From Caballeronia ptereochthonis (lineage in GTDB: Bacteria > Pseudomonadota > Gammaproteobacteria > Burkholderiales > Burkholderiaceae), in assembly GCF_001545075.1 (NCBI RefSeq), contig NZ_FCOB02000025.1:1-64000 (forward strand): DNA of 64,000 bases, given 5' to 3'. Position numbers and translations under genes: made by a program. The notes beneath the pieces are model-generated. The model had not been told where the DNA came from, ran no database searches, and was given only the letters and a program-made list of their open reading frames with translations. Positions 1 through 64,000 of this stretch are shown here, piece after piece (position 1 is the stretch's first letter; the number at the start of each line of letters is the position of its first letter).

Positions 1-102
1 CGCCACCAGCTTTCTTTCGGGCTGCGAGCCCTTGTAACACAAACGGGCTACCGCTTCGAGCGAGCGAAAGGGATCAGTTTTCGAACGCTGAAGGCAATAT
101 AC

Positions 103-267
103 AAGTAACCAAAGAAAGCAGCTTTTGGCCCAGGCAGACTCGTCGTCATGGTTCAGAGTGGCCCAGCCCCTAAGTGTCGTCCTCAAAGGACTCACGCGCC
201 GTGGCTCGCGCACGGTCTGCCGAGCTAGTCCGTTTAGGTGGCTGGTTCAGCACGAAAGAGTTCCGGC
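103..267 (+). repeat. Left arm of long inverted repeat
   Basis: This arm begins AAGTAACCAAAGAAAGCAGC and matches the reverse complement of 389-561 over almost its full length, with scattered mismatches and one gap of about 13 bases near the outer end. The best conserved blocks are the outer 20 bases, the block around 136-180, and the end near 241-267. I recall similar outer sequences from many intergenic sites of Burkholderia-related genomes, so a dispersed family is likely, but copy number cannot be seen here. Confidence 0.75.
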
Positions 268-388
268 ACAGCGCTACGCGCTGCCGCAGGGTCTGCAAGG
301 GAAACCGTCGTTAGGCAGAAGCGGAGAGATGGAAGCGTTAGTAAAGAAGCGGGCGCACACCCGATTTCCCCTTCGGCCGCGCAGCGGG

Positions 389-561
389 CCGGTGCTCTTG
401 GGTGCTGAACCAGTCTGTCATGTAGTGCGAGGTGGCAGACCGTGCGCGAGCCACGGCGCGTTAGACCTTCGAGGGCGACACTTAGGGGCTGGGCCACGCC
501 GAACCATGACGACGAGTCCGCCTCAAGCACTCCGGGCCAAAGCTGCTTTCTTTGGTTACTT
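389..561 (-). repeat. Right arm of long inverted repeat
   Basis: Read on the minus strand from 561, this arm repeats the left arm (103-267), starting with the same 20 outer bases. The two arms are separated by about 120 bases of unrelated sequence. There is no transposase frame and no obvious target duplication, so this is a non-autonomous or structural repeat rather than a complete insertion sequence. Confidence 0.75.
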
Positions 562-682
562 TCTTTGCAGCAGCAAAGAAAGTGACTGCCGCCCCGCACA
601 GGGGCAGTGCTAATAGACCACTAAGAACTCAGGATTCCACCAAAGCCCAAGCAAGCAAACCAAACAAATAAACCAAAAAAAA

Positions 683-1849
683 TCACCTAGTCCGCAACGC
701 CTCGACGATATTCATCCGCGAAGCGCGCAACGCAGGCAGAAACCCACCAACGAACCCCATAACGAGCGAAAACACGAGCGTCTGCGCAACCACCGAAGGC
801 GTAAGAATGAACCGAAACGACAAGTCCGCGAACGTCTGGAAATTGGTCGTCGAGAAAGAAGCGAACTGCATCAGCGCGGCGCAGCACAGTCCCGCGATGC
901 CACCGACCATTCCCAGCAGCAACGCCTCGAGCAGAAACGCCCCAAGCACATCGAAGCGCTTGAAGCCGAGCGCGCGCAAGGTGCCGATCTCCGCGACACG
1001 ATTCGCCACCGACGCATACATCGTGATCATCGCGCCGATCATCGCCGCGATCGAAAAGATGATCGACAGCGTGAAGCCCAGAATGTTGATGAAGGTCGAC
1101 AACGCCTTCGACTGATCGCCGTAGAACACCTGCTCACGCTTCGCTTCGTCGGCGAGGCGCGGGTCCACGTCGATGTCGGCCTTGAAGCGTTCAAACGCAT
1201 CGTCGCGCGCGAGACGAACGACCATCGACGAATAACTCGTGCGCCGGAACGACTGCATCAGTTGATCCACGTCGCCCCAGATTTCCGAGTCGAAGCCACT
1301 CCCGCCCGCATCGAAATGGCCGACCACGGTCCAGTCGCGCTGCGCGAAACGCAGATGATCGCCGATGCGCGTGCCGCCGAATCCCCTGGCGATGCTGCTG
1401 CCGACGATGATCTCCGATGAGCCGTGCCTGAACATGCGCCCCGCCGCGAGCTTGACTTGCGGACGCAGTTGCACGCCCATCGGCGAGACGCCGCGAATCA
1501 CGACGTTGGCGGGCGTATTCGTGCCGAGCTTGGTGAGCGAGATCAGCACGACCGTTTCCTTCGAGGCGAGCGGCTCGCCGTCGCCGTTCATCGCGACCGA
1601 CGGATGCATCTCCATCACGTTCGCCTGGCCGCGGTCGATCGCGCTCTGAATCTCCGTTTCAGCGCCCTTGCGGATCACGACCACGTTCTCTGCTTCGCCG
1701 GTCGAGACGAGCGTCTTCTTGAGGCCGGCGTCGAGCATCAGCACCGTCGCGAACACGAACACGACGAGCGCGAGCCCGCCCGCGGTAAGCATCGTCGTGA
1801 GGCGGCGCGCCCAGAGATTGCGAGCGACGTAGGAAACGGGAATCGCCAT
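683..1849 (-). CDS. FtsX/MacB-like ABC transporter permease (second of pair)
   Basis: Inner-membrane permease of 388 residues for an ABC export or lipoprotein-handling system. An N-terminal membrane helix (about residues 18-40, after the short cytoplasmic start MAIPVSYVARNLWARR) is followed by a large periplasmic domain. Three C-terminal helices come next, with the usual FtsX-type sequence NRVAEIGTLRALGF between the first two. The protein ends ASRMNIVEALRTR, a common ending in this family. I chose the ATG at 1849, only 10 bases after the upstream permease stop; a longer frame starting at 2086 would add 79 Arg-rich residues that overlap the neighbour and look non-coding. It is the last gene of the four-gene operon. 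Confidence 0.85.
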   Translation of the reverse strand: MAIPVSYVARNLWARRLTTMLTAGGLALVVFVFATVLMLDAGLKKTLVSTGEAENVVVIRKGAETEIQSAIDRGQANVMEMHPSVAMNGDGEPLASKETVVLISLTKLGTNTPANVVIRGVSPMGVQLRPQVKLAAGRMFRHGSSEIIVGSSIARGFGGTRIGDHLRFAQRDWTVVGHFDAGGSGFDSEIWGDVDQLMQSFRRTSYSSMVVRLARDDAFERFKADIDVDPRLADEAKREQVFYGDQSKALSTFINILGFTLSIIFSIAAMIGAMITMYASVANRVAEIGTLRALGFKRFDVLGAFLLEALLLGMVGGIAGLCCAALMQFASFSTTNFQTFADLSFRFILTPSVVAQTLVFSLVMGFVGGFLPALRASRMNIVEALRTR

Positions 1850-1859
1850 CGCCGCGCCC

Positions 1860-3014
1860 TCAGCCGATCGCCCGCAGGCCTTCGACGATGCGCACGCGGC
1901 TCGCCTGCACCGCCGGCACGATCGCCGCCGCGAGCGCGACGACGAGCGCGCACGCGGCCTGCAGAAGCATCGTCTCGCGCGACACCATGAACACCGGGAA
2001 CACGCCGCCCGTCGCGTGCTTGAAGACTTCGGCCATCGGCGGCGTCGCGAGAATGCCGATGCCGCCGCCGACCGCGCAAATGGCAAGCGATTCGCCGAAC
2101 ACGAGCACCGAGAGGAACCCGGGGCCGAAGCCCAGCGCCTTCAGCGTCGCGTATTCGGTGATGCGCTCGCGTGCGCTCATCGCCATTGCGTTGGCCATCA
2201 CCGCCATGATGATCAGGATGACCACGTAGGACACGACACGGATCGCCGCGATGATCTGATTCGACATCGCGACGAAGCCGAGCTGGAACGCCTGCTCCGT
2301 TTCCGTCAGCGTTTCGGCGAGCGAGTTCTTGAAGACGTTGTCGATGTTGCGCGAGACAGCCGCCGCCGCGTCCGGGGCCTTGATGCCGACCACATACACG
2401 CCGACCTGATCGACGTTGCGCTTCGTCGTCTTGCGGATCGTCTCGTTGAGATACTCCCAGTGAAAGATCAGTTGCCGCGTGATGGTCGATTCGTCGCGCC
2501 CTTCCATGATGCCGCGCACCACGAAGTCCCAGGTGCCGGGATAGATCGTGCCCTTGAGCGGAATGACGTCGCCGACCTTGAAGCCGTATTGCTCCGCGAG
2601 TTGCCTGCCGATGAGGCAGCCCTTGCGGTCGCGCCGATAGTCCGCGCGCGCCTGCTCTGAAACGATGAACTCGGGATAAAGATCGAGATAGTTGTCGGAC
2701 ACGGCAAACTGCGCGAAGAAGTTCTTCGGGTCGCGATAGATGCCGCCGAACCAGTTCGAACGCGCGACGAGCGTCACGCCATCGACGCCGCGTATGCGGT
2801 TCTCATAGGCGAGCGGCAAGGGAAACACGAGCGAAATCGCGTTGCGCGTGACGAGCCGCGCATTCGATGCCGCCGACGCGCCCGCGTACCACGCGTCCAC
2901 GACCGTATGCAGCAGGCCGTACGCGAGCACGGCGATGGTCAGCCCGAGCACCGTCAGCGCGGTGCGCAGCTTGTGACGCAGCGCGTTGCGCAGGATCAGC
3001 TTGAGCAGAAACAT
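1860..3014 (-). CDS. FtsX/MacB-like ABC transporter permease (first of pair)
   Basis: Permease of 384 residues, paralogous in architecture to the next gene. It has one N-terminal helix (about 18-40), a periplasmic region (about 45-255) and three C-terminal helices, with ERITEYATLKALGF between helices 2 and 3. The two permeases would form a heterodimer served by the ATPase encoded just upstream (6-base gap). Family knowledge: such permeases do not import; they transmit ATP-driven movements to a periplasmic adaptor. The substrate cannot be read from sequence. Confidence 0.87.
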   Translation of the reverse strand: MFLLKLILRNALRHKLRTALTVLGLTIAVLAYGLLHTVVDAWYAGASAASNARLVTRNAISLVFPLPLAYENRIRGVDGVTLVARSNWFGGIYRDPKNFFAQFAVSDNYLDLYPEFIVSEQARADYRRDRKGCLIGRQLAEQYGFKVGDVIPLKGTIYPGTWDFVVRGIMEGRDESTITRQLIFHWEYLNETIRKTTKRNVDQVGVYVVGIKAPDAAAAVSRNIDNVFKNSLAETLTETEQAFQLGFVAMSNQIIAAIRVVSYVVILIIMAVMANAMAMSARERITEYATLKALGFGPGFLSVLVFGESLAICAVGGGIGILATPPMAEVFKHATGGVFPVFMVSRETMLLQAACALVVALAAAIVPAVQASRVRIVEGLRAIG

Positions 3015-3020
3015 GACGGC

Positions 3021-3713
3021 TCAGGGCGTGGTGCCATCGATGAGTTCTCCCTTCTCCAGATGCACGAGGGCCTTCGCCGCGCCGGCCGCGTGCGCGTCGT
3101 GCGTCACCATGATGATGGTCTTGCCGAGTCGGTCGTTCAGACGCTGCAGCATCGCGAGGACATCGGCGGCGGAAGTGCGGTCGAGGTCGCCGGTGGGCTC
3201 GTCCGCGACAATCAGCTTCGGGTCCGTGATCAGCGCCCGCGCGATCGCGACGCGTTGCTGCTGCCCGCCCGACAGCTCCGACGGATAGTGGCTCATGCGG
3301 TCGGCCATGTTGACCATGTCGAGCACCATCGCGACGCGCTCGCGCCGCTCGTGACGCGTGAGGCGCGTGAGCATCAGCGGCAATTCGACGTTCTCGAACG
3401 CGGACAGCACCGGCATCAGGTTGTAGAACTGGAAGATGAAGCCGACGTTCGCCGCGCGCCAGTCCGCGAGCGTGGCTTCGGGCAGGCGCGTGATGTCGAC
3501 TCCGCCGACGAGCAGCTCACCGCTGTCGGGCCGGTCGATGCCCGCGATCAGGTTGAGCAGCGTGCTCTTCCCGGAGCCCGACGGGCCCATCAGCGCGACG
3601 AAATCGCCTTCCGCGATCGACAACGTGATGTCCGTCAGCACCGGCACGGTCTGCACGCCGCGACGATACGACTTCGCGACGTGGCTGATCTGAACCAGAG
3701 GCGCCGCGCTCAC
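3021..3713 (-). CDS. ABC transporter ATPase, LolD/MacB type
   Basis: Cytoplasmic ATP-binding subunit of 230 residues. Visible motifs are Walker A GPSGSGKST, signature LSGGQQQRVAIARAL, Walker B LIVADEPTGDLD and the switch histidine in MVTHDAH. The short uninterrupted domain with the LSGGQQQRVAIARAL form is typical of the LolD/MacB/FtsE group. I prefer the GTG at 3713, whose first base follows the adaptor stop codon by one base. An ATG at 3746 would overlap the adaptor gene by 32 bases and add 11 residues with no family resemblance. Confidence 0.9.
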   Translation of the reverse strand: MSAAPLVQISHVAKSYRRGVQTVPVLTDITLSIAEGDFVALMGPSGSGKSTLLNLIAGIDRPDSGELLVGGVDITRLPEATLADWRAANVGFIFQFYNLMPVLSAFENVELPLMLTRLTRHERRERVAMVLDMVNMADRMSHYPSELSGGQQQRVAIARALITDPKLIVADEPTGDLDRTSAADVLAMLQRLNDRLGKTIIMVTHDAHAAGAAKALVHLEKGELIDGTTP

Positions 3714-3714
3714 G

Positions 3715-4923
3715 CTATTTCTTCGCCAGGGTGACCCTGGCGCCATCCTTGAGCTTGTCGCCGGGCGACAGAACGACCACGTCGCCGGGCTTGACGCCCT
3801 GCACCGCGAGCAGATCGCCGATGCGCTCGCCCGTCGTCACCGGCACTTCGCGTGCGGTGTCGTGCTCGACCACGTAGACCACTTTCCTGCCGCCGCGCGT
3901 GACGACCGCCGCCGGCTGCACGGCCACCACCGCCTTCTTTTCCTCGGGCGGCACCGGCTTCGAGAGAAACGCGACCTTCGCGGACATGTCCGGCAGCACG
4001 CGCGCGTCGCGCTCGACGAAGCGCACCTTGACGAGCACGGTGGCCTTCGAGCGGTCGACGGTCGGCACCATGCGCGACACGCGGCCCGCGAAGCGCACGT
4101 CGGGCAGCGCGTCAAGCTGGATCTCGCATGGCTGTTCGACGGCAATGCGCGCGATGTTCGACTCGGCGACATCGGCTTCGACTTCGAGCGTTTTCATGTC
4201 GGCGATCGTGACGACCGCGCCCTTGCTGTCCGACGCCGACGAGAACGGCGTGATGTTGTCGCCCACGTTGGCGTGCTTCTCCAGCACGACGCCGTCGAAG
4301 GGCGCGCGGATCACGGTCTGATCGACGGCGACCTGCGCGGCCTGCGCGTTGGCGCGCGCGGAGACGATCGCGGCTTCGTCGCTGTTGACGGAGGCCTGGG
4401 CCTTGTCGTAGCGGGCGAGCGCGGCGTCGTACTGCGTGGCCGGAATCGCGCCCTGCGGCGCGAGGATCCTGAAGCGCCTGAGGTCGACTTCCGCGTTCTT
4501 GAGCTCGGCGCGCTGCAGCTCGAGATTCGCCTGCGCGACCTTTACTTGCGCGCGCGCCTGCGCGAGCGAAGCGGCGACGTCAGCGCTTTCGAGCCGCGCG
4601 ATGATCTGGCCTTCCTTGACTTCCGTGCCTTCGAGCACGCCGAGCCATTCGACGCGCCCCTGCCCCTTCGACGCCACCGCCGCCTTGCGCTGCGGCACGA
4701 CATAGCCGGTGGCGTTCAGCAGCGTGTAGCTTTGCGACGGATAGACGGACGTGACCGTGGCCGTCTCCACGGCTTGCGGTCCGGTGAGCCTGAACGCCAC
4801 GGCGACCAGCGCGAGCAGGATCAGTGCAATGACCGCATAGCGGAGCCAGCTGCGCCGGCGCCGCGGCATGACGGCGGACTGTCCCCGGTCGATCCTCAGT
4901 TTTTCTAAATCGTGTTCAGCCAA
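3715..4923 (-). CDS. Periplasmic adaptor (MacA/HlyD family) of ABC exporter
   Basis: Membrane-fusion protein of 402 residues, first gene of the operon. A cytoplasmic Arg-rich N-terminus precedes a single membrane anchor (about 28-48). A split lipoyl/biotinyl domain brackets a coiled-coil hairpin rich in Ala, Gln and Glu (about 110-200), and beta-barrel and membrane-proximal domains follow. It would link the two permeases to an outer-membrane channel, which is not encoded nearby. Its stop codon is one base from the ATPase start, so translational coupling is likely. Heavy-metal, macrolide or lipid export are all possible. Confidence 0.87.
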   Translation of the reverse strand: MAEHDLEKLRIDRGQSAVMPRRRRSWLRYAVIALILLALVAVAFRLTGPQAVETATVTSVYPSQSYTLLNATGYVVPQRKAAVASKGQGRVEWLGVLEGTEVKEGQIIARLESADVAASLAQARAQVKVAQANLELQRAELKNAEVDLRRFRILAPQGAIPATQYDAALARYDKAQASVNSDEAAIVSARANAQAAQVAVDQTVIRAPFDGVVLEKHANVGDNITPFSSASDSKGAVVTIADMKTLEVEADVAESNIARIAVEQPCEIQLDALPDVRFAGRVSRMVPTVDRSKATVLVKVRFVERDARVLPDMSAKVAFLSKPVPPEEKKAVVAVQPAAVVTRGGRKVVYVVEHDTAREVPVTTGERIGDLLAVQGVKPGDVVVLSPGDKLKDGARVTLAKK

Positions 4924-5249
4924 TTTATGAGCTTGCGCCGCCGTGTGGTTTCGCGGGTCGGAGTGCGGTGGATGGACGGTCAGTATAGCGCTGCATTCCG
5001 TTGCGACCGATGTCCGGTTTGAGCGATCGCAGAAATCGCATCCTTCGCTATTTGGACGATTTCAAAGACACTGGATTTCGGAATCGCCAACGTCGTCCAC
5101 GCATTTCAGCGGCAATTGACATTCAAGCACGTTTCAGGACTATCGGAACGCTGTCGAACGGGGTCCGACTCGCGCGACAAATACGGCGCCAGCCAGCCAG
5201 CCAGACGGCCGCTATGAGTGGTCGTTTTCATTCCCAGGAAAGAAAGCAC
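4924..5249. other. Intergenic region upstream of ABC operon
   Basis: About 325 bases without a gene. It must hold the minus-strand promoter of the ABC operon. I see no convincing consensus promoter, terminator or operator. The slightly lower GC content from about 5000 onward is unlike the flanking genes and continues into the DUF3800 fragment, so this may be the edge of a transferred segment. Confidence 0.4.
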
Positions 5250-5485
5250 GTGTTGTGCATCTGCTATATCGACGAGACAGGGTGCAGTACGGCGCTGCCT
5301 GAGAAAAAGACTGACATTCAACCGCTTCTCGCCATTGCCGGTTTAATCGTTCATCAGGAAGCGGTCGCCGATTTGACGCGGGAATTTCTTAAAATCAAGC
5401 GCGCATATTTTCCAGGCGCATTTACGTCGAATCATCCGCTCGACGATGTGCGTCAGGAAATCAAGGGCTCGGAACTGTCCACGCA
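5250..5485 (+). pseudogene. Truncated DUF3800-family gene (N-terminal fragment)
   Basis: From a GTG at 5250, preceded by AGGAAAG at 5236, the frame encodes a start typical of DUF3800 proteins: an early Y-I-D-E motif, a hydrophobic strand (LLAIAGLIVHQE), a Leu/Lys helix ending in K-R-A-Y-F, and the family's E-I-K-G-S motif. After about 78 residues the resemblance stops, at the point where the frame enters the end of the antisense LysR gene (stop at 5505). A normal DUF3800 protein has roughly 200-300 residues, so about two thirds is missing. DUF3800 proteins are often found in phage or defence islands; function is unknown. The frame stays open to 5924 only as an antisense shadow. Confidence 0.5.
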
Positions 5486-5504
5486 ATGCGTCAAACGCCA
5501 ACGT

Positions 5505-6434
5505 TCACACACCGTGCGCATGCTTCAGATCGAGCGCAATGAAATCGACGAATGCGCGTATGCGTGCCGACATCTGATGCCGCCGCGAATACACCGCGTA
5601 GATATCGGCGTTGGGCGTTTCGTGCTCGGGCAGCACGTGAACGAGACGGCCGTCGGCGAGATAGTCCTTGATGTCCCACTCCGCGCGCATCAGGATGCCG
5701 TGCCCTTCCAGCGCCCATTTCACCGCGATCTCGCCGTCGTTGGTCGTGAGATTGCCTTTGATGCGCACGCTTTCGGTCTTGCGCGCGGCGCCGCGACCCG
5801 TCGTCAGCCGCCATACACCATATGCTTCATCCCCCTGACGGATGCCGATGCAGTTGTGCCGCGTCAGATCATGCGGCGTCGCCGGCGTGCCGTGTGCTGC
5901 GATATACGCGGGCGCCGCGCATAGCAGCCGCCGGTTCGGCGCGAGACGCCGCGCGATCACGCGCGTGTCCGGCGGCTCGCCGAAGCGGATGCAGACATCG
6001 AAAGTGTCGTCGGTGAGCGGCGGCGGCGCGACCGACAACTGAAGCTGCACCGACACCTGCTGATGCCGCGCGACGAAGCGCGAAATCGCCGGCGCGACAT
6101 GACTGCGCCCGAAACCGAGTGTCGCGTTTACGCGCAGCAGCCCCTTCGGGCTCTTCTTCGCGTTGCCGAGCAACTCGGCCAGTTCGTCGATCTCGTCCAG
6201 AATGCGCCGCGCATGCTCCAGATAGAGCTCGCCTTCGGGCGTGAGCATCATCCGGCGCGTCGTGCGGTTGACGAGCGGCACGCCGGCGCGCGCCTCCATC
6301 TGCGTGAGCCGCTTGCTGACGGCAGCCGCCGTCAGGCCCAGCTCACGGGCCGCCGCGCTCAGGCTGCCTGAGGCGGAGAGCGTCGAAAAGAAGCTCAGAT
6401 CGGACGGCTGGACGGTGTCGGCCACGGCTTTCAC
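5505..6434 (-). CDS. LysR-family regulator, DmlR-like
   Basis: Transcription factor of 309 residues with an N-terminal winged helix (residues 12-70, SGSLSAAARELGLTAAAVSK) and a LysR substrate domain (about 95-295). The start is a GTG at 6434; the region just upstream holds an inverted repeat. The gene is divergent from a D-malate/tartrate dehydrogenase gene, the arrangement seen for dmlR-dmlA and tartrate regulators, so it probably activates that gene in response to D-malate or tartrate. The inducer is inferred from the neighbour, not from the protein. Confidence 0.88.
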   Translation of the reverse strand: MKAVADTVQPSDLSFFSTLSASGSLSAAARELGLTAAAVSKRLTQMEARAGVPLVNRTTRRMMLTPEGELYLEHARRILDEIDELAELLGNAKKSPKGLLRVNATLGFGRSHVAPAISRFVARHQQVSVQLQLSVAPPPLTDDTFDVCIRFGEPPDTRVIARRLAPNRRLLCAAPAYIAAHGTPATPHDLTRHNCIGIRQGDEAYGVWRLTTGRGAARKTESVRIKGNLTTNDGEIAVKWALEGHGILMRAEWDIKDYLADGRLVHVLPEHETPNADIYAVYSRRHQMSARIRAFVDFIALDLKHAHGV

Positions 6435-6441
6435 TTGTGAA

Positions 6442-6462
6442 TCAAAGTTAAAGATGCTTTGA
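6442..6462. promoter_or_regulatory. Candidate LysR operator in divergent promoter
   Basis: TCAAAG and CTTTGA are perfect 6-bp inverted arms separated by 9 bases, between the LysR start (6434) and the dehydrogenase start (6548). The spacing resembles LysR-type recognition sites (dyad around a T-N11-A core). Binding by the adjacent regulator is inferred. Confidence 0.45.
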
Positions 6463-6547
6463 GTTTAGCACCGGTTGCAGTGCTCGAAGTTGGGTAAAGT
6501 GAACTCACGCCGCAACACACCCGACACATCGAAGACGGAGACGAGAC

Positions 6548-7633
6548 ATGAAGACGTATCGCATCGCAAGCATTCCTGGCGACGGCATCGGCAAGGAGGT
6601 CGTGCCAGCCGGCCAGCAAGTGCTCGAAGCTTTGGCACGCAGCACGCAAAATTTTGCATTCGAATTCGAGACTTTCGACTGGGGCGCGGACTACTACCGC
6701 CAGCACGGCGTGATGATGCCCGCCAACGGCCTCGACGCGATCCGCGACAAGGACGCAATCCTGTTCGGCTCCGCCGGCGACCCGGACGTGCCCGATCACA
6801 TCACGCTGTGGGGCCTGCGCCTGAAGATCTGCCAGGGCTTCGACCAGTACGCGAACGTGCGCCCGACGCGCATCCTGCCGGGCATCGACACGCCGCTCAA
6901 GCGCTGCAAGCCCGAGGATCTGAACTGGGTGATCGTGCGCGAGAACTCGGAAGGCGAATATTCGGGCGTCGGCGGCCGCGTGCATCAGGGCCATCCGATC
7001 GAGGCGGCGACCGACGTGTCGATCCTCACGCGCGCCGGTGTCGAACGCATTATGCGTTTTGCATTCAAACTCGCGCAGTCGCGTCCTCGCAAGCTGCTGA
7101 CCGTCATCACGAAGAGCAACGCGCAGCGTCACGCGATGGTCATGTGGGACGAGGTCGCGCTGGCGATCTCGAAGGAATTCCCGGACGTGAAGTGGGACAA
7201 GGAACTGGTCGATGCGGCCACCGCGCGCATGGTCAACCGGCCCGCCACGCTCGACACGATCGTCGCCACCAACCTGCACGCCGACATCCTGAGCGATCTG
7301 GCCGCCGCGCTCGCGGGCAGCCTCGGCATCGCGCCGACCGGCAACATCGATCCCGAGCGCCGCTATCCGTCGATGTTCGAGCCGATCCACGGTTCCGCCT
7401 TCGACATCATGGGCAAGGGCCTCGCCAATCCGATCGGCACGTTCTGGTCCGTCGTGATGCTGCTCGAACACCTCGGCGAGTTCGAGGCCGCGAGGCGCGT
7501 GATGGACGCGGTCGAAGCCGTCACCGCCGATCCCGCGCTGCACACCGGCGACCTCGGCGGCACGGCCACGACCGCGCAAGTGACGGCCGCCGTGTGCGCT
7601 TTCGTCGAGCGCGTGGAAGCCGCAGCCGCTTAA
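6548..7633 (+). CDS. ttuC: D-malate/tartrate dehydrogenase (decarboxylating)
   Basis: NAD-dependent, metal-dependent beta-decarboxylating dehydrogenase of 361 residues, the usual length of TtuC/DmlA. Features of the isocitrate/isopropylmalate dehydrogenase superfamily are visible: IPGDGIGKE at the start, the substrate Arg cluster LRLKICQ...NVRP, ENSEGEYSG, and the metal-binding Asp run NLHADILSDLAAALAGSLG, then EPIHGSAFDIMGKGLANP. It acts in the cytoplasm on D-malate (to pyruvate) or tartrate isomers. GGAGA lies 10 bases before the ATG. Next comes a TtuB-like carrier, so this is an uptake-and-oxidation unit. Two stretches, 6652-6672 and 7050-7068, use unusually AT-rich codons. Tartrate versus malate cannot be decided from sequence. 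Confidence 0.88.
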   Translation: MKTYRIASIPGDGIGKEVVPAGQQVLEALARSTQNFAFEFETFDWGADYYRQHGVMMPANGLDAIRDKDAILFGSAGDPDVPDHITLWGLRLKICQGFDQYANVRPTRILPGIDTPLKRCKPEDLNWVIVRENSEGEYSGVGGRVHQGHPIEAATDVSILTRAGVERIMRFAFKLAQSRPRKLLTVITKSNAQRHAMVMWDEVALAISKEFPDVKWDKELVDAATARMVNRPATLDTIVATNLHADILSDLAAALAGSLGIAPTGNIDPERRYPSMFEPIHGSAFDIMGKGLANPIGTFWSVVMLLEHLGEFEAARRVMDAVEAVTADPALHTGDLGGTATTAQVTAAVCAFVERVEAAAA

Positions 7634-7658
7634 GGCCCGGCACTTTTCATCGAGGAAC

Positions 7659-7678
7659 CCGGCCGCCCGCGCGGCCGG
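7659..7678. promoter_or_regulatory. GC-rich hairpin between dehydrogenase and MFS gene
   Basis: CCGGCCGC and GCGGCCGG form a perfect 8-bp stem with a CCGC loop. There is no T-run after it, so it is more likely an mRNA stabiliser or weak attenuator than a full terminator within a two-gene transcript. Confidence 0.45.
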
Positions 7679-7797
7679 AACGCCTGACCCGCGATGCAAT
7701 GCACGTCGCGGGCAGCGGAGACGCGCGTGCCTTCGCGCTTCGCTCCGTCCCTATCGAGCAAACAGAGCGACGCTCTGGCCTCCCAAGGAGGAGACAC

Positions 7798-9117
7798 ATG
7801 CAATCCAGCATCGAATCCAGTGTCGAAGCACGCGTATCCCGCAAGCTCGCGTGGCGCATCATTCCGTTCGTGATGCTGCTGTACTTCATCAGTTTTCTCG
7901 ACCGCGTCAACGTGGGCTTCGCCGCGATGACGATGAACAAGGCTATCGGCCTGTCGCCCACCGCCTTCGGTTTCGGCGGCGGGCTGTTCTTCATCGGCTA
8001 TTTCCTGTTCGAAGTGCCGTCGAACCTGATCCTGCACAAGGTGGGCGCGCGCATCTGGATCGCGCGCGTGATGGTGACGTGGGGCATCGTGTCCGTGGCA
8101 TCGGCGTTCGTCGCCGGGCCGACGAGCTTCTACGTGCTGCGCTTTCTGCTCGGCGTCGCCGAAGCGGGCTTCTTCCCCGGCGTGATCCTGTATCTGAGCC
8201 TGTGGTTCCCCGCGAAGCAGCGCGCGGTCGCGGCCGCATGGTTCATGGCCGCCGCGCCGATCTCGACCGCGATCGGCTCGCCGCTCTCCGGCGCGATCAT
8301 GCAGTTGCCTCCGATGTTCGGTCTCGCCGACTGGCAGATCCTCTACATCATCGAGGCACTGCCCGCGATCGTGCTCGGCTTCGTCGTGCTCAGGTTCCTC
8401 ACGGACACGCCCGCCAAGGCGCACTGGCTCGCCACGGACGAGCGCGAATGGCTCATCGCCAAACTGAAGGCCGAGGCCGATGCGAAGCAGGCCCACGCAG
8501 GCCATACCGCGGGCGCATGGAACGCGCTGCGCGATCCGCGCGTGCTGGCGCTTGCCCTGATCTATTTCGGCACGTCGGCGGGGCTTTACACGCTGGGTCT
8601 GTGGGCGCCGCTCATCATCCGGCAGTACGGCTTCAGCGCGCTGGAAACGGGCCTCATCAACGGTATTCCGAGCGTGGTTGCGGTCGTCGCGATGATCCTC
8701 TGGGCGAAGCACTCGGACCGCACGCAAGAGCGCACGTGGCACGTCGTGATTCCCTGCGCGCTCGCATGCCTCGGCTTCATCTTCGCGGGTCAGGCGAGCA
8801 CGGCGCTCTTCGTGATCCTCGCGCTCGTGGTCGTGAACGTCGGCATCAGCGCGGCGAAGGCGCCGCTCTGGGCCATGCCGAGCATGTTCCTCTCGGGCGC
8901 CGGCGCGGCGGCGGGCATCGCCATGATCAATTCGATCGGCAACCTGGGCGGCTTCGTCGGACCGTTCGCGATCGGCTGGCTGAAGAACACGACGGGCAGC
9001 TATGCGGCGGGCCTCTACGTGGTCGGCGCGACGCTCGCGATGTCCGCGGTCATCACGCTCGTGTTGAGCCGCAAGGCCAAGAACGAAGAGGAGCATGCGG
9101 CGACGGCGCGCATGTAA
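7798..9117 (+). CDS. ttuB: MFS transporter, anion:cation symporter family (TtuB-like)
   Basis: Inner-membrane carrier of 439 residues with hydrophobicity consistent with 12 helices and the ACS-family N-terminal sequence FISFLDRVNVGFAAMTM. Relatives import tartrate, 4-hydroxyphenylacetate, phthalate and similar carboxylates by proton symport. The start is the ATG at 7798, preceded by AAGGAGGAGA. Position behind the malate/tartrate dehydrogenase supports import of that substrate. The frame is open far upstream across the dehydrogenase gene, but that part is an antisense-like shadow in another phase. Confidence 0.85.
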   Translation: MQSSIESSVEARVSRKLAWRIIPFVMLLYFISFLDRVNVGFAAMTMNKAIGLSPTAFGFGGGLFFIGYFLFEVPSNLILHKVGARIWIARVMVTWGIVSVASAFVAGPTSFYVLRFLLGVAEAGFFPGVILYLSLWFPAKQRAVAAAWFMAAAPISTAIGSPLSGAIMQLPPMFGLADWQILYIIEALPAIVLGFVVLRFLTDTPAKAHWLATDEREWLIAKLKAEADAKQAHAGHTAGAWNALRDPRVLALALIYFGTSAGLYTLGLWAPLIIRQYGFSALETGLINGIPSVVAVVAMILWAKHSDRTQERTWHVVIPCALACLGFIFAGQASTALFVILALVVVNVGISAAKAPLWAMPSMFLSGAGAAAGIAMINSIGNLGGFVGPFAIGWLKNTTGSYAAGLYVVGATLAMSAVITLVLSRKAKNEEEHAATARM

Positions 9118-9136
9118 GCCGCATCGCCGAAACGCA

Positions 9137-9161
9137 AAAGAGCGGCTGCGTGCCGCTCTTT
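9137..9161. terminator. Bidirectional intrinsic terminator
   Basis: AAAGAGCGGC and GCCGCTCTTT form a 10-bp stem around the loop TGCGT, followed by TTCG-T on the plus side and flanked by A-rich sequence on the other. It sits between the stop of the MFS gene (9117) and the convergent stop of the GntR gene (9168), so it can serve both. Confidence 0.85.
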
Positions 9162-9167
9162 TTCGTT

Positions 9168-9971
9168 TCATGAACCCAGCGGCACGCGCTCCGGTTCATC
9201 CGGCTCGAACCAGTCGGGATTACGCTCTGCGATCGGATGCAGCGATACCAGAATCTCGCGCAGGTGCGCGCGCATCGCTTCCTCCGCGCCATCGGGATCG
9301 TGCGCCTTCAATGCGCTCACGATGCGCGCATGCTGCTTGATGAGCAGATCGAGCGGCGACACATCCGGCAGGCTCAGATAGCGCACGCGATCCATCTGCG
9401 CCTTGATGTCCTGAATCGTGTCCCACGCGGCGACGCAGTCGATCGATTGCGCGATCAGCATGTGGAACTGCTCGTCGAGCGTGAGGAACGCGCTGGTGTC
9501 GTTCACCTTCGATGCGGTCTTCTGCTCGCGCAGGTTCGCGGCGAGATCGTCGAGTTGCGAATCGGTGATCGCAACGGCAGCCTTGCGCGCGACGGCCGTT
9601 TCGATCGCCTCGCGAATGAAGCGCCCTTCGCGCACCTGACGCGGCGAGATCTTCTTCACGAAGGTGCCGCGCTGCGGCAGCACTTGCAGCACGCCCGCCT
9701 CGACGAGCTTGATGAAGGTCTCGCGCACCGGCTGGCGCGAGACCCGAAACATCTCCGACACTTCCTTTTCCGAGAGCGGCGTGCCGGGCACGAGCTGCCC
9801 CGCGAAGATGGCCTGGCGCAGCGCCCGAAAGATCTGCTTGCCGATGGGCTCGTGCGAGTCGTGTGAAATCTGCGACGTCAGATCGGGCAACTCGATCTTC
9901 TGCGACGCGAGCGGCCGGCGCACGCGAGCCCGCCGCACCGCCGAGCCGTTCGACACGATACCTTCTTGCAT
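9168..9971 (-). CDS. GntR-family (FCD domain) regulator of the sugar-acid cluster
   Basis: FadR-subfamily regulator of 267 residues. A winged helix (about 45-105; SEKEVSEMFRVSRQPVRETFIKL) is followed by an all-helical FCD ligand domain (about 115-240) with the metal/ligand residues expected around FLTLDEQFHMLIA. The family includes UxuR and ExuR, which sense hexuronates or aldonates. I chose the ATG at 9971; the frame could extend to 10073 but those residues are not conserved in character. It is the last gene of the minus-strand cluster, and its probable targets are that operon and the divergent oxidoreductase promoter near 15213. Confidence 0.85.
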   Translation of the reverse strand: MQEGIVSNGSAVRRARVRRPLASQKIELPDLTSQISHDSHEPIGKQIFRALRQAIFAGQLVPGTPLSEKEVSEMFRVSRQPVRETFIKLVEAGVLQVLPQRGTFVKKISPRQVREGRFIREAIETAVARKAAVAITDSQLDDLAANLREQKTASKVNDTSAFLTLDEQFHMLIAQSIDCVAAWDTIQDIKAQMDRVRYLSLPDVSPLDLLIKQHARIVSALKAHDPDGAEEAMRAHLREILVSLHPIAERNPDWFEPDEPERVPLGS

Positions 9972-10038
9972 GATTGAAACCTGAACGCTATGTGAGGAAA
10001 GTGCGATGCACGCACGCGCGCACCGCTTCCCGATACTA

Positions 10039-11337
10039 TCACGCGGTTCTTGCCGCGCCTTCGCGCTTCGCACGCGCTTTCGGCTCGCGGATCCACACGA
10101 GCGAGCACAGCGCGCCGAGCACCGCGATCACGCCGGCAAGGACGAACGCGCTGCCGTAGGCGCCATGCGTCGCCTCCACGATGAAGCCCGTCACCGCCGG
10201 CCCGATCACGCCCGCCAGATTCGCCAGCAGGTGCACGAAGCCGCCCACGCCACCGACGTTCTCACGCCGCACCGTGTCCTGGATCACGGCCCAGTAGACC
10301 GAGCCCGTCACGTAGAGGAAGAAGATCGTCACGGACATCAGCGCCACCGCGCCTTGCGTGCTTTGTACGTGGCCCGCGAACGCCACGCATAGCGCGGCCA
10401 TGCCGAGACACGCCGTCAGAACGATGCGCCGCGACATCAACGGCTTGCCGGTGATGCGCAGAATCGCATCGGTGATGAAGCCGCCCGCCGCAAGCCCGAT
10501 GCTCCCGAGCAGCCACGGAATGACCGTCGCGAAACTCATGTCGCGCAGGGACATGTGATGCGCTTCGGTAAGGTAGGTCGGGAACCACGAAAGAAAGAAG
10601 AAGAGCACGTAGTTGTACGCGAAGAACGCGCACGCCGTGGCTAGGATGATCGGCTGACGTAGGTAGAAGCCGAGATTCGCCTTCTTGCCATGCGCGCCGT
10701 GCTCCATCGACGCGGCACCTTGCTGGCCTGCGACGATCAGATCGAGCTCGGCTGGCGTGACGCGCTTGTTCTGCTGCGGATGCTCGGTCGTCGAGAGCGC
10801 CCACAGCGCGAGCCATGCGAAGCCGATCAGCATGATGACGACGAACGCCCAGCGCCAGCCGAACTGGATCGCCATATAGCCGACGACCGGGCCGGCCAGC
10901 GCGCCGCCGAGCGGCGTTCCGGAGCTGATGACGCCGATCGCGCTCGCGACCTCGCGGCGGGGAAACCAGTTGTTCACCATCTTGCTGTTCGACGAGCTGA
11001 ACGGCCCCTCGCCCATGCCGAAGAGCACGCGCAGGACGATCAGCGAAGCGAGGCTGCTCGCGAGTGCGGTCGCGCCGCAAAAGAGCGACCAGATGCCCAT
11101 CGCGCCGCCGAAGACCTTCTTCGCGCCGATCTTGTCCGAAAGCACGCCGCCGACGAAATTGAATAATGCATACCCGATGAAAAAGCTGCTGAACACGATG
11201 CCCATCTGCGCGTGCGTGAAATGCAGGTCTTTCTGAATGAGCGGCGCGGCAATGGAGAGTGCGGCGCGGTCGAGATAGTTGACGACGCCCGCGAGAAACA
11301 GCAGGCCGACGACGAACCATCGCTGGCTTTTGATCAT
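10039..11337 (-). CDS. MFS transporter, sugar-acid (hexuronate/aldonate) type
   Basis: Carrier of 432 residues of the ACS family with 12 predicted helices. It starts MIKSQRWFVVGLLFLAGVVNYLDRAALS, the form seen in glucarate, galactonate and hexuronate carriers (GudP/ExuT-like). The ATG at 11337 has GGAG 8 bases upstream. It is cotranscribed with a dehydrogenase and a mannonate dehydratase, which supports aldonate or uronate import. A second, unrelated carrier of the MHS type lies in the same cluster (12539-13909), so the two may take different acids. Confidence 0.82.
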   Translation of the reverse strand: MIKSQRWFVVGLLFLAGVVNYLDRAALSIAAPLIQKDLHFTHAQMGIVFSSFFIGYALFNFVGGVLSDKIGAKKVFGGAMGIWSLFCGATALASSLASLIVLRVLFGMGEGPFSSSNSKMVNNWFPRREVASAIGVISSGTPLGGALAGPVVGYMAIQFGWRWAFVVIMLIGFAWLALWALSTTEHPQQNKRVTPAELDLIVAGQQGAASMEHGAHGKKANLGFYLRQPIILATACAFFAYNYVLFFFLSWFPTYLTEAHHMSLRDMSFATVIPWLLGSIGLAAGGFITDAILRITGKPLMSRRIVLTACLGMAALCVAFAGHVQSTQGAVALMSVTIFFLYVTGSVYWAVIQDTVRRENVGGVGGFVHLLANLAGVIGPAVTGFIVEATHGAYGSAFVLAGVIAVLGALCSLVWIREPKARAKREGAARTA

Positions 11338-11424
11338 GGTGAGTCTCCGATGCACCGCTTCTTCAGCCTTCCGGCCGGCGGTTTAATGAATGATGAATTT
11401 TGAATACCGCTGCGCGGGTGCGCC

Positions 11425-12462
11425 TCAGTCGAATTGCAGGTGCACCTTCATCGACTGGCTGCGGTCCTGCGCGACTTCGAATGCGCGGTTCGCGTCGGCG
11501 AGCGGAAACGCATGCGTCATGACGGGACGAAGATCGATCCGCTGCGACGCGATCTCGTCGGCGGCGGTGGCGTACTCGTCCGTGAAGCGGAACGAGCCCT
11601 GGTAGCGCAACTCCTTCGCCATCACGAGATTCGCCGCGACCGGCGACTGGCCCGCCGGCAGATTGCCCAGCTGAATGACCGTGCCGCCCGCGCGCACCGA
11701 GCGCAAGGCGGTATCGAGGCCGGCCGTGCTGCCCGATGCCTCGATCACCACGTCGAACGTACCGCGCTCGCGCGACCATGCATCGATGCGCGCCTGATCG
11801 TTCGCGAGCACGGTTTCGTCCGCGCCGAGCAAGGCGGCCATCGCGAGCGCCTTCTCGGCGAGATCGAGTGCGACGATGCGATGCGCGCCCGCGCGCCGCG
11901 CCGCCGCGAGCACGATGCAGCCGATCGGCCCGCAGCCGACGAGCAGCACCTTCGCGCCGACGAGCGAACCCGCGAGCTTCAGCGCGTGCAGCGCGACGGC
12001 GAGCGGCTCGGCCATCGACGCCTGCGCGAAGTCGAGGCTGTCCGGCACGGGCACGCATTGCCGCGCCGCTGCCGTGATGTATTGCCGGAACATGCCCTGC
12101 ATGTGCGGGAACGTCGACGCGCTGCCCATGAAACGCATGTTCAGGCAATGGTTCGGCATGCCCTTCACGCAGAAGCGGCACGCGCCGCAATTCAGGCCCG
12201 GATTGACCGCGACGCGCTGGCCGACTTTCAGGCCGGTCACGCCCTCGCCCAATGCGGCGATCTCGCCCGCCACTTCATGACCGAGCACGAAAGGCTCGCG
12301 CACCGCGAAGTCGCCGCTCTTGCCCTTGAAGTAATAGGAGAGATCGGATCCGCAGATGCCGCCCGCGCGCACGCGGATCTGCACCTGGCCGGGTTGCGGC
12401 TCCGGCGTGTCGATCTCGTCGATGACGAGTTTCTTCGGTTCGTGGAGAACGGCTGCGAGCAT
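11425..12462 (-). CDS. Zinc alcohol dehydrogenase, L-idonate/L-gulonate 5-dehydrogenase-like
   Basis: NAD(P)-dependent medium-chain dehydrogenase of 345 residues. The catalytic zinc site is indicated by CGSD near residue 40 and GHEVAGE. The structural zinc site is the four-Cys pattern C-x2-C-x2-C-x7-C in NCGACRFCVKGMPNHC. The Rossmann motif is VGCGPIGCIV. In sequence style it matches L-idonate 5-dehydrogenase. With fructuronate reductase and mannonate dehydratase alongside, oxidation of L-gulonate to D-fructuronate is a good prediction; L-idonate to 5-ketogluconate is the alternative. Start ATG at 12462 has AGGA 9 bases upstream. Confidence 0.8.
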   Translation of the reverse strand: MLAAVLHEPKKLVIDEIDTPEPQPGQVQIRVRAGGICGSDLSYYFKGKSGDFAVREPFVLGHEVAGEIAALGEGVTGLKVGQRVAVNPGLNCGACRFCVKGMPNHCLNMRFMGSASTFPHMQGMFRQYITAAARQCVPVPDSLDFAQASMAEPLAVALHALKLAGSLVGAKVLLVGCGPIGCIVLAAARRAGAHRIVALDLAEKALAMAALLGADETVLANDQARIDAWSRERGTFDVVIEASGSTAGLDTALRSVRAGGTVIQLGNLPAGQSPVAANLVMAKELRYQGSFRFTDEYATAADEIASQRIDLRPVMTHAFPLADANRAFEVAQDRSQSMKVHLQFD

Positions 12463-12538
12463 GATCGATGTCCTGAGTCTTGCGGTGTTTTGAATGAGGA
12501 ATTTTGAATGCCAGTTTTGGCAGTTTTGGCGCGCGGGT

Positions 12539-13909
12539 TCAGCGGCGCGCTGCGAAAGCGGGCGCAGCCGGCGTTCGGGCTGCTTCCGCGTCATGCTGCG
12601 GCGCCGCCCAGTCGTGCAGATCGGCGCCCAGTCGCACGGGCGCGGTTTCCGGCAGAAGCAGGAGCGAGATCGTCGAGACGACGCCGAGAATCGCCACGTA
12701 AGCGATCAGCCCGATCGAACTGCCGCCTGTCGCCTGAATCAGCTTCACCGCGACGAGACCGAGCACGCCGCTGCCGATGAGCGAGCCGATCTGCCAGATC
12801 AGCGCGATGCCGCTGCAGCGCACGCGCGCCGGGAAAAGCTCTGGAAAGAGCGAGGCTTGCGGCGCATAGCAGAGGCTATGGCCGACCGTGATCGCGAGAA
12901 TCATCACGGTCTGAATCGCGAGGCGGCTGCCGCTGTCGATGGCATGAAAGAGCGGCACCACGAGCAACACATGCAGCACCGCGCCCGCGATGAAGGTCGC
13001 GCGCCTGCCGATGCGATCCGACAGCGCGCCCGCCAGCGGAATCGCGATCAGCTCGAGCAGCACCGCGACGATGATGGACTGCAACAGGAGCGCATCGGAG
13101 ATGCCGTGCGCACGGCCGTAGGCGAGCACGATCATCGTGTACATCGCGAACGTGCAGGCCTCGATCAGCTTCGCGCCGACGCCCTTCGCGATGGTCGCGC
13201 CGTATTGCTTCACCACTTCCACGACGGGGCGCGACTCGACCGCCTTGGTTTCGCGGATCGCCGCGAACACGGGCGACTCCTCCGTGCGCAGGCGGATATA
13301 GAGCCCGACCGCGACGAGCACGATGCTTCCGAGAAACGGCAGACGCCAGCCCCAGTCCATCAGTTGCTCGTGCGTGAGCGTCGCCGTGAGCACCGCGAAG
13401 ATGCCGGACGGAATCAGAAAGCCAGCAGGCGCGCCGAGCTGGACGAGGCTCGCGAAGAAGCCGCGTTCGCGCGGCGGCGCATATTCGGCGGTAAGGAGCA
13501 CCGCACCCGCCTGCTCGCCGCCGACGCCGAAGCCCTGCAGCACACGAATCAGAACGAGCGCCGCCGGTGCCCAGATGCCCGCCTGCGAGTAATCGGGCAA
13601 AAGCCCGATGGCGAACGTGCCGAGCCCGACGATCAGGATCGTGACGATGAGCGCCTTCTTGCGGCCGATCTTGTCGCCGAAATGCCCGAACACGATCCCG
13701 CCGATGGGCCGCGCGACGAACCCGACCGCGTAGGTCGCGAATGCGGCGAGCGTGCCGATCAGCGGATCGTGGCTCGGAAAGAACTTCGCGCCGAACACGA
13801 GCACCGCCGCCGTGCCGTACACGAAGAAGTCGTAGTACTCGGCCGCCGTACCGATGGTCGATGCCGCGGCCACACGCCGCAGCATCGCGCTGGTTTCTCT
13901 GTCTGCCAT
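12539..13909 (-). CDS. MFS transporter, metabolite:H+ symporter (MHS) family
   Basis: Carrier of 456 residues with the MHS pattern: AAEYYDFFVYGTAAVLVF in helix 1, the loop motif GHFGDKIGRKKALI and RVLQGFGVGGEQAGAV. Relatives (KgtP, ShiA, ProP, citrate carriers) move carboxylates with protons. The ATG at 13909 is preceded by GGAGAGAG. It lies 53 bases after the mannonate dehydratase stop and is almost certainly in that operon. The frame runs upstream through the dehydratase gene, but only as an out-of-phase shadow, not a fusion. Confidence 0.85.
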   Translation of the reverse strand: MADRETSAMLRRVAAASTIGTAAEYYDFFVYGTAAVLVFGAKFFPSHDPLIGTLAAFATYAVGFVARPIGGIVFGHFGDKIGRKKALIVTILIVGLGTFAIGLLPDYSQAGIWAPAALVLIRVLQGFGVGGEQAGAVLLTAEYAPPRERGFFASLVQLGAPAGFLIPSGIFAVLTATLTHEQLMDWGWRLPFLGSIVLVAVGLYIRLRTEESPVFAAIRETKAVESRPVVEVVKQYGATIAKGVGAKLIEACTFAMYTMIVLAYGRAHGISDALLLQSIIVAVLLELIAIPLAGALSDRIGRRATFIAGAVLHVLLVVPLFHAIDSGSRLAIQTVMILAITVGHSLCYAPQASLFPELFPARVRCSGIALIWQIGSLIGSGVLGLVAVKLIQATGGSSIGLIAYVAILGVVSTISLLLLPETAPVRLGADLHDWAAPQHDAEAARTPAAPAFAARR

Positions 13910-13962
13910 GTCTCTCTCCGGTATTTTGTACCTCGAATGCTTAATGCATCGACTTCGCGCGA

Positions 13963-15171
13963 TTACCAGTTCCAGAGGGTGCCGTCCTCGAGGCGTGCGA
14001 CAGGCAGGTACGCGGGGTCGTAGGGATACTTCGCGGCGAGCTTCTCGTCGATGTCCACGCCGTGCCCCGGTGCTTCGCCCGGATGCATCATTCCGCGGTC
14101 GAAAGACCACGCATGCGGGAACACGTCGAGCGCTTCCTTCGGAAAGCCCATGTATTCCTGCACGCCGAAGTTCGGCACCCACAGATCGAAGTGCAGCGCC
14201 GCGCCCATGCAGACCGGCGACAGATCGGAAGGGCCATGACAACCCGTGCGCACCTGATAAAGCGAAGCGAAATCCGCAATGCGCTTCAGATGCGTGATGC
14301 CGCCCGCATGCGTGAGCGTCGCGCGGATGTAGTCGATCAGTTGCTCTTCGATCAGTTGCTTGCAGTCCCAGATGCTGTTGAACACCTCGCCCACCGCGAT
14401 CGGCGTGACGGTGTGCTCGCGGATCAGGCGGAAGCCGGCCTGATTCTCGGCGGGCGTCGGGTCTTCCATCCAGAACAGGCGGTACGGCTCGATCGACTTG
14501 CCGAGCCGCGCGGCCTCGATCGGCGTCAGACGGTGATGCACGTCGTGCAGCAGGTGCGTGTCGAAGCCGAACTTCTCGCGCACGGCTTCGAAAAGCTTCG
14601 GCACGAAATCCAGATACTTCTCGGAAGACCAGCTCTGCTCTTCCACCGAGCCCTTCGTCGCCGGCTCGTACATCCCGTTGCCCTTCGCGACGCCGTACAC
14701 CGAACGCATGTTGGGCACGCCGCACTGGATACGGATCGCCTTGTAGCCTTCTTCGATATGCTCGGCGTAGCGGTCGAGCGCCTCGGGAATGTCGCGGCCC
14801 GTCGCGTGCCCGTACACCATCACGCCCTCGCGCGACGCGCCGCCCAGAAGCTTGTAGAGCGGCATGTTCGCCGCCTTGCCGAGGATGTCCCACAGCGCCA
14901 TATCGACGGCGGCGATGGCCGTCATCGTGACCGGGCCGCGGCGCCAGTACGCGCCCTTGTAGAGGAACTGCCACGTATCCTCGATGCGGCCGGGATCGCG
15001 GCCGATCAGAAGCGGACACACGTGATCCTTCAGATACGATGCCACGGCCAGCTCGCGGCCATTGAGCGTCGCATCGCCGATGCCGTAGATGCCCTCGTCC
15101 GTCTCCACCTTCAGCGTGACGAAGTTGCGTCCGGGGCAAGTCACGATCACGTCGGCGCTGATGATTTTCAT
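13963..15171 (-). CDS. manD: D-mannonate dehydratase-family enolase (ManD)
   Basis: Mg-dependent dehydratase of exactly 402 residues, the length of characterised ManD enzymes. Numbering from the ATG at 15171, all residues known to matter in ManD are present: metal ligands D210, E236 and E262, catalytic H212 and Y159. The reaction is D-mannonate to 2-keto-3-deoxygluconate. The family also contains low-efficiency members that use D-gluconate. The N-terminal stretch encoded upstream to 15318 is not part of the protein. It is the first gene of the minus-strand operon and divergent from the reductase gene, so substrate and product fit. Confidence 0.9.
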
Positions 15172-15212
15172 TGGGATTTCCTTGAATGGGCATTCGATGT
15201 GGCGGATACTAC

Positions 15213-15224
15213 CATACCAGTATG
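15213..15224. promoter_or_regulatory. Candidate GntR operator in manD/uxuB divergent promoter
   Basis: CATACCAGTATG is an inverted repeat with 5-bp arms in the 106-base gap between the divergent starts at 15171 and 15278. Read on the minus strand it contains TGGTATGG, close to the TTGGTATACC half-site known for UxuR/ExuR-type FadR-subfamily regulators. Binding by the cluster GntR protein is inferred. Confidence 0.4.
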
Positions 15225-15277
15225 TCACACGGTCAATTGCGGGTTTTCCCCATTCCGAATTCAAAATTCCATCGAAA

Positions 15278-16759
15278 ATGACTGATAAATCAAGGCTTTC
15301 CCGTTCATCGCTCGCCACACTGAACGCTCATGTGCTCTCGCCGGAATGGCGGGAGCCGGAAATCGGCATCGTGCATCTGGGCATCGGCAACTTCCATCGC
15401 GCGCACGAAGCGCTCTACACCGAGGAAGCAATGCTCGCGCGGCCGGGAGACTGGGGAATCTGCGGCGTCACCTTGCAGGGCGACGTGAGCAAGCGCGACG
15501 CGTTGATGGAGCAGGACGGGCTTTACAGCATCGTCGAGCGCGGTCCCGATGGCGTGCGCGTGACGGTCGTGCGCGCTCTGCGCGAGGTGCTGGCGATGCC
15601 CTTCGATCGCGCGCGGCTTTTCGCGCTTCTCGCCGACGAACGCGTTCGCATCGTGTCGTTGACGGTCACCGAAAAAGGCTACTGTCGCGACCCGCAGACG
15701 GGGGACGCCGACATCGCCCACCCAGGCATCGCGCGCGATCTCGCGCATCCCGACGAACCATCCACCGTGCCGGGCATTCTGTGCGCCGCGCTGAAAGCGC
15801 GCCGTGACGCGGGCAAGCCGTCCTTCACCGTGCTCTCCTGCGACAACCTCTCGCACAACGGCGACGCGCTGCGGCAGGCCGTATGCTCGTTCGCGCGCAG
15901 GCTCGATCCTGCGCTTGCCGAATGGATCGAAACGCAGGTGGCCTTTCCGTCGACGATGGTCGACCGCATCGTCCCCGCCACGACCGATGCCGACCGCGAA
16001 GCCGCGCAATCGGCCCTCGGCGTGTGGGATCGGGTGCCGGTGCCGTGCGAGCCGTTCCGCCAGTGGGTGATCGAGGATCGCTTTCCCGCCGGGCGCCCGG
16101 CGTGGGAAGCGGCAGGCGCGCAACTGGTCGACGATGTCGCGCCTTTCGAAGTGGCGAAACTGCGCATGCTCAACGCCACGCATTCGACGCTGGCGTACCT
16201 CTCGATGCTGGCGGGATTCGAGACCATCAGCGATGCAGTCGGCCACGCGCCGCTGCGGGCGCTCATCCACGAAATGATGACGCGCGAAATCGCCCCGACG
16301 CTCGACGTGCCGGCGTCGTTCGACCTCCTCGCATACCGCGATGCGCTGCTCGCCCGTTACGCCAATCCCGCGCTGAAACACCGCTGCGCCCAGATCGCGA
16401 TGGACGGCAGCCAGAAGATGCCGCCGCGGATTCTGTCGACTATCGCCGCACGGCTCGACGCGGGTCGATCGATCGAGCGGCTCGCGCTGGCGACGGCCGC
16501 GTGGTTCAAGTTCCTGCGCGGCCGCGCCGACGACGGCACGCGCCATGAGATCGACGACCCGCTGGCGGAGCGTCTCACGAAGGCAGCCGAGGGCGCCGGC
16601 ACGCCCGAAGGTTTGGTCGATGCGATGCTCGCCGTGAACGAAGTCTTTCCCCCGGACCTGGCGCGTAATCCGGCGTTTCGAGAAGCGCTCGTTCGCGCGG
16701 CGGCGAAACTGCAAAGCGGCGCGGTCGCGGCGATCGCCGAGTATGCGCGGATCGATTGA
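15278..16759 (+). CDS. uxuB: D-mannonate oxidoreductase (fructuronate reductase)
   Basis: NAD-dependent polyol-specific long-chain dehydrogenase of 493 residues. It has an N-terminal Rossmann part ([17 protein letters not shown], near residue 28) and the family catalytic signature K-x4-N-x2-H in [13 protein letters not shown] (about residue 290). It interconverts D-fructuronate and D-mannonate, directly upstream of ManD in the pathway. Mannitol or arabinitol dehydrogenases share the fold, but the neighbours favour UxuB. I chose the ATG at 15278; no strong ribosome site is seen (GAAA only). Divergent from manD. Confidence 0.86.
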
Positions 16760-16798
16760 ATGCGAAGTTCAAAATCGCGAAGCTGAATTTTGAATCGC

Positions 16799-16812
16799 GC
16801 ATGCAAAATGCC
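16799..16812 (+). repeat. Dispersed 14-bp motif GCATGCAAAATGCC, copy 1
   Basis: Exact copy in the gap between the oxidoreductase and the next gene. It follows directly on a degenerate run at 16756-16798 with the related words GAATGCGAAGTTCAAAA and GAATTTTGAATCG. The same 14 bases occur at 19438, 40924 and 57281. Confidence 0.7.
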
Positions 16813-16919
16813 AGTTCACCGCACGCGACGGGCATGTGTCCGCGCGCGGCACGAGCCCGCCGGCGCTGCCGATCCGCCTGCTTCGTTTTAAGATAACCAC
16901 TTCTCCTTGACTCGGCTCC

Positions 16920-17789
16920 ATGCGCCAGGGGTGGTACGTGTTCTTTTCGAAACATCGAAGAAGCGTTGCTGCGTGCGCGAGCTGCGCGCTGTTGTGCTGG
17001 TCCGTCTTCGCTCTTGCGGCCGGGACGCACGGCGGCGGTGCTGCGAGCACTGTCGGTGCCGCGAGCGGCGTCCCGACGCCAAGCATCATGTCGGCCGAAT
17101 CGCTCCCGCCCGACTTTGCCGGCGACGATCCCGAATACGTCAGGGACGCGCTCGCCGGCCACCCGTCGCCCGGACAGCCGCCATCGATCACCAGCCGGGT
17201 ACGCGCTTTTCTTTCGCGTCCGTTCGGGAAGTGGGAACATGGCGCATCGGCGGCATCGGGTGCGAGCCGGCCGCAAGCGCAAACGAACGCGCAGTCGGAC
17301 CGCACGTTCGTGTTCGTCATCCCCGTTTCATACGGCGTGCGCTATCAGGCGAAGAAGAAGGTGCTCACGGTGAACGTCTCGCTCGCGGCGCCGGAAGATC
17401 CGCGGGCCATCCTGCTCAAGCAGACGGTCAAGGGACAAAGCGGCCGCAAGCTCGTCGTCGCGCCCGAGGCAAAGGCGAAGGGTTTCGTCCAGACTTTCGA
17501 CGCCATCCAGTTGAGGTCGGAAGGCAGCGCCAGGACGACGGTCACCGGTCGCACGCTGCTGCCGAACTTCGATCACGGGCACGGCAACAGCGACTTCGCG
17601 ATCGTGCTCATCTGCACGCTCGAGCCTCCGTATCTGACGGACGATGTCGAGCACAGCGCGCCGACCGACGAAGAGCCGACCGACATCACGCGCAGAACGT
17701 CCACGCTGAACGGCAGCGTCGACGCCGCATGGCTCATCGATCGCCAGGACGGCACGATCGTGACCAAGCGCCTGCGCCTCGTCAAATAG
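16920..17789 (+). CDS. Secreted protein of unknown function
   Basis: Protein of 289 residues with a clear signal peptide (basic start, hydrophobic stretch about 17-33, cleavage near ALAAG). A Ser/Ala/Gly/Pro-rich spacer (about 35-130) leads to a compact C-terminal domain starting RTFVFVIPVSYGVRYQAKKKVLTV that looks beta-rich, with many charged residues. There is one Cys in the mature domain. I do not recognise the family. It is flanked by the sugar-acid cluster and by a convergent MlrC gene, neither of which suggests a role. Start ATG at 16920 has no strong ribosome site. Confidence 0.65.
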   Translation: MRQGWYVFFSKHRRSVAACASCALLCWSVFALAAGTHGGGAASTVGAASGVPTPSIMSAESLPPDFAGDDPEYVRDALAGHPSPGQPPSITSRVRAFLSRPFGKWEHGASAASGASRPQAQTNAQSDRTFVFVIPVSYGVRYQAKKKVLTVNVSLAAPEDPRAILLKQTVKGQSGRKLVVAPEAKAKGFVQTFDAIQLRSEGSARTTVTGRTLLPNFDHGHGNSDFAIVLICTLEPPYLTDDVEHSAPTDEEPTDITRRTSTLNGSVDAAWLIDRQDGTIVTKRLRLVK

Positions 17790-17803
17790 CAGGCACGCTT
17801 GGC

Positions 17804-19291
17804 TCAATACTCGACGTTCGCATCCAGCGGATAGACAGGCCGCTTCAGATTGCCGTATGAGAAAAGCCCGTAGTCGGAGCTCGTGACGCCACGACTGTCG
17901 CATTCGACGAGTCCGCCCGCGATCGGCACGAACACCGGACGGCAATACATGCGCGACTTGAGGATCAGAAACCGCGCGGTGCGAGGATCGATGCCTACGC
18001 TTTCGAACACGCCCAGATCCCAGGGCTCGTGTGTGCGCTCCGTCACGAGAATGCACGCCTTCGGTGTTTCGATCACGGCCGCGCGTCCCATGTAAGCGCG
18101 CTGCCCGGTGTAAGTCGGACCGCTGATGATGTATTCGCCGTCCGTCAGCGCGCGCACGACGCCGGTGACTTCTAGCGGTGGCTTGCCGCGCGAGGCCACG
18201 CTCGCGAGCTTGTTGCCGATGCCGACCGTGACCGTTGCGCCCTCGCCCGCGGCAAAGAGCTTCGCGACGGCTTGCGGATCGCACAACGGTCCGACGACGA
18301 TGCCATCGAGCCCCTGTTTCAACGCTTCCTCGAACGCATCGGTGGTGTCACATGTTCCGCCGGACATGCAGTTGTCGCCGTGATCGAGCAGAAGCACCGG
18401 CTTGTCGGTTGCGCGCGCAAGCTGGGCGCCTTCGCTGATCGAATGCACGAGCGGTGCGCTGCGATACACGAAGCCTTCACGTTCGTTCCAGATCTGTCGC
18501 GCGATACGGTTCGCCACACCCTGCGCCTTTGCACGCTCGCCGTTCGCGACAACGACGACACTGATGCAAGGCGCCTCGATATCCGCGAGAGAAAAGCCCG
18601 GCAACACCGATACCGCCAGCACGCCGTCCTCGCCTTCCGCGGCGCGCGCGGCGTCGACGGCACGCTTCATCGCGCCCTCGGCCGTCGCGCTTCTGAGCGT
18701 GTGCGTGATGAGCGGCGGCTGCGCCCACGCGATCACGGGCCTTGCCTTGCCATGCATCTGATCGAGCAACAGTCGCGCGGCATGCTCGCCGCTCTCATAC
18801 ATATCGACGTGCGGATAGGTCTTGAAGCTCACGATCACATCCGCGTGATCGATCATCTTTTGCGTGACGTTCGCATGCAGATCGAGCGATACGGCGATCG
18901 GCGCATGCGGCAGCACGCGTCGCACTCGTTCGAGCAGATCGCCTTCGCCATCGGGGGAATTTTCCGCGACCATCGCACCGTGCAAGTCGAGCATCACGGC
19001 GTCACAGCCGTCGGCCGCTTCGACGATCGATGCGCAGATCGCGTCGTAGGCCGCAGCCGCCACGCGCCCGCTCGGATTCGCCGACGCGGATATCGGCGTG
19101 ATGATCTGCGCATCCTCGCGCTCGGCCGCATCGATGAACGCGGACATCGCAGTGCGCATGCCCGCGTTCTCGCGATATGCGTCCTCGCCGTAACAGGGAC
19201 CATCGCGCCCGAAGGCTTCGAGCGGCGTCGCCACCGGCGAAAATGTATTGGTCTCGTGATTCATTCGCGCGATGAGGATCTTCATGCGCAT
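17804..19291 (-). CDS. MlrC-like metallopeptidase/amidohydrolase family protein
   Basis: Protein of 495 residues related to microcystinase C (MlrC: DUF1485 and MlrC C-terminal domains). Likely metal ligands sit in MNHETNTFSP (residue 10 on), DLHGAM, SLDLHANV and LLLDHGDNCMSGGTCD. Only a few relatives degrade microcystin or linear peptides; most are of unknown substrate, so no toxin degradation should be assumed. GAAGGAG lies 8 bases before the ATG at 19291. It is divergent from a LysE exporter gene, with which it shares a 183-base promoter region. Confidence 0.82.
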   Translation of the reverse strand: MRMKILIARMNHETNTFSPVATPLEAFGRDGPCYGEDAYRENAGMRTAMSAFIDAAEREDAQIITPISASANPSGRVAAAAYDAICASIVEAADGCDAVMLDLHGAMVAENSPDGEGDLLERVRRVLPHAPIAVSLDLHANVTQKMIDHADVIVSFKTYPHVDMYESGEHAARLLLDQMHGKARPVIAWAQPPLITHTLRSATAEGAMKRAVDAARAAEGEDGVLAVSVLPGFSLADIEAPCISVVVVANGERAKAQGVANRIARQIWNEREGFVYRSAPLVHSISEGAQLARATDKPVLLLDHGDNCMSGGTCDTTDAFEEALKQGLDGIVVGPLCDPQAVAKLFAAGEGATVTVGIGNKLASVASRGKPPLEVTGVVRALTDGEYIISGPTYTGQRAYMGRAAVIETPKACILVTERTHEPWDLGVFESVGIDPRTARFLILKSRMYCRPVFVPIAGGLVECDSRGVTSSDYGLFSYGNLKRPVYPLDANVEY

Positions 19292-19437
19292 GCGCGTATC
19301 TCCTTCGACAGATGCTTTGGTTGTTCCGGCCAATCGCAATCCGTCGCTCATGATACATAGACGGACCGCACCACGCGGAGGATGCCGCAGAGCAAAATCC
19401 ACGGCCTCCGGCGTATCATGCATGTGGCATGCATTCC

Positions 19438-19451
19438 GGCATTTTGCATGC
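19438..19451 (-). repeat. Dispersed 14-bp motif GCATGCAAAATGCC, copy 2
   Basis: Exact copy on the minus strand, 24 bases before the LysE start, in the divergent MlrC/LysE promoter region. The 25 bases to its left contain two further GCAT/ATGC words. Confidence 0.7.
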
Positions 19452-19474
19452 CGCATACCGAAGGAGACAAATCG

Positions 19475-20119
19475 ATGACCGCATCAACCGCCGTACTCGC
19501 GATCCTGTTCTCGCTGCTGCTGGGCGCGATGATCCCCGGCCCGAGCTTCGTGATCGTAGCCCGCAATGCGATAGGCGTATCGCGCACAGATGGGTTGGCG
19601 ACCGCGCTCGGCATGGGCGTGGGCGGGATCTTCTTCGGCGGCATCGCGCTGGCCGGACTCTATACGTTGCTCGTCGCCGTCGAATGGCTCTATATCGCGC
19701 TGAAGGTCGCCGGCGGGCTCTATCTGATCCATATCGCCTTGAAAATATGGCGCGGCGCCGCGCAACCGATGCAGATGTCGACGCGAAGCGAGGCGGCCGC
19801 TCCCGCGAAAAGCGCGCGCAAGTCGTTCTGGCTCGGCCTCACGACGCAGCTGAGCAATCCCAAGACTGCGATCTGGTACGGCAGCATCTTCGCGGCGCTC
19901 CTGCCGCAGCATCCCCCGCTGTGGTGCTACTTCGTGCTGCCGCCGATGGTCTTCGCGATCGAGACGGGCTGGTACACGATCGTCGCGCTCGGCTTTTCCA
20001 GCCAACGTCCGCGCGAGATGTACCTGCGTGCGAAAAAGTGGATCGACCGCGTGGCCGCGGGCGTGATCGCGGCGCTCGGCTTGCGCCTCGTGCTGACCGC
20101 GGGCAAGGCTGGCCTGTGA
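19475..20119 (+). CDS. LysE/RhtB-family exporter
   Basis: Inner-membrane exporter of 214 residues, the family's usual length, with six predicted helices. It has the characteristic start LLLGAMIPGPSFVIVARNAI (P-G-P motif in helix 1) and the conserved G-L-x-x-Q-L-S-N-P-K-x-x sequence near residue 125. Family members export amino acids such as lysine, homoserine or threonine. The ATG at 19475 has AAGGAGACA 7 bases upstream; residues encoded before it are not conserved. Divergent from the MlrC-like gene, so it could export a product of that enzyme, which is inference. Confidence 0.88.
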   Translation: MTASTAVLAILFSLLLGAMIPGPSFVIVARNAIGVSRTDGLATALGMGVGGIFFGGIALAGLYTLLVAVEWLYIALKVAGGLYLIHIALKIWRGAAQPMQMSTRSEAAAPAKSARKSFWLGLTTQLSNPKTAIWYGSIFAALLPQHPPLWCYFVLPPMVFAIETGWYTIVALGFSSQRPREMYLRAKKWIDRVAAGVIAALGLRLVLTAGKAGL

Positions 20120-20166
20120 TGGCGCATGCCTAAGCCGAAACGGCATTCAGGATTTTGAATGCAAAG

Positions 20167-20196
20167 GGCCGGGCGCGCCGCAAGGCACGCCCGGCC
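20167..20196. terminator. Intrinsic terminator-like hairpin after LysE gene
   Basis: GGCCGGGCG and CGCCCGGCC form a 9-bp stem with a 12-base loop, followed by TCTT. It separates the LysE gene from the convergent small-peptide gene and could act on both. Confidence 0.65.
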
Positions 20197-20227
20197 TCTT
20201 CACATGAGCGCCTTCAAGGCGGGCGCG

Positions 20228-20422
20228 TCACAGCGGATGCAGCTTGCCGTTCAGGTCCATCGTCCACTGCGAGCCATCCTTGAACGTCAGCACGCCGCTC
20301 TGGGCGTCGATATGGATAGGCCTGCCCGCCGGCTCCTTCTTGTCGCCGCCGACGATGCGGGTCATTTCGGCTGAGGACAGTTCTTCCGCGTGGGTCAGAT
20401 CATCGAGCTTCAGTTGCGTCAT
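20228..20422 (-). CDS. Small peptide with double-glycine leader (putative RiPP/bacteriocin-like precursor)
   Basis: Peptide of 64 residues starting at the ATG 20422, with a very good ribosome site (AAGGAG, 8 bases upstream). Residues 14-26, ELSSAEMTRIVGG, match the double-glycine leader consensus (L-S-x2-E-L/M-x2-I-x-G-G), so C39-type cleavage after G26 would release a 38-residue core. The core is polar, has one W and no Cys, and ends in P-L. No C39 peptidase transporter or modification enzyme is in the window. The same frame is open upstream to 20716, and a strong AAAGGAGGGG site precedes an ATG pair near 20638-20641, so a longer form is possible but its sequence is Arg-rich and looks non-coding. 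Confidence 0.6.
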   Translation of the reverse strand: MTQLKLDDLTHAEELSSAEMTRIVGGDKKEPAGRPIHIDAQSGVLTFKDGSQWTMDLNGKLHPL

Positions 20423-20757
20423 GACGTTTCTCCTTGCGATGCGTGAACGAGGATCGAGCGCGTGCTGGCGCCCGCCAGGTTCTTTTGCATCGGGTATGCC
20501 AATCGGCGCGGCCTCGGCTTCGATACGCGCCGGGCACTGTGCCGCGGGCCTGCGACGCACGCGCTCCCTCGACTCCCTGAACCCGTCAGTTCGACTCCGC
20601 CCAACAGGACGCGCGCGAACTGTCGGCATTCGCAACATCATCCCCTCCTTTCGTTTCGCTAACACTCTCGATGCCCACCGTGCATTGGCGCAGGACTTGC
20701 TTTTCCCGGGGCTCAAACATCCGGCGACACGACCGGTGCCTGCACAAGGAGGAGATG
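20423..20757. other. Intergenic region between GG-leader peptide and sigma-54 activator
   Basis: Divergent promoter region of about 335 bases. The right end carries AAGGAGGAG just before the activator start. On the minus strand a second strong Shine-Dalgarno-like sequence (AAAGGAGGGG, about 20642-20651) precedes ATG codons at 20641 and 20638 that are in frame with the small peptide gene. I see no clear sigma-70 or sigma-54 promoter and no terminator. Confidence 0.4.
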
Positions 20758-22701
20758 ATGCAAGACGACATCCGCGACATCGCGGCTTCCCACGACGAAC
20801 GAGAGAACGGCTGGCTGATCCCGTCGATCCGCAAGGCGCACGAACGGTCGGAGACGTTCGGTCTGAACGCGTCTACGCGACCCGACTACGACGTGCTGAC
20901 CGACGGCGAGCTGCTGCTCAAGCTCGAACAGAACCGGGTGCTATGTGCGCACGCGACGCCGGTCATGGAGACCTTGCGCGAGCAGATCGTCAACACGCAG
21001 AGCATGATCGTGCTGACCGATGCGCAGGGACTCATCCTCCATTCCACCGGCGACGACGACTTCCTCGCCCGCGCGGAGAAAGTCGCGCTCAGGGCCGGCG
21101 CCAACTGGGCCGAGGAACGGCAAGGGACCAATGCGATCGGTACGGCGATCGCCGAGCGGTCTCCCACCGTCGTGCACGGCGATCAGCACTATCTCGCGGC
21201 CAACCGCTTCCTGACGTGCTCCAGCGTGCCGATTCTCGACCCTTACGGCGAGCTGATCGGCGTGCTCGACGTGACAGGCGATCACCGCAGCTACCATCGC
21301 CACACGATGGCGCTCGCGCGCATGTCCGTGCAGATGATCGAAAACCATCTGTTTTCCAGCACTTTTCAGGGCATGCTGCAGATCGCGTTTCACAGCCGCC
21401 CCGAGTTTCTCGGCACGCTGATGGAAGGCATCATGGCCTTCACATGCGATGGCCGCTTCCTGTCGGCAAACCGCAGCGCACAGTTCCAGTTCGGCCTGCC
21501 GCTCACGGCGATGCGCGCGCACACGCTCTCTTCGCTCTTCGGACTGTCGAGCGCGCATCTGATCGATCGTTCGCGCGCGAGCCGCGGGCCGCATATGACG
21601 CTCGATCTGAACAACGGCACCGTGGTGTGCGCCCGCGTGCGGCTGAATCGCGCGCCGGTGGCCGACATGCCGTCCATGTCGCTTGCGACGCGAGCGGCGC
21701 CGCGACCGTCCGCTTCGAAAGACGCGTCATCGAAACTGGCCTCGCTCGATACCGGCGACCCGAAAGTCGCTGCCGTGATCGGCAAGGTGCGCAAGGTGAT
21801 CGGCAAGGACATACCGATCCTCATCACCGGCGAAACCGGCACCGGCAAGGAGCTGTTCGCGCAAGCCATTCACGGCGATTCGCCGCGTCGCGCGGGGCCG
21901 TTCGTCGCGGTGAACTGCGCTTCGATTCCGGAGAACCTGATCGAATCCGAGCTCTTCGGCTATGAAGAAGGCGCGTTCACGGGCGCGCGGCGCAAGGGGG
22001 CGGCGGGCAAGCTCATGCAGGCGAACGGCGGCACGCTCTTTCTGGACGAAATCGGCGACATGCCTTATTCGCTGCAAGTCAGGCTCTTGCGCGTGCTGCA
22101 GGAGCGCGTCGTCGATCCGCTTGGATCGAGCAAGTCGATACCGGTCGACGTCGCGATCATCTGCGCGACGCACCGCAATTTGCGCGAAATGATCGCGCAG
22201 AACCGCTTCCGCGAGGATTTGTACTACCGCCTGAACGGCCTCGTCGTGAAACTGCCGCCCTTGCGCGAGCGCACCGACCTTGCGGCTGTGATCACGAAGA
22301 TGCTGGACACGGTGAGCGCCGAAGAAGCGTGCGGCGTGCGCCTGTCCATCGACGAGGAAGTCATGACGCTCTTCGAACACTACGCGTGGCCGGGCAATTG
22401 CCGGCAACTGGGCAATCTGCTGCGCACCGCAGCCGCCATGGTGGACGACGACGGCTGCATCCGCCGGGACCATCTTCCCGAAGACTTCTTCGAGGAGCCA
22501 CGAAGCACCGTGCAGAACATGTCTGAAGCATACGCTTCACCGACGCTCGCCTCGGGGCGCCTTCAGGAAGTCACCGCTACGGTGATCGCGGCGACGCTTG
22601 CTCGTCATCGTGGCAACGTATCCGCGGCGGCGCGCGCACTCGGCGTCTCGCGCAACACCATCTATCGCAAGATGCCCTTCTGTTCAACAATGGAGCAATG
22701 A
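20758..22701 (+). CDS. Sigma-54-dependent activator, AcoR-like (GAF, AAA+, Fis HTH)
   Basis: Enhancer-binding protein of 647 residues. A GAF-type sensor occupies about 70-210 (EERQGTNAIGTAIAER, a typical AcoR sequence). The central AAA+ domain has Walker A GETGTGKE at 358-365, the sigma-54 contact loop GAFTGA from residue 405, and Walker B GGTLFLDEIGDM. A C-terminal Fis-type helix-turn-helix follows (GNVSAAARALGVSRNTIYRK). Relatives control acetoin and quinoprotein alcohol dehydrogenase genes. Here it directly precedes pqqA, pqqD and a PQQ-dependent dehydrogenase, and two sigma-54 promoters lie downstream at 22831 and 23494. ATGs at 20755 and 20758 are both possible; the second has better spacing from AAGGAGG. 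The ligand is unknown, but an alcohol or aldehyde is likely. Confidence 0.9.
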   Translation: MQDDIRDIAASHDERENGWLIPSIRKAHERSETFGLNASTRPDYDVLTDGELLLKLEQNRVLCAHATPVMETLREQIVNTQSMIVLTDAQGLILHSTGDDDFLARAEKVALRAGANWAEERQGTNAIGTAIAERSPTVVHGDQHYLAANRFLTCSSVPILDPYGELIGVLDVTGDHRSYHRHTMALARMSVQMIENHLFSSTFQGMLQIAFHSRPEFLGTLMEGIMAFTCDGRFLSANRSAQFQFGLPLTAMRAHTLSSLFGLSSAHLIDRSRASRGPHMTLDLNNGTVVCARVRLNRAPVADMPSMSLATRAAPRPSASKDASSKLASLDTGDPKVAAVIGKVRKVIGKDIPILITGETGTGKELFAQAIHGDSPRRAGPFVAVNCASIPENLIESELFGYEEGAFTGARRKGAAGKLMQANGGTLFLDEIGDMPYSLQVRLLRVLQERVVDPLGSSKSIPVDVAIICATHRNLREMIAQNRFREDLYYRLNGLVVKLPPLRERTDLAAVITKMLDTVSAEEACGVRLSIDEEVMTLFEHYAWPGNCRQLGNLLRTAAAMVDDDGCIRRDHLPEDFFEEPRSTVQNMSEAYASPTLASGRLQEVTATVIAATLARHRGNVSAAARALGVSRNTIYRKMPFCSTMEQ

Positions 22702-22712
22702 CCCGTTGCATC

Positions 22713-22735
22713 GGGTGTTTCACCTCGATACACCC
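22713..22735. promoter_or_regulatory. Candidate upstream activator site for sigma-54 activator
   Basis: GGGTGT and ACACCC are inverted 6-bp arms separated by 11 bases, about 96 bases upstream of the -24 element at 22831. The position suits an enhancer-binding protein site. A partly overlapping hairpin, ACCCG/CGGGT (22701-22716), lies at the activator stop codon. Which of the two has a function cannot be told from sequence. Confidence 0.35.
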
Positions 22736-22830
22736 TTGTCACCAAGAGGTACAGCCCGGACGTGCTGGCCGCGCATCATCGAAATCGAACTGAAAGAATG
22801 ATCGTGCGTCTGCACGGTCGATTCATGGAA

Positions 22831-22846
22831 GGCATGGAGCTTGCAT
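22831..22846 (+). promoter_or_regulatory. Sigma-54 promoter (-24/-12) upstream of pqqA
   Basis: GGCATGGAGCTTGCAT has the required GG (22831-22832) and GC (22843-22844) dinucleotides separated by exactly 10 bases, with the TTGCA form of the -12 element. Transcription would start near 22856, about 54 bases before the pqqA ATG. The AcoR-like activator is encoded immediately upstream. Confidence 0.65.
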
Positions 22847-22909
22847 TTTCGACGCCCGATCGCGAAACGGTTTGCGATCGCAACTCGAACATCAGCAAAG
22901 GAGATGACC

Positions 22910-22984
22910 ATGCAATGGAGCACCCCCGCCTTTACCGATATGCGTTTCGGCTTCGAGATCACGATGTATATCGCCACCCGCTAG
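22910..22984 (+). CDS. pqqA: PqqA, precursor peptide of the cofactor PQQ
   Basis: A 24-residue peptide encoded from the ATG at 22910, preceded by AAAGGAGATGACC. It has the family pattern W-x-x-P-A-[FY]-T-D-x-R at the start and F-G-F-E-[IV]-T-M-Y at the end. The Glu and Tyr three residues apart (E16 and Y20, here E-I-T-M-Y) are the atoms' source for pyrroloquinoline quinone. PqqE and PqqD act on this peptide in the cytoplasm. It lies 208 bases after the sigma-54 activator and behind a sigma-54 promoter. It is too short for standard ORF calls. pqqB, pqqC and pqqE are not in the window. Confidence 0.93.
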   Translation: MQWSTPAFTDMRFGFEITMYIATR

Positions 22985-22997
22985 CGCCTCGATGAAG

Positions 22998-23029
22998 GCA
23001 TGCCCGGGTTCCACCGAACCCGGGCATGC
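22998..23029 (+). terminator. Strong hairpin between pqqA and pqqD (attenuator/terminator)
   Basis: GCATGCCCGGGTTC and GAACCCGGGCATGC form a perfect 14-bp stem with a CACC loop, followed by ATCTTCTTCC. It starts 13 bases after the pqqA stop. The tail is T-rich but not a pure T-run, so partial termination or 3-prime protection of the short pqqA message is likely, which would give more pqqA than pqqD transcript. Confidence 0.8.
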
Positions 23030-23053
23030 ATCTTCTTCCCGGATTTCTTCCAC

Positions 23054-23335
23054 ATGAACCCGACCACCGCGCGTGCAACCGCACGCACGCGTCCACGTTT
23101 GCGCGCGCCATGGAAGCTGCATTGGCATGCGGACATGCGTTCGTGCGAAATCGTGCATTCACGCGGCAGCGTCGAACTGAACCGCAGCGCGGGCGAAATA
23201 CTCGCGCGCTGCGACGGCACGCGCGAGCTGGACGACATCATCGGCGAACTCGAAGCGCGCTTCGGCACGTCGGGTCTTGCCGCGGACGTGTATCGCTTCA
23301 TCGACGAGGCGCGCCGTCTCGGCTGGCTCGATTGA
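23054..23335 (+). CDS. pqqD: PqqD, PQQ peptide chaperone
   Basis: Protein of 93 residues, the normal size of PqqD. It has the family landmarks RPRLRAPWKLHW, a mid-protein ELNRSAGEILARCDGTREL (the L-N-x-[ST]-A-x-x-I-L-x-x-C-[DN]-G core), and a C-terminal DVYRFIDEARRLGWLD. It binds PqqA and presents it to the radical SAM enzyme PqqE. The ATG at 23054 has only a weak ribosome site (GGATT). The usual pqqABCDE order is broken here: pqqA is followed directly by pqqD. Confidence 0.88.
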   Translation: MNPTTARATARTRPRLRAPWKLHWHADMRSCEIVHSRGSVELNRSAGEILARCDGTRELDDIIGELEARFGTSGLAADVYRFIDEARRLGWLD

Positions 23336-23493
23336 ACATCGCGTCGAATCGCGACTGTCACATCGGGCAACACGCCAGCCTCTCACTGCTCCACGATGCA
23401 ACACACCTGAACATGCTCCGCGCGGCGCGGCGATGCATCGTCGTTTGAGCGACATCCGCATGCAGCAAGGAATGCGAGCACACGAAACGTCAA

Positions 23494-23509
23494 TGGCACA
23501 TGACTTGCC
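23494..23509 (+). promoter_or_regulatory. Sigma-54 promoter (-24/-12) upstream of PQQ dehydrogenase
   Basis: TGGCACATGACTTGCC matches the sigma-54 consensus TGGCAC-N5-TTGC at every defined position, with 10 bases between GG and GC. Transcription would begin near 23521, about 67 bases before the dehydrogenase ATG at 23588. This is one of the best promoter matches in the window. Confidence 0.82.
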
Positions 23510-23587
23510 TTGATGAGCTCGCAACCGCTTCGCATGCCTATAGAGATTCAAACAAGACGTCGCACCCGAGATTCCCAGGAGACAACG

Positions 23588-25327
23588 ATGAAGACACGCC
23601 CAGTACCGGCCATGCGCATCGCGGCCCTCGCCGCAGGCGCCGCCGTCGCATTCGGCTTCGCGCAGCAACGGGCCACCGCGGCCGGCGGCACGCCGGCGCA
23701 GTATCCGGACGTCAGCTATGAACGTCTTGCGAGTGCGCAGGACGATCCAGGATGGCTCACGTACTACCGCACCTATAACGGCCATGCGCATTCGCCGCTC
23801 AAGCAGATCGACACGACCAACGTGAAGAATCTGAAGCAGGCGTGGAGCTATAAATTTCCCGCGGATCTTCAGCAAGGCTTCGAAGCGACGCCCATCGTCA
23901 ACGGTCGCTTTCTCTTCGTGACGACGCCCAAGGACAACGTCTACGCATTCGATGCCGCAACGGGCAAGCAGCTCTGGAAATACGAGCCCAACCTCGGTGC
24001 GGAGTCGTTCAAGACGGCATGCTGCGACGTGGTCAATCGCGGCGTCGCGCTCTATGGCAAGAACGTCTACGTCGCGATGCTGAACGGCGAGGTGGCCGCG
24101 CTCGATGCGCAAACCGGCGCGCTCGTCTGGAAGAAGGCGATGTTCGATCCGGGCGTCGGCTATGCGTTCTCGCTTGCGCCGCTCGCGCTCGACGGCGCGC
24201 TCGTCGTTGGAAGTTCGGGCGGCGAGTATGGCGCGCGCGGCTTCATCGCGGCGCTCGATCCGGCCGACGGCAAGGTGCTCTGGAAACGCTACACAGTGCC
24301 CGGCGCGAAGGAAGCGGGCGGCAACACATGGCCCGACGGCATGCAGGAGCATGGCGGCGCGCCCGCATGGCTCACCGGCACCTACGACGCCGCGAGCAAG
24401 ACCCTCTACTGGGGCGTGGGCAATCCGGGACCGTGGCTCGCGGATCTTCGTCCCGGCGACAATCTCTATTCCGATTCGCTGCTTGCGCTCGACCCGAAAA
24501 CGGGCGGCCTCAAGTGGCACTATCAATACACGACCCACGACACGTGGGACTACGACGGCGTCAACACACCCGTGCTCGCGAACATCAAGTACGAGGGCAA
24601 GGACTACGACGCGATCATTCATGCGGACCGCAATGGCTATTTCCATGCGATCGATCGCAGCAGCGGCAAGCTGATCTACGCGCGGCCCTTCGTCACGGCG
24701 ACATCCGTGACGGGCTATACGGCCGATGGCAAGCCAGTGCAGGACGCATCGAAGTATCCGAAGGCGGGTACGACCATCGAAACGTGTCCGAGCTTCCTGG
24801 GCGGCAAGAACTGGTGGTCCGTTTCATACGATCCGCAAAAGCATCTCGCAATCGTGCCGGCCCTGCATGCGTGCATGTCGCTGTCGGGCAAATCGGTGAC
24901 CTACATGGAAGGCCTGCCATATCTCGGCGAAGGCTTCGAGATCAAGCCCGAGCCCAACAGCAAGGGCTACGGTGAACTGCAGGCAATCGACGTCGATACC
25001 GGCAAGAAGGTCTGGAGTCACTGGAGCAAGCTGCCGTGGAACGGCGGTGTCGCAACGACCGCGGGCGGTCTCGCGTTCAGCGGCTCACTCGACGGACGCC
25101 TTTACGCCTTCGACGAAGCCACGGGCAAGGTCCTGTGGCAGAGCCCGAAGCTCGCAAGCGGCATCATCGCGCAGCCCTCGGTGTATGAAATCGACGGCAA
25201 GGAGTATGTCGCCGTGCTCGCGGGCTATGGCGGCGCGAACCCGATCTGGGGCGGCCCGATGGCGAAGGCCGCGGAGAAGGTGCCGCGCGGCGGCACGCTC
25301 TACGTGTTCGCGCTCAATCGCACTTGA
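23588..25327 (+). CDS. PQQ-dependent alcohol dehydrogenase, predicted lanthanide-dependent
   Basis: Periplasmic quinoprotein of 579 residues. A signal peptide (about 1-32) is followed by an eight-bladed propeller with repeated tryptophan-docking motifs (FDAATGKQLW, LDAQTGALVW, LDPADGKVLW, FDEATGKVLW). The vicinal cysteine pair C145-C146, which forms the rare disulfide ring near PQQ, is present. The catalytic region is HDTWDYDGVN: D321 is the expected catalytic base and D323, two residues on, is the extra Asp that marks lanthanide-binding enzymes (XoxF, PedH) versus calcium enzymes (MxaF, PedE). There is no fused cytochrome domain. It oxidises primary alcohols to aldehydes, passing electrons to a cytochrome c, probably the next gene. 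Start ATG 23588 has GGAGACA upstream. Confidence 0.88.
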   Translation: MKTRPVPAMRIAALAAGAAVAFGFAQQRATAAGGTPAQYPDVSYERLASAQDDPGWLTYYRTYNGHAHSPLKQIDTTNVKNLKQAWSYKFPADLQQGFEATPIVNGRFLFVTTPKDNVYAFDAATGKQLWKYEPNLGAESFKTACCDVVNRGVALYGKNVYVAMLNGEVAALDAQTGALVWKKAMFDPGVGYAFSLAPLALDGALVVGSSGGEYGARGFIAALDPADGKVLWKRYTVPGAKEAGGNTWPDGMQEHGGAPAWLTGTYDAASKTLYWGVGNPGPWLADLRPGDNLYSDSLLALDPKTGGLKWHYQYTTHDTWDYDGVNTPVLANIKYEGKDYDAIIHADRNGYFHAIDRSSGKLIYARPFVTATSVTGYTADGKPVQDASKYPKAGTTIETCPSFLGGKNWWSVSYDPQKHLAIVPALHACMSLSGKSVTYMEGLPYLGEGFEIKPEPNSKGYGELQAIDVDTGKKVWSHWSKLPWNGGVATTAGGLAFSGSLDGRLYAFDEATGKVLWQSPKLASGIIAQPSVYEIDGKEYVAVLAGYGGANPIWGGPMAKAAEKVPRGGTLYVFALNRT

Positions 25328-25415
25328 GCCTCGTCTTCATCACGCTTGTTCAGGCACGGCGAGCGCGCATCATCGCGCGCTCGCGGTCCTCATCGATTTC
25401 ATCGGACGCTCAGAC

Positions 25416-26630
25416 ATGAATCATCCACTCAACAGCATTCGCGCCGTGAGCATGCTGGCGGCATGCGTCGCACTCACGCCGTCGCCCTCGGACGCAGCCG
25501 TGAAGATCTGCACGTTTCCCGGCAGTCCGTCGGCGGCACTGGATCGCACCGTTGCTCAAGCGGTCTTCGCTCGCGCCAGCATCGCCGCGACGTTCATTGC
25601 GAAGGGCATCGGCGAAGGCGATGACGACGGCGTATCGCTCAGGGAACTCGACAAGACCCTCGCACGCGAATGCGATGTGATCGCGGGCTTTCCGCGCTCC
25701 ACCGTCGCCGATGCATCCGGCGGCAAGATGCGCTTCTCGCGCGGCTATCTGCGCGCGGGCTACGTCAGCATCGAAGCACCCGGGGCCGATCTCCAGGACG
25801 CGGCGAAGCGCACGGTCGCCGCGACGTATGCGAGTCCCGCGCAATTGATCGCCGTGCAACAGCCCGATGTGAAACTCGATCTGGAGAACACGTCGGCATT
25901 GACGGTCGAAGCAGTAGCGAAGGGACGTGCGCAACGCGCGATCGTCTGGTATCCGGCTGTCGTCGCCTATCGCATGGCGCATCCGGAGCGCAGCTTCAGC
26001 GTCGCGTCCGCGCATTCGCCGTATGCGGACTGGCAGCTGACATTCGCGTTCGGGCCGAAGAGCGAAGCCTTGCGCCCCCGCATCGACGATGCGCTCACGG
26101 CCTTGACCAACGATGGCCGCCTGCATGAACTGACGAAGCAATGGACCTTGCCCGCCGACACCGCGTCGGCACGCCATCCCGACACGCCTTCCACTGCGTC
26201 GTCTGCGCGTTCGGGCTTCATGCTCGCCGACATGAACGCGTCGCGCGAGGGCCGTTTCATCAAGATCGCGAACGAAGGCGGTGGGGAGCCGCCCTCGTTC
26301 GAACAAGCGCAAACTACGCACGGCAAGACGCTCTATGCAAGCTCATGCGCGAAATGCCACGGCGCTCAACTGCAAGGCGTGACGGCGCCCGCATTGCAAG
26401 GACCGGCCTTCGCGCCGCCATCGAACTCTCATCTGACGGTGGGCGGCATCTTCACCTATATGGCGACCAACATGCCCGCCGATCGCCCAGGCAAGCTCAA
26501 GGACCAGGACTATGCCGACATCATGGCCTTCCTGCTGCTGTCGAACGGATACAAACCGGGCGCGACGAAGATGACGGCCGACAGCGCGCGCGCCTCCAAG
26601 TTGCCGCTCAACGCCGGACCCGCACATTAG
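25416..26630 (+). CDS. Fusion of XoxJ-like periplasmic binding domain and cytochrome c
   Basis: Periplasmic protein of 404 residues. A signal peptide covers about 1-28. Residues 29-245 form a type-3 solute-binding fold (ICTFPGSPSAALDRTVA; later ALTVEAVAKGRAQRAIVWYPAVV) similar to the MxaJ/XoxJ accessory proteins. After a Ser/Ala/Thr-rich linker, residues 298-385 are a class I cytochrome c with heme site CAKCH at 311-315 and probable axial Met M353 in TNMPADRPG. In methylotrophs the binding protein (XoxJ) and cytochrome (XoxG) are separate; here they are one chain. Located 88 bases after the dehydrogenase and likely cotranscribed, it is the best candidate electron acceptor. The start is the ATG at 25416; upstream frame is shadow. 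Confidence 0.82.
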   Translation: MNHPLNSIRAVSMLAACVALTPSPSDAAVKICTFPGSPSAALDRTVAQAVFARASIAATFIAKGIGEGDDDGVSLRELDKTLARECDVIAGFPRSTVADASGGKMRFSRGYLRAGYVSIEAPGADLQDAAKRTVAATYASPAQLIAVQQPDVKLDLENTSALTVEAVAKGRAQRAIVWYPAVVAYRMAHPERSFSVASAHSPYADWQLTFAFGPKSEALRPRIDDALTALTNDGRLHELTKQWTLPADTASARHPDTPSTASSARSGFMLADMNASREGRFIKIANEGGGEPPSFEQAQTTHGKTLYASSCAKCHGAQLQGVTAPALQGPAFAPPSNSHLTVGGIFTYMATNMPADRPGKLKDQDYADIMAFLLLSNGYKPGATKMTADSARASKLPLNAGPAH

Positions 26631-26660
26631 ATTCCGCATGCGCACATCCGCCGCGCGACC

Positions 26661-26688
26661 TTGATTGCATCACAATGTGATATATAAT
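26661..26688 (+). promoter_or_regulatory. Sigma-70 promoter with embedded operator
   Basis: TTGATT (26661) and TATAAT (26683) are separated by 16 bases. The spacer holds the perfect palindrome ATCACA-A-TGTGAT (26669-26681), so a repressor bound here would block RNA polymerase. Transcription would start near 26695 and serve the small membrane protein gene. The protein that binds is unknown. Confidence 0.65.
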
Positions 26689-26776
26689 CAAGTTGTCGCG
26701 CGAGCGGATCGACATGAGCCGCGAGGCGGCGCAATGCGCAAGTCGGGCCGGCTCGTGCCGGCGGGAGGCCAGCGTC

Positions 26777-26962
26777 GTGCTCATCAACAACGAATTTGAA
26801 ATCGGCTATCTTGTCGTGGTTTTCGCCTTGCTCGGCGTCATCCTGATCGGCGCGCTGCTCACGGCGCTGCATCTGGACCGCTGGCATCCGAAGCTCATCA
26901 GCGCAGCCATCGGGGCGTTACTCGGGCTCGCGTTGATCGAAGCGGTGCCGATTCTTACCTGA
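26777..26962 (+). CDS. Small two-helix membrane protein of unknown function
   Basis: Peptide of 61 residues from a GTG at 26777 that has GGGAGG 8 bases upstream; an in-frame ATG at 26693 would add 28 Arg/Ser-rich residues and sits too close to the promoter start point. Two hydrophobic segments (about 10-30 and 41-58) flank a short charged loop, HLDRWHPK. I do not recognise a family. It has its own promoter with an operator-like palindrome and is followed by a terminator, so it is a single-gene unit. Confidence 0.6.
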   Translation: MLINNEFEIGYLVVVFALLGVILIGALLTALHLDRWHPKLISAAIGALLGLALIEAVPILT

Positions 26963-27003
26963 CACCCCCTGACGCTTCGTCAGTCTTCGGTTCGTCGCGA
27001 CAT

Positions 27004-27049
27004 CGAGGCAGCAGCATGCCCTGCAAGATCGGGCATGTATGCCGCCTCG
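27004..27049 (+). terminator. Terminator-like hairpin after small membrane protein gene
   Basis: Nested arms CGAGGC...GCCTCG (27004-27009, 27044-27049) and CATGCCC...GGGCATG (27015-27021, 27031-27037), followed by TTCTCTGTTGT. It lies 41 bases after the stop codon. Confidence 0.6.
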
Positions 27050-27185
27050 TTCTCTGTTGTCCGTTCGTCCGTTAGCGCCTTCTTCATCACGCGCCGTGCG
27101 TGGCACTTGGCATAATGCAGCACCGACCGCGCGCACATGCGTCGCGTCTTCGCCGCATATCCAGTTCGTCAACGACACAGAGCGC

Positions 27186-28235
27186 ATGACAGCGATCACC
27201 CGCACTCGACGCCACCTGCGCGCCTTCTTCGGCGCGCCCGAAGCAAGACGCCTCTTGCGCACGCTGATGAGCTGCGCGATCAGCTACGCCGCAGCGCGTC
27301 TCGCCGCGCTGCCGGAGGGCTACTGGGCGCTCATCACGACGCTCGTCATCGTGACGCAGCCGAGCCTCACGCAAGCGGTCGATACGGCGCGCGACCAGAT
27401 CATCGGCGCATGCATCGGCGCGGTGGCGGGCGTGCTCGGCATCGTCGCGATGGAGCGCGGCGCGCCGCCGCTCGCGGTGTTCGCCGTCGCGCTCGTGCCG
27501 CTCGCCGCGCTGAGTGCGAAACGTCCCGCGTTGAGACTCGCATGCGTCACGCTCGTGATCGTCGTACTGATTCCGGCAGGCGAAGGCTCGCCTTTCGAGC
27601 GGCCCTTGCATCGCGTATTGGAGATATTGATCGGCGCGGCATCGGCGTTCGTGGTGTCGGCAATCTGGCCGAATCGCGCGCTCAAGGCAGCGCATCGCAG
27701 CGTCGCCGACACCTTGAGGAGCCTGGGTCAACTGATCGGACTGTATCTGTCCGGCGAGCACGACGAAGCCCGCGCGATGCGCCTCGAATCGAAAAGCACG
27801 GATGCGCAGAAGGCGCTCGACGATGCGTTGAAAGAAGCCGAACGCGAGCACATCATCGTGCTCGTGCAGAATCGCCGCTCGGATGCGATCGACAAGGCCG
27901 CGCCTTTCCTGCGCCGCCTGCACAGCGATGCGCTCTTTCTCGCCAAGGCGGTGGCTCGCCTCGACAGCGAGACGTGTGCGGCCCGGCTCGGCGATACGGG
28001 CCGCGCGTTGCAGGCGCTCTTCGAAACACTGGCTAGCGTGCTCGCTTCGACTCATCAGGACGAAGCGAAGCTCGCACGCGCACGCGCGTCGGTGAACGAA
28101 CTGAAGGACGCGCTGGCCGCGCGCGAGCCGAGCCACGGCGCACAGGAAGTGGCGCAGTTCGTCGCCGGCCTCATCGTCGCCGATCTCGACGCACTGATTT
28201 CGACCATCTATCCGCTCAAGGAGCCGAGCGCTTAA
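27186..28235 (+). CDS. FUSC-family membrane protein (aromatic acid exporter-like)
   Basis: Protein of 349 residues. The N-terminal half has five to six closely spaced helices with the FUSC pattern, including EGYWALITTLVIVTQPSLTQAVD and the repeated IGACIGAVAG. The C-terminal half (about 185-345) is soluble and helical (RSDAIDKAAPFLRRLHSDALFL). Relatives (AaeB, YccS) export hydroxylated aromatic acids, or affect the envelope; full-length AaeB is nearly twice as long, so this is a half-size form. The ATG at 27186 lacks a good ribosome site. Its stop overlaps the stop of the convergent PLP-enzyme gene by four bases. Confidence 0.78.
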   Translation: MTAITRTRRHLRAFFGAPEARRLLRTLMSCAISYAAARLAALPEGYWALITTLVIVTQPSLTQAVDTARDQIIGACIGAVAGVLGIVAMERGAPPLAVFAVALVPLAALSAKRPALRLACVTLVIVVLIPAGEGSPFERPLHRVLEILIGAASAFVVSAIWPNRALKAAHRSVADTLRSLGQLIGLYLSGEHDEARAMRLESKSTDAQKALDDALKEAEREHIIVLVQNRRSDAIDKAAPFLRRLHSDALFLAKAVARLDSETCAARLGDTGRALQALFETLASVLASTHQDEAKLARARASVNELKDALAAREPSHGAQEVAQFVAGLIVADLDALISTIYPLKEPSA

Positions 28236-29380
28236 CGCGAAAGGCCGCGCGCGTCGATCGGCCAGATGTCGGCCACGCGTTCGCCTCGATAGCAGACATA
28301 TTGGTCGTAGAGATTCACCGTCGGATCGCAATGCCCGGGCGGCAGGCGCAACCGCTCGCCGACGAGCGCCGTGAAGATTTCTTCGGGCATGCCTTGCGCC
28401 TGCAACATGCCGTGCTCGTCGTTCGCCGCGATATAGGTCAGCGCGGGCTCGGCGCTTCCATCGAGCCAGAGCGCACTGCGCGGCAAGCCCGAATCCACCG
28501 CGAGTCCCTTCAGGCCGACATCGCACACGGCCATGCCGGGGCGAGTCGCGCTCATCACCGTCGAGAGCACGAACAGGCTATGGCGCCAGCGCAATTCGCC
28601 GCCCCACCCGAGGCCGCCGTAGTCACCGTCCATGAAGAGATACGAACCGGGCTGAACTTCGGTATAGACGCCGCTCGCGGCATCGAACTCGACCGTGCCG
28701 GTGCCGCCGCCCGTCACGATGCCGCAGCGCACGCCGCGTGCATCGAGCGCGCGCACGTAGCTTGCGGCGATTTCCGCCGCGTGACCGGCTGCGGTCTTGC
28801 GTGCGTTCCAGTCGGCGACGTGCTGGATGCCGCCGTGATACGCCTGAATGCCCGCGAAGCGCAGCGCATTCTGCGCGGCGATGCCGTCCACGAGCGCGAG
28901 GAGCGCGTCTTCGCTCGTCACGCCGCAGCGATGCTGACCGGCATCGACTTCGGGCAGCACGTCGATCGTCACGCCCGCGCGCGCCGCCGCGATGCCCAAC
29001 GCCAGCACTTGTGGCAATGCATCCACGCAAACCGACAGCCGCACGTGCGCGGCGAGCTCGACGGCCATCGCCAGCTTGTCGGCGCCGACGAACTCGTTGC
29101 TGACGTGGATGCTCGCGATCCCGGCCGCCGCGAACGGATACGCCTCGGAAAGCTTCTGACAGCACACGCCGACCGCGCCCGCTTCGACCTGACGCTTCGC
29201 AATCTCGCTGGACTTGTGCGCCTTCGCGTGTGGTCGCAGCGCGACGCCGTGGCGCGCGGCGAACGCGGTCATCGCCGCGAGATTGGCGTCGAAGGCGTCG
29301 AGGTCGATCATCAGGGAAGGCGTGGCGACCGATGCAAGCGAGTCGCCTACGCGAGCGGCGGGCGGAGGGGCGAGTGTCAT
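28232..29380 (-). CDS. DSD1/D-threonine aldolase-family PLP enzyme
   Basis: Protein of 382 residues with an alanine-racemase-type N-terminal barrel and a DSD1 C-terminal beta domain. The PLP lysine is probably K53 in RPHAKAHK. Metal ligands of this family are visible in PGHCDPTVNLYDQYV near the C-terminus. Relatives include D-threonine aldolase, D-serine dehydratase and D-3-hydroxyaspartate aldolase. An aldolase giving glycine and an aldehyde or glyoxylate would match the glyoxylate-using aminotransferase encoded upstream, but the two are not in one tight operon. The substrate remains open. Confidence 0.83.
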   Translation of the reverse strand: MTLAPPPAARVGDSLASVATPSLMIDLDAFDANLAAMTAFAARHGVALRPHAKAHKSSEIAKRQVEAGAVGVCCQKLSEAYPFAAAGIASIHVSNEFVGADKLAMAVELAAHVRLSVCVDALPQVLALGIAAARAGVTIDVLPEVDAGQHRCGVTSEDALLALVDGIAAQNALRFAGIQAYHGGIQHVADWNARKTAAGHAAEIAASYVRALDARGVRCGIVTGGGTGTVEFDAASGVYTEVQPGSYLFMDGDYGGLGWGGELRWRHSLFVLSTVMSATRPGMAVCDVGLKGLAVDSGLPRSALWLDGSAEPALTYIAANDEHGMLQAQGMPEEIFTALVGERLRLPPGHCDPTVNLYDQYVCYRGERVADIWPIDARGLSR

Positions 29381-29473
29381 GGTGAAGGGTGGCGGTGAAG
29401 TATCGTCAAGCCTCGATCATATCGCTGCATTCTGCATGATGAATGCATAGCGCAATATGGCCGCAGTCAGGAC

Positions 29474-30712
29474 TCAAGCCGGAACTTCCGTTTCCAGAAT
29501 CGCGCCTTCGTCCTTGAGCGCCTGAATGCGCGCGTCGTCGAAGCCGTATTCGCCGAGCACCTCTCCCGTGTGCTGTCCGAGCAGCGGCGCGGGGCGCGAC
29601 GCCTTCGTGCAGCCCTCCGAAAAATGTATCGGCAAGCCGATGCCGCGCATCGGGCCCGCGAGCGGATGCTCGGTTTCGACGATCATCCCGCGCGCGATGG
29701 CCTGTTCATGCGACGACGCTTCCGGTACGCCCAGCACCGCGCCGCTCGGCAAGCCGATTTCGTCGAAGCACGCGAGCCATTCGTCGGTGGTCCGCTCGAC
29801 GAGCCGCGCCGTCAGAATCCCGACCAGCGCCTCGCGATGTTTCAGCCGCCCCGCGTTGGTCTGAAAGCGCTCGTCTTCGGCCAGGCCAGGAATGTTCAAC
29901 ACGCCGACGAGTCGCTCGTAATTGCTCTGATTCGCCGCGCCGATGTTGACCCAGCCGTCGCGCGTGCGGAATGCCTGATACGGCGCGCTCGTCGGATTGG
30001 CAGATCCGGCTTTGGGCAAGACGGTGCCATCGGCGAAGTAGTTGGCGAAGGCCCAGTACATCTGCTGCAGGCCGGCTTCGAAAAGCGATGTATCGACCAT
30101 CTGCCCGAGGCCGGTGGCCTGCTTCCTCGCATACGCCGCGCTGACGCCGAGCGCCGCCAGAATGCCCGCGTTGATGTCGGTGACGGGCGAGCCTGCCTTG
30201 ATCGGCGCCTGGCCCGGCTCGCCGGTCATGCTCATCAGCCCGCTCAAACCTTGCGCGATGAGATCGAAACCGCCCTTGTCCGCCATGGGCCCGCTGCGTC
30301 CGTAACCCGAGATCGCGCAATAGATGAGCCCGGGGTTCGCCGCCTTGAGCGTTTCGTAGCCCATGCCGAGCTTTTCCATCGTGCCGCGCCGATAGTTCTC
30401 GGTCACGACGTCCGCGCTCGCGAGCATCTTCCTGAGCACTTCCTTGCCGCCTTCCGTCTTGAGATTGAGTGCGATGCCGCGCTTGTTGCGGTTCACGATC
30501 ATGAACGATGCGGACTCGCCGCTCGCGAGGATCGGCGCGAAGCGCCTGCAATCGTCGCCATTGGGAATCTTTTCGACCTTGATGACGTCGGCGCCCATGT
30601 CCGCGAGCATCATCCCGCAGATCGGCCCCGACATGATGTGCGCGAGCTCGATCACACGCATGCCCGCAAGCGGTCCCGTGCCCGGCGCGGCAACTGGTTT
30701 CGTGTCTGCCAT
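29474..30712 (-). CDS. CaiB/BaiF-type (class III) CoA transferase
   Basis: Protein of 412 residues, normal for the family. Typical sequences are LAGMRVIELAHIMSGPICGMMLADMGADVIKVE at the start and GQMVDTSLFEAGL, in which the Asp is the expected nucleophile. Class III enzymes move CoA between carboxylates (formate, succinate, carnitine, benzylsuccinate and others). It begins 3 bases after the stop of an enoyl-CoA hydratase gene (ribosome site AAGGGA), so activation of an acid followed by hydration or dehydration of its CoA ester is implied. Substrate unknown. Confidence 0.88.
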   Translation of the reverse strand: MADTKPVAAPGTGPLAGMRVIELAHIMSGPICGMMLADMGADVIKVEKIPNGDDCRRFAPILASGESASFMIVNRNKRGIALNLKTEGGKEVLRKMLASADVVTENYRRGTMEKLGMGYETLKAANPGLIYCAISGYGRSGPMADKGGFDLIAQGLSGLMSMTGEPGQAPIKAGSPVTDINAGILAALGVSAAYARKQATGLGQMVDTSLFEAGLQQMYWAFANYFADGTVLPKAGSANPTSAPYQAFRTRDGWVNIGAANQSNYERLVGVLNIPGLAEDERFQTNAGRLKHREALVGILTARLVERTTDEWLACFDEIGLPSGAVLGVPEASSHEQAIARGMIVETEHPLAGPMRGIGLPIHFSEGCTKASRPAPLLGQHTGEVLGEYGFDDARIQALKDEGAILETEVPA

Positions 30713-30715
30713 GAT

Positions 30716-31498
30716 TCAACGTCCCTTGAATTGCGGTTTGATCTTGTCGAGAAAGGCCTGATAGCCGATGCGGAAATCTTCCGTGCCGAAGCAGGCGAAG
30801 CCTTCGTCGAGTTCTTCTTCGGTGAGCGGCGCGGAATCCATCACGCGACGCACGAACCGCTTGTGCCAGCGTGCGACGAGCGGCGCGCCATCGGCGATGC
30901 GCCGCGCGGTCTCGCAGGTGTGCGCCGTGACTTCGCCGTCCGCGACGACGCGCGTGACGAGCCCTTTCGCAAGCGCCTCCTGCGCGCCGAAGATGCGGCC
31001 TTCGAGAAGAATCTCGAGTGCGACCGCCGGTCCCGCGAGCCTCACGAGGCCATCCATTTCCGCATGCGCCATCACGAGGCCGAGGTTCTTGATGGGCACG
31101 CCGAAGCGGCTCGATTCGCCGCAGATGCGCAGGTCGCACATCGCCGCGATCTCGAGGCCGCCGCCGACGCAAATGCCGTGAATCATCGCGACGATCGGAT
31201 GGCGGCACTCGCGCAACGCATTCAACGTGCGATGCATGATCGCGCCGTATGCCTTCGCCTGCTCGACATTGGCGCGGTCAGTCCGGAACTCGCCGATGTC
31301 GTTGCCCGGCGAAAACGCTTTCTCGCCCGCGCCGCGCAATACGATGCAGCGCAAAGAGTCGTCGCCGGAGAGCCTTTCCATGGTCTCCCCCAGCGAGCGC
31401 CACAGAGGCTTGGTCATCGCATTGAGCTTCTCGGGGCGGTCGATGACGACCGTGGCGATATCGCCCTCGCGCTCGATCAGGATGGATGGTTCCGCCAC
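30716..31498 (-). CDS. Enoyl-CoA hydratase/isomerase family protein
   Basis: Crotonase-fold protein of 260 residues starting at a GTG (31498) with AAGGAGG 5 bases upstream. The oxyanion-hole sequences AFSPGNDIGEF and HGICVGGGLEIAAMCDLRI are clear. The usual second catalytic Glu region reads NLGLVMAHAEMDGL, so hydratase versus isomerase or hydrolase cannot be settled. It is coupled to the CoA transferase gene (3-base gap) and follows an MFS carrier gene by 95 bases. Confidence 0.87.
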   Translation of the reverse strand: MAEPSILIEREGDIATVVIDRPEKLNAMTKPLWRSLGETMERLSGDDSLRCIVLRGAGEKAFSPGNDIGEFRTDRANVEQAKAYGAIMHRTLNALRECRHPIVAMIHGICVGGGLEIAAMCDLRICGESSRFGVPIKNLGLVMAHAEMDGLVRLAGPAVALEILLEGRIFGAQEALAKGLVTRVVADGEVTAHTCETARRIADGAPLVARWHKRFVRRVMDSAPLTEEELDEGFACFGTEDFRIGYQAFLDKIKPQFKGR

Positions 31499-31593
31499 AT
31501 CGCCTCCTTGAATTGAATATTGCATGCATTGTTCCGATGCGGTTCGATGCATGCAGAATGCATCGAACCGCGACGCCCGCGGGCGTCGCCCGG

Positions 31594-32880
31594 TCACACG
31601 AACTTGCGCACCTGCGCCGCGTCCGGTTGTTCCTCTTCCACGTCGAGGACGCGGTCGGGGCGCATCGTGAACGAGAGGATGATGCCCACCGCCATCAGGA
31701 TCATCGACACGGTGAACGGCAGGTTCCAGTTGCCGGTGCGGTCGATCAGCCAGCCGCCCAAGACCGGGCTGATGATCGCGGCGAGCGCCGAGCCCGAATT
31801 CATGATGCCGGAGGCGGTGCCCGCGTGTTTCGGCGCGATGTCCATCGGCACGGACCACATCGGGCCGATCGTCATTTCGTTGAAGAAGAAGCCGGCAGAA
31901 AGACAGAGCGCCGCCAGCGTGATCGAGATGTTAGACACGAGCATGATCGGCGCGAGCGACAGCAGCGTAAGCAGCATGCACACGCCGACCATCACGTTGC
32001 GCGCGAGCCGGACGTTGCCGCTCTTTCTCAGGATGCGGTCGGTGACGGAACCGCCGAGCCAGTCGCCGAGCACGCCCGCAAAGAACACGCCGGAGGCGAA
32101 GAGCGCGGATTTGCCGAGCTCCATATGATAGCTGTGCAGAAAATACTGCGGAATCCAGCCGAGAAAAAGCCACAGCACCCAGCCATAGCAGAAGTACACG
32201 GCAGTGACGGGCGCCATGCGGCCGAGCAGCGTGCGCCATGGCACGGGCGCGCGCTCCTTCACGCCTGTATAAGTGACGAGCGTCGCGCATTCCGATTCCG
32301 TGATGCGCGGATGATCGCGCGGATTGTCGCGGAAGTACAAGACCCACGCGATCGCCCACAGAAAGCTCACGACGCCCGTGATGACGAAGGCGCCGCGCCA
32401 GCTCGTCGCGACCATCAGCCAGACGATGAGCGGCGGCGCGACCGCATTGCCGATGCGCGACGCTGCATGCGTAATGCCTTGTGCAAAACCGCGCTGGTCG
32501 GAGGGCATCCAGTTGGACATGGCGCGCGTCGCGGTCGGGAAAGTCGCGCCTTCGCCGAGGCCGAGCAGCACGCGTGCGACGATCAGCGAGACGAAGCCGC
32601 CCGAGAGACCCGTCAGCACGGTGGCGCCTGCCCAGATGATCGCGCAGAGCGTAAGCGTGCGACGCGGCCCGAAACGGTCGCCGACCCATCCGCCGATGAT
32701 CTGGAATACAAGATACGGATACGCGAACGCGGAAAACACGAAACCGACCTGCGTATGCGAGAGGCCCAGCTCCGCGCCGAACTGGCTCGCCGCGGTGCTG
32801 ACATTGACGCGGTCGATATAGGTGATGAAATACATCGCGCATAGCAGCAGCAGAACGCGCGTCGTGGCTCGACGGAACAT
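31594..32880 (-). CDS. MFS transporter, anion:cation symporter family
   Basis: Carrier of 428 residues with 12 predicted helices and the ACS-family start YFITYIDRVNVSTAA, followed by the loop GGWVGDRFGPRRTL. It is the third carrier of this family in the window and sits inside the aminotransferase-to-CoA-transferase cluster, so it probably imports the cluster substrate, a carboxylate. The C-terminal tail is acidic (DVEEEQPDAAQ). Start ATG at 32880. Confidence 0.86.
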   Translation of the reverse strand: MFRRATTRVLLLLCAMYFITYIDRVNVSTAASQFGAELGLSHTQVGFVFSAFAYPYLVFQIIGGWVGDRFGPRRTLTLCAIIWAGATVLTGLSGGFVSLIVARVLLGLGEGATFPTATRAMSNWMPSDQRGFAQGITHAASRIGNAVAPPLIVWLMVATSWRGAFVITGVVSFLWAIAWVLYFRDNPRDHPRITESECATLVTYTGVKERAPVPWRTLLGRMAPVTAVYFCYGWVLWLFLGWIPQYFLHSYHMELGKSALFASGVFFAGVLGDWLGGSVTDRILRKSGNVRLARNVMVGVCMLLTLLSLAPIMLVSNISITLAALCLSAGFFFNEMTIGPMWSVPMDIAPKHAGTASGIMNSGSALAAIISPVLGGWLIDRTGNWNLPFTVSMILMAVGIILSFTMRPDRVLDVEEEQPDAAQVRKFV

Positions 32881-33007
32881 CTTCGTCTCCTTGTGTAGCC
32901 GCGTGCGTGAGCCGGGAGCCTTCGGATCATCGAGAGGCGCCGGATGTCACGGAATGCGGAACTTCCCTGGGGTGCGTCGGATGAGGACTGCGGATCGATC
33001 TGCGCGC

Positions 33008-33061
33008 CTACTGCGTCCTGCGGCGCAGCTTGCGAATGCGTGGTTTGCGCGGTGATGTCAT
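33008..33061 (-). CDS. Possible 17-residue basic peptide upstream of MFS gene
   Basis: A short frame (MTSPRKPRIRKLRRRTQ) begins at an ATG with an excellent ribosome site (CAGGAGACAAGCC) in the 244-base gap between the FAD/FeS dehydrogenase and the carrier gene. Nine of 17 residues are Lys or Arg. It could be a leader peptide or chance. The rest of the gap shows nothing recognisable. Confidence 0.25.
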   Translation of the reverse strand: MTSPRKPRIRKLRRRTQ

Positions 33062-33124
33062 GGCTTGTCTCCTGATCGCGGCTCGTTGCTATCCGCTGTT
33101 GTGCTCTGGTTAATGAATCTGTCG

Positions 33125-36100
33125 TCAGTCCGTTGAATCGAGCGCCATCGCCAGCACGCGCGCAACGTGCAACGCCTCTCTTTGCGCGCCGTCCGCGATC
33201 TGATGACGGCAGCTCGTCCCGTCCGCGACGATCAACGCATCCTCTGCCGCCCGCACCGCCGGCAGTAACGACAACTCGGCCATCGCCTGCGATGCTTCGT
33301 AATGCTCCGCCTCATAGCCGAAGCTGCCGGCCATGCCGCAGCAGGACGATTCGATCGTCTGCACATCCAGCCCGGGAATCCAGCCGAGCACTTTTTCGAC
33401 CGGACGCACGGCATCGAACGCCTTCTGATGGCAATGCCCGTGCAGCAGCGCCTTCGACTTGTCCAGAGGCCCGAGCTTCAGATGCAATCGCCCTTCCGCG
33501 TGTTCGCGCACGAGAAATTCCTCGAAGAGAAACGATGCCTCCGCGAGCTTGTGCGCGGCATCGCCATAGCCGTAGGCGAGAAATTCATCGCGTAGCGAGA
33601 GCAGACAGGATGGCTCCAGCCCGACGACCGCAACGCCGCGTTCGACATGGGGCAGAAGCGCGTCGAGCGTGCGCCGCGCTTCCGCCTTCGCCTCGTCGAC
33701 GAGACCGGCCGACAGGAAAGTGCGTCCACAGCACAACGGCCGCTCGCCCGCGTTCACGTTCAGACGAACCGCATAACCCGCCGCTTCGAGCACGCGTTTC
33801 GCTGCACGCGCGTTGTCGGGTTCCATATAGTTGTTGAACGTATCGACGAAGAGCAGGACTTCATTGGTTGCGGATGCAACTGGTTTGCTCGTCGTGTCCG
33901 AGAGAAAGGGCTTCCTGAAGCGCGGAAATTCGCGTTGCGGCGCGAGGCCGAGCTTCGTCTTGAGCCAGCGCGCCACGCCTGGCATGCCCGATTCGACAGC
34001 GCCCGCAAGCGCGGGCATGCGGCTCGCGAGCGGCGCGTAGCGCGGCAGAAACGCGATGAGACGCTCGCGCATGCGCACGCCATGACGTTTCGTCCAGGCC
34101 GCGCGCGCCTCGATCTTGATGCGCGCCATGTCGACGCCCGTCGGGCAATCGCGCTTGCAGCCCTTGCACGACACGCACAAGTCGAGCACGTCCTTGACGT
34201 CCTGGCTCGCGAAACCGTCCTCACCGAGCTGCCCCGACAATGCGAGCCGCAAGGTATTGGCGCGGCCGCGCGTCACATGCTGCTCGTCCTTCGTGATGCG
34301 ATAGCTCGGGCACATCGTGCCCGCATCGAACTTGCGGCAATGGCCGTTGTTGTTGCACATCTCGACTGCTTTCGTGAGGCCGTCCGCGAGATCGCCGCCC
34401 GATCCCGGCGCGCCCTCTTCACCCGTCGACGGATCGCGCGTGACGTTCCACGCGGACCAGTCGAGGCGCGGCTCGAATGCGCGCTCGCGATAAGACGGCG
34501 GAAAGCGGAAATTGGCGGCATCGTCCATCTTCGGCGGCGCGACGATTCGATCCGGACTCAAGCGGTTCTCGGGATCGAACAGTCGTTTGATGTCGCGAAA
34601 CGCTTCGTTGATGCGCGGACCGTACTGCCATGCGACCCACTCGCCGCGGCACAGACCATCGCCGTGCTCACCCGAATAAGCGCCCTTGTATTCGCGCACC
34701 ATCGCCGCGGCCTCTTCCGCGATCGCGCGCATCTTGCTGGCCCCGTCGCGGCGCATGTCGAGAATCGGCCGCACATGCAGCGTGCCGACGCTCGCATGCG
34801 CGTACCAGGTTCCTTCCGTTCCATGCTTCCGGAAGACTTCGGTCAGACGACCCGTATATTCGGCGAGATGCTCGAGCGGCACCGCGCAATCCTCGATGAA
34901 GGACACCGGCTTGCCGTCGCCCTTCATGCTCATCATGATGTTCAGGCCTGCCTTGCGTACTTCCCACAATGCCTTTTGCGGGTCTGCGCCGGGCATCTGT
35001 ACGACCGAGCCGGGCAAGCCGAGATCGCCCATCAGTTCGACGAGTTGCGCGAGCTTCGCCACCTGCGTATCGCGATCCTCGCCCGCGAATTCGACGAGCA
35101 GCACCGCCTGCGGCTCACCCACCAACGCCTTCTCGATCACGGGCCGGAACGCGGGATTCGACATCGCGAGATCGATCATCGTGCGATCGACCAGTTCGAC
35201 CGCAACGGGTCCGAGCTTCACGATGTGCTGCGTCATCTCCATCGCCGCGTAGAAACTCGGGAAGTTCACCACGCCCAGCATCTTGTGCGCGGGCAGTGGC
35301 GCCAGCTTCAACGTCAGCTGACGGCTGAACGCGAGCGTGCCCTCCGAGCCGACGAGCAGATTCGCGAGATTGGGCTCGCCGCCATCGCTGAAAGGCAGCG
35401 GGCTCTGGCAATCGAAGAGATCGAGGTTGTAGCCGGCTACGCGACGCAGCACCTTCGGGATGCGCTCGCGCATCTCGTTCCGCTCGCGCAGCGCGATGCC
35501 GCGCACGCCGTCGACGAGATCGCGCGTGCGCGCATCGGCCGTCATGCTCGAGAGTTTGCCGAAGCGCGTCTCGTATCCATCGGCGAGGATCGCATCGATC
35601 GCCTCGACGTTGTGCACCATGATCCCGTATTCCATCGAGCGCGAGCCGCAGGAGTTGTTGCCGGCCATGCCGCCGATCGTGCATTGCGCGCTCGTCGATA
35701 CGTCCACCGGAAACCACAGCCCATGCGGCTTCAGCCAGGCGTTCAGATGATCGAGCACGACGCCCGGCTCGACCGTTACCGTGCGTGCGTCCTTGTCGAA
35801 GCGGATGATGTTGTTGAGCCATTTCGTCGTGTCGATGACGAGCGCCTCGCCCACCGTCTGCCCGCATTGGCTCGTGCCCGCGCCACGCGCCAGCACGCTC
35901 GCCCGGCCATCCGCCGCGATCCGCAATGCAAGCCGCAAATCCTCCTGATCCTTCGGCACGACGACGCCGACCGGCATGATCTGATAGATCGACGCATCGG
36001 TGGCATAGCGCCCGCGCGATGCGCGATCGAACAGCACGTCGCCCTTCAGCTCGCGCTGCAAGCGCGCCTGCAGCGGCGTCGGCGCGGACACGAGCCGCGC

Positions 36101-36163
36101 GCGGGCGGAAGCGGGCATCAGATGAATCGGCTTGACGAGTCGGTCGGCGGGAGAGTTGAGCAT
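33125..36163 (-). CDS. FAD/FeS D-2-hydroxyacid dehydrogenase (YdiJ-like)
   Basis: Large oxidoreductase of 1012 residues, close to the size of E. coli YdiJ. Domains in order: PCMH-type FAD-binding domain (about 55-290; GAGTSQCGQTVGEALVIDT), FAD-linked oxidase C-terminal domain with YSGEHGDGLCRGEW (about 300-560), a ferredoxin-like domain with the 4Fe-4S pattern C-x2-C-x2-C-x3-C-P in LCVSCKGCKRDCP (about 660), and two CCG-type Cys-rich segments (ERPLCCGRTF; SSCCGMAGSFG) at the end. YdiJ relatives oxidise D-lactate or D-2-hydroxyglutarate. The start ATG at 36163 has a weak ribosome site. A frame extending to 36535 overlaps the hydratase gene and is rejected. Confidence 0.88.
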   Translation of the reverse strand: MLNSPADRLVKPIHLMPASARARLVSAPTPLQARLQRELKGDVLFDRASRGRYATDASIYQIMPVGVVVPKDQEDLRLALRIAADGRASVLARGAGTSQCGQTVGEALVIDTTKWLNNIIRFDKDARTVTVEPGVVLDHLNAWLKPHGLWFPVDVSTSAQCTIGGMAGNNSCGSRSMEYGIMVHNVEAIDAILADGYETRFGKLSSMTADARTRDLVDGVRGIALRERNEMRERIPKVLRRVAGYNLDLFDCQSPLPFSDGGEPNLANLLVGSEGTLAFSRQLTLKLAPLPAHKMLGVVNFPSFYAAMEMTQHIVKLGPVAVELVDRTMIDLAMSNPAFRPVIEKALVGEPQAVLLVEFAGEDRDTQVAKLAQLVELMGDLGLPGSVVQMPGADPQKALWEVRKAGLNIMMSMKGDGKPVSFIEDCAVPLEHLAEYTGRLTEVFRKHGTEGTWYAHASVGTLHVRPILDMRRDGASKMRAIAEEAAAMVREYKGAYSGEHGDGLCRGEWVAWQYGPRINEAFRDIKRLFDPENRLSPDRIVAPPKMDDAANFRFPPSYRERAFEPRLDWSAWNVTRDPSTGEEGAPGSGGDLADGLTKAVEMCNNNGHCRKFDAGTMCPSYRITKDEQHVTRGRANTLRLALSGQLGEDGFASQDVKDVLDLCVSCKGCKRDCPTGVDMARIKIEARAAWTKRHGVRMRERLIAFLPRYAPLASRMPALAGAVESGMPGVARWLKTKLGLAPQREFPRFRKPFLSDTTSKPVASATNEVLLFVDTFNNYMEPDNARAAKRVLEAAGYAVRLNVNAGERPLCCGRTFLSAGLVDEAKAEARRTLDALLPHVERGVAVVGLEPSCLLSLRDEFLAYGYGDAAHKLAEASFLFEEFLVREHAEGRLHLKLGPLDKSKALLHGHCHQKAFDAVRPVEKVLGWIPGLDVQTIESSCCGMAGSFGYEAEHYEASQAMAELSLLPAVRAAEDALIVADGTSCRHQIADGAQREALHVARVLAMALDSTD

Positions 36164-36207
36164 CGTCTCTGTGGTTGAGTGCCGGTAGCGGTTGAATGCG
36201 TAATGCG

Positions 36208-36972
36208 TTATGCGAAATGCAATTCGACGGGCCGCAGGCCTTCGATGGCGCCGAGCGCTATGCCGGGCGCATCGGAAAAGGCGATGCCGGTGTACGACCC
36301 CGCCGTGAGCACGGTCCCGGGCTCGATCGCGAGCCCGCGCGATACGCTGTGATTCACCGTCCATGCGAGCAGACGGCGCGGGTCGCCCGCCGGGTTTGCC
36401 GGTTCGCCCTGAAAGAGCGGCGCGCCGTCGAACGTGAAGGTCATTGCGGGCGACACGAAGGGAAATGCCGCGTCGTACGGCACGCCCTCGCCCACGATCA
36501 GCGCGCCGTGATTCTGCAGGTCCGCCAGCTGCCACGGTTTCTCGACATCGGGCCAGGCGGCGAAGCGGCTCGCCACCACTTCGATCGCCGCATGCACGGA
36601 CTCGATTGCACCCAGCACGTCTTCGTCGCGGTAGGGACCGCTGCCAGGCTCGAAACGCCGGCCGAGTCTGAACGCCACTTCAAGTTCGAGGCCAGTCTTG
36701 CCGAACGCATGCACGGCGAGACGCGCGCCGGAACCATGCACGCCGTCCGCGGGAAGCGGTGCGCCCTGAATCGGTCCGTCGAGCGACTTGGCGCCGACCT
36801 TCCAGCCGCCGATGCCGGCATGAAGCAAACGCAGCGTCGCTTCCTGCGCGGCGTAGGCTTCGTCGGCGTTCGAAGGGCGCGCGCCCTCCGCCAGCGTGTC
36901 CAGCTTCGCGCGATGAGCGCGCGCCTCGACGAAGAGCCGCGCGAGCGCGTCGGCGTCGAACGCGGCGCTCAT
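36208..36972 (-). CDS. 2-keto-4-pentenoate hydratase / FAH-superfamily protein
   Basis: Protein of 254 residues, similar in length and layout to MhpD-type hydratases: an N-terminal helical part, then GWKVGAKSLDGPIQGAPL, the acidic metal site LELEVAFRLGRRF, and a C-terminal TAGSYTGIAFSDAPG. Some relatives are decarboxylases (4-oxalocrotonate) or lack activity. Its ATG overlaps the stop of the aminotransferase gene by four bases (ATGA), so the two are translationally coupled. Confidence 0.82.
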   Translation of the reverse strand: MSAAFDADALARLFVEARAHRAKLDTLAEGARPSNADEAYAAQEATLRLLHAGIGGWKVGAKSLDGPIQGAPLPADGVHGSGARLAVHAFGKTGLELEVAFRLGRRFEPGSGPYRDEDVLGAIESVHAAIEVVASRFAAWPDVEKPWQLADLQNHGALIVGEGVPYDAAFPFVSPAMTFTFDGAPLFQGEPANPAGDPRRLLAWTVNHSVSRGLAIEPGTVLTAGSYTGIAFSDAPGIALGAIEGLRPVELHFA

Positions 36973-38189
36973 GCGGCCGCCTTCAGCGCGGGCTTCGCGA
37001 CGTGGCTCGTCAGATAATCCATCGCCGCCCCGACGCCGCTGCCCTTCAGCTCGACGCCCGCGAGCTTCAGCCCCATCTCGCAGCCGGAGAGCGCGGCCAT
37101 CAGCGTGAGATCGTTGCAATCGCCCAGATGGCCGATGCGGAACATGCGGCCCTTCACCTTGCCGAGCCCCATGCCGAGCGACAGGTCGAAATGCTCGTAG
37201 ATGAGCTTGCGCACCGCATCGGCATCGACGCCTTCGGGCGTCATCACACCCGTCAGCACCGGCGAATAGACGGCCGGATCCGCGCACTGGATCTCGAGTC
37301 CCCACGCCGTAACCGCCGCGCGGCATGCCGCCGCGAGCCGCTGATGCCGCGCAAACACGTTGTCGAGCCCTTCGCCGAGGATCATGTCGAGCGCTTCGGA
37401 AAGGCCGTACAGCAGATTCGTGTTCGGCGTGTAGGGCCAGTAGCCCTGCTTGTTCATCTCGATGATGTCGGTCCAGTCCCAGAACGCGCGCGGCAGCGTC
37501 GCGCGTTCGGACGCGGCGCGCGCCTTCTCCGACACGGCGTTGAAGCTGATCCCCGGCGGCAGCATCAGGCCTTTCTGCGAGCCCGAAACGGTCACGTCGA
37601 CGCCCCATTCGTCGTGGCGATAGTCGGCCGAGGCGAGACCCGAGATCGTATCGACCATCAGCAGCGCGGGATGCGCGGCGGCGTCGATGGCGCGGCGCAC
37701 GGCGGCGATATCCGAGGTCACGCCGGTCGACGTTTCGTTATGCACGACGCAGACCGCCTTGAGCGCATGCCGCGTGTCCTCGCGCAGGCGCTTTTCGATC
37801 ATGTCGGCCTGCACGCCGCGCCGCCAGCCTTCGATGCCCGGCAGCCCCAGAAACTCGGGCTTGAGACCGAGGTTCTCCGCCATCTTCTTCCACAGCGTCG
37901 CGAAATGGCCGGTCTCGTACATCAGAACGGTATCGCCCGGGCTCAACGTATTGCAGAGCGCCGCTTCCCATGCACCCGTGCCCGACGCCGGATAGATCAC
38001 CACCGGCTGGCTCGTCTTGAAGATCTTCCTGATGCCGTCGAGGACCTTCAGGCCCAGCGCGCCGAACTCCGGACCCCGATGATCGATCGTCGGATAGCTC
38101 ATCGCCCGCAGGATTCGGTCGGGCACCGGGCTCGGCCCGGGAATCTGCAAAAAGTGACGGCCAGCGGGGTGGAAATCGAGCTTGAGCAT
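36969..38189 (-). CDS. Serine-glyoxylate/alanine-glyoxylate-type aminotransferase
   Basis: Class V PLP aminotransferase of 406 residues. It begins with the family sequence QIPGPSPVPDRILRAMSYPTIDHRGPEF, and the PLP lysine lies in TVSGSQKGLMLPPG. SgaA-type enzymes transfer the amino group of serine (or alanine) to glyoxylate, yielding glycine. It is first in the minus-strand cluster and divergent from a GntR gene. Other class V members use 2-aminoethylphosphonate or purines, so the name is provisional. Confidence 0.85.
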   Translation of the reverse strand: MLKLDFHPAGRHFLQIPGPSPVPDRILRAMSYPTIDHRGPEFGALGLKVLDGIRKIFKTSQPVVIYPASGTGAWEAALCNTLSPGDTVLMYETGHFATLWKKMAENLGLKPEFLGLPGIEGWRRGVQADMIEKRLREDTRHALKAVCVVHNETSTGVTSDIAAVRRAIDAAAHPALLMVDTISGLASADYRHDEWGVDVTVSGSQKGLMLPPGISFNAVSEKARAASERATLPRAFWDWTDIIEMNKQGYWPYTPNTNLLYGLSEALDMILGEGLDNVFARHQRLAAACRAAVTAWGLEIQCADPAVYSPVLTGVMTPEGVDADAVRKLIYEHFDLSLGMGLGKVKGRMFRIGHLGDCNDLTLMAALSGCEMGLKLAGVELKGSGVGAAMDYLTSHVAKPALKAAA

Positions 38190-38210
38190 GAGTACACGTC
38201 CTTAAATGTA

Positions 38211-38226
38211 ATTTTGCATGCAAAAT
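38211..38226. promoter_or_regulatory. Perfect 16-bp palindrome, candidate GntR operator
   Basis: ATTTTGCATGCAAAAT is fully self-complementary and lies 22 bases upstream of the aminotransferase start, in the divergent promoter region with the GntR gene. It also shares GCATGCAAAAT with the dispersed 14-bp motif, so it may be an operator, a member of that family, or both. Confidence 0.5.
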
Positions 38227-38263
38227 ACAATAACGCAGCGTTCTGCCGCCGTAAAGGAATACA

Positions 38264-38279
38264 TAGGCCGAACGGCCTA
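38264..38279. promoter_or_regulatory. Second inverted repeat in aminotransferase/GntR promoter region
   Basis: TAGGCCG and CGGCCTA are perfect 7-bp arms around AA, roughly midway between the divergent starts at 38189 and 38351. This is another candidate regulator site. TTTCCG/CGGAAA arms also flank 38302-38334 near the GntR promoter. Confidence 0.4.
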
Positions 38280-38350
38280 GGGATAACCCGCTGGCGTTTT
38301 TTTCCGTTATCACTGGGTTAAAATTGCCGGAAACGGATTCGAGGTATTGA

Positions 38351-39115
38351 ATGCAAAATCCCGATTTGCCACAAACGCACGTTGCACAATCGCTGCCGAA
38401 GGTGGAGCGACTGCGCCTGCACGACACTGTCGTGGACCATTTGCGCGGCTTCATCGTCGAGGGTTTGCTCGCGCCCGGCGTGAAGCTCAACGAGCGCAAG
38501 CTGTGCGAGACGCTCGGCATCTCCCGCACGCCGCTGCGCGAGGCACTGAAGGTGCTGGCCGCCGAGGGGCTGATCGAGATTTCGCCGAACCGGGGCGCGT
38601 CCGTGTCGCAGATGAGCGAGTTCGAGATCCGCGAAATGTTCGAACTGATGAGCGGCCTGGAAGCGTTCTCGGGGGAGCTTGCGTGCGAGCGCATCACGCC
38701 GCTCGAGATCGCGGAGATCAAGGCGCTGCATTATGCGATGCTCGCCTGCCGCGCACAGAACGACCTCTCCGGCTACTACAGTCGCAATCAGGCCATTCAC
38801 GACAAGATCAACGAAGCCGCCCGCAACACGGCCCTGCGCCAGACGTACGTGTCCATCAACCGACGCCTCATGGCGCTGCGTTTTCGCTCGAACTTCCAGA
38901 CGCCCAAGTGGGATAGCGCCATTCGCGATCACGAAGAGATGATCGAGGCGCTGGAAACGCGCGATGGCAGACGCATGGGCGAGATTCTGCGCAAGCACCT
39001 GCTGTCGAAGCGCGACGCGGTGCTCGCCGAGCGCACGTTGACGACGGTGAAAGCCCCGGCGCCGAAGAAGCGGGCGACGGAGCGGGCCGAACGCGCGACG
39101 GGCAACACTGATTGA
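38351..39115 (+). CDS. GntR-family (FCD domain) regulator
   Basis: Regulator of 254 residues with a winged helix (about 22-90; NERKLCETLGISRTPLREALKVLAAEGLIE) and a helical FCD domain (about 95-225; NQAIHDKINEAARN contains an expected ligand/metal region). A Lys/Arg/Thr tail ends the protein. It is divergent from the aminotransferase-led operon, which it probably represses until the substrate or an intermediate binds. The first bases of the coding region (ATGCAAAATCCC) resemble the dispersed motif. Confidence 0.87.
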   Translation: MQNPDLPQTHVAQSLPKVERLRLHDTVVDHLRGFIVEGLLAPGVKLNERKLCETLGISRTPLREALKVLAAEGLIEISPNRGASVSQMSEFEIREMFELMSGLEAFSGELACERITPLEIAEIKALHYAMLACRAQNDLSGYYSRNQAIHDKINEAARNTALRQTYVSINRRLMALRFRSNFQTPKWDSAIRDHEEMIEALETRDGRRMGEILRKHLLSKRDAVLAERTLTTVKAPAPKKRATERAERATGNTD

Positions 39116-39194
39116 TCGAACGGTCGCACGCGTCCGCTGAAGGTAAGGTACGATAAAAGCCTAAGGCCGTCAGAGCCTTCAACCGGGGAAAACG

Positions 39195-39557
39195 TTGATC
39201 GAGATTCGAGGGGCGTGCGTCGCGCTCGGCGTGCTGCTCGTCATCACGGGGTTTACCTTCTACCGCTCGCCGGAATTCGACGCGGCGCAGGCCGCAATGG
39301 ACCGCCAGACCGTCGATTGCCTCACACGCGGACTCACGCACGACGAAAAAGTCCGCATCGCCCGGCTCACCGCGGCGCATGACCGCGAGGGGCTTCGTCC
39401 CATCTATACCGACGTGCTTTCGCGCTGCATCGTGCGCTCGGATCAATGGGACCGCCGTCCCCAACTGGTCACGAACGCGCGTCAAACCCTTTCTCAGGAT
39501 CCCGAGTTCAGGCAGCTCGTGAACACGAGCACGCTGGAGCTCGCGCAGCGCCCCTGA
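39195..39557 (+). CDS. Small protein with one N-terminal membrane segment, unknown function
   Basis: Protein of 120 residues starting at a TTG (39195) with GGGGAAAA upstream. Residues 6-24 are hydrophobic (signal anchor or uncleaved signal), and the rest is soluble, helical and charged, with two cysteines (about residues 43 and 77). No family recognised. It lies after the GntR gene by 79 bases and is not obviously related to it. Confidence 0.6.
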   Translation: MIEIRGACVALGVLLVITGFTFYRSPEFDAAQAAMDRQTVDCLTRGLTHDEKVRIARLTAAHDREGLRPIYTDVLSRCIVRSDQWDRRPQLVTNARQTLSQDPEFRQLVNTSTLELAQRP

Positions 39558-39587
39558 CGGCACAAGGCGCCGCAAACGAGCGCGCGC

Positions 39588-39755
39588 TCACGCCGTCAGT
39601 CCACTACCGTCGCCAGGTCGCACTTGCGCGCGCGTGCTCGCCGCAGGCGCGCTCAATACCGCGATCTCATGCTGCGCGTAATGCTTGACGGGCGCGATGG
39701 CGGCAAGCGCCGCAGTAAGGACGATGGCGACGATGCTGATCGAGATGGCGTTCAT
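39588..39755 (-). CDS. Small secreted or membrane peptide, unknown
   Basis: A 55-residue frame from the ATG at 39755 with a very good ribosome site (AAAGGAGCC, 4 bases before the start). Residues 2-21 are hydrophobic (ISISIVAIVLTAALAAIAP), followed by a polar tail ending near G-L-T-A. It resembles the many short periplasmic or anchored peptides of Burkholderia that lack assigned roles. Convergent with the neighbouring small protein gene. Confidence 0.55.
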   Translation of the reverse strand: MNAISISIVAIVLTAALAAIAPVKHYAQHEIAVLSAPAASTRAQVRPGDGSGLTA

Positions 39756-39922
39756 GTTCGGCTCCTTTGCCTGGGTCAGGGGACTCGTTCGTTTGGCTGC
39801 GTCATGCGCTGCCCGTGAAAAGCATTGTCATCGCCGAGAGTTAGCGAAAAATGAGCGCCGCCGCGGGTGACCGATCGTCCGCGCCACCGCCGTGGACGCG
39901 GGCTCGCCAAGGTAACATCTGC

Positions 39923-40879
39923 ATGCAATCGACCATCTCGCGCCCGGCATTCAAAATGCATTCGACATTGAACAATTCGTCCGCCACGCTCGAACTGCCC
40001 TTCAGGCGGCCCTTCGACTGGACGCGCATGCTGAAATTCATCGGCGGACGCGCGTCGGCGGGCGTGGAGTCGGCCGAAGACGGCGTCTATCGCCGCGTGA
40101 TCGAATGGCGCGGCGACGACGGCACTGTCGAAGTCAGGCCGCACGAACGCAGGCATCGCCTCATCGTGACCGTCGAGGGCGCCGCGGCGCGTCATGCGGA
40201 AGAGCTGGCCATCCCGCTCGCGCGCATGTTCGACCTGCATGCGGACCCGCGCGAGATCGCCCGCTGCCTTTCCGTTGATCCGGTGCTCGCGCCGCTCGTC
40301 GAGGCCGCGCCCGGCTTGCGCGTGCCGGGCGCGTGGTCCGGCTTCGAACTGGTGGTGCGGACCATCGTCGGGCAGCAGGTGAGCGTGAAAGGCGCGTCGA
40401 CGATCATGAGCCGCATCGTGCAGCGCGCGGGCAAGCGCATAGAAGGTCATCCGCACGAAGGCACCGCGTGGCGCTTTCCCACGCCCGCCGAGCTCGCCGC
40501 CGCCGATCTGGAGAAGATCGGCATGCCGACGAAACGCATCGAGACGGTGCAGCGCTTCGCTCAAGCGGTCGCGACGGGCGCACTGCCGCTCGATGCGCCG
40601 GGCGCCGATCCGGAGCAAGTCAGGCGCGAGCTGCTCGCCATGCCGGGGATCGGGCCGTGGACCGTCGGCTATGTCGCGATGCGCGCCTTGCGCGATCCCG
40701 ATGCATGGCCCGACGCGGATCTCGTGCTCATGCAGGCGATCGCAAAGCGCGACCCCTCGCTCGCGAAGCCCGCTCAGCAGCGCGCGCGCACCGAACGCTG
40801 GCGGCCGTGGCGCGCATACGCGGCGATGCATCTGTGGAACGGCGTGGCGATGGAAACAGGGCTCGCACGCGGCGGCTGA
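39923..40879 (+). CDS. alkA: DNA-3-methyladenine glycosylase II (AlkA-like)
   Basis: Base-excision repair glycosylase of 318 residues. The AlkA N-terminal domain is seen in LPFRRPFDWTRMLKFIGGRASAGVE and the glycosylase core in VRTIVGQQVSVKGASTIMSRI. The helix-hairpin-helix LLAMPGIGPWTVGYVAMRAL precedes the catalytic Asp in WPDADLVL. It removes alkylated purines from DNA. There is no fused Ada domain; the family in this group sometimes has one. The start could be the ATG at 39923 or 39956; neither has a strong ribosome site. Confidence 0.87.
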   Translation: MQSTISRPAFKMHSTLNNSSATLELPFRRPFDWTRMLKFIGGRASAGVESAEDGVYRRVIEWRGDDGTVEVRPHERRHRLIVTVEGAAARHAEELAIPLARMFDLHADPREIARCLSVDPVLAPLVEAAPGLRVPGAWSGFELVVRTIVGQQVSVKGASTIMSRIVQRAGKRIEGHPHEGTAWRFPTPAELAAADLEKIGMPTKRIETVQRFAQAVATGALPLDAPGADPEQVRRELLAMPGIGPWTVGYVAMRALRDPDAWPDADLVLMQAIAKRDPSLAKPAQQRARTERWRPWRAYAAMHLWNGVAMETGLARGG

Positions 40880-40923
40880 TGTTGCATGCATTCGACCGCC
40901 GCGCCGTTTGCATTCTTTATCAC

Positions 40924-40937
40924 GCATGCAAAATGCC
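40924..40937 (+). repeat. Dispersed 14-bp motif GCATGCAAAATGCC, copy 3
   Basis: Exact copy in the 228-base gap between alkA and the hydrolase gene. The match to the copy inside the gene at 57281 extends to 18 bases (CACGCATGCAAAATGCCG). Confidence 0.7.
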
Positions 40938-41107
40938 GCCGGCGCGATCCGCTCCGAATGCATCGCGGCAATCATTTCGTTCTCTTGTCTTAAAAATAGA
41001 CTAATCTGCATCGAGCAGGCGAACGCCGCCGATGCCGGATGCGGGCGCGCGCGGCGCAACGGTCGGGACACGAAGAAGCGCCATCCAAAGGCCACCGGGA
41101 GACGCAC

Positions 41108-43123
41108 ATGAACGCCTCATCCCTCGACGACGACAACCAGAGCGGCGCGCCAGGCGCATCGCACACATCGTCCGCCGCACGCATGCCCGAGGTGCCGATC
41201 GCGCCGCGCGTGCAGAAGATCGTCGTCGCGATACACGGCATCGGCAATCAGCTGCACAGCGACACGGTGCGCTCGGTCGCGAGCCGGTTCGGTGCGCGCT
41301 ACGACCCGCCGTTGCCCGTCATGCCGCTCGGCTATTTCGACATCGCGGGCGTCGGCGAAGTGGACGTGCGCCAGCTCGATCTGCCGCCCGGCGGCCCGTA
41401 CACCGCCGAGCAACGCGCGTTCTATTCGGCGCTCGGCTTCGCCGAAGTGTATTGGGCCGACATTCCGCGCGAGGTCGTGAAGCAGGACGACACGCTCGAG
41501 GAAAGCAAGGCGTGGGGCCTTTCCATCGTGAGCCGCGCGCAGGCGACCTACATGCTCAACGTCGAGGAGCGCAAGCTCGAGCCCGCCGATTTCTCGCTGG
41601 CGTCGGGCGTCGTCGAGGAAATCGTCGAGACGGTGGCCGTCATGCAGAGCCTGCTCTCGGTCGCGGAGAAGGCGGGCATCTTCAAGTTTGATCTCGCGCC
41701 CATGCTGCGCGACTACGTCGGCGACGTGCAGCTCGTCGCCGATTTCAAACAGCATCGCGACACCATCGTCTTTCGCTTCCATCGCGTAATGGAGCGCCTC
41801 GTCGCGCTCGTGACCGCGCGTTGCGATTGTGCGCCCGAGGTCTATATCGTCGCGCATAGCGAAGGCACCGTGATCAGCTTTCTCGGCATTTTGCAGGCGC
41901 TGTCCACGCCGACCGTGACGGACCCGAAGGACGGCAAGCAGGCGATCAGCACCGCCTGGGTGCAAAGCCTGCGCGGCTTCATGACCATCGGCTCGCCGAT
42001 CGACAAGCACATCCTCCTGTGGCCCAAGCTCTGGGAAGGCATGACGCTCAAGAGCGAGATGCAGGGGGAAGCAGTCACGCAAAGCGAGCGTCCCGGCGGA
42101 CCGGTCACGCTGCCCTCGCGCATCAAGTGGCGCAACTATTACGACTTCGGCGACCCGGTCGGCTTCGCGCTCGATACGGCGCGCGCGTATCTCGGTCATC
42201 ACGGCTGCCAGGCGTTCGAGTTCGAGCCGGCGCACGACATCGGCTTCTCGCGCTACTGGATGCCAGGCAAGGCGCATACCGATTACTGGACCGATGCCGA
42301 CGTCTTCGGTCATTTCATCGAGAACGTCGTGCTCGGAAAAAACGCCGCGAAAGCCCCGGAAAACAGGCGTCTTCGCGGCATCGTCAGCACGGCGATTCCC
42401 TATCTGCTCAGCTTCGCGCTGCATCTCGCGGCGGTGTTCTTCATCTACAAGGCGGTCACGGCCTCGTCGGATTCGGGCGCGGGCGGCTCGAGCACCGCGC
42501 CCGAGTTCATCTATCTCACGCGCTCGGTGTTCGCACTCGCCTGCCTGCTGATGGGCACGACGGTCGCCGCGCGCATACCGCGTCTCGTCAAGGCACGCGG
42601 CGCGCGGCGCACGGGCGCGTGGCTGCGATGGCGCATCGTCGCGCTCGCGGCATTCGCGGCGGGCGCGCTCATCTTCTGGTTCGTGCTGTTGAGCGGCGTG
42701 GCGGCATTCCTCGCGAGCCCGTTCGCGGATCTCCTGCATCGCGACGACGCCGATCCCGTCGTCGGCAAAGCGGTCTTCGTCCTTGCCGGACTCATATGCG
42801 CCATCAGCGGCTGGGTCGCGCCGCGCAAGCCGCGCGTGGGCCGGCGCATCCTCGTCGCGCTCGGCGCGCTGATGATGGTGCTCATCGTCGGCGTGAGGCT
42901 ATGGGGCGATCTGTCCGGCAAGCCGCTATGGCCCGTCGTGCTCGGCGGCCTGTTCTTCCTCTATGCGTGGTGGCTCGCGATCCTGATCTTCGATCTCGCG
43001 TTCGTGTGGCATCGCTACGTGCGCAACTCGGTCGCGCTCGACACGCTGCGCGCATGGCGCGAAGATCGCCGCGACGCGCAGCCGACGCCGATCATGTCGA
43101 TGCGCGGAAAGCCCCCCAAATGA
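41108..43123 (+). CDS. Membrane-anchored alpha/beta-hydrolase-like protein
   Basis: Protein of 671 residues. The N-terminal 400 residues have an alpha/beta-hydrolase look: VVAIHGIGNQ (oxyanion strand, about residue 38) and the nucleophile elbow VYIVAHSEGTVISFLG (about 248). The C-terminal 270 residues contain six to seven membrane helices. The Ser-elbow reads A-H-S-E-G rather than G-x-S-x-G, as in some lipase-like families. A role in lipid turnover at the membrane is possible but not shown. GGGAG is 8 bases before the ATG. Convergent with an NHL-repeat gene. Confidence 0.7.
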   Translation: MNASSLDDDNQSGAPGASHTSSAARMPEVPIAPRVQKIVVAIHGIGNQLHSDTVRSVASRFGARYDPPLPVMPLGYFDIAGVGEVDVRQLDLPPGGPYTAEQRAFYSALGFAEVYWADIPREVVKQDDTLEESKAWGLSIVSRAQATYMLNVEERKLEPADFSLASGVVEEIVETVAVMQSLLSVAEKAGIFKFDLAPMLRDYVGDVQLVADFKQHRDTIVFRFHRVMERLVALVTARCDCAPEVYIVAHSEGTVISFLGILQALSTPTVTDPKDGKQAISTAWVQSLRGFMTIGSPIDKHILLWPKLWEGMTLKSEMQGEAVTQSERPGGPVTLPSRIKWRNYYDFGDPVGFALDTARAYLGHHGCQAFEFEPAHDIGFSRYWMPGKAHTDYWTDADVFGHFIENVVLGKNAAKAPENRRLRGIVSTAIPYLLSFALHLAAVFFIYKAVTASSDSGAGGSSTAPEFIYLTRSVFALACLLMGTTVAARIPRLVKARGARRTGAWLRWRIVALAAFAAGALIFWFVLLSGVAAFLASPFADLLHRDDADPVVGKAVFVLAGLICAISGWVAPRKPRVGRRILVALGALMMVLIVGVRLWGDLSGKPLWPVVLGGLFFLYAWWLAILIFDLAFVWHRYVRNSVALDTLRAWREDRRDAQPTPIMSMRGKPPK

Positions 43124-43144
43124 CGATGCGGGCAAGACGCGCAT

Positions 43145-44293
43145 TCACGCGTGCAGCACGAGCTTCTGCACACGCCAGTTGAGCAATTCAGCGACGAATA
43201 GCGTGCCTTCCGCGGGACACGCCATTTCATGGATCCAGCCGAATTGCTTCAACTGCTTGCCCGATCGCCCGAGCACGCCGAGCAATTTGCCGTCGAGCGA
43301 GAGCTTGTAGATGCGCCCGGGAAACGCGTCGGCGCAGTACAGCACCTGATTCGGACCCGGCGAAATGCAGATGGCCCACGGTGAGCCGGGCGCGAAGGTG
43401 CCGGCCGCGATCGCCGCTTCATCGGGCATGTTGCCGATGGCCGGACGCGCATCGGGCGGCACGGGCACATCGATCGTGAACTGGCGCTGAAAATTGCCTT
43501 CGCCGTCGAACACCTGAATGCGGCGGTTGCTGCGATCGGCGACATAGACCATGTTGTTCGCATCGACCGCGATGCTGTGCGGCGTATGGAACTGCCCCGG
43601 CCCCTTGCCGCGCTCGCCCCAGGATTTGAGCCAGTTGCCGTCCCTGTCGACCTTCGCCACGCGCGAGTTGATGTAGCCGTCGCTGATATAGGTATTGCCG
43701 GCGGTGTCCCACGCAACGTCGGTGACCTGACGAAAGCGCCCGGGCTCGGATGGCAGCGGCGGATTCGGATGCTTGAGCGGCGCGGTCTCTTCGTCCGACG
43801 CCTCCTGCTTGCGGCCGAACACCATCGCGACGCGGCCTTCGGGCGTGAACTTGATGATCATGTCCGAGCCCTTGTCGGTGACCCAGACGTTGTCCTGCCG
43901 ATCCACCTTGACCGTATGCGCGAACGACCATGCATAGAGGTTATGCCCGATCTCGCGCACGAAGCGTCCGTTGCGGTCGAACTCCAGCAACTGGGCCGCG
44001 GCCGCCCCGTATGCGGGACCCGTGCTGTTGCCGCGAGAAAGCACGAAGACGTGACCCGCCGAATTGAGCGCGACGCCCGAGCATTCGCCGAAGTACACGT
44101 CGCGCGGCAGGCGCACGGGATCGGGCACGGAATCGTAGGGGATTGCCGGCACGTCGTCGTCGGCGTAGGCGAGATGCGGAAAGAGCGCGAGCGCCGCCGC
44201 GCTCTGGCCCGCCAGCGCGAGGAAGCGGCGGCGGCTTGCGGCGTCCGGCTGACTATCGCAACATGGGCAGAACATCGAATGTCGAAGACTCAC
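43145..44293 (-). CDS. Tat-exported NHL-repeat (six-bladed propeller) protein
   Basis: Protein of 382 residues from a GTG at 44293 with AGAGGAGGG upstream. A Tat signal (ASRRRFLALAGQSAAALALF, about 20-39) is followed by at least five NHL-type blades, for example VKVDRQDNVWVTDKGSDMIIKFTPEG, HSIAVDANNMVYVADRSNRRIQVFD. The layout matches peptidyl-alpha-hydroxyglycine lyase-like and other NHL proteins of unknown substrate. The Cys pair near residue 8 lies in the cytoplasmic part of the signal. No enzyme partner is adjacent. Confidence 0.8.
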   Translation of the reverse strand: MSLRHSMFCPCCDSQPDAASRRRFLALAGQSAAALALFPHLAYADDDVPAIPYDSVPDPVRLPRDVYFGECSGVALNSAGHVFVLSRGNSTGPAYGAAAAQLLEFDRNGRFVREIGHNLYAWSFAHTVKVDRQDNVWVTDKGSDMIIKFTPEGRVAMVFGRKQEASDEETAPLKHPNPPLPSEPGRFRQVTDVAWDTAGNTYISDGYINSRVAKVDRDGNWLKSWGERGKGPGQFHTPHSIAVDANNMVYVADRSNRRIQVFDGEGNFQRQFTIDVPVPPDARPAIGNMPDEAAIAAGTFAPGSPWAICISPGPNQVLYCADAFPGRIYKLSLDGKLLGVLGRSGKQLKQFGWIHEMACPAEGTLFVAELLNWRVQKLVLHA

Positions 44294-44433
44294 TGTTACC
44301 CTCCTCTTGTTCGTCGCCTGCAATGATGAACATTGATGGTTGGCTTGCTTCGCGATGCGAGGGGAAGTGTAGTGCATGAAGCGCATGATCCGCACGCAAG
44401 CGTTCTCATCGCTTTCAATGCTGAAAGGACATC

Positions 44434-44868
44434 ATGAACGAATCCTGGCAATACCAAGTTCGAATCAAACTCGCGCCCGAATACGCGACCATGGCCCGTC
44501 GGGACCCGTCGAACGAAAAGCTTGCGCCGATCAACACGGTGCTCGCGAAGCACAACGCCGAACCGAAGTGCCAGTACGATGCCTTCGCCGATTACGTGGC
44601 GCAGGCGGAGCGCGATGGCATCGAGCACTATCCGCTCTATCGATGGACGCGGGAAACCATCGAAAATCGCGCGAAAAAAGCCAAATATCTCGAATCGTTC
44701 ACGCTGTATGTGAACGGCGAGGAAGTCTATGAGAAAGGCGTGGCCGATGCACTCGAAGCCGACCTCCAGTCGCTCGCGACGGATGCGATCGCCGAGATCC
44801 GCAAATACGACACGAATCCGGCAAACAACCCTCAGCCGCCTTCATACGGAAACCAGTCAAGCCGATGA
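44434..44868 (+). CDS. Hypothetical cytoplasmic protein
   Basis: Protein of 144 residues, charged, with one Cys (about residue 46) and mixed alpha/beta character. It starts MNESWQYQVRIKLAPEYA and ends in an Asn/Pro/Gln-rich tail. I do not recognise a family. GAAAGGA is 7 bases before the ATG. It precedes the TetR gene by 58 bases, in the same direction, and may be its target. Confidence 0.65.
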   Translation: MNESWQYQVRIKLAPEYATMARRDPSNEKLAPINTVLAKHNAEPKCQYDAFADYVAQAERDGIEHYPLYRWTRETIENRAKKAKYLESFTLYVNGEEVYEKGVADALEADLQSLATDAIAEIRKYDTNPANNPQPPSYGNQSSR

Positions 44869-44898
44869 GGTTGACGCAGCACCGCCCCCGCGCTAAGG

Positions 44899-44916
44899 TT
44901 TGGTAAATTAACCAAA
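44899..44916. promoter_or_regulatory. Candidate TetR operator
   Basis: TTTGGTAAATTAACCAAA is an 18-bp near-perfect palindrome (one mismatched pair) that ends 10 bases before the TetR start. Its size and symmetry suit a TetR-family dimer, suggesting autorepression. Confidence 0.65.
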
Positions 44917-44926
44917 AACGCGGAAG

Positions 44927-45505
44927 ATGCTCGTGCAGGATCGCCGACAAACCATACTCGAAGCCGCTCTCGCCACGCTGCGCGAAGAGGGCTATTCGGG
45001 CTTCACGCAACCGCGCGTGGCCGCGCGCGCGGGCGTGCGTCAAAGTCACCTCACCTACTATTTCCCGACGCGGCTCGCGTTGATCGAAGCGGTTGCGCGC
45101 ACCGCGATCGAAGGCCAGCTCGCCGCCGTCGATACTTTCGCCGGCGAGCCGTCGCCGAAGATCACCGCCGCGTCGATTGCGAACGTCGCGATGCGCCACG
45201 AGAACACGCGCGTGCTGATGGCGCTCGCGCAGGCCGCCGACGAAGAGCCGACCCTACGCAGCCTGTTTCGCGAGCTGGCCGAGGGCGTCGCGGTGCGCAT
45301 CACGCGCATGCTCGAATCGATGGGACTCGCCGTGTCGAAGGAACACGTGTCGATGGTGCACGCGCTCGTCGTCGGGCTGGCGATCATCGAGCTCGCGGTC
45401 GGTCGCGCGGACGCGAAGCGCCGCGCGAGCGTGGCAGTCGAAACGTTGTTCTCGCTGCTGCCGCCCGAGGAATCGAAAGAGACTACGCGGCGCGCCAGGT
45501 CATGA
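44927..45505 (+). CDS. TetR-family regulator
   Basis: Protein of 192 residues with an N-terminal helix-turn-helix (about 8-55; GYSGFTQPRVAARAGVRQSHLTYYFPTRLALIEAV) and a helical ligand domain. The recognition part is Q-S-H-L-T-Y-Y-F-P. The start at 44927 has only CGGAAG close by. The operator-like palindrome just upstream suggests autoregulation; other targets and the ligand are unknown. Its end is 9 bases from the convergent dehydrogenase stop. Confidence 0.88.
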   Translation: MLVQDRRQTILEAALATLREEGYSGFTQPRVAARAGVRQSHLTYYFPTRLALIEAVARTAIEGQLAAVDTFAGEPSPKITAASIANVAMRHENTRVLMALAQAADEEPTLRSLFRELAEGVAVRITRMLESMGLAVSKEHVSMVHALVVGLAIIELAVGRADAKRRASVAVETLFSLLPPEESKETTRRARS

Positions 45506-45513
45506 GCGAAGGC

Positions 45514-46467
45514 TCAAGCCTTCCGCGTATCGAGCCATTCGACGATATTGCGCACGGTATCGCCATAAAACGTGCGATACAGCTCTTCCGACACATAACC
45601 GATGTGCGGCGTCGCCAGCACGTTCGACAGCGAGCGCAGCGGGTCGTCCGCGGCGAGCGGCTCTTCGTCATAGACGTCGATGGCCGCGCCCGCGAGCTTG
45701 CCCGACCTGAGCGCATCGACAAGCGCGGCGTTATCGACGATGGGCCCGCGTGACGTGTTGACGAGGCGGCTCGTCGGCTTCATCTGCGCGAGCTCCTTCG
45801 CGCCGACGAGATGATGCGTGCGCTCGCTCAGACGCACGTGAATCGAGAGCACGTCCGAGGTCCTGAAGAGCGTGTCCCTGTCGACGAGCTGCACGCCCTT
45901 CTCCGCCGCGCGCTCGGGCGTCAGGTTCTGACTCCACGCGATCACGTTCATGCGAAACGCGCGGCCGATCACGCCGACCGCCGAACCCACGCGCCCGAGA
46001 CCCAGCAAGCCGAGCGTCTTGCCCGCCAGTTCGGTGCCGAGGCCGGTCTGCCAGCCGCCTTCGGTGAGCGAGCGATGCTCGGCGGGAATGTTGCGCACCA
46101 TCGCGAGAATCAGCGCCCAAGTGAATTCGATCGTCGGCGTCGACGCGTAGCCCGTGTGACGCACTTCGACGCCGCGTTCGGCCGCGGCTTCCAGATCGAT
46201 CGCCGCATTGGCCGCGCCGGTCGATGCGATCAGCTTCAGATTCGGCAGGTTCTCGATGATGTCGCGCGAAAACGGTGTGCGCTCGCGCATCGCGCAGACG
46301 ACGTCGAACGGACGCAGGCGTTCGAGCAATGCGTCGCGTTCGGCGATGTGATCGTTGAAGACGGTGATCTCGGCGCGCGCGGCGAGCGGCGACCAGTCGG
46401 CCATGGAAAGCGCGACGTTCTGATAGTCGTCGAGTACGGCAATCCTGATCGGAGTGGACGTTGACAT
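45514..46467 (-). CDS. D-2-hydroxyacid dehydrogenase family protein
   Basis: NAD(P)-dependent dehydrogenase of 317 residues. The Rossmann motif is LGLLGLGRVGSAVG (about 145-158). The catalytic triad is visible as R in LVNTSRGPIVD, E in IDVYDEEPL and H in LATPHIGYVSEE. Substrates in the family include glycerate, phosphoglycerate, hydroxypyruvate and glyoxylate; nothing nearby narrows this. The ATG at 46467 is chosen over an in-frame start at 46518. Confidence 0.87.
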   Translation of the reverse strand: MSTSTPIRIAVLDDYQNVALSMADWSPLAARAEITVFNDHIAERDALLERLRPFDVVCAMRERTPFSRDIIENLPNLKLIASTGAANAAIDLEAAAERGVEVRHTGYASTPTIEFTWALILAMVRNIPAEHRSLTEGGWQTGLGTELAGKTLGLLGLGRVGSAVGVIGRAFRMNVIAWSQNLTPERAAEKGVQLVDRDTLFRTSDVLSIHVRLSERTHHLVGAKELAQMKPTSRLVNTSRGPIVDNAALVDALRSGKLAGAAIDVYDEEPLAADDPLRSLSNVLATPHIGYVSEELYRTFYGDTVRNIVEWLDTRKA

Positions 46468-46738
46468 GGTGGACTCTTCGGCTTCCTTTGTTGTGACGAA
46501 TGCGTTGATCGGCAGCAACTGCTAGTGTGACGCAACGCGCGAAATCATGTCGCACGCACCCTTCGCCGATCTGTCGAAAATGCCGCAAGGCCTTACACCA
46601 CGGGGAAGAGCGCCGATCTTCGATGCGTGACATCGGGCGAAACAAGTTAGCGCAGGACTTCGCCGGACCCTTCCCCTATAGTCACTTCCGTCGCCACACG
46701 AGACGCAACGTGGCCCAAGAAACCGAGAAGGACACTCC
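46468..46738. other. Intergenic region, no gene seen
   Basis: A 271-base divergent spacer that must hold promoters for the dehydrogenase and the repeat-rich surface protein. A short open frame (46527-46742) lacks a start signal and protein-like composition. No clear hairpin or operator is visible. Confidence 0.4.
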
Positions 46739-47749
46739 GTGAAGAACAGCCCGACTTTCGCTTCAGACGCCCGCGTTGATCCCGCTTCGCACGCAGGTTC
46801 GCAGAAGCGCCGCGCACGCCATCTGCTCCTCATCGCGACGGCCGCCGCCCTCACGCTGTGCAGCGGCTCCGCATTCGCCGGCTGGGCGCGCGGCGGCACG
46901 GCCTACACCGGCCGTGGCGAATATCAGGGCGCGCACTTTGGCTCGTGCGGCGGCGGCAGCTGCTCGCATGCGGGCGGCGTCGAGAATCCGTGGGGCCGCG
47001 TCGCCACCAACTCCGGCACCGTGACGCGCACCGCGCCCGGCCAGTTCTCCAACTCCGGCACGGCGTACGGACCGAACGGCCGCTCCGTGCAGCACGCGGG
47101 CGATACGAGCTGCGCCGGCGGCAGCTGCACGCATAGCGGCAACGCGACCGGCCCGAACGGCAAGACCGCGACCGGCACCGACACCGTCACGCGCACCGCT
47201 CCCGGACAGTACTCATCGTCGGGCTCGGTGACCGGGCCGAACGGCAACACGTCGACGCATACGGCGTCGACGAATTGCGGCGGCTACACCTGCAACCGCT
47301 CCGGCACGGTCAATACGGCGAACGGCGGCACGGTGACGCATTCGGGCAGCGCGACGAGCGTGGCGCCTGGCGTCGTCGTGACCTCGGGCACCGCGACGGC
47401 GACAAGCGGCTCGCACAGCACGACGGTGGTCGGCGGCGGCACGGTGACGTCGAGCACGACGGTCGTGAGCGGCTCGACGACGGTGATCGGCGCGCCCGTG
47501 ATCGTGCCGCCGCCTCCGCCCCCCTCGACGACCGTCGTGGTCGCCCCGTCCCCGCCGCCTTCGACGGTCGTGGTCACGCCTGCACCGCCGCCGCCCGCAA
47601 AGACAGTGGTGGTCGCCCCGCCGCCCGTCAAGACCGTCTACGTCGCCCCGCCCCCGCCCATCAAGACCGTCTACGTCGTGCCGCGGCGCGCAATCTGGAT
47701 TCCGGGCCACTACGTCGGCGCGGTCTGGATTCCCGCGCACTGGGCATGA
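46739..47749 (+). CDS. Secreted Gly/Ser/Thr-rich repeat protein with WxPGHY end
   Basis: Exported protein of 336 residues from a GTG at 46739 (AAGGA upstream). The signal peptide spans about 24-47 (LLLIATAAALTLCSGSAFA). The mature part has three imperfect repeats of about 36-40 residues, each with a G-x-C/CGG pair, a G-P-N-G turn and R-T-A-P-G-Q-[FY]-S, then a Thr/Val/Pro stretch. The C-terminus is the WIPGHY...WIPAHWA motif also found in BcpO-type lipoproteins. This suggests a cell-surface or periplasmic protein. The coding sequence is extremely GC-rich. Function is unknown. Confidence 0.75.
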   Translation: MKNSPTFASDARVDPASHAGSQKRRARHLLLIATAAALTLCSGSAFAGWARGGTAYTGRGEYQGAHFGSCGGGSCSHAGGVENPWGRVATNSGTVTRTAPGQFSNSGTAYGPNGRSVQHAGDTSCAGGSCTHSGNATGPNGKTATGTDTVTRTAPGQYSSSGSVTGPNGNTSTHTASTNCGGYTCNRSGTVNTANGGTVTHSGSATSVAPGVVVTSGTATATSGSHSTTVVGGGTVTSSTTVVSGSTTVIGAPVIVPPPPPPSTTVVVAPSPPPSTVVVTPAPPPPAKTVVVAPPPVKTVYVAPPPPIKTVYVVPRRAIWIPGHYVGAVWIPAHWA

Positions 47750-47769
47750 ACGACAACCGATGAAACGCA

Positions 47770-47796
47770 AAGGCCGGCCGCACGTGCACCGGCCTT
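47770..47796 (+). terminator. Intrinsic terminator after repeat protein gene
   Basis: AAGGCCGG and CCGGCCTT form an 8-bp stem with an 11-base loop, followed by GTCGTTTTG. It starts 21 bases after the stop codon. Confidence 0.75.
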
Positions 47797-47920
47797 GTCG
47801 TTTTGTCTGCGGACAGCGTTACACTGCGAGTCAACGCCGCTTCCGACACAGGCACGACATGCTCCATGTCTTTCCCGACGCGCAGGCACCCGTGAGCGAT
47901 CGCGCATGACGAGGCACCGC

Positions 47921-49261
47921 ATGAAGCGTCCTCATCTGCCTCAGGATCACGCGAAAGGGGTCCTGCATGACATCACCTGGACCGCCGGTCCGGTCGTGCT
48001 GATCATCGCGATCGTCGCCGCACTCGTGTATTGGCTCGTCGATCCCGCGCCGCCCAAGACCATCACGATGAGCGCGGGCCAGCCCGACAGCTCGTTCTAC
48101 GTCATCTCGCAGGAATATGCCCGGCTGCTCGCGCGCAACGGCATCACCCTGAAAGTGCTGCCCTCCGACGGCTCCGTGCAGAACCTCGAGCGCCTGCTCG
48201 ATCCGAAGCAGCGCGTCGATCTCGCGCTCGTGCAAGGCGGTATCGCAACGAACGAACAGGCGTCGAAGCTGGTGTCGCTCGGCAGCGTGTCGTATGTGCC
48301 GCTCGTCGTGTTCTATCGCGGCAAGGGCCTCACGCTGTTGTCGCAACTGGAAGGCAAGCGCATCGCCATCGGCCGCGAGGGCAGCGGCACGCGCATGCTC
48401 TCGCTGAGGCTGCTCGAGGCGAACGGCATCTATCCGGGCGGAAGCACGCAGCTTCTGCCGACGGACGGTCTGCAAGCCGCGACGCAACTCGTGAGCAACG
48501 AAGCCGACGCGGTCTTTCTCTCCGGCGACTCCGCGACGCGCGGACTCATGCTGCGCCTCTTGCGCGTGCCCGGCATCTCCGTGATGGACTTCAAGGAAGC
48601 GAGCGCCTACACGCGCATTTTTCCCTATCTCGACGATATCGAGCTGCCGCCCGGCGTGCTCGACCTCGGCCGCCGCATTCCGCCGGAGACCGTGCATCTC
48701 GTCAGCCCGACGGTCGAGCTGGTCGCGCGGCCGAGCCTGCATCCGGCTCTGTCGGACCTGCTCATCGAAGCCGCGCAGGAAGTGCACGGCATGGCGGGCC
48801 TGCTGCAACGCGCGGGTCAGTTCCCGAGCCCCGTCGCGCACGAGTTTCCGATCAGCGAGGATGCGAGCCGCTATTACCGTTCCGGCAAGAGCTTCCTGTA
48901 TCGCGCGTTGCCGTTCTGGCTCGCGAATATCGCGGACCGCGCGCTCGTGCTGTTGCTGCCCGTCGCGGTCTTGATCTTTCCGGCGCTCAGGGTCGTGCCC
49001 GCGCTCTACCGATGGCGCGTGCGCTCGCGCATCTATCGCTACTACGGCGCGCTGATCGCGGTGGAGCGCGGCGCGATGAAACTGACCAGCGAAGACGAAC
49101 GGCGCGTGCTGCTCGTCGAGCTCGATTACATCGAGGAATCGCTCGATACGCTCAGGCTGCCGCTCGCCTATGCCGATGCGCTGTACGTGCTGCGCGAGCA
49201 CATCGGCTTCGTGCGCGCGCGTTTGAGCGAAGCGGCGCGGCGGGAAAGGAGCATCGCCTAG
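47921..49261 (+). CDS. TAXI-family TRAP-type binding protein, membrane-anchored
   Basis: Protein of 446 residues. An N-terminal helix (about 18-40) anchors a TAXI solute-binding domain (about 48-320; starting TITMSAGQPDSSFYVISQEYARLL). A second helix (about 333-355) and a helical cytoplasmic tail end the protein. Typical TAXI receptors are soluble; this two-anchor form is found without TRAP membrane subunits, as here, and its role is not known to me. Start at 47921 (GACGAGG upstream) or 47906. It is followed by a phospholipase D lipoprotein gene 36 bases on. Confidence 0.8.
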   Translation: MKRPHLPQDHAKGVLHDITWTAGPVVLIIAIVAALVYWLVDPAPPKTITMSAGQPDSSFYVISQEYARLLARNGITLKVLPSDGSVQNLERLLDPKQRVDLALVQGGIATNEQASKLVSLGSVSYVPLVVFYRGKGLTLLSQLEGKRIAIGREGSGTRMLSLRLLEANGIYPGGSTQLLPTDGLQAATQLVSNEADAVFLSGDSATRGLMLRLLRVPGISVMDFKEASAYTRIFPYLDDIELPPGVLDLGRRIPPETVHLVSPTVELVARPSLHPALSDLLIEAAQEVHGMAGLLQRAGQFPSPVAHEFPISEDASRYYRSGKSFLYRALPFWLANIADRALVLLLPVAVLIFPALRVVPALYRWRVRSRIYRYYGALIAVERGAMKLTSEDERRVLLVELDYIEESLDTLRLPLAYADALYVLREHIGFVRARLSEAARRERSIA

Positions 49262-49297
49262 GCGCGCTACATGACCGATTCAAGCGGAGGGCACGCG

Positions 49298-50866
49298 ATG
49301 ACGCTTCGAAGATGGTTCGCCGCATTTCAAGCCGTCGCGCTGACGCTGCTGATGACGGCCTGCGCCAGCCTTCCGCCGCAAACGGGACGCATGGAAAGCC
49401 ACGCCCTGACCGATACCGGCGGCACGCGACTCGGCACGGCCTTCGCGGCGAGCGAGGCGGCGCATCCCGGCGACAACGCGTTTCATCTGCTGTCGAACGG
49501 CATGGACGCGCTCATCGCCCGCGTGATCCTGAGCGAGACCGCCGAGCGCACGCTCGATCTCCAGTACTACATCTGGCACGACGATCTGACCGGCCGCGAG
49601 ATGGCCGCGTCCGTCATGCGCGCCGCGGATCGCGGCGTGCGCGTGCGCCTGCTGCTCGACGATCTCGGCACCAATGCCGACGACCAGTTCCTGCTCGCGC
49701 TCGCCTCGCATCCGAACGTGCAGGTGCGGCTCTTCAATCCGGTCGCGAGCCGCACGTTCAAGAAGCTCGGCTCGGCGCTCGAATTCTTTCGCGTGAACCG
49801 GCGCATGCACAACAAGGCGTTGATCGCCGACAACCAGGCCGCGATCCTCGGCGGGCGAAATATCGGCGACGAATACTTCGGGGCGTCGAGCACGGTCGCA
49901 TTCGGCGATCTCGATGTGCTCGTGCACGGGCCCGTGGTGCGCGAGGTGTCGAGCGCGTTCGACCTTTACTGGAACTCGGATGCGGCGTATCCGATCGAGA
50001 ACCTGATGGGCCGTCACGCCGCCCCCGATGCACTCGCGGCCTATCGCGAGAAGCTCGATACCTATCTGCTGTCGGAGAAGAGTTCGCCTTATGTCGCGCA
50101 GGTGCGCGAGCGCTACACGAACGTGATACAGACGCACGGCGCCGCGTTCTCATGGGGCAAGGCCACGCTGCTCTACGACGATCCGGCGAAGATCACGCGC
50201 GCGCCCGGCGATACCGAAGGGCATCTGATGTCGCAGTTCAAGGCGCTGAATCTCCATCCCGGCACGGAAATGCTGATCGTGTCGCCCTACTTCGTGCCGC
50301 GCAAGGAAGGCGTGCAATGGCTGCGCTCGATGACGTCGCGCGGCGTGCGCGTCACCGTGCTCACGAATTCTCTCGCGGCCACCGATGTCGCGGCGGTGCA
50401 TGCGGGTTATCAGCGCTATCGCAAGGACATGCTCGAAGCAGGCGTGCGCCTTTACGAGCTGAAGCCCGTCGCGTCGGACGATAGCGACACGGGCCAGAAG
50501 AAGACCACATTCGGTTCGTCCAAGGCTTCGCTGCACGCGAAGACTTATGTGTTCGACCGCAAGCGCATCTTCATCGGCTCGATGAATCTGGATCCGCGCT
50601 CGGTGGAGTTGAATACGGAGATCGGCGTGTATTGCGAGAGCGCGGATGCGGCTGAAGAGGTGGCGAGCGGCATCGGGACGAATATCGATCGCATCGCGTG
50701 GCGCGTCGAGTTGCGCTACGACGGCACGGGAAGCCGGCGCCTCGTGTGGATCGATACCGATGCCAACGGCAGCACGACCGAGCTCGACAGCGAGCCCGAC
50801 GCGTCGGCGTTGAAGCGCGCGGGCATCTGGATGCTGGGCATCTTGCCGATCGAATCGCAGTTGTGA
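49298..50866 (+). CDS. Phospholipase D-family lipoprotein (cardiolipin synthase-like)
   Basis: Protein of 522 residues with two PLD domains. The HKD motifs are MHNKALIADN (about residue 170) and LHAKTYVFDRKRIFIGSMNLDPRS (about 415). The N-terminus is a lipoprotein signal ending in M-T-A-C (Cys near residue 23), so it should sit in the periplasm or on the outer membrane. ClsC-type cardiolipin synthases share the two HKD domains. I chose the ATG at 49298 with GGAGG 8 bases before it rather than the frame start at 49271. Probably cotranscribed with the TAXI gene. Confidence 0.85.
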   Translation: MTLRRWFAAFQAVALTLLMTACASLPPQTGRMESHALTDTGGTRLGTAFAASEAAHPGDNAFHLLSNGMDALIARVILSETAERTLDLQYYIWHDDLTGREMAASVMRAADRGVRVRLLLDDLGTNADDQFLLALASHPNVQVRLFNPVASRTFKKLGSALEFFRVNRRMHNKALIADNQAAILGGRNIGDEYFGASSTVAFGDLDVLVHGPVVREVSSAFDLYWNSDAAYPIENLMGRHAAPDALAAYREKLDTYLLSEKSSPYVAQVRERYTNVIQTHGAAFSWGKATLLYDDPAKITRAPGDTEGHLMSQFKALNLHPGTEMLIVSPYFVPRKEGVQWLRSMTSRGVRVTVLTNSLAATDVAAVHAGYQRYRKDMLEAGVRLYELKPVASDDSDTGQKKTTFGSSKASLHAKTYVFDRKRIFIGSMNLDPRSVELNTEIGVYCESADAAEEVASGIGTNIDRIAWRVELRYDGTGSRRLVWIDTDANGSTTELDSEPDASALKRAGIWMLGILPIESQL

Positions 50867-50898
50867 GCCGCGCGCTTGCGTGTGCGTTTATCGTTGCG

Positions 50899-51876
50899 TC
50901 AATTGAAGCCGGAAACCGCATGCGGCGCATACGGCGCTTCGAGCTGCGCGATCTCCGCCGCCGTGAGGTTCAGCGACAACGCCGCGACCGCATCGCTCAA
51001 ATGATTGGGCTTCGATGCACCGATGATCGGCGCGGTGACCGGCGTCTTCTGCGCGACCCACGCCAGCGCGACCTGCGCGCGCGGCACGCCGCGCGCCTTC
51101 GCCACCGCGGCCACCGCTTCGACCACGGCGCGATCCGCCTCATCGGTCCGGTAAAGCGCGCTGCCGAACGCATCCGACTCCTGGCGCGCGCTCGTCGTGT
51201 CCCAGTCGCGCGTGAGACGGCCGCGCGCGAGCGGACTCCACGGCAGCACGCCGATGCCCTGATCCTCGCACAGCGGAAGCATCTCGCGCTCTTCCTCGCG
51301 ATACAGAAGGTTCAGGTGATTCTGCATCGTCTTGAACTCGGTCCAGCCGTTCGCGCGCGACGTATAGAGCGCCTTGCTGAACTGCCACGCATACATCGAC
51401 GAGGCGCCGATGTAACGCGCCTTGCCCGCCTTCACGACATCGTGCAGCGCTTCGAGCGTTTCCTCGATCGGCGTCGTGTAGTCCCAGCGATGAATCTGAT
51501 ACAGGTCGACGTAATCGGTGCCCAGGCGCCGCAAGCTGTTGTCGATCTCGTTGAAGATCGCCTTGCGCGACAGTCCCGCGCCATTCGGGCCGGGACGCAT
51601 GCGATTGAATACCTTCGTCGCGATCACGATGTCATCGCGCGTCGTGAAGTCGCGCAGCGCGCGCCCGACGATTTCCTCCGACGTGCCGTCGGAATAGGTG
51701 TTGGCCGTATCGAAGAAATTGATGCCCGCTTCGAGCGCCTGCTGAATGAGCGGACGGCTCATCTCTTCATCAAGCGTCCACGGATGCGTGCCGCGCCCGG
51801 GCACGCCGTAGGTCATGCAGCCGAGACACAGCCGCGATACGTCGAGTCCGGTCGAGCCCAGTTTCACGTATTCCAT
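50899..51876 (-). CDS. Aldo/keto reductase
   Basis: NADPH-dependent oxidoreductase of 325 residues with the TIM-barrel AKR pattern. Catalytic residues are D in FFDTANTYSDG, Y in the same sequence, K in IATKVF, and H in DLYQIHRWD. It starts MEYVKLGSTGLDVSRLCLGCMTYG, as in YajO-like and voltage-channel-beta-type AKRs. AAGGAG is 9 bases before the ATG at 51876. Substrates are usually reactive aldehydes. Not linked to neighbours. Confidence 0.88.
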   Translation of the reverse strand: MEYVKLGSTGLDVSRLCLGCMTYGVPGRGTHPWTLDEEMSRPLIQQALEAGINFFDTANTYSDGTSEEIVGRALRDFTTRDDIVIATKVFNRMRPGPNGAGLSRKAIFNEIDNSLRRLGTDYVDLYQIHRWDYTTPIEETLEALHDVVKAGKARYIGASSMYAWQFSKALYTSRANGWTEFKTMQNHLNLLYREEEREMLPLCEDQGIGVLPWSPLARGRLTRDWDTTSARQESDAFGSALYRTDEADRAVVEAVAAVAKARGVPRAQVALAWVAQKTPVTAPIIGASKPNHLSDAVAALSLNLTAAEIAQLEAPYAPHAVSGFN

Positions 51877-52011
51877 CGTGAGAATCTCCTTGCAAAACGA
51901 AAGGACATGCGCGATAGCGCGCATGAGCGACGAGACCCTAGAGATTAGCGCAGCGCGGCGCGGCGCGCTTTCACGTTCTTTGAAGTCGGCTCGAAGAACG
52001 CCCTTGCATTC

Positions 52012-52908
52012 CTACAGGGCGAGCACGTTCACGGCGACATCCATGTGATGCGCGCCGCCGCCGAGAATCATGCCACGCAATAGCGACACGTCGCTGTAGT
52101 CGCGGCCGGTGGCGAGCGTCACGTGATCGAGATCGGCGAGGACGTCGTTGGTGGGATCGAGGTCGATCCAGCCGCTTTGCGGGCAATGCACCGATACCCA
52201 TGCATGCGATGCATCCGCGCCGATCAGCCGTGCATGTCCCGGCGGCGGATCGTTGCGCAAGTAGCCGCTCACATAGCGCGCCGGAAGGCCGAGCGCGCGC
52301 AGGCAGCCGATCATCACTTGCGAGAAGTCCTGGCATACGCCGTGCCTCAATTCGAATGCGCGCGATGCGGGCGTGTCGAACGACGTGGAAGAAGGCCGGT
52401 ATTCGAAATCCGCGTATATGCGATGCATGAGATCGATCGCGCCGGCGACGAGCGGCGTGCCCGCCTCGAAACTCGCTTGCGCATACTCGCGCAACTCATG
52501 ATCGAGCGAGATGTTGGGCGACGCATAACAGAACTCGCTCTCCGCGAAAAACGGCGCGCCTGCGTGATACCGCAAGCGTTGCGCGACTTCCTCCCACGGC
52601 GGCGTCGCATCGGCATCGAGCGTGCTCCAGCGCGGCGTCAGACGCACGGTGGTCTCGCTCGTCATCGAAAGGCGCTCGTGCGGGGCATCGAGCGAAAAAT
52701 ACAGCACGTCGTTGCCGAATGCATCGACGCGGCTATGCACGTAAGACGGCACGGGCTCGATGCGCTCGGTATGCGAGATGACCTGCTGCCACGGACAATG
52801 CAGCGGACGAATGGTCGCCAGATGCTGCGCGATCTCGACCGGCGTCGAATAGCGATAAGTGGTGCGATGCGTGACCGCGAGCACGGTGTCATTGATGCCG
52901 ATATTCAT
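52012..52908 (-). CDS. Transglutaminase-like cysteine protease (COG1305)
   Basis: Protein of 298 residues. An N-terminal beta domain (HRTTYRYSTPVEIAQHLATIRPLH) is followed by a transglutaminase core with the triad Cys in GVCQDFSQVMIG (about residue 192), His in ADASHAWVSV and Asp in IDLDPTND. Its ATG overlaps the stop of the ATP-grasp gene by four bases. In this gene neighbourhood such proteins are predicted to cleave or transfer peptides made by the ligases. The last gene of the minus-strand operon. Confidence 0.86.
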   Translation of the reverse strand: MNIGINDTVLAVTHRTTYRYSTPVEIAQHLATIRPLHCPWQQVISHTERIEPVPSYVHSRVDAFGNDVLYFSLDAPHERLSMTSETTVRLTPRWSTLDADATPPWEEVAQRLRYHAGAPFFAESEFCYASPNISLDHELREYAQASFEAGTPLVAGAIDLMHRIYADFEYRPSSTSFDTPASRAFELRHGVCQDFSQVMIGCLRALGLPARYVSGYLRNDPPPGHARLIGADASHAWVSVHCPQSGWIDLDPTNDVLADLDHVTLATGRDYSDVSLLRGMILGGGAHHMDVAVNVLAL

Positions 52909-55529
52909 GGCGAGACCTGTGCGGCAAGCGTGTTCGCATGGCTGAAATAGCGCGCGCTCACTTCGTTGGAGGCCGCACCCACCGATGCAACGAGCCTGTC
53001 GCAGAGCGCGATCAACGCATCGTAGCGGCCGTTCTCGCGCGTTTCACAGAGCACCGCGAGTTGCGGCAAGGCATCGGCGTGCGTGAGCAGATCCGCGAAA
53101 CGCGTCGCCTGCGCGCGTCGTGCACCGCCCGCAGCCGCCGCGATTTCGTCGAGCTTCGTGCGCAGGCGCGCGTAGACGCCGTACAGTCCGCGCGGATTGG
53201 TTTGATCCACGACGATCAGATCGATCAGCGCCGGCACTTCGAGCCTTCCCGGATACAGCGAGCGATACGTGAGCGTGCTGTCGAAGAGCTGCAGCAACAG
53301 ATCGAAACCCGCGGGCGACGCGAGCGTGCCGCACTCGGCCACGACGCGCAAGAACGTGGCCATCGTCGCGACGCGTTCGATATGACGGCCGATGAACAAG
53401 AGCCGCCACGCCTCGTCGCGCGTCATGCGATCGCCTTGCGCGCCGCTGATCGCCGACAACTGCGTCGCGAGATGTTCGAGCGCGCCCGCGAGCATCACGC
53501 GGTCATAGTCGCGGCCGATGCGCGGCGTGCCTTCCGTGCCGGCACTGGCGAGTGCGAGGCGCGCGAGCGCATCGCGGAAGTCGTTGCGCGACGCGACGAT
53601 CGTGCGCCAGTGGTCGGTCGAGAGACGGTCGCGAATCTCGCCGCATGCGCGCGCCTGATCCGCTAGATTGCCCCCGATGCTCGTCGCCCGGCTGTTCTCC
53701 GGCAGCCCCGCGATCAGGACCCGCTCGAACGCCTGAGGCGTGCTGCGCGCGAGCGTATCGACCGACGGAATCAGCCCGCATTGCGACGCGAGTTCGGCGA
53801 GCGTCGGAAAGAATTCTTCGGCGTCGCTGCCATCGAGCATGCCGAGCAGCAATCGGCACAGCCGCACGTTGTTTTCCGCGCGCTCGCCATAACGACCGGC
53901 CCAGAAGAGGTTCTCCGCCGCGCGGCTCGAGACGGTGCGATGCTTGCGCAAGTCGCCGGGCTTCATCGGCGTAGGACGCAGCGAGACCGCGCCGCCTGGC
54001 TGGCCCGACATCACCCACGTATCGACGCTGCTGCCGCCGAATTGCATCGATACCGTCGCGCGCTTGTCGGCGGCGAGGCGCGTGAAGCCGCCGGGCATCA
54101 CGCTCCAGCTTCCGTCGATATTGGCGATCGCATAGGCGCGCAGCACGCACGGGCGCGAGCCGAGCGCGCCGTCGTGAAAGCGCGGCGCGCTGGAAAAAGG
54201 CAGATGCTCCTGAATCGTGAAGAGATCCGGCGCGCGCTCGATGCGCTCGCGCCATGCCGCAAGCTGCTGCACGCCTGCATCGATGCCCGGCGCCTGGTCG
54301 GCCTGCGCGTTCGGCCATGTCGGCGCGATGAGTGCGCTGTCGAGACACTCGAACGCTTCGCGCCGCGCCGCTTCCTCGCCGCACCACCACGTGGGCACGG
54401 TCGGCAATTCGAGGGTTTCATCGAGCAGCGCCTGCGCGATGCCGGGCAAGAACGCATTGAGCGCAGGCGATTCCGTGAAGCCCGCGCCCGGCACGTTCGA
54501 CACCATCACATTGCCCGCGCGCATCACCTGCAGAAGGCCGGGCACACCGATGGTCGAATCCGCGCGCAATTCGACGGAATCGCAGAACGCATCGTCGAGG
54601 CGCCGCAACACCGCATGCACGCGCGACAAGCCGGCGAGCGTCTTGAGATAGAGCTTGTCGTGGCGCACCGTGAGGTCCTTGCCTTCGACTAGCGTCACGC
54701 CCAGATAGCGCGCGAGAAACACATGTTCGAAGTACGTCTCGCTGAACGGGCCCGGACTCAGCAAGGCAATATGCGGCGCATCGCTGGACGCGTCGACGCG
54801 GCCGCCTTCGTCGTCGCGCATGGTGGCGCGCGCGCCGTGGGCGATCGTCGCGATGAGCTGTGAATACGTCGCCGCGAGCCGGCTCGCGCGCATTGCGCGA
54901 AACGGATCGGCGAACAGGCTCGCGACGATCAGGCGGTTCTCCAGCGCATAGCCGAGCCCCGAAGGCACCTCGGTGCGATGCGCGATGACGGTCCACGCAC
55001 CCGACGGCGCACGCGCCAGATCGACCGCGACGATCTGCAGGAAGCGGCCGAGCGGCGGCACGAAGCCCTTCACGGATCGCAGATAGCCGGGATGCCCGAA
55101 CACCAGCGCGCCCGGCAGGAGGCCGCGATGCTGAAGCGTCTGCGGCCCGTAGACGTCGGCGACGATCGCTTCCATCAGCCGTGCGCGCTGCACGACGCCG
55201 CGCTCGATCACGGCCCATTCTTCTTCGTCGATGATGAGCGGCAGAAGATCGAGCGACCACGCGCGCGGCTTGCCGTTGTCGGCATAGACGTTGTAGGTGA
55301 TGTCGTTGTCGCGCACTTGCTGCGCGACGGCGGCGACGCCATCGTCCAGCCGAGCAATGCCCTGTTCGCCGAGCAATTCGAAGAACTGCCGCCACGGCTC
55401 GCGCAACTGACCCGAGGCGTCGCGCAGTTCGTCCCAATGCCCTTCGCGCGCCGGCAGCGTGCGCAGCAGCGCGAGCGCATCGACGCGCGCGGCGGCGATA
55501 TCGAAGGGCAACGTCGATTGGTAAGCCAA
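52905..55529 (-). CDS. Fused circularly permuted ATP-grasp ligase and alpha-E domain
   Basis: Protein of 874 residues. Residues 1 to about 530 are a circularly permuted ATP-grasp protein (COG2308): VIAHRTEVPSGLGYALENR, LLSPGPFSETYFEHVFLARYLG, and VPTWWCGEEAARREAFE. Residues from about 540 onward are an alpha-E helical domain (COG2307) starting RAAENLFWAGRYGERAENNVRL. The separate homologs of both parts lie at 61409 and 60297, so this cluster has a fused and an unfused set. Predicted to form an amide bond with ATP; substrate unknown. It is 38 bases downstream of the large transglutaminase. Confidence 0.87.
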   Translation of the reverse strand: MAYQSTLPFDIAAARVDALALLRTLPAREGHWDELRDASGQLREPWRQFFELLGEQGIARLDDGVAAVAQQVRDNDITYNVYADNGKPRAWSLDLLPLIIDEEEWAVIERGVVQRARLMEAIVADVYGPQTLQHRGLLPGALVFGHPGYLRSVKGFVPPLGRFLQIVAVDLARAPSGAWTVIAHRTEVPSGLGYALENRLIVASLFADPFRAMRASRLAATYSQLIATIAHGARATMRDDEGGRVDASSDAPHIALLSPGPFSETYFEHVFLARYLGVTLVEGKDLTVRHDKLYLKTLAGLSRVHAVLRRLDDAFCDSVELRADSTIGVPGLLQVMRAGNVMVSNVPGAGFTESPALNAFLPGIAQALLDETLELPTVPTWWCGEEAARREAFECLDSALIAPTWPNAQADQAPGIDAGVQQLAAWRERIERAPDLFTIQEHLPFSSAPRFHDGALGSRPCVLRAYAIANIDGSWSVMPGGFTRLAADKRATVSMQFGGSSVDTWVMSGQPGGAVSLRPTPMKPGDLRKHRTVSSRAAENLFWAGRYGERAENNVRLCRLLLGMLDGSDAEEFFPTLAELASQCGLIPSVDTLARSTPQAFERVLIAGLPENSRATSIGGNLADQARACGEIRDRLSTDHWRTIVASRNDFRDALARLALASAGTEGTPRIGRDYDRVMLAGALEHLATQLSAISGAQGDRMTRDEAWRLLFIGRHIERVATMATFLRVVAECGTLASPAGFDLLLQLFDSTLTYRSLYPGRLEVPALIDLIVVDQTNPRGLYGVYARLRTKLDEIAAAAGGARRAQATRFADLLTHADALPQLAVLCETRENGRYDALIALCDRLVASVGAASNEVSARYFSHANTLAAQVSP

Positions 55530-55567
55530 TGTCGTCTCTGCTCTTTATTCGAATGATGATTGTGCTT

Positions 55568-58500
55568 TCAACGATAGCGCAGGTCGAGCGTGAAGGAAAA
55601 TTCGAGGCTGCGTTCGCGCGCTTCGACGCGCATCGCGCCGGGCGTATGGCCCATCGCGAAGAAGCGCGAGCGCCGCCGGCTTTCCGCCTCGTATGCGTTG
55701 ACCGGGAACGTCTGGTAGTTGCGGCCGCCGGGATGCGCGACGTGATACTGGCATCCGCCGATCGCGCGCCCCGTCCATGTATCGACGATATCGAAGGTGA
55801 GCGGCGCATGCACGTCGATGGTCGGATGCAGCGACGCCGCCTGCGACCACGCGCGAAAGCGCACGCCCGCCACGTATTCGCTGACGCGGCCGGTCGGTTG
55901 CAGCGGCAGCGCCTCGCCGTTCACGGTCACGACATGACGATTGCCGTTCAGGCCGAGTGCGCGCACCTCGAGCCGCTCGACCGACGAATCCACGAAACGC
56001 ACGGTGCCGCCGATCGCGCCCTCTTCGCCCATCACGTGCCACGGCTCCAGCGCGTTGCGGATCGTGAGCGCGATGCCGCTCGTGTCGTACGCGCCGACGA
56101 GCGGAAAGCGGAACTCGAAGTGCGGCGCGAACCAGCTTCGCTCGAACGCGAAGCCCGCATCGCGCAGTTCCGTGAGCACGTCGTCGAAGTCCATCTGCAC
56201 GAAGGTGCCGAGCATGAAGCGGTCGTGCAGTTCCGTGCCCCAGCGCGTGAGGCGCGCGGTATAGGGCATCTCCCAGAAGCGCGCCACGAGCGCGCGCAGC
56301 AGGAGTTGCTGCACGAGACTCATGCGCGCGTGCGGCGGCATTTCGAAGCCGCGCAGCTCCAGCAGCCCGAGACGGCCGGTGGGGCCATCGGGCGAATACA
56401 GCTTGTCGATGCAGAACTCCGCGCGGTGCGTGTTGCCCGTCACGTCGATCAGGATGTTGCGCAGGATGCGGTCGATGAGCCACGGCGGCACTGTCGCGCT
56501 GCCGCGTCCGCCGAGCAAATCGAGCTGGTGCTGCAACTCGGCGAATGCGATCTCGAGTTCGTAGACCTGGTCGTTGCGCGCTTCGTCGACGCGCGGCGCC
56601 TGGCTCGTCGGGCCGATGAAGAGGCCCGAGAACAGCATCGACAGGGACGGATGGTTGTGCCAGTAGGCGATCAGGCTCGCCAGCAGATCGGGGCGGCGCA
56701 GAAACGGGCTGTCGGCGGGTGTCGCGCCGCCGAGCACGAAATGATTGCCGCCACCGGTGCCGGTGTGGCGCCCGTCGAGCATGAACTTCTCCGGGCTCAG
56801 ATACGACTCGTGCGCGGCGTTGTAGAGAAACTCGGTGTGCTCGACGAGATCGTTCCAGTTTGCCGCCGGATGAATGTTCACTTCGATCACGCCCGGGTCG
56901 GGCGTCACCTGCAGCATCTTGAGACGCGGATCGCGCGGCGGCGGATAACCTTCGATGATCACCGGAATCCCGAGGTCGGCGGCTGTCGCCTCCACGGCGG
57001 CGAGCAGGTCGAGATAGTCGTCGAGCGCGGTGAGCGGCGGCATGAAGACATGCATCAGCTTGTTGCCGCTGCCGAGCTTTTCCAATGCATCGGCTTCCGC
57101 CTTGGGGCCTGCCGCGCGCGCCGGGTCGCGCGCTTCCACGCACAGCGCCGTGCGCGTGATCCAGCCTGCCGACTCGCCGCGCTGCGGCGCGCGGTCCCGC
57201 GATTCACCCGACGGTCCCCGCGTCCCCGAGGCTCCCGCTTCACCGCTCCATGCTCCGATGCGCCCGGTAGTGCCCGCTTCGGCATTTTGCATGCGTGATT
57301 CAACATCCAGATCCGCATATTGCATGCGTAATTCCGCTGCGGCGCGCAAGGGCGTCGGCGGCCCGAACGGATCGTGCTCGTGCTGCCACGGGTAATCGCC
57401 CTGCGACACCCACGGCAGCGAATCGAGCGGCAGGCGGTAGCCCATCGGCGAATCGCCCGGAATCAGAAACATGCGTTCGTCGCGGAAAAACCAGGGACCG
57501 CTCACCCAGCGGCCCGGCCGCATCGCGGGAACGCCTTCTTCGCGCGAGATCGGCAGCGCATAGCCGGTGACCGAGGGCAGGCCGGCGTCGAACACGCGGC
57601 GCAGACGCGCACGCTCCAGTTCGTCGTCGAGACGCGAATCGAACGGATCGACGTTGACCGGCAGGCGTCGCTCGCGCCACAGGTAGTACCAGGTATCCTC
57701 GTAGGCGGGTTGGATGTATTTTGAATCCAAAGACAGCTTGCCCGCGAGATGGCGGAGGAAGCGCGCGGCGTCATCCGACGTATACGACGCCGACTGACGC
57801 TCGTCTGCGAAGAGCGCGGGATTCTGCCAGCACGGCTCGCCGTCCGCGCGCCAGAACAACGACAGCGCCCAGCGCGGCAGTTGCTCGCCCGGGTACCACT
57901 TGCCCTGCCCGATATGCAGAAAACCGCTCGCGCCGTACTGCGCGCGCAACTTGTCCATCAGCGACACGCCGTAAGAGCGCTTCGTCGGGCCGAGCGCGTC
58001 GGTGTTCCATTCGGGCGCATCGCGGTCGCGCACTGAAACGTAGGTCGGCTCTCCGCCCATCGTCAGACGCACGTCGGATGCATCGAGCTGCGCATCCACC
58101 TGCTCGCCCATGCGCAGCACCGCGCTCCAGTCCTCCTCGCTGTAGGGCTTGGTCACGCGCGGCGTTTCGAGCACGCGCTCGATCGACATCGTGTGGACGA
58201 ATTCGACTTCGCTCTTGTCCACCGCCCCGGAAACCGGCGCTGCGCTGTCCGGCTCCGGCGTGCACGCGACGGGAATGTGCCCTTCGCCCGCGAGCAGGCC
58301 CGAGGTCGGATCGAAGCCGATCCAGCCGGCGCCCGGCAGATACACCTCGCACCATGCGTGCAGATCGGTAAAGTCGACTTCGGTGCCGCTCGGGCCGTCG
58401 AGGGATTTGGTGTCCGGCGCGAGCTGCAGCAGATAGCCCGACACGAACCGCGCCGCGAGGCCGAGATGACGCAGCGTCTCGACGAGCAGCCATCCCGAGT

Positions 58501-59044
58501 CGCGGCAGGAGCCCGCCGCGGTTTCGAGCGTTTCCTCGGGCGTCTGCACGCCCGGTTCCATACGGATCAGATAGCGGATCTCGCGTGACAGCCGCTGGTT
58601 CAGGTCGACGAGAAAGTCCGTGGTGCCGCGCGGCGTTCGATCGATACTTTCGACGAATGCCGCAAAGCGCGGCGTCAACTCGCGCTTGACCATGTATGGC
58701 GCGAGATCGTGCAGCAACTCCGGGGCATAGGTAAAGGGGAAGATTTCGGCCGCCGGCTCAAGGAAAAAGTCGAACGGGTTATAGACCGCCATCTCGGCGA
58801 CGAGATCGACCGTCACCTTGAATTCGCGCGTTTTCTCCGGAAACACGAGACGCGCCTGATAGTTCGCGAACGCATCCTGCTGCCAGTTGATGAAATGATC
58901 TTCGGGCTCGACGCGCATCGAATACGACACGATCGGCGTGCGGCAATGGGGAGCCGGCCGCAAGCGCACGACTTGCGGCGAAAGACCGACGAGCCGGTCA
59001 TAGCGATAATGCGTGACATGGTTCAACGCGACACGAATGGACAC
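55568..59044 (-). CDS. Large transglutaminase-like protein with DUF2126 domain
   Basis: Protein of 1158 residues. A transglutaminase module sits at about 1-290 (triad: Cys in GSCRDSGWLLVE, His in DLHAWCEVYLPG, Asp in IGFDPTSGL). A DUF2126 region follows (about 310-1140), including MGGEPTYVSV, HTGTGGGNHFVLGG and EFCIDKLYSP. A low-complexity insertion of about 60-90 residues (near 570-660) separates the two halves of DUF2126 and contains a copy of the dispersed 14-bp DNA motif. First gene of the three-gene operon, divergent from a metallopeptidase gene (168-base gap). Confidence 0.87.
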   Translation of the reverse strand: MSIRVALNHVTHYRYDRLVGLSPQVVRLRPAPHCRTPIVSYSMRVEPEDHFINWQQDAFANYQARLVFPEKTREFKVTVDLVAEMAVYNPFDFFLEPAAEIFPFTYAPELLHDLAPYMVKRELTPRFAAFVESIDRTPRGTTDFLVDLNQRLSREIRYLIRMEPGVQTPEETLETAAGSCRDSGWLLVETLRHLGLAARFVSGYLLQLAPDTKSLDGPSGTEVDFTDLHAWCEVYLPGAGWIGFDPTSGLLAGEGHIPVACTPEPDSAAPVSGAVDKSEVEFVHTMSIERVLETPRVTKPYSEEDWSAVLRMGEQVDAQLDASDVRLTMGGEPTYVSVRDRDAPEWNTDALGPTKRSYGVSLMDKLRAQYGASGFLHIGQGKWYPGEQLPRWALSLFWRADGEPCWQNPALFADERQSASYTSDDAARFLRHLAGKLSLDSKYIQPAYEDTWYYLWRERRLPVNVDPFDSRLDDELERARLRRVFDAGLPSVTGYALPISREEGVPAMRPGRWVSGPWFFRDERMFLIPGDSPMGYRLPLDSLPWVSQGDYPWQHEHDPFGPPTPLRAAAELRMQYADLDVESRMQNAEAGTTGRIGAWSGEAGASGTRGPSGESRDRAPQRGESAGWITRTALCVEARDPARAAGPKAEADALEKLGSGNKLMHVFMPPLTALDDYLDLLAAVEATAADLGIPVIIEGYPPPRDPRLKMLQVTPDPGVIEVNIHPAANWNDLVEHTEFLYNAAHESYLSPEKFMLDGRHTGTGGGNHFVLGGATPADSPFLRRPDLLASLIAYWHNHPSLSMLFSGLFIGPTSQAPRVDEARNDQVYELEIAFAELQHQLDLLGGRGSATVPPWLIDRILRNILIDVTGNTHRAEFCIDKLYSPDGPTGRLGLLELRGFEMPPHARMSLVQQLLLRALVARFWEMPYTARLTRWGTELHDRFMLGTFVQMDFDDVLTELRDAGFAFERSWFAPHFEFRFPLVGAYDTSGIALTIRNALEPWHVMGEEGAIGGTVRFVDSSVERLEVRALGLNGNRHVVTVNGEALPLQPTGRVSEYVAGVRFRAWSQAASLHPTIDVHAPLTFDIVDTWTGRAIGGCQYHVAHPGGRNYQTFPVNAYEAESRRRSRFFAMGHTPGAMRVEARERSLEFSFTLDLRYR
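57281..57294 (-). repeat. Dispersed 14-bp motif GCATGCAAAATGCC, copy 4 (inside gene)
   Basis: Exact copy on the minus strand within the DUF2126 gene, encoding part of S-R-M-Q-N-A-E. A second near copy, CGCATGCAATATGCG (57314-57328), lies 20 bases away and encodes L-R-M-Q-Y-A. Both fall in the non-conserved insertion of the protein. Confidence 0.7.
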
Positions 59045-59212
59045 ACCGGACTCCTTTATTCAAATGACGCCGTGCACGGGCGAAGCACGCTCACACGTTC
59101 TTCTGTTTGTCATGGAAAAGCCGACGGATTCGCGGCACGATGTTTGCGACGGCTCTGCCGACAGCGCAAGCGCACGCGAACGTCGCGCGATCCCACATCT
59201 TCCGACCACACG

Positions 59213-60286
59213 ATGAAGACCTTTCACTGCAACCGTTGCAACCAGCTGGTGTTTTTCGAAAACACGCATTGCGAGAACTGCGGCGCGCGGCTCGGCTACG
59301 TGCCCGACATCAACCAGATCAGCGCGTTCGAGGAAACCGAGGACGGCCGCTGGCGCAGCCTGCATCCGCTTGCGCAGGATCTCTTCTATCGGCCGTGCCA
59401 CAACTACGCGGTGGAGAACGTCTGCAACTGGGTCGTCCCCGCGCCCGAGGTCGATCCATCCGAAACGCTCTGCCGTTCGTGCCAGCTCACGAGCACCATT
59501 CCCAACCTCTCGAATCCGGAGAACCGCGTCTACTGGTATCGCCTCGAAGCCGCGAAGCGCCGCTTGCTCTACACATTCGCCGAACTCGGCCTGCAGGTGA
59601 AATCGCGCCAGGAAGACCCGGAGCGCGGCCTCGAATTCCAATTTCTCGAAGGCGACGCGCACGGCCACGGCGTCATGACGGGGCACAACAACGGCATCAT
59701 CACGCTCAACATCGCCGAAGCCGACGATGCGCATCGCGAGAAGACGCGCTCCGCGCTTCATGAACCGTACCGCACGCTGCTCGGCCATTTTCGTCACGAA
59801 TCCGGGCACTATTTCTTCGATCGCCTGATCGCCGACACCGCGCGCATCGCGCCGTTTCGCACCGCGTTCGGCGACGAACAGGCCGACTATGCCGCCGCAC
59901 TCGATCGTCATTACAAGGAAGGCCCGCCCGCTCAATGGGAAGACAATTTCATCAGCGCCTATGCCACGATGCATCCGTGGGAAGACTGGGCGGAGACCTG
60001 GGCGCACTATCTGCATATCGTCGACACGCTCGACACAGCGGTATCGTGCGGGCTCGTGCTCGTGCCCGACAGTCCGCACGAGCCCACGCTCACGGACCAG
60101 ACACCGGTCGAGGAAACCACCTTCGATAACCTGATGAAACGCTGGTTCCCGCTCACCTATGTGCTGAACAGCCTGAACCGCAGTCTCGGCATGCCGGACG
60201 GCTATCCGTTCACGCTTCCGCCCGCGGTCATCGACAAGATGCGCTTCGTGCATCGCGTCGTTGCGGCGGCGGCGGACAAACGCTAA
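59213..60286 (+). CDS. Zinc-ribbon putative metallopeptidase
   Basis: Protein of 357 residues. An N-terminal zinc ribbon (C6, C9, C20, C23) is followed by a second Cys set (C62, C71, C87, C90). The peptidase-like region has H195-E-S-G-H199 in HFRHESGHYFFDRL, and a later Glu-rich segment, WEDWAETWAHYLH, could hold the third zinc ligand. The family is annotated only as putative zinc-binding metallopeptidase. No signal peptide, so it is cytoplasmic. It lies on the opposite strand inside the ATP-grasp/alpha-E/transglutaminase cluster and probably works with it. No strong ribosome site precedes the ATG at 59213. Confidence 0.8.
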   Translation: MKTFHCNRCNQLVFFENTHCENCGARLGYVPDINQISAFEETEDGRWRSLHPLAQDLFYRPCHNYAVENVCNWVVPAPEVDPSETLCRSCQLTSTIPNLSNPENRVYWYRLEAAKRRLLYTFAELGLQVKSRQEDPERGLEFQFLEGDAHGHGVMTGHNNGIITLNIAEADDAHREKTRSALHEPYRTLLGHFRHESGHYFFDRLIADTARIAPFRTAFGDEQADYAAALDRHYKEGPPAQWEDNFISAYATMHPWEDWAETWAHYLHIVDTLDTAVSCGLVLVPDSPHEPTLTDQTPVEETTFDNLMKRWFPLTYVLNSLNRSLGMPDGYPFTLPPAVIDKMRFVHRVVAAAADKR

Positions 60287-60296
60287 ATGCACGCGT

Positions 60297-61319
60297 CTAG
60301 CCCTTGCTTTGCGATTGGGTTTGGGTTTGGGTTTGGGTTTGGGTTTGCGTTTGTTCCTGCGCTGCGGGTTCTTCTGGCGCGATGGGCAGCAAGAACTCCC
60401 GGCTCACGCGGCCTGCCAGATCGTTCACGCGCGCAAGGAAGTCCACGAGATAAGCGTGCAATCCGCCTTTCAGAATGTCGCCGATGCGCCCGTTCTTCAG
60501 TTCGGCGCTCAGTTGCGCGGCGAGACGTCCCGCTTCCGTATCTCGCCCTTTCGTCACCTGTGCGATCAGCTGCTCCACTTCCGCGATGCTCGCCGCCAGC
60601 GAACGCGGCCAGTCGCCATATAGAATCAGCAAGCCCGCGACGCGCTCGGGCGTAATGACATCGCGGTACACCCTGCGATACACCTCGAAGCCCGACACCG
60701 AACCGAGCACCGCCGTCCAGTGGTGGTAATCGAACGGCTGGGCGGAGGTGTCGGCGCGCTGCTCCATCATTTCGAACTTGACGTCGAGAATGCGCGCCGT
60801 ATTGTCCGCGCGTTCGATGAAAGTCCCGAGGCGCATGAAATAAAACGCGTCGTCCTTGACCAGGGTGCCGAGCTGCACACCGCGCGACAGATGCGAGCGG
60901 AACTTGACCCATTCGAAAAACGTATACGGCTCGCGCTCGAGAATGCCGTCGGCGAGCATGCGCTGGCATTCGAGCCACGTCGTATTGAGGGTTTCCCAGA
61001 GCTCGCTGTTCGTCGAGCTGCGCACGGCGCGCGCATTCTCGCGCGCGGCGCGCAGGCAACTGACGATCGACGACGGGTTGGACAGATCGCGCACCATGAA
61101 GTCGATCACGTCGCGGCTTTTCATGCCGCGATGCGCGGCGGAATAGATTCCGCTCAGTTCCGATATCGACAGCATCGCGCGCCAGCCGAGTTCCGCATAT
61201 TCGTCGGATTGCGGCAGGAGCGAGAGCTGATAATTCGCATCGAGCATCCGGGCGGTGTTTTCGGCGCGCTCGGTATAGCGCGCCATCCAGAAGAGATGAT
61301 CCGCGGTACGGCTCAGCAT
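60297..61319 (-). CDS. Alpha-E domain protein (COG2307)
   Basis: All-helical protein of 340 residues starting MLSRTADHLFWMARYTERAENTARMLD, the alpha-E signature, with an internal second half resembling the first (FMRLGTFIERADNTARILD). The domain is always found with COG2308 ATP-grasp proteins. The last 20 residues are a Gln-Thr repeat encoded by a hexanucleotide tandem repeat. Encoded 89 bases after the ATP-grasp gene, and convergent with the metallopeptidase gene (10-base gap). Confidence 0.88.
   Translation of the reverse strand: MLSRTADHLFWMARYTERAENTARMLDANYQLSLLPQSDEYAELGWRAMLSISELSGIYSAAHRGMKSRDVIDFMVRDLSNPSSIVSCLRAARENARAVRSSTNSELWETLNTTWLECQRMLADGILEREPYTFFEWVKFRSHLSRGVQLGTLVKDDAFYFMRLGTFIERADNTARILDVKFEMMEQRADTSAQPFDYHHWTAVLGSVSGFEVYRRVYRDVITPERVAGLLILYGDWPRSLAASIAEVEQLIAQVTKGRDTEAGRLAAQLSAELKNGRIGDILKGGLHAYLVDFLARVNDLAGRVSREFLLPIAPEEPAAQEQTQTQTQTQTQTQSQSKG
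60317..60346 (+). repeat. Tandem hexanucleotide (GGGTTT)x5 in gene end
   Basis: Five exact GGGTTT units, followed by GCGTTT, on the plus strand; on the coding (minus) strand they encode alternating Gln and Thr. Changes in copy number would keep the frame. Five runs of three G could form a G-quadruplex in the plus-strand DNA. Confidence 0.8.
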
Positions 61320-61408
61320 GGGTATTCCCGGTTGTTTGTCGTTGTCCTTAGTGCGGCATGGCCGGCGATGCTTGAACTTTCCTTGGCAATATCGCCTGGC
61401 AATTTTCT

Positions 61409-62881
61409 CTAGCGCTCCAACACCCAGGTATCCTTCGTGCCGCCGCCTTGCGACGAATTCACGACGAGCGAGCCTTCGCGCAATGCAACGCGCGTCAAGC
61501 CGCCCGGCACCATGCGTACCTCGGTGCCCGAGAGCACGAACGGACGCAAATCGATGTGACGCGGAGCAATGCCCGCCTCCACATAGGTCGGACAAGTGGA
61601 AAGCGCGAGCGTCGGCTGCGCAATGTACTTCTCCGGATGCGCTTCCAGCACCGCCCGGAATTCGGCGATCTGCGCCGCGGTCGACGCCGGACCCACCAGC
61701 ATGCCGTAACCGCCCGCGCCATGCGTCTCCTTCACGACGAGTTCGGGCAGGTGATCGAGCACGTACTTGAGCTCGTCCGGCTTGCGGCACATCCACGTCG
61801 GCACGTTGTTGAGAACCGGTTCTTCGCCGAGGTAAAAGCGCACCATGTCCGGCACGTAGGGATAGATCGACTTGTCGTCCGCGATACCGGTGCCTACCGC
61901 ATTGCACAACGAGAGATTGCCCGCGCGGTACGCGCCGATCAGTCCGGGAACGCCGAGCGCCGAATCCGGCCGGAACACGAGCGGATCGAGAAAATCGTCG
62001 TCGACGCGACGATAGATCACGTCCACGCGCTGCGGACCTTGCGTCGTGCGCATATAGACATAGTCGTTCTCGACGAAGAGGTCCTGCCCTTCGACGAGCT
62101 CGACGCCCATTTGCTGCGCAAGAAACGCGTGCTCGAAATACGCCGAGTTGTACATGCCCGGCGTCATCACGACGATGGTCGGGTTTTCCACGCCGGCAGG
62201 CGCCGCCGCGCGCAGCGTGTCGAGCAGCAGATCCGGATAATGCGCGACCGGCGCCACGCGATTGCGCGCGAAGAGATCGGGAAAGAGCCGCATCATCATC
62301 TTGCGGTTTTCGAGCATGTACGACACGCCCGACGGAACACGCAAGTTATCCTCGAGCACATAGAACTCGCCTTGTCCCGCACGCACGATATCGATGCCCG
62401 CAATGTGCGCATAGATGCCGCGCGCGGCGCTTACACCGCGCACCTGCGGACGATACTGCGCGTTGCCGAGAATCTGCGCTTCGGGAATGATTCCCGCGCG
62501 GATGATGTCCTGCTCGTGATAGACGTCGTGGATGAAGCGGTTGAGCGCGTTCACGCGCTGCCGCAAGCCGCGCTCCAGTGCGCGCCACTCGTCGGCGGGA
62601 AAGATGCGCGGAATGACGTCGAAGGGAATCGTGCGCTCGGGAATGATGCCGGGCACATCGCTCGTTCCATACACCGCGAACGTAATGCCCACGCGCCGGA
62701 AGTTGAGATCCGCTTCCGCGCGCTTGATATCGATCTGCTGATCGCTTTGCGCGGTCAGCCAGTTCATGAAGTCGCGGTAATGCGTGCGTGGATCGCCCAC
62801 GCCACGAAATACCGCCGCCGACACACCGCGAGCCTCCAGATCGAAGCGCTCGAACATCTCGTTGAAGAATGCTTGCGTCAT
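61409..62881 (-). CDS. Circularly permuted ATP-grasp ligase (COG2308)
   Basis: Protein of 490 residues from the ATG at 62881 (GGAAGA upstream). Landmarks are FYVLEDNLRVPSGVSYMLENRKMM, VVMTPGMYNSAYFEHAFLAQQMG, VDVIYRRVDDDFLDPL, VPTWMCRKPDELKYVLDHL, ELVVKETHGAGGYGM and the end STCPTYVEAGIAPRHIDLRPFVLSG. Homologous to the N-terminal half of the protein at 52905 but without fused alpha-E domain. Predicted amide-bond ligase. Together with the following alpha-E gene it makes the second ligase set of the cluster. Confidence 0.9.
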   Translation of the reverse strand: MTQAFFNEMFERFDLEARGVSAAVFRGVGDPRTHYRDFMNWLTAQSDQQIDIKRAEADLNFRRVGITFAVYGTSDVPGIIPERTIPFDVIPRIFPADEWRALERGLRQRVNALNRFIHDVYHEQDIIRAGIIPEAQILGNAQYRPQVRGVSAARGIYAHIAGIDIVRAGQGEFYVLEDNLRVPSGVSYMLENRKMMMRLFPDLFARNRVAPVAHYPDLLLDTLRAAAPAGVENPTIVVMTPGMYNSAYFEHAFLAQQMGVELVEGQDLFVENDYVYMRTTQGPQRVDVIYRRVDDDFLDPLVFRPDSALGVPGLIGAYRAGNLSLCNAVGTGIADDKSIYPYVPDMVRFYLGEEPVLNNVPTWMCRKPDELKYVLDHLPELVVKETHGAGGYGMLVGPASTAAQIAEFRAVLEAHPEKYIAQPTLALSTCPTYVEAGIAPRHIDLRPFVLSGTEVRMVPGGLTRVALREGSLVVNSSQGGGTKDTWVLER

Positions 62882-63313
62882 AGCCGGTCTTCCATATGAA
62901 GTGCATGCCGGGGTGACGATCCCCTTTCGCTCATGTTCCTGGTTGCACTCGCAAGACGCCTGAAGAGCCTGAAAGACGCAGCGCGCCGGACCATGCCGGA
63001 TGCGCCGATAGGCGACCTCGAAGCGCGATGCGTTCAATTCCGTCACGTTGTCTTGTGCGGAGCATCGATTGCGCGGGCAGCCCAGTGCCGCATGTCAAAA
63101 AGCAACTTCAATGCCAATGAATCTGGCTGTTTGGTCTCCCTGTAAAACGCACCGTCGAACGATAACGCTGAATTACCTTGCACCAAGACGGCGCACGCTT
63201 GCCGCGGGCTGCACAGCTTAAGTATCGCTTTTATGCCGCAAGTCGGTGCGCAAAGCTTGGCGCTTCCGGCGGCACCGGTATCATAGGCGTCTCTCAGCAT
63301 GACTCTCACGCAT
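62882..63313. other. Intergenic region, no gene seen
   Basis: About 430 bases between divergent genes. Open frames crossing it have no start signals and poor composition. It holds the minus-strand promoter of the ATP-grasp gene and the plus-strand promoter of the UPF0502 gene. Sequence from 63100 to 63240 is less GC-rich than the flanks. No hairpin with a T-run or clear operator is visible. Confidence 0.4.
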
Positions 63314-64000
63314 ATGAACACCCCTTCCGAAGCCGCTCCCCGCCCCGCGCTGCGCGAGCTCACGCCCCTTGAAGCGCGCGTGCTCGGCGTGCTCGTCGAA
63401 AAACAGCATACGGTGCCGGACACGTATCCGCTCTCGCTGAATTCCCTGACGGCGGGTTGCAACCAGAAGACGGCGCGCGCGCCTGTCATGAATGTCAGCG
63501 AGGATGAAGTGCTGACGACCATCGACGGGCTCAAGCGTCTGAGTCTCGTTTTCGAAGGAAGCAGCAGCCGCGTGCCGCGCTTCGAACACAACGTGAACCG
63601 CGTGCTCGGCGTGCCGAGCCAATCGGTTGCCCTGCTCGCAACGCTTTTCCTGCGCGGTCCCCAAACGGTGGCGGAATTGCGCGCCAACAGCGCACGGCTG
63701 CATTCCTTCGCGGACATTTCATCGGTGGAAAGCTTTCTGGACGAACTCGCCGCGAACGATCCGCCGCGCGTCGTCAAGCTGCCGCGTACGCCGGGCGAGC
63801 GCGAAAGCCGGTGGATGCATCTGCTTTGCGGCGAGGTAAGCGTGAGCGAAGCGCCCGCGCGAGACATGCAAGGCGGCGAATCCTTCTCGCTTTCCGAATT
63901 CGAAGCGCTCAAGTCCGAGCAGAAACGGCTCGCTCACGAAGTGATGCAATTGCGCGCGATGGTTCAGCGCATGGCAGGTGAGCTGGGCATTTCGCTCGAT
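63314..64000 (+). CDS. yceH: UPF0502 (YceH/DUF480) family protein, cut by window edge
   Basis: The frame runs from the ATG at 63314 to the window edge without a stop: 229 residues are visible, close to full length. The family is clear from LTPLEARVLGVLVEKQHTVPDTYPLSLN, TAGCNQKTARAPVMNVSE and SSSRVPRFEHNVNRVLG, which form two winged-helix repeats, and a C-terminal coiled coil (about 200-229). The function is not established; a DNA-binding role is possible. An ATG at 63299 in the same frame would add five residues. Confidence 0.88.
   Translation, partial: MNTPSEAAPRPALRELTPLEARVLGVLVEKQHTVPDTYPLSLNSLTAGCNQKTARAPVMNVSEDEVLTTIDGLKRLSLVFEGSSSRVPRFEHNVNRVLGVPSQSVALLATLFLRGPQTVAELRANSARLHSFADISSVESFLDELAANDPPRVVKLPRTPGERESRWMHLLCGEVSVSEAPARDMQGGESFSLSEFEALKSEQKRLAHEVMQLRAMVQRMAGELGISLD

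Follow-up and report, generated by a model that had tools for sequence, protein, structure and literature searches.

We have identified, in a 64,000-nucleotide stretch of DNA from Caballeronia ptereochthonis (hereafter the window, on contig C39 of a 7.7-Mb genome in 117 contigs), a gene that encodes a PQQ alcohol dehydrogenase (ADH), predicted to be periplasmic and likely to have a lanthanide site, presumably served by a fused protein as electron acceptor and expressed from a putative sigma-54-activated operon. The gene (23588..25327, forward strand) encodes 579 residues in an open frame, with an N-terminus that, by eye, resembles a signal peptide. Its product matched the PQQ methanol/ethanol dehydrogenase family TIGR03075 at 570.6 bits (cut-off 480.05), and the site residues of that family are all present (C145-C146, E213, N279 and D321), thus bearing out the quinoprotein alcohol dehydrogenase named in an earlier note on this DNA. 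The 'empty' quinoprotein family TIGR04528 was considered and rejected, with 385.7 bits against a cut-off of 650.

The metal site is where a lanthanide is suggested. The segment HDTWDYDGVN, read in the earlier note as carrying Asp at residues 321 and 323, indeed occupies residues 317-326 of the translated frame with Asp at both places. As orthologs we took the best 80 of 231 relatives from a genome scan, leaving out the other 151; in these 80 (78-95% identical to the window enzyme) D321, D323, E213 and N279 are invariant, so that D323, the additional Asp by which lanthanide-type alcohol dehydrogenases are recognized, is found in 80/80. Given this invariance and the fact that the HDTWDYDGVN block aligns gap-free with the metal site in enzymes of solved structure, the two Asp residues are not there by chance. 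The structural comparison proposed in the earlier note was made with eight PDB chains, a small sample of three lanthanide and five calcium structures. The vicinal cysteines of the PQQ site, Cys145-Cys146 in the window enzyme (codons at 24020..24025, forward strand, as are all codons given here), read CC in 8/8 chains, and in all eight the WD-x Asp is aligned to the catalytic Asp321 (24548..24550). Two residues beyond Asp321, at the place of the marker Asp323 (24554..24556), the three lanthanide structures all have Asp (PedH 6zcw, XoxF 4mae and 6oc5), and XoxF 6dam likewise reads WDYD, whereas 1flg, 1kb0, 1kv9, 4tqo and 1g72 have Ser, Thr, Thr, Ala and Ala, respectively (0/5 Asp), as had been claimed for calcium enzymes; 1kb0, 1kv9, 4tqo and 1g72 are presumably such enzymes. 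For 1flg (ExaA), calcium dependence is stated in an excerpt of PMC10409515. In a second column, just before the metal ligand Glu213 (24224..24226), the window enzyme has Gly (Gly212), as do all three lanthanide structures, and the five calcium structures carry Ala or Asp; the ligand Asn279 is encoded at 24422..24424. A Thr near the site in XoxF corresponds to Pro282 in the window enzyme, with Pro also in PedH and in calcium enzymes. Going by the title of a 2020 paper by Good et al., the marker Asp is reportedly essential. Because Gly before Glu and Asp two residues after the catalytic Asp both match the lanthanide structures and differ from those with calcium, the two columns, in a small sample, agree with a lanthanide site. 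Lanthanide dependence of the window enzyme is accordingly a sound prediction from its residues, with a light lanthanide as the most likely metal.

The extra Asp is a good marker of lanthanide use, but not a decisive one. Within the methanol/ethanol family structures it behaved as the earlier note had supposed, but membrane glucose dehydrogenases (m-GDH) bear it too, the two in the same genome, L005 (contig C46) and L006 (contig C61), reading WDMD at the marker place. Enzymes of this kind have a membrane anchor and act on substrates other than those of alcohol dehydrogenases. According to an excerpt of PMC11996626, a characterised m-GDH forms complexes with Ca, Mg, Zn and Sr despite its D-x-D motif, and the authors of that paper predict facultative lanthanide use for m-GDH; D-x-D by itself is therefore no proof of lanthanide use. 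Residues also do not strictly dictate metal use, since calcium PedE is described, in an excerpt of PMC10409515, as retaining 60-80% of its activity at 10 mM lanthanides. Taken together, these observations could be read as pointing to a metal-promiscuous window enzyme, with a D-x-D site that accepts lanthanides in a protein mostly loaded with Ca2+ or Mg2+ in the cell, as proposed for m-GDH. We consider this unlikely, as the two glucose dehydrogenases of the genome are imperfect guides, both having Asn at the Glu column and L005 also Val at the Asn column (Asn in L006), and as the marker tracked the metal in the eight aligned methanol/ethanol-family structures, assuming calcium for the four besides 1flg.

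To place the window enzyme among its relatives, as the earlier note had advised, we built two trees of PQQ alcohol dehydrogenases, one of 62 proteins and one of 49 after 13 long or odd rows were left out; both carry long-branch warnings. The Burkholderia-group enzymes (13 rows) form a single clade on a long branch, with 100/100 support in both trees. ExaA, PedH and their kin make up a separate clade (100/100) with the window clade outside it, and the XoxF/MxaF clade (100/100) excludes the window enzyme as well; neither tree resolved a sister of the window clade. Identity to the window enzyme is 42.3% for PedH, 42.1% for ExaA 1flg and 34-38% for XoxF and MxaF chains. The enzyme thus belongs to a Burkholderia-group lineage that is neither XoxF nor in the PedH/ExaA clade. 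Membership in PedH/ExaF (type 2b) in the strict sense was rejected on the position of the window clade outside the ExaA and PedH clade, in trees where no row was identified as ExaF; XoxF membership was likewise rejected, on the separate clade together with the low identity.

The near-equal identity to ExaA and PedH, along with NPGPW and a C-terminal WGG tail common to ExaA and the window enzyme, could be taken to mean that the window enzyme is a calcium ethanol dehydrogenase like ExaA and PedE and that its Asp323 is there incidentally. This is very improbable in our judgment, because at +2 and before Glu the window clade has Asp and Gly in 80/80 orthologs (best 80 of 231), as against Ser and Asp in ExaA, and because that clade lies outside the one with ExaA and PedH. 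We give still less credence to a methanol dehydrogenase of XoxF type whose XoxJ and XoxG have become one protein; D-x-D and Gly-Glu are held in common, and a fused solute-binding protein and cytochrome stands in place of XoxJ and XoxG, but XoxF and MxaF form their own fully supported clade at 34-38% identity and the genome has a XoxF-like gene of its own, with a true XoxJ near, on contig C74. The reading that we favor is that of a distinct lineage with a predicted lanthanide site.

The predicted structure is in keeping with this placement. An AlphaFold2 model built from the window enzyme and 41 orthologs reached a pLDDT of 72.9 and a pTM of 0.81, and Foldseek returned as top matches PedH 6zcv and 6zcw (TM 0.86/0.88), followed by ExaA and XoxF 4mae. 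The model supports the fold, with side-chain geometry at the metal outside its reach. The earlier note had proposed modelling the metal site itself; a PedH-like fold was obtained, but site geometry was not taken from the model because the active-site loops (residues 280-293 and 319-322) have pLDDT values below 50.

Immediately downstream, 88 bases after the stop of the dehydrogenase gene, begins a second gene (ATG at 25416, stop at 26630, forward strand) that fuses a periplasmic solute-binding domain to a cytochrome c, the presumed assembly factor and electron acceptor, respectively. Among 27 fusion members, Cytochrome_CBB3 was matched in 27/27 at E <= 1 (1.6e-10 for the window member) and SBP_bac_3 in 26/27 (best 2.3e-6; 0.011 for the window member). 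The CAKCH haem-binding motif (26346..26360, forward strand), with C307, C310 and H311 invariant in the 27-member alignment, together with the cytochrome c profile identifies the second half as a c-type cytochrome. Both halves lie directly downstream of the dehydrogenase in 77 of the 80 loci (best 80 of 231), the three others being L086, which is cut by a contig end, L089, with no match, and L024. In the last (1-7330, Burkholderia sp. E7m39), the downstream gene retains a signal peptide and cytochrome but little of the solute-binding half, to which a match is found some 4 kb upstream; the fusion may have split naturally here, or the assembly may be at fault.

The earlier note had described this partner as a XoxJ-cytochrome fusion. 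That a fused solute-binding and cytochrome c gene adjoins the dehydrogenase is correct, but its first half is at best a remote relative of XoxJ and MoxJ. At E <= 1, TIGR03871 (XoxJ) was matched in 24/27 fusion members (best 6.2e-6) and TIGR03870 (MoxJ) in 23/27 (best 3.8e-7); the window fusion scored 17.5 bits against TIGR03871, far under the cut-off of 212.15, and hhalign of its first half with one true XoxJ gave no link (probability 1.1%). A model of the fusion (pLDDT 67.3, pTM 0.58) retrieved amino-acid-binding proteins in a fold search, with neither MxaJ nor XoxJ named among the 50 matches listed. With profiles far under their cut-offs and the hhalign result, XoxJ family membership of the first half was rejected. 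Owing to the weak profile matches, the failed comparison with XoxJ and the fold of an amino-acid-binding protein, we use 'XoxJ-like' as a description, which is fair for the likely role and fold and does not denote family membership. In an excerpt of PMC12997753, PedG/XoxJ proteins are proposed to help cofactor insertion and PedF to take electrons; a fusion of solute-binding domain and cytochrome fits both proposals.

Upstream of the dehydrogenase lie three genes on the same strand. The first (20671..22701) encodes a sigma-54-dependent activator with GAF, sigma-54 AAA+ and Fis-type HTH domains (Pfam Sigma54_activat at 1.2e-69, GAF and HTH_8), the likely regulator of the cluster, a homolog of which occurs somewhere in the fetched stretch of 72/80 loci (best 80 of 231). 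It is followed by pqqA (22910..22984), absent from the earlier note, for the 24-residue PQQ precursor peptide (TIGR02107, 46.6 bits, cut-off 20), and pqqD (23000..23335, true start possibly the ATG at 23054), for the PQQ peptide chaperone (TIGR03859, 62.3 bits, cut-off 46; PF05402). PqqA was found in 67/80 and PqqD in 56/80 loci (best 80 of 231), some loci being cut by contig ends. Elsewhere in the genome, pqqC and pqqE are on contig C35, apart from the window pqqD, with a second pqqD-like stretch beside pqqE that is 41% identical to the window pqqD; pattern scans of a 12-kb stretch found no pqqA near pqqC/pqqE on C35. Three pqqA copies were found in the genome, on C39, C56 and C102, the C102 copy (L144) having neighbours that resemble, by eye, one-carbon (tetrahydromethanopterin-linked) genes.

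Between pqqD and the dehydrogenase, a -24/-12 promoter element of the sigma-54 type, TGGCACATGACTTGC (23494..23508, forward strand; pattern TGGC[AC][CT]N5TTGC), begins 94 bases before the start codon of the dehydrogenase. The 400 bases preceding the dehydrogenase contain the pattern in 80/80 loci (best 80 of 231) as compared to 124 of 4000 random 420-base segments from the same loci, which is strong evidence for predicted sigma-54 control across the clade. With the strict pattern, the 210 bases that precede pqqA showed no such element. In one Caballeronia record an ExaC-type acetaldehyde dehydrogenase follows the cluster, and an ExaC gene is within the fetched flanks of 16/80 loci, being absent from those of the other 64, the window included (best 80 of 231); the own genome has one ExaC over the cut-off, on another contig. 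Since these ExaC-type genes accompany the cluster in some relatives, ethanol or another short-chain alcohol is probably the substrate. A general family scan of ten neighbouring genes turned up no lanthanide transporter, lanmodulin or lanthanide-sensing regulator. Further downstream (28232-32880, reverse strand), genes of aldolase/dehydratase-like, CoA-transferase, enoyl-CoA hydratase and MFS transporter type apparently constitute a separate acid-catabolism cluster.

From these features we consider the following mode of action probable. Glu213, Asn279, Asp321 and Asp323 would hold PQQ and a trivalent light lanthanide in a periplasmic quinoprotein; a short-chain alcohol entering the periplasm would lose its proton to Asp321 as the base and its hydride to PQQ, and the electrons would then pass singly to the cytochrome c portion of the protein encoded downstream, whose solute-binding half probably docks on the dehydrogenase or helps to load it. 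The nearby sigma-54 activator would switch the operon on from the -24/-12 promoter, probably upon sensing the alcohol or its aldehyde. Of this picture, the sequence itself shows the family, the residues of the site, the promoter element and the conservation of the neighbours; the lanthanide as working metal, the substrate, the path of the electrons and the inducer are inferred.

The lineage is centered on the Burkholderia group, the best 80 of 231 relatives coming from Caballeronia, Paraburkholderia, Burkholderia and Trinickia as well as from a single bin labelled Ralstonia. Paraburkholderia xenovorans LB400 has an ortholog (L038). In a phylum draw of 299 genomes, which included few members of the family of the window genome, 66 genomes (own genome included) matched the window enzyme at E <= 1e-80, with only its own row above 45% identity among the matches listed; one other genome of the same genus in that draw had no match at this threshold. 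Of 58 genomes drawn from the genus, 28, the own genome counted, carry an ortholog (82-100% identity). In one 3.7-Mb genome of the genus (G323, contig C497), the dehydrogenase survives in pieces only, some with several stops; these remnants and the small genome are as in a reduced symbiont.

Besides the window enzyme, the quinoproteins of the genome include the XoxF-like protein, one WDLD protein and the two glucose dehydrogenases. The XoxF-like gene (C74, L134) is a 625-residue frame with WDYD, and the XoxJ nearby matched TIGR03871 at 300 bits. The WDLD protein (C48, L003/L136), with WDLDAVS and NPSPL, is close in the tree to a PQQ dehydrogenase on an Ideonella dechloratans plasmid (L133). MxaI (PF02315), the partner that the earlier note had reported lacking, had no match in the genome, a weak negative in that the same search matched none of 14 control genomes. 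Among the 58 genus genomes, the best 28 rows for an ExaA query (40-43% identical) were the window orthologs. The remaining 12 at E <= 1e-90, with 38-39% identity, aligned over the same range as the XoxF-like gene of the own genome and sat at places also matched in the genus search for the window enzyme. With a quinohemoprotein dehydrogenase query, the 28 rows at E <= 1e-90 were again the window orthologs (39-41%). Hence no calcium enzyme of the ExaA or quinohemoprotein type, the two kinds searched for, was recognised in the 58 genomes at E <= 1e-90.

We tentatively postulate, at somewhat less than even odds, that this Burkholderia-group lineage is obligately lanthanide-dependent, with no calcium twin and with a fused chaperone and electron acceptor under sigma-54 control. 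Under obligate dependence and with no calcium twin, there would be no metal switch, and periplasmic alcohol oxidation would be lost when lanthanides run out. If this is true, lanthanides would be a working nutrient for many soil- and plant-associated bacteria (Caballeronia, Paraburkholderia, Burkholderia), and the lineage would provide a new branch of lanthanide enzymes for comparison with XoxF and PedH. Since the 58 genomes apparently lack a calcium enzyme of the ExaA or quinohemoprotein type, the lanthanide prediction is testable by growth alone, and the natural fusion of solute-binding protein and cytochrome may show what a XoxJ-like role is, namely holding the dehydrogenase and its electron acceptor together.

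The earlier note had also seen interest in lanthanide-dependent alcohol oxidation outside the classic methylotrophs. Such a system is predicted here, but lanthanide use of this sort has already been published, for PedH of Pseudomonas putida (excerpt of PMC12997753) and for PedH and XoxF of Ideonella sakaiensis (excerpt of PMC11166783), so that the novelty is modest; in addition, a wider diversity of lanthanide PQQ alcohol dehydrogenases has been predicted from sequence (excerpt of PMC11996626). What appears to be less known is the Burkholderia-group branch with its fused partner and sigma-54 control, on which we found nothing in the literature searched, although the clade may already have a name.

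Among known systems, PedH of P. putida KT2440 and ExaF of Methylobacterium extorquens (PQQ-ADH type 2b) share the Gly-Glu, Asn and WD-x-D site as well as the fold, and PedH, the best solved relative of the window enzyme by both sequence and fold, also shares the WGG tail (for which the PedH chain was aligned) and a cytochrome c partner in the cluster. In contrast to PedH, the window enzyme, at 42.3% identity, lies outside the ExaA and PedH clade, has one fused partner that combines solute-binding protein and cytochrome, and has a sigma-54 promoter element. With XoxF5 and its XoxG and XoxJ it has in common the D-x-D site and a solute-binding-like protein and cytochrome c beside the enzyme; it differs in its separate clade, 34-38% identity, Pro in place of the XoxF Thr, and a C-terminus that is without the long XoxF insert, and the solute-binding half of its partner scores under the XoxJ/MoxJ cut-offs. 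The calcium ethanol dehydrogenases ExaA and PedE resemble it in identity (42.1% for ExaA), the WGG tail and the ExaC-type aldehyde dehydrogenase near some copies, whereas ExaA has Ser at +2 where the window enzyme has Asp, and Asp before Glu where it has Gly. Lastly, the m-GDH proteins share D-x-D at the aligned place, but both copies in the genome have Asn at the Glu column, and identity to the window enzyme is 29.6% for L005.
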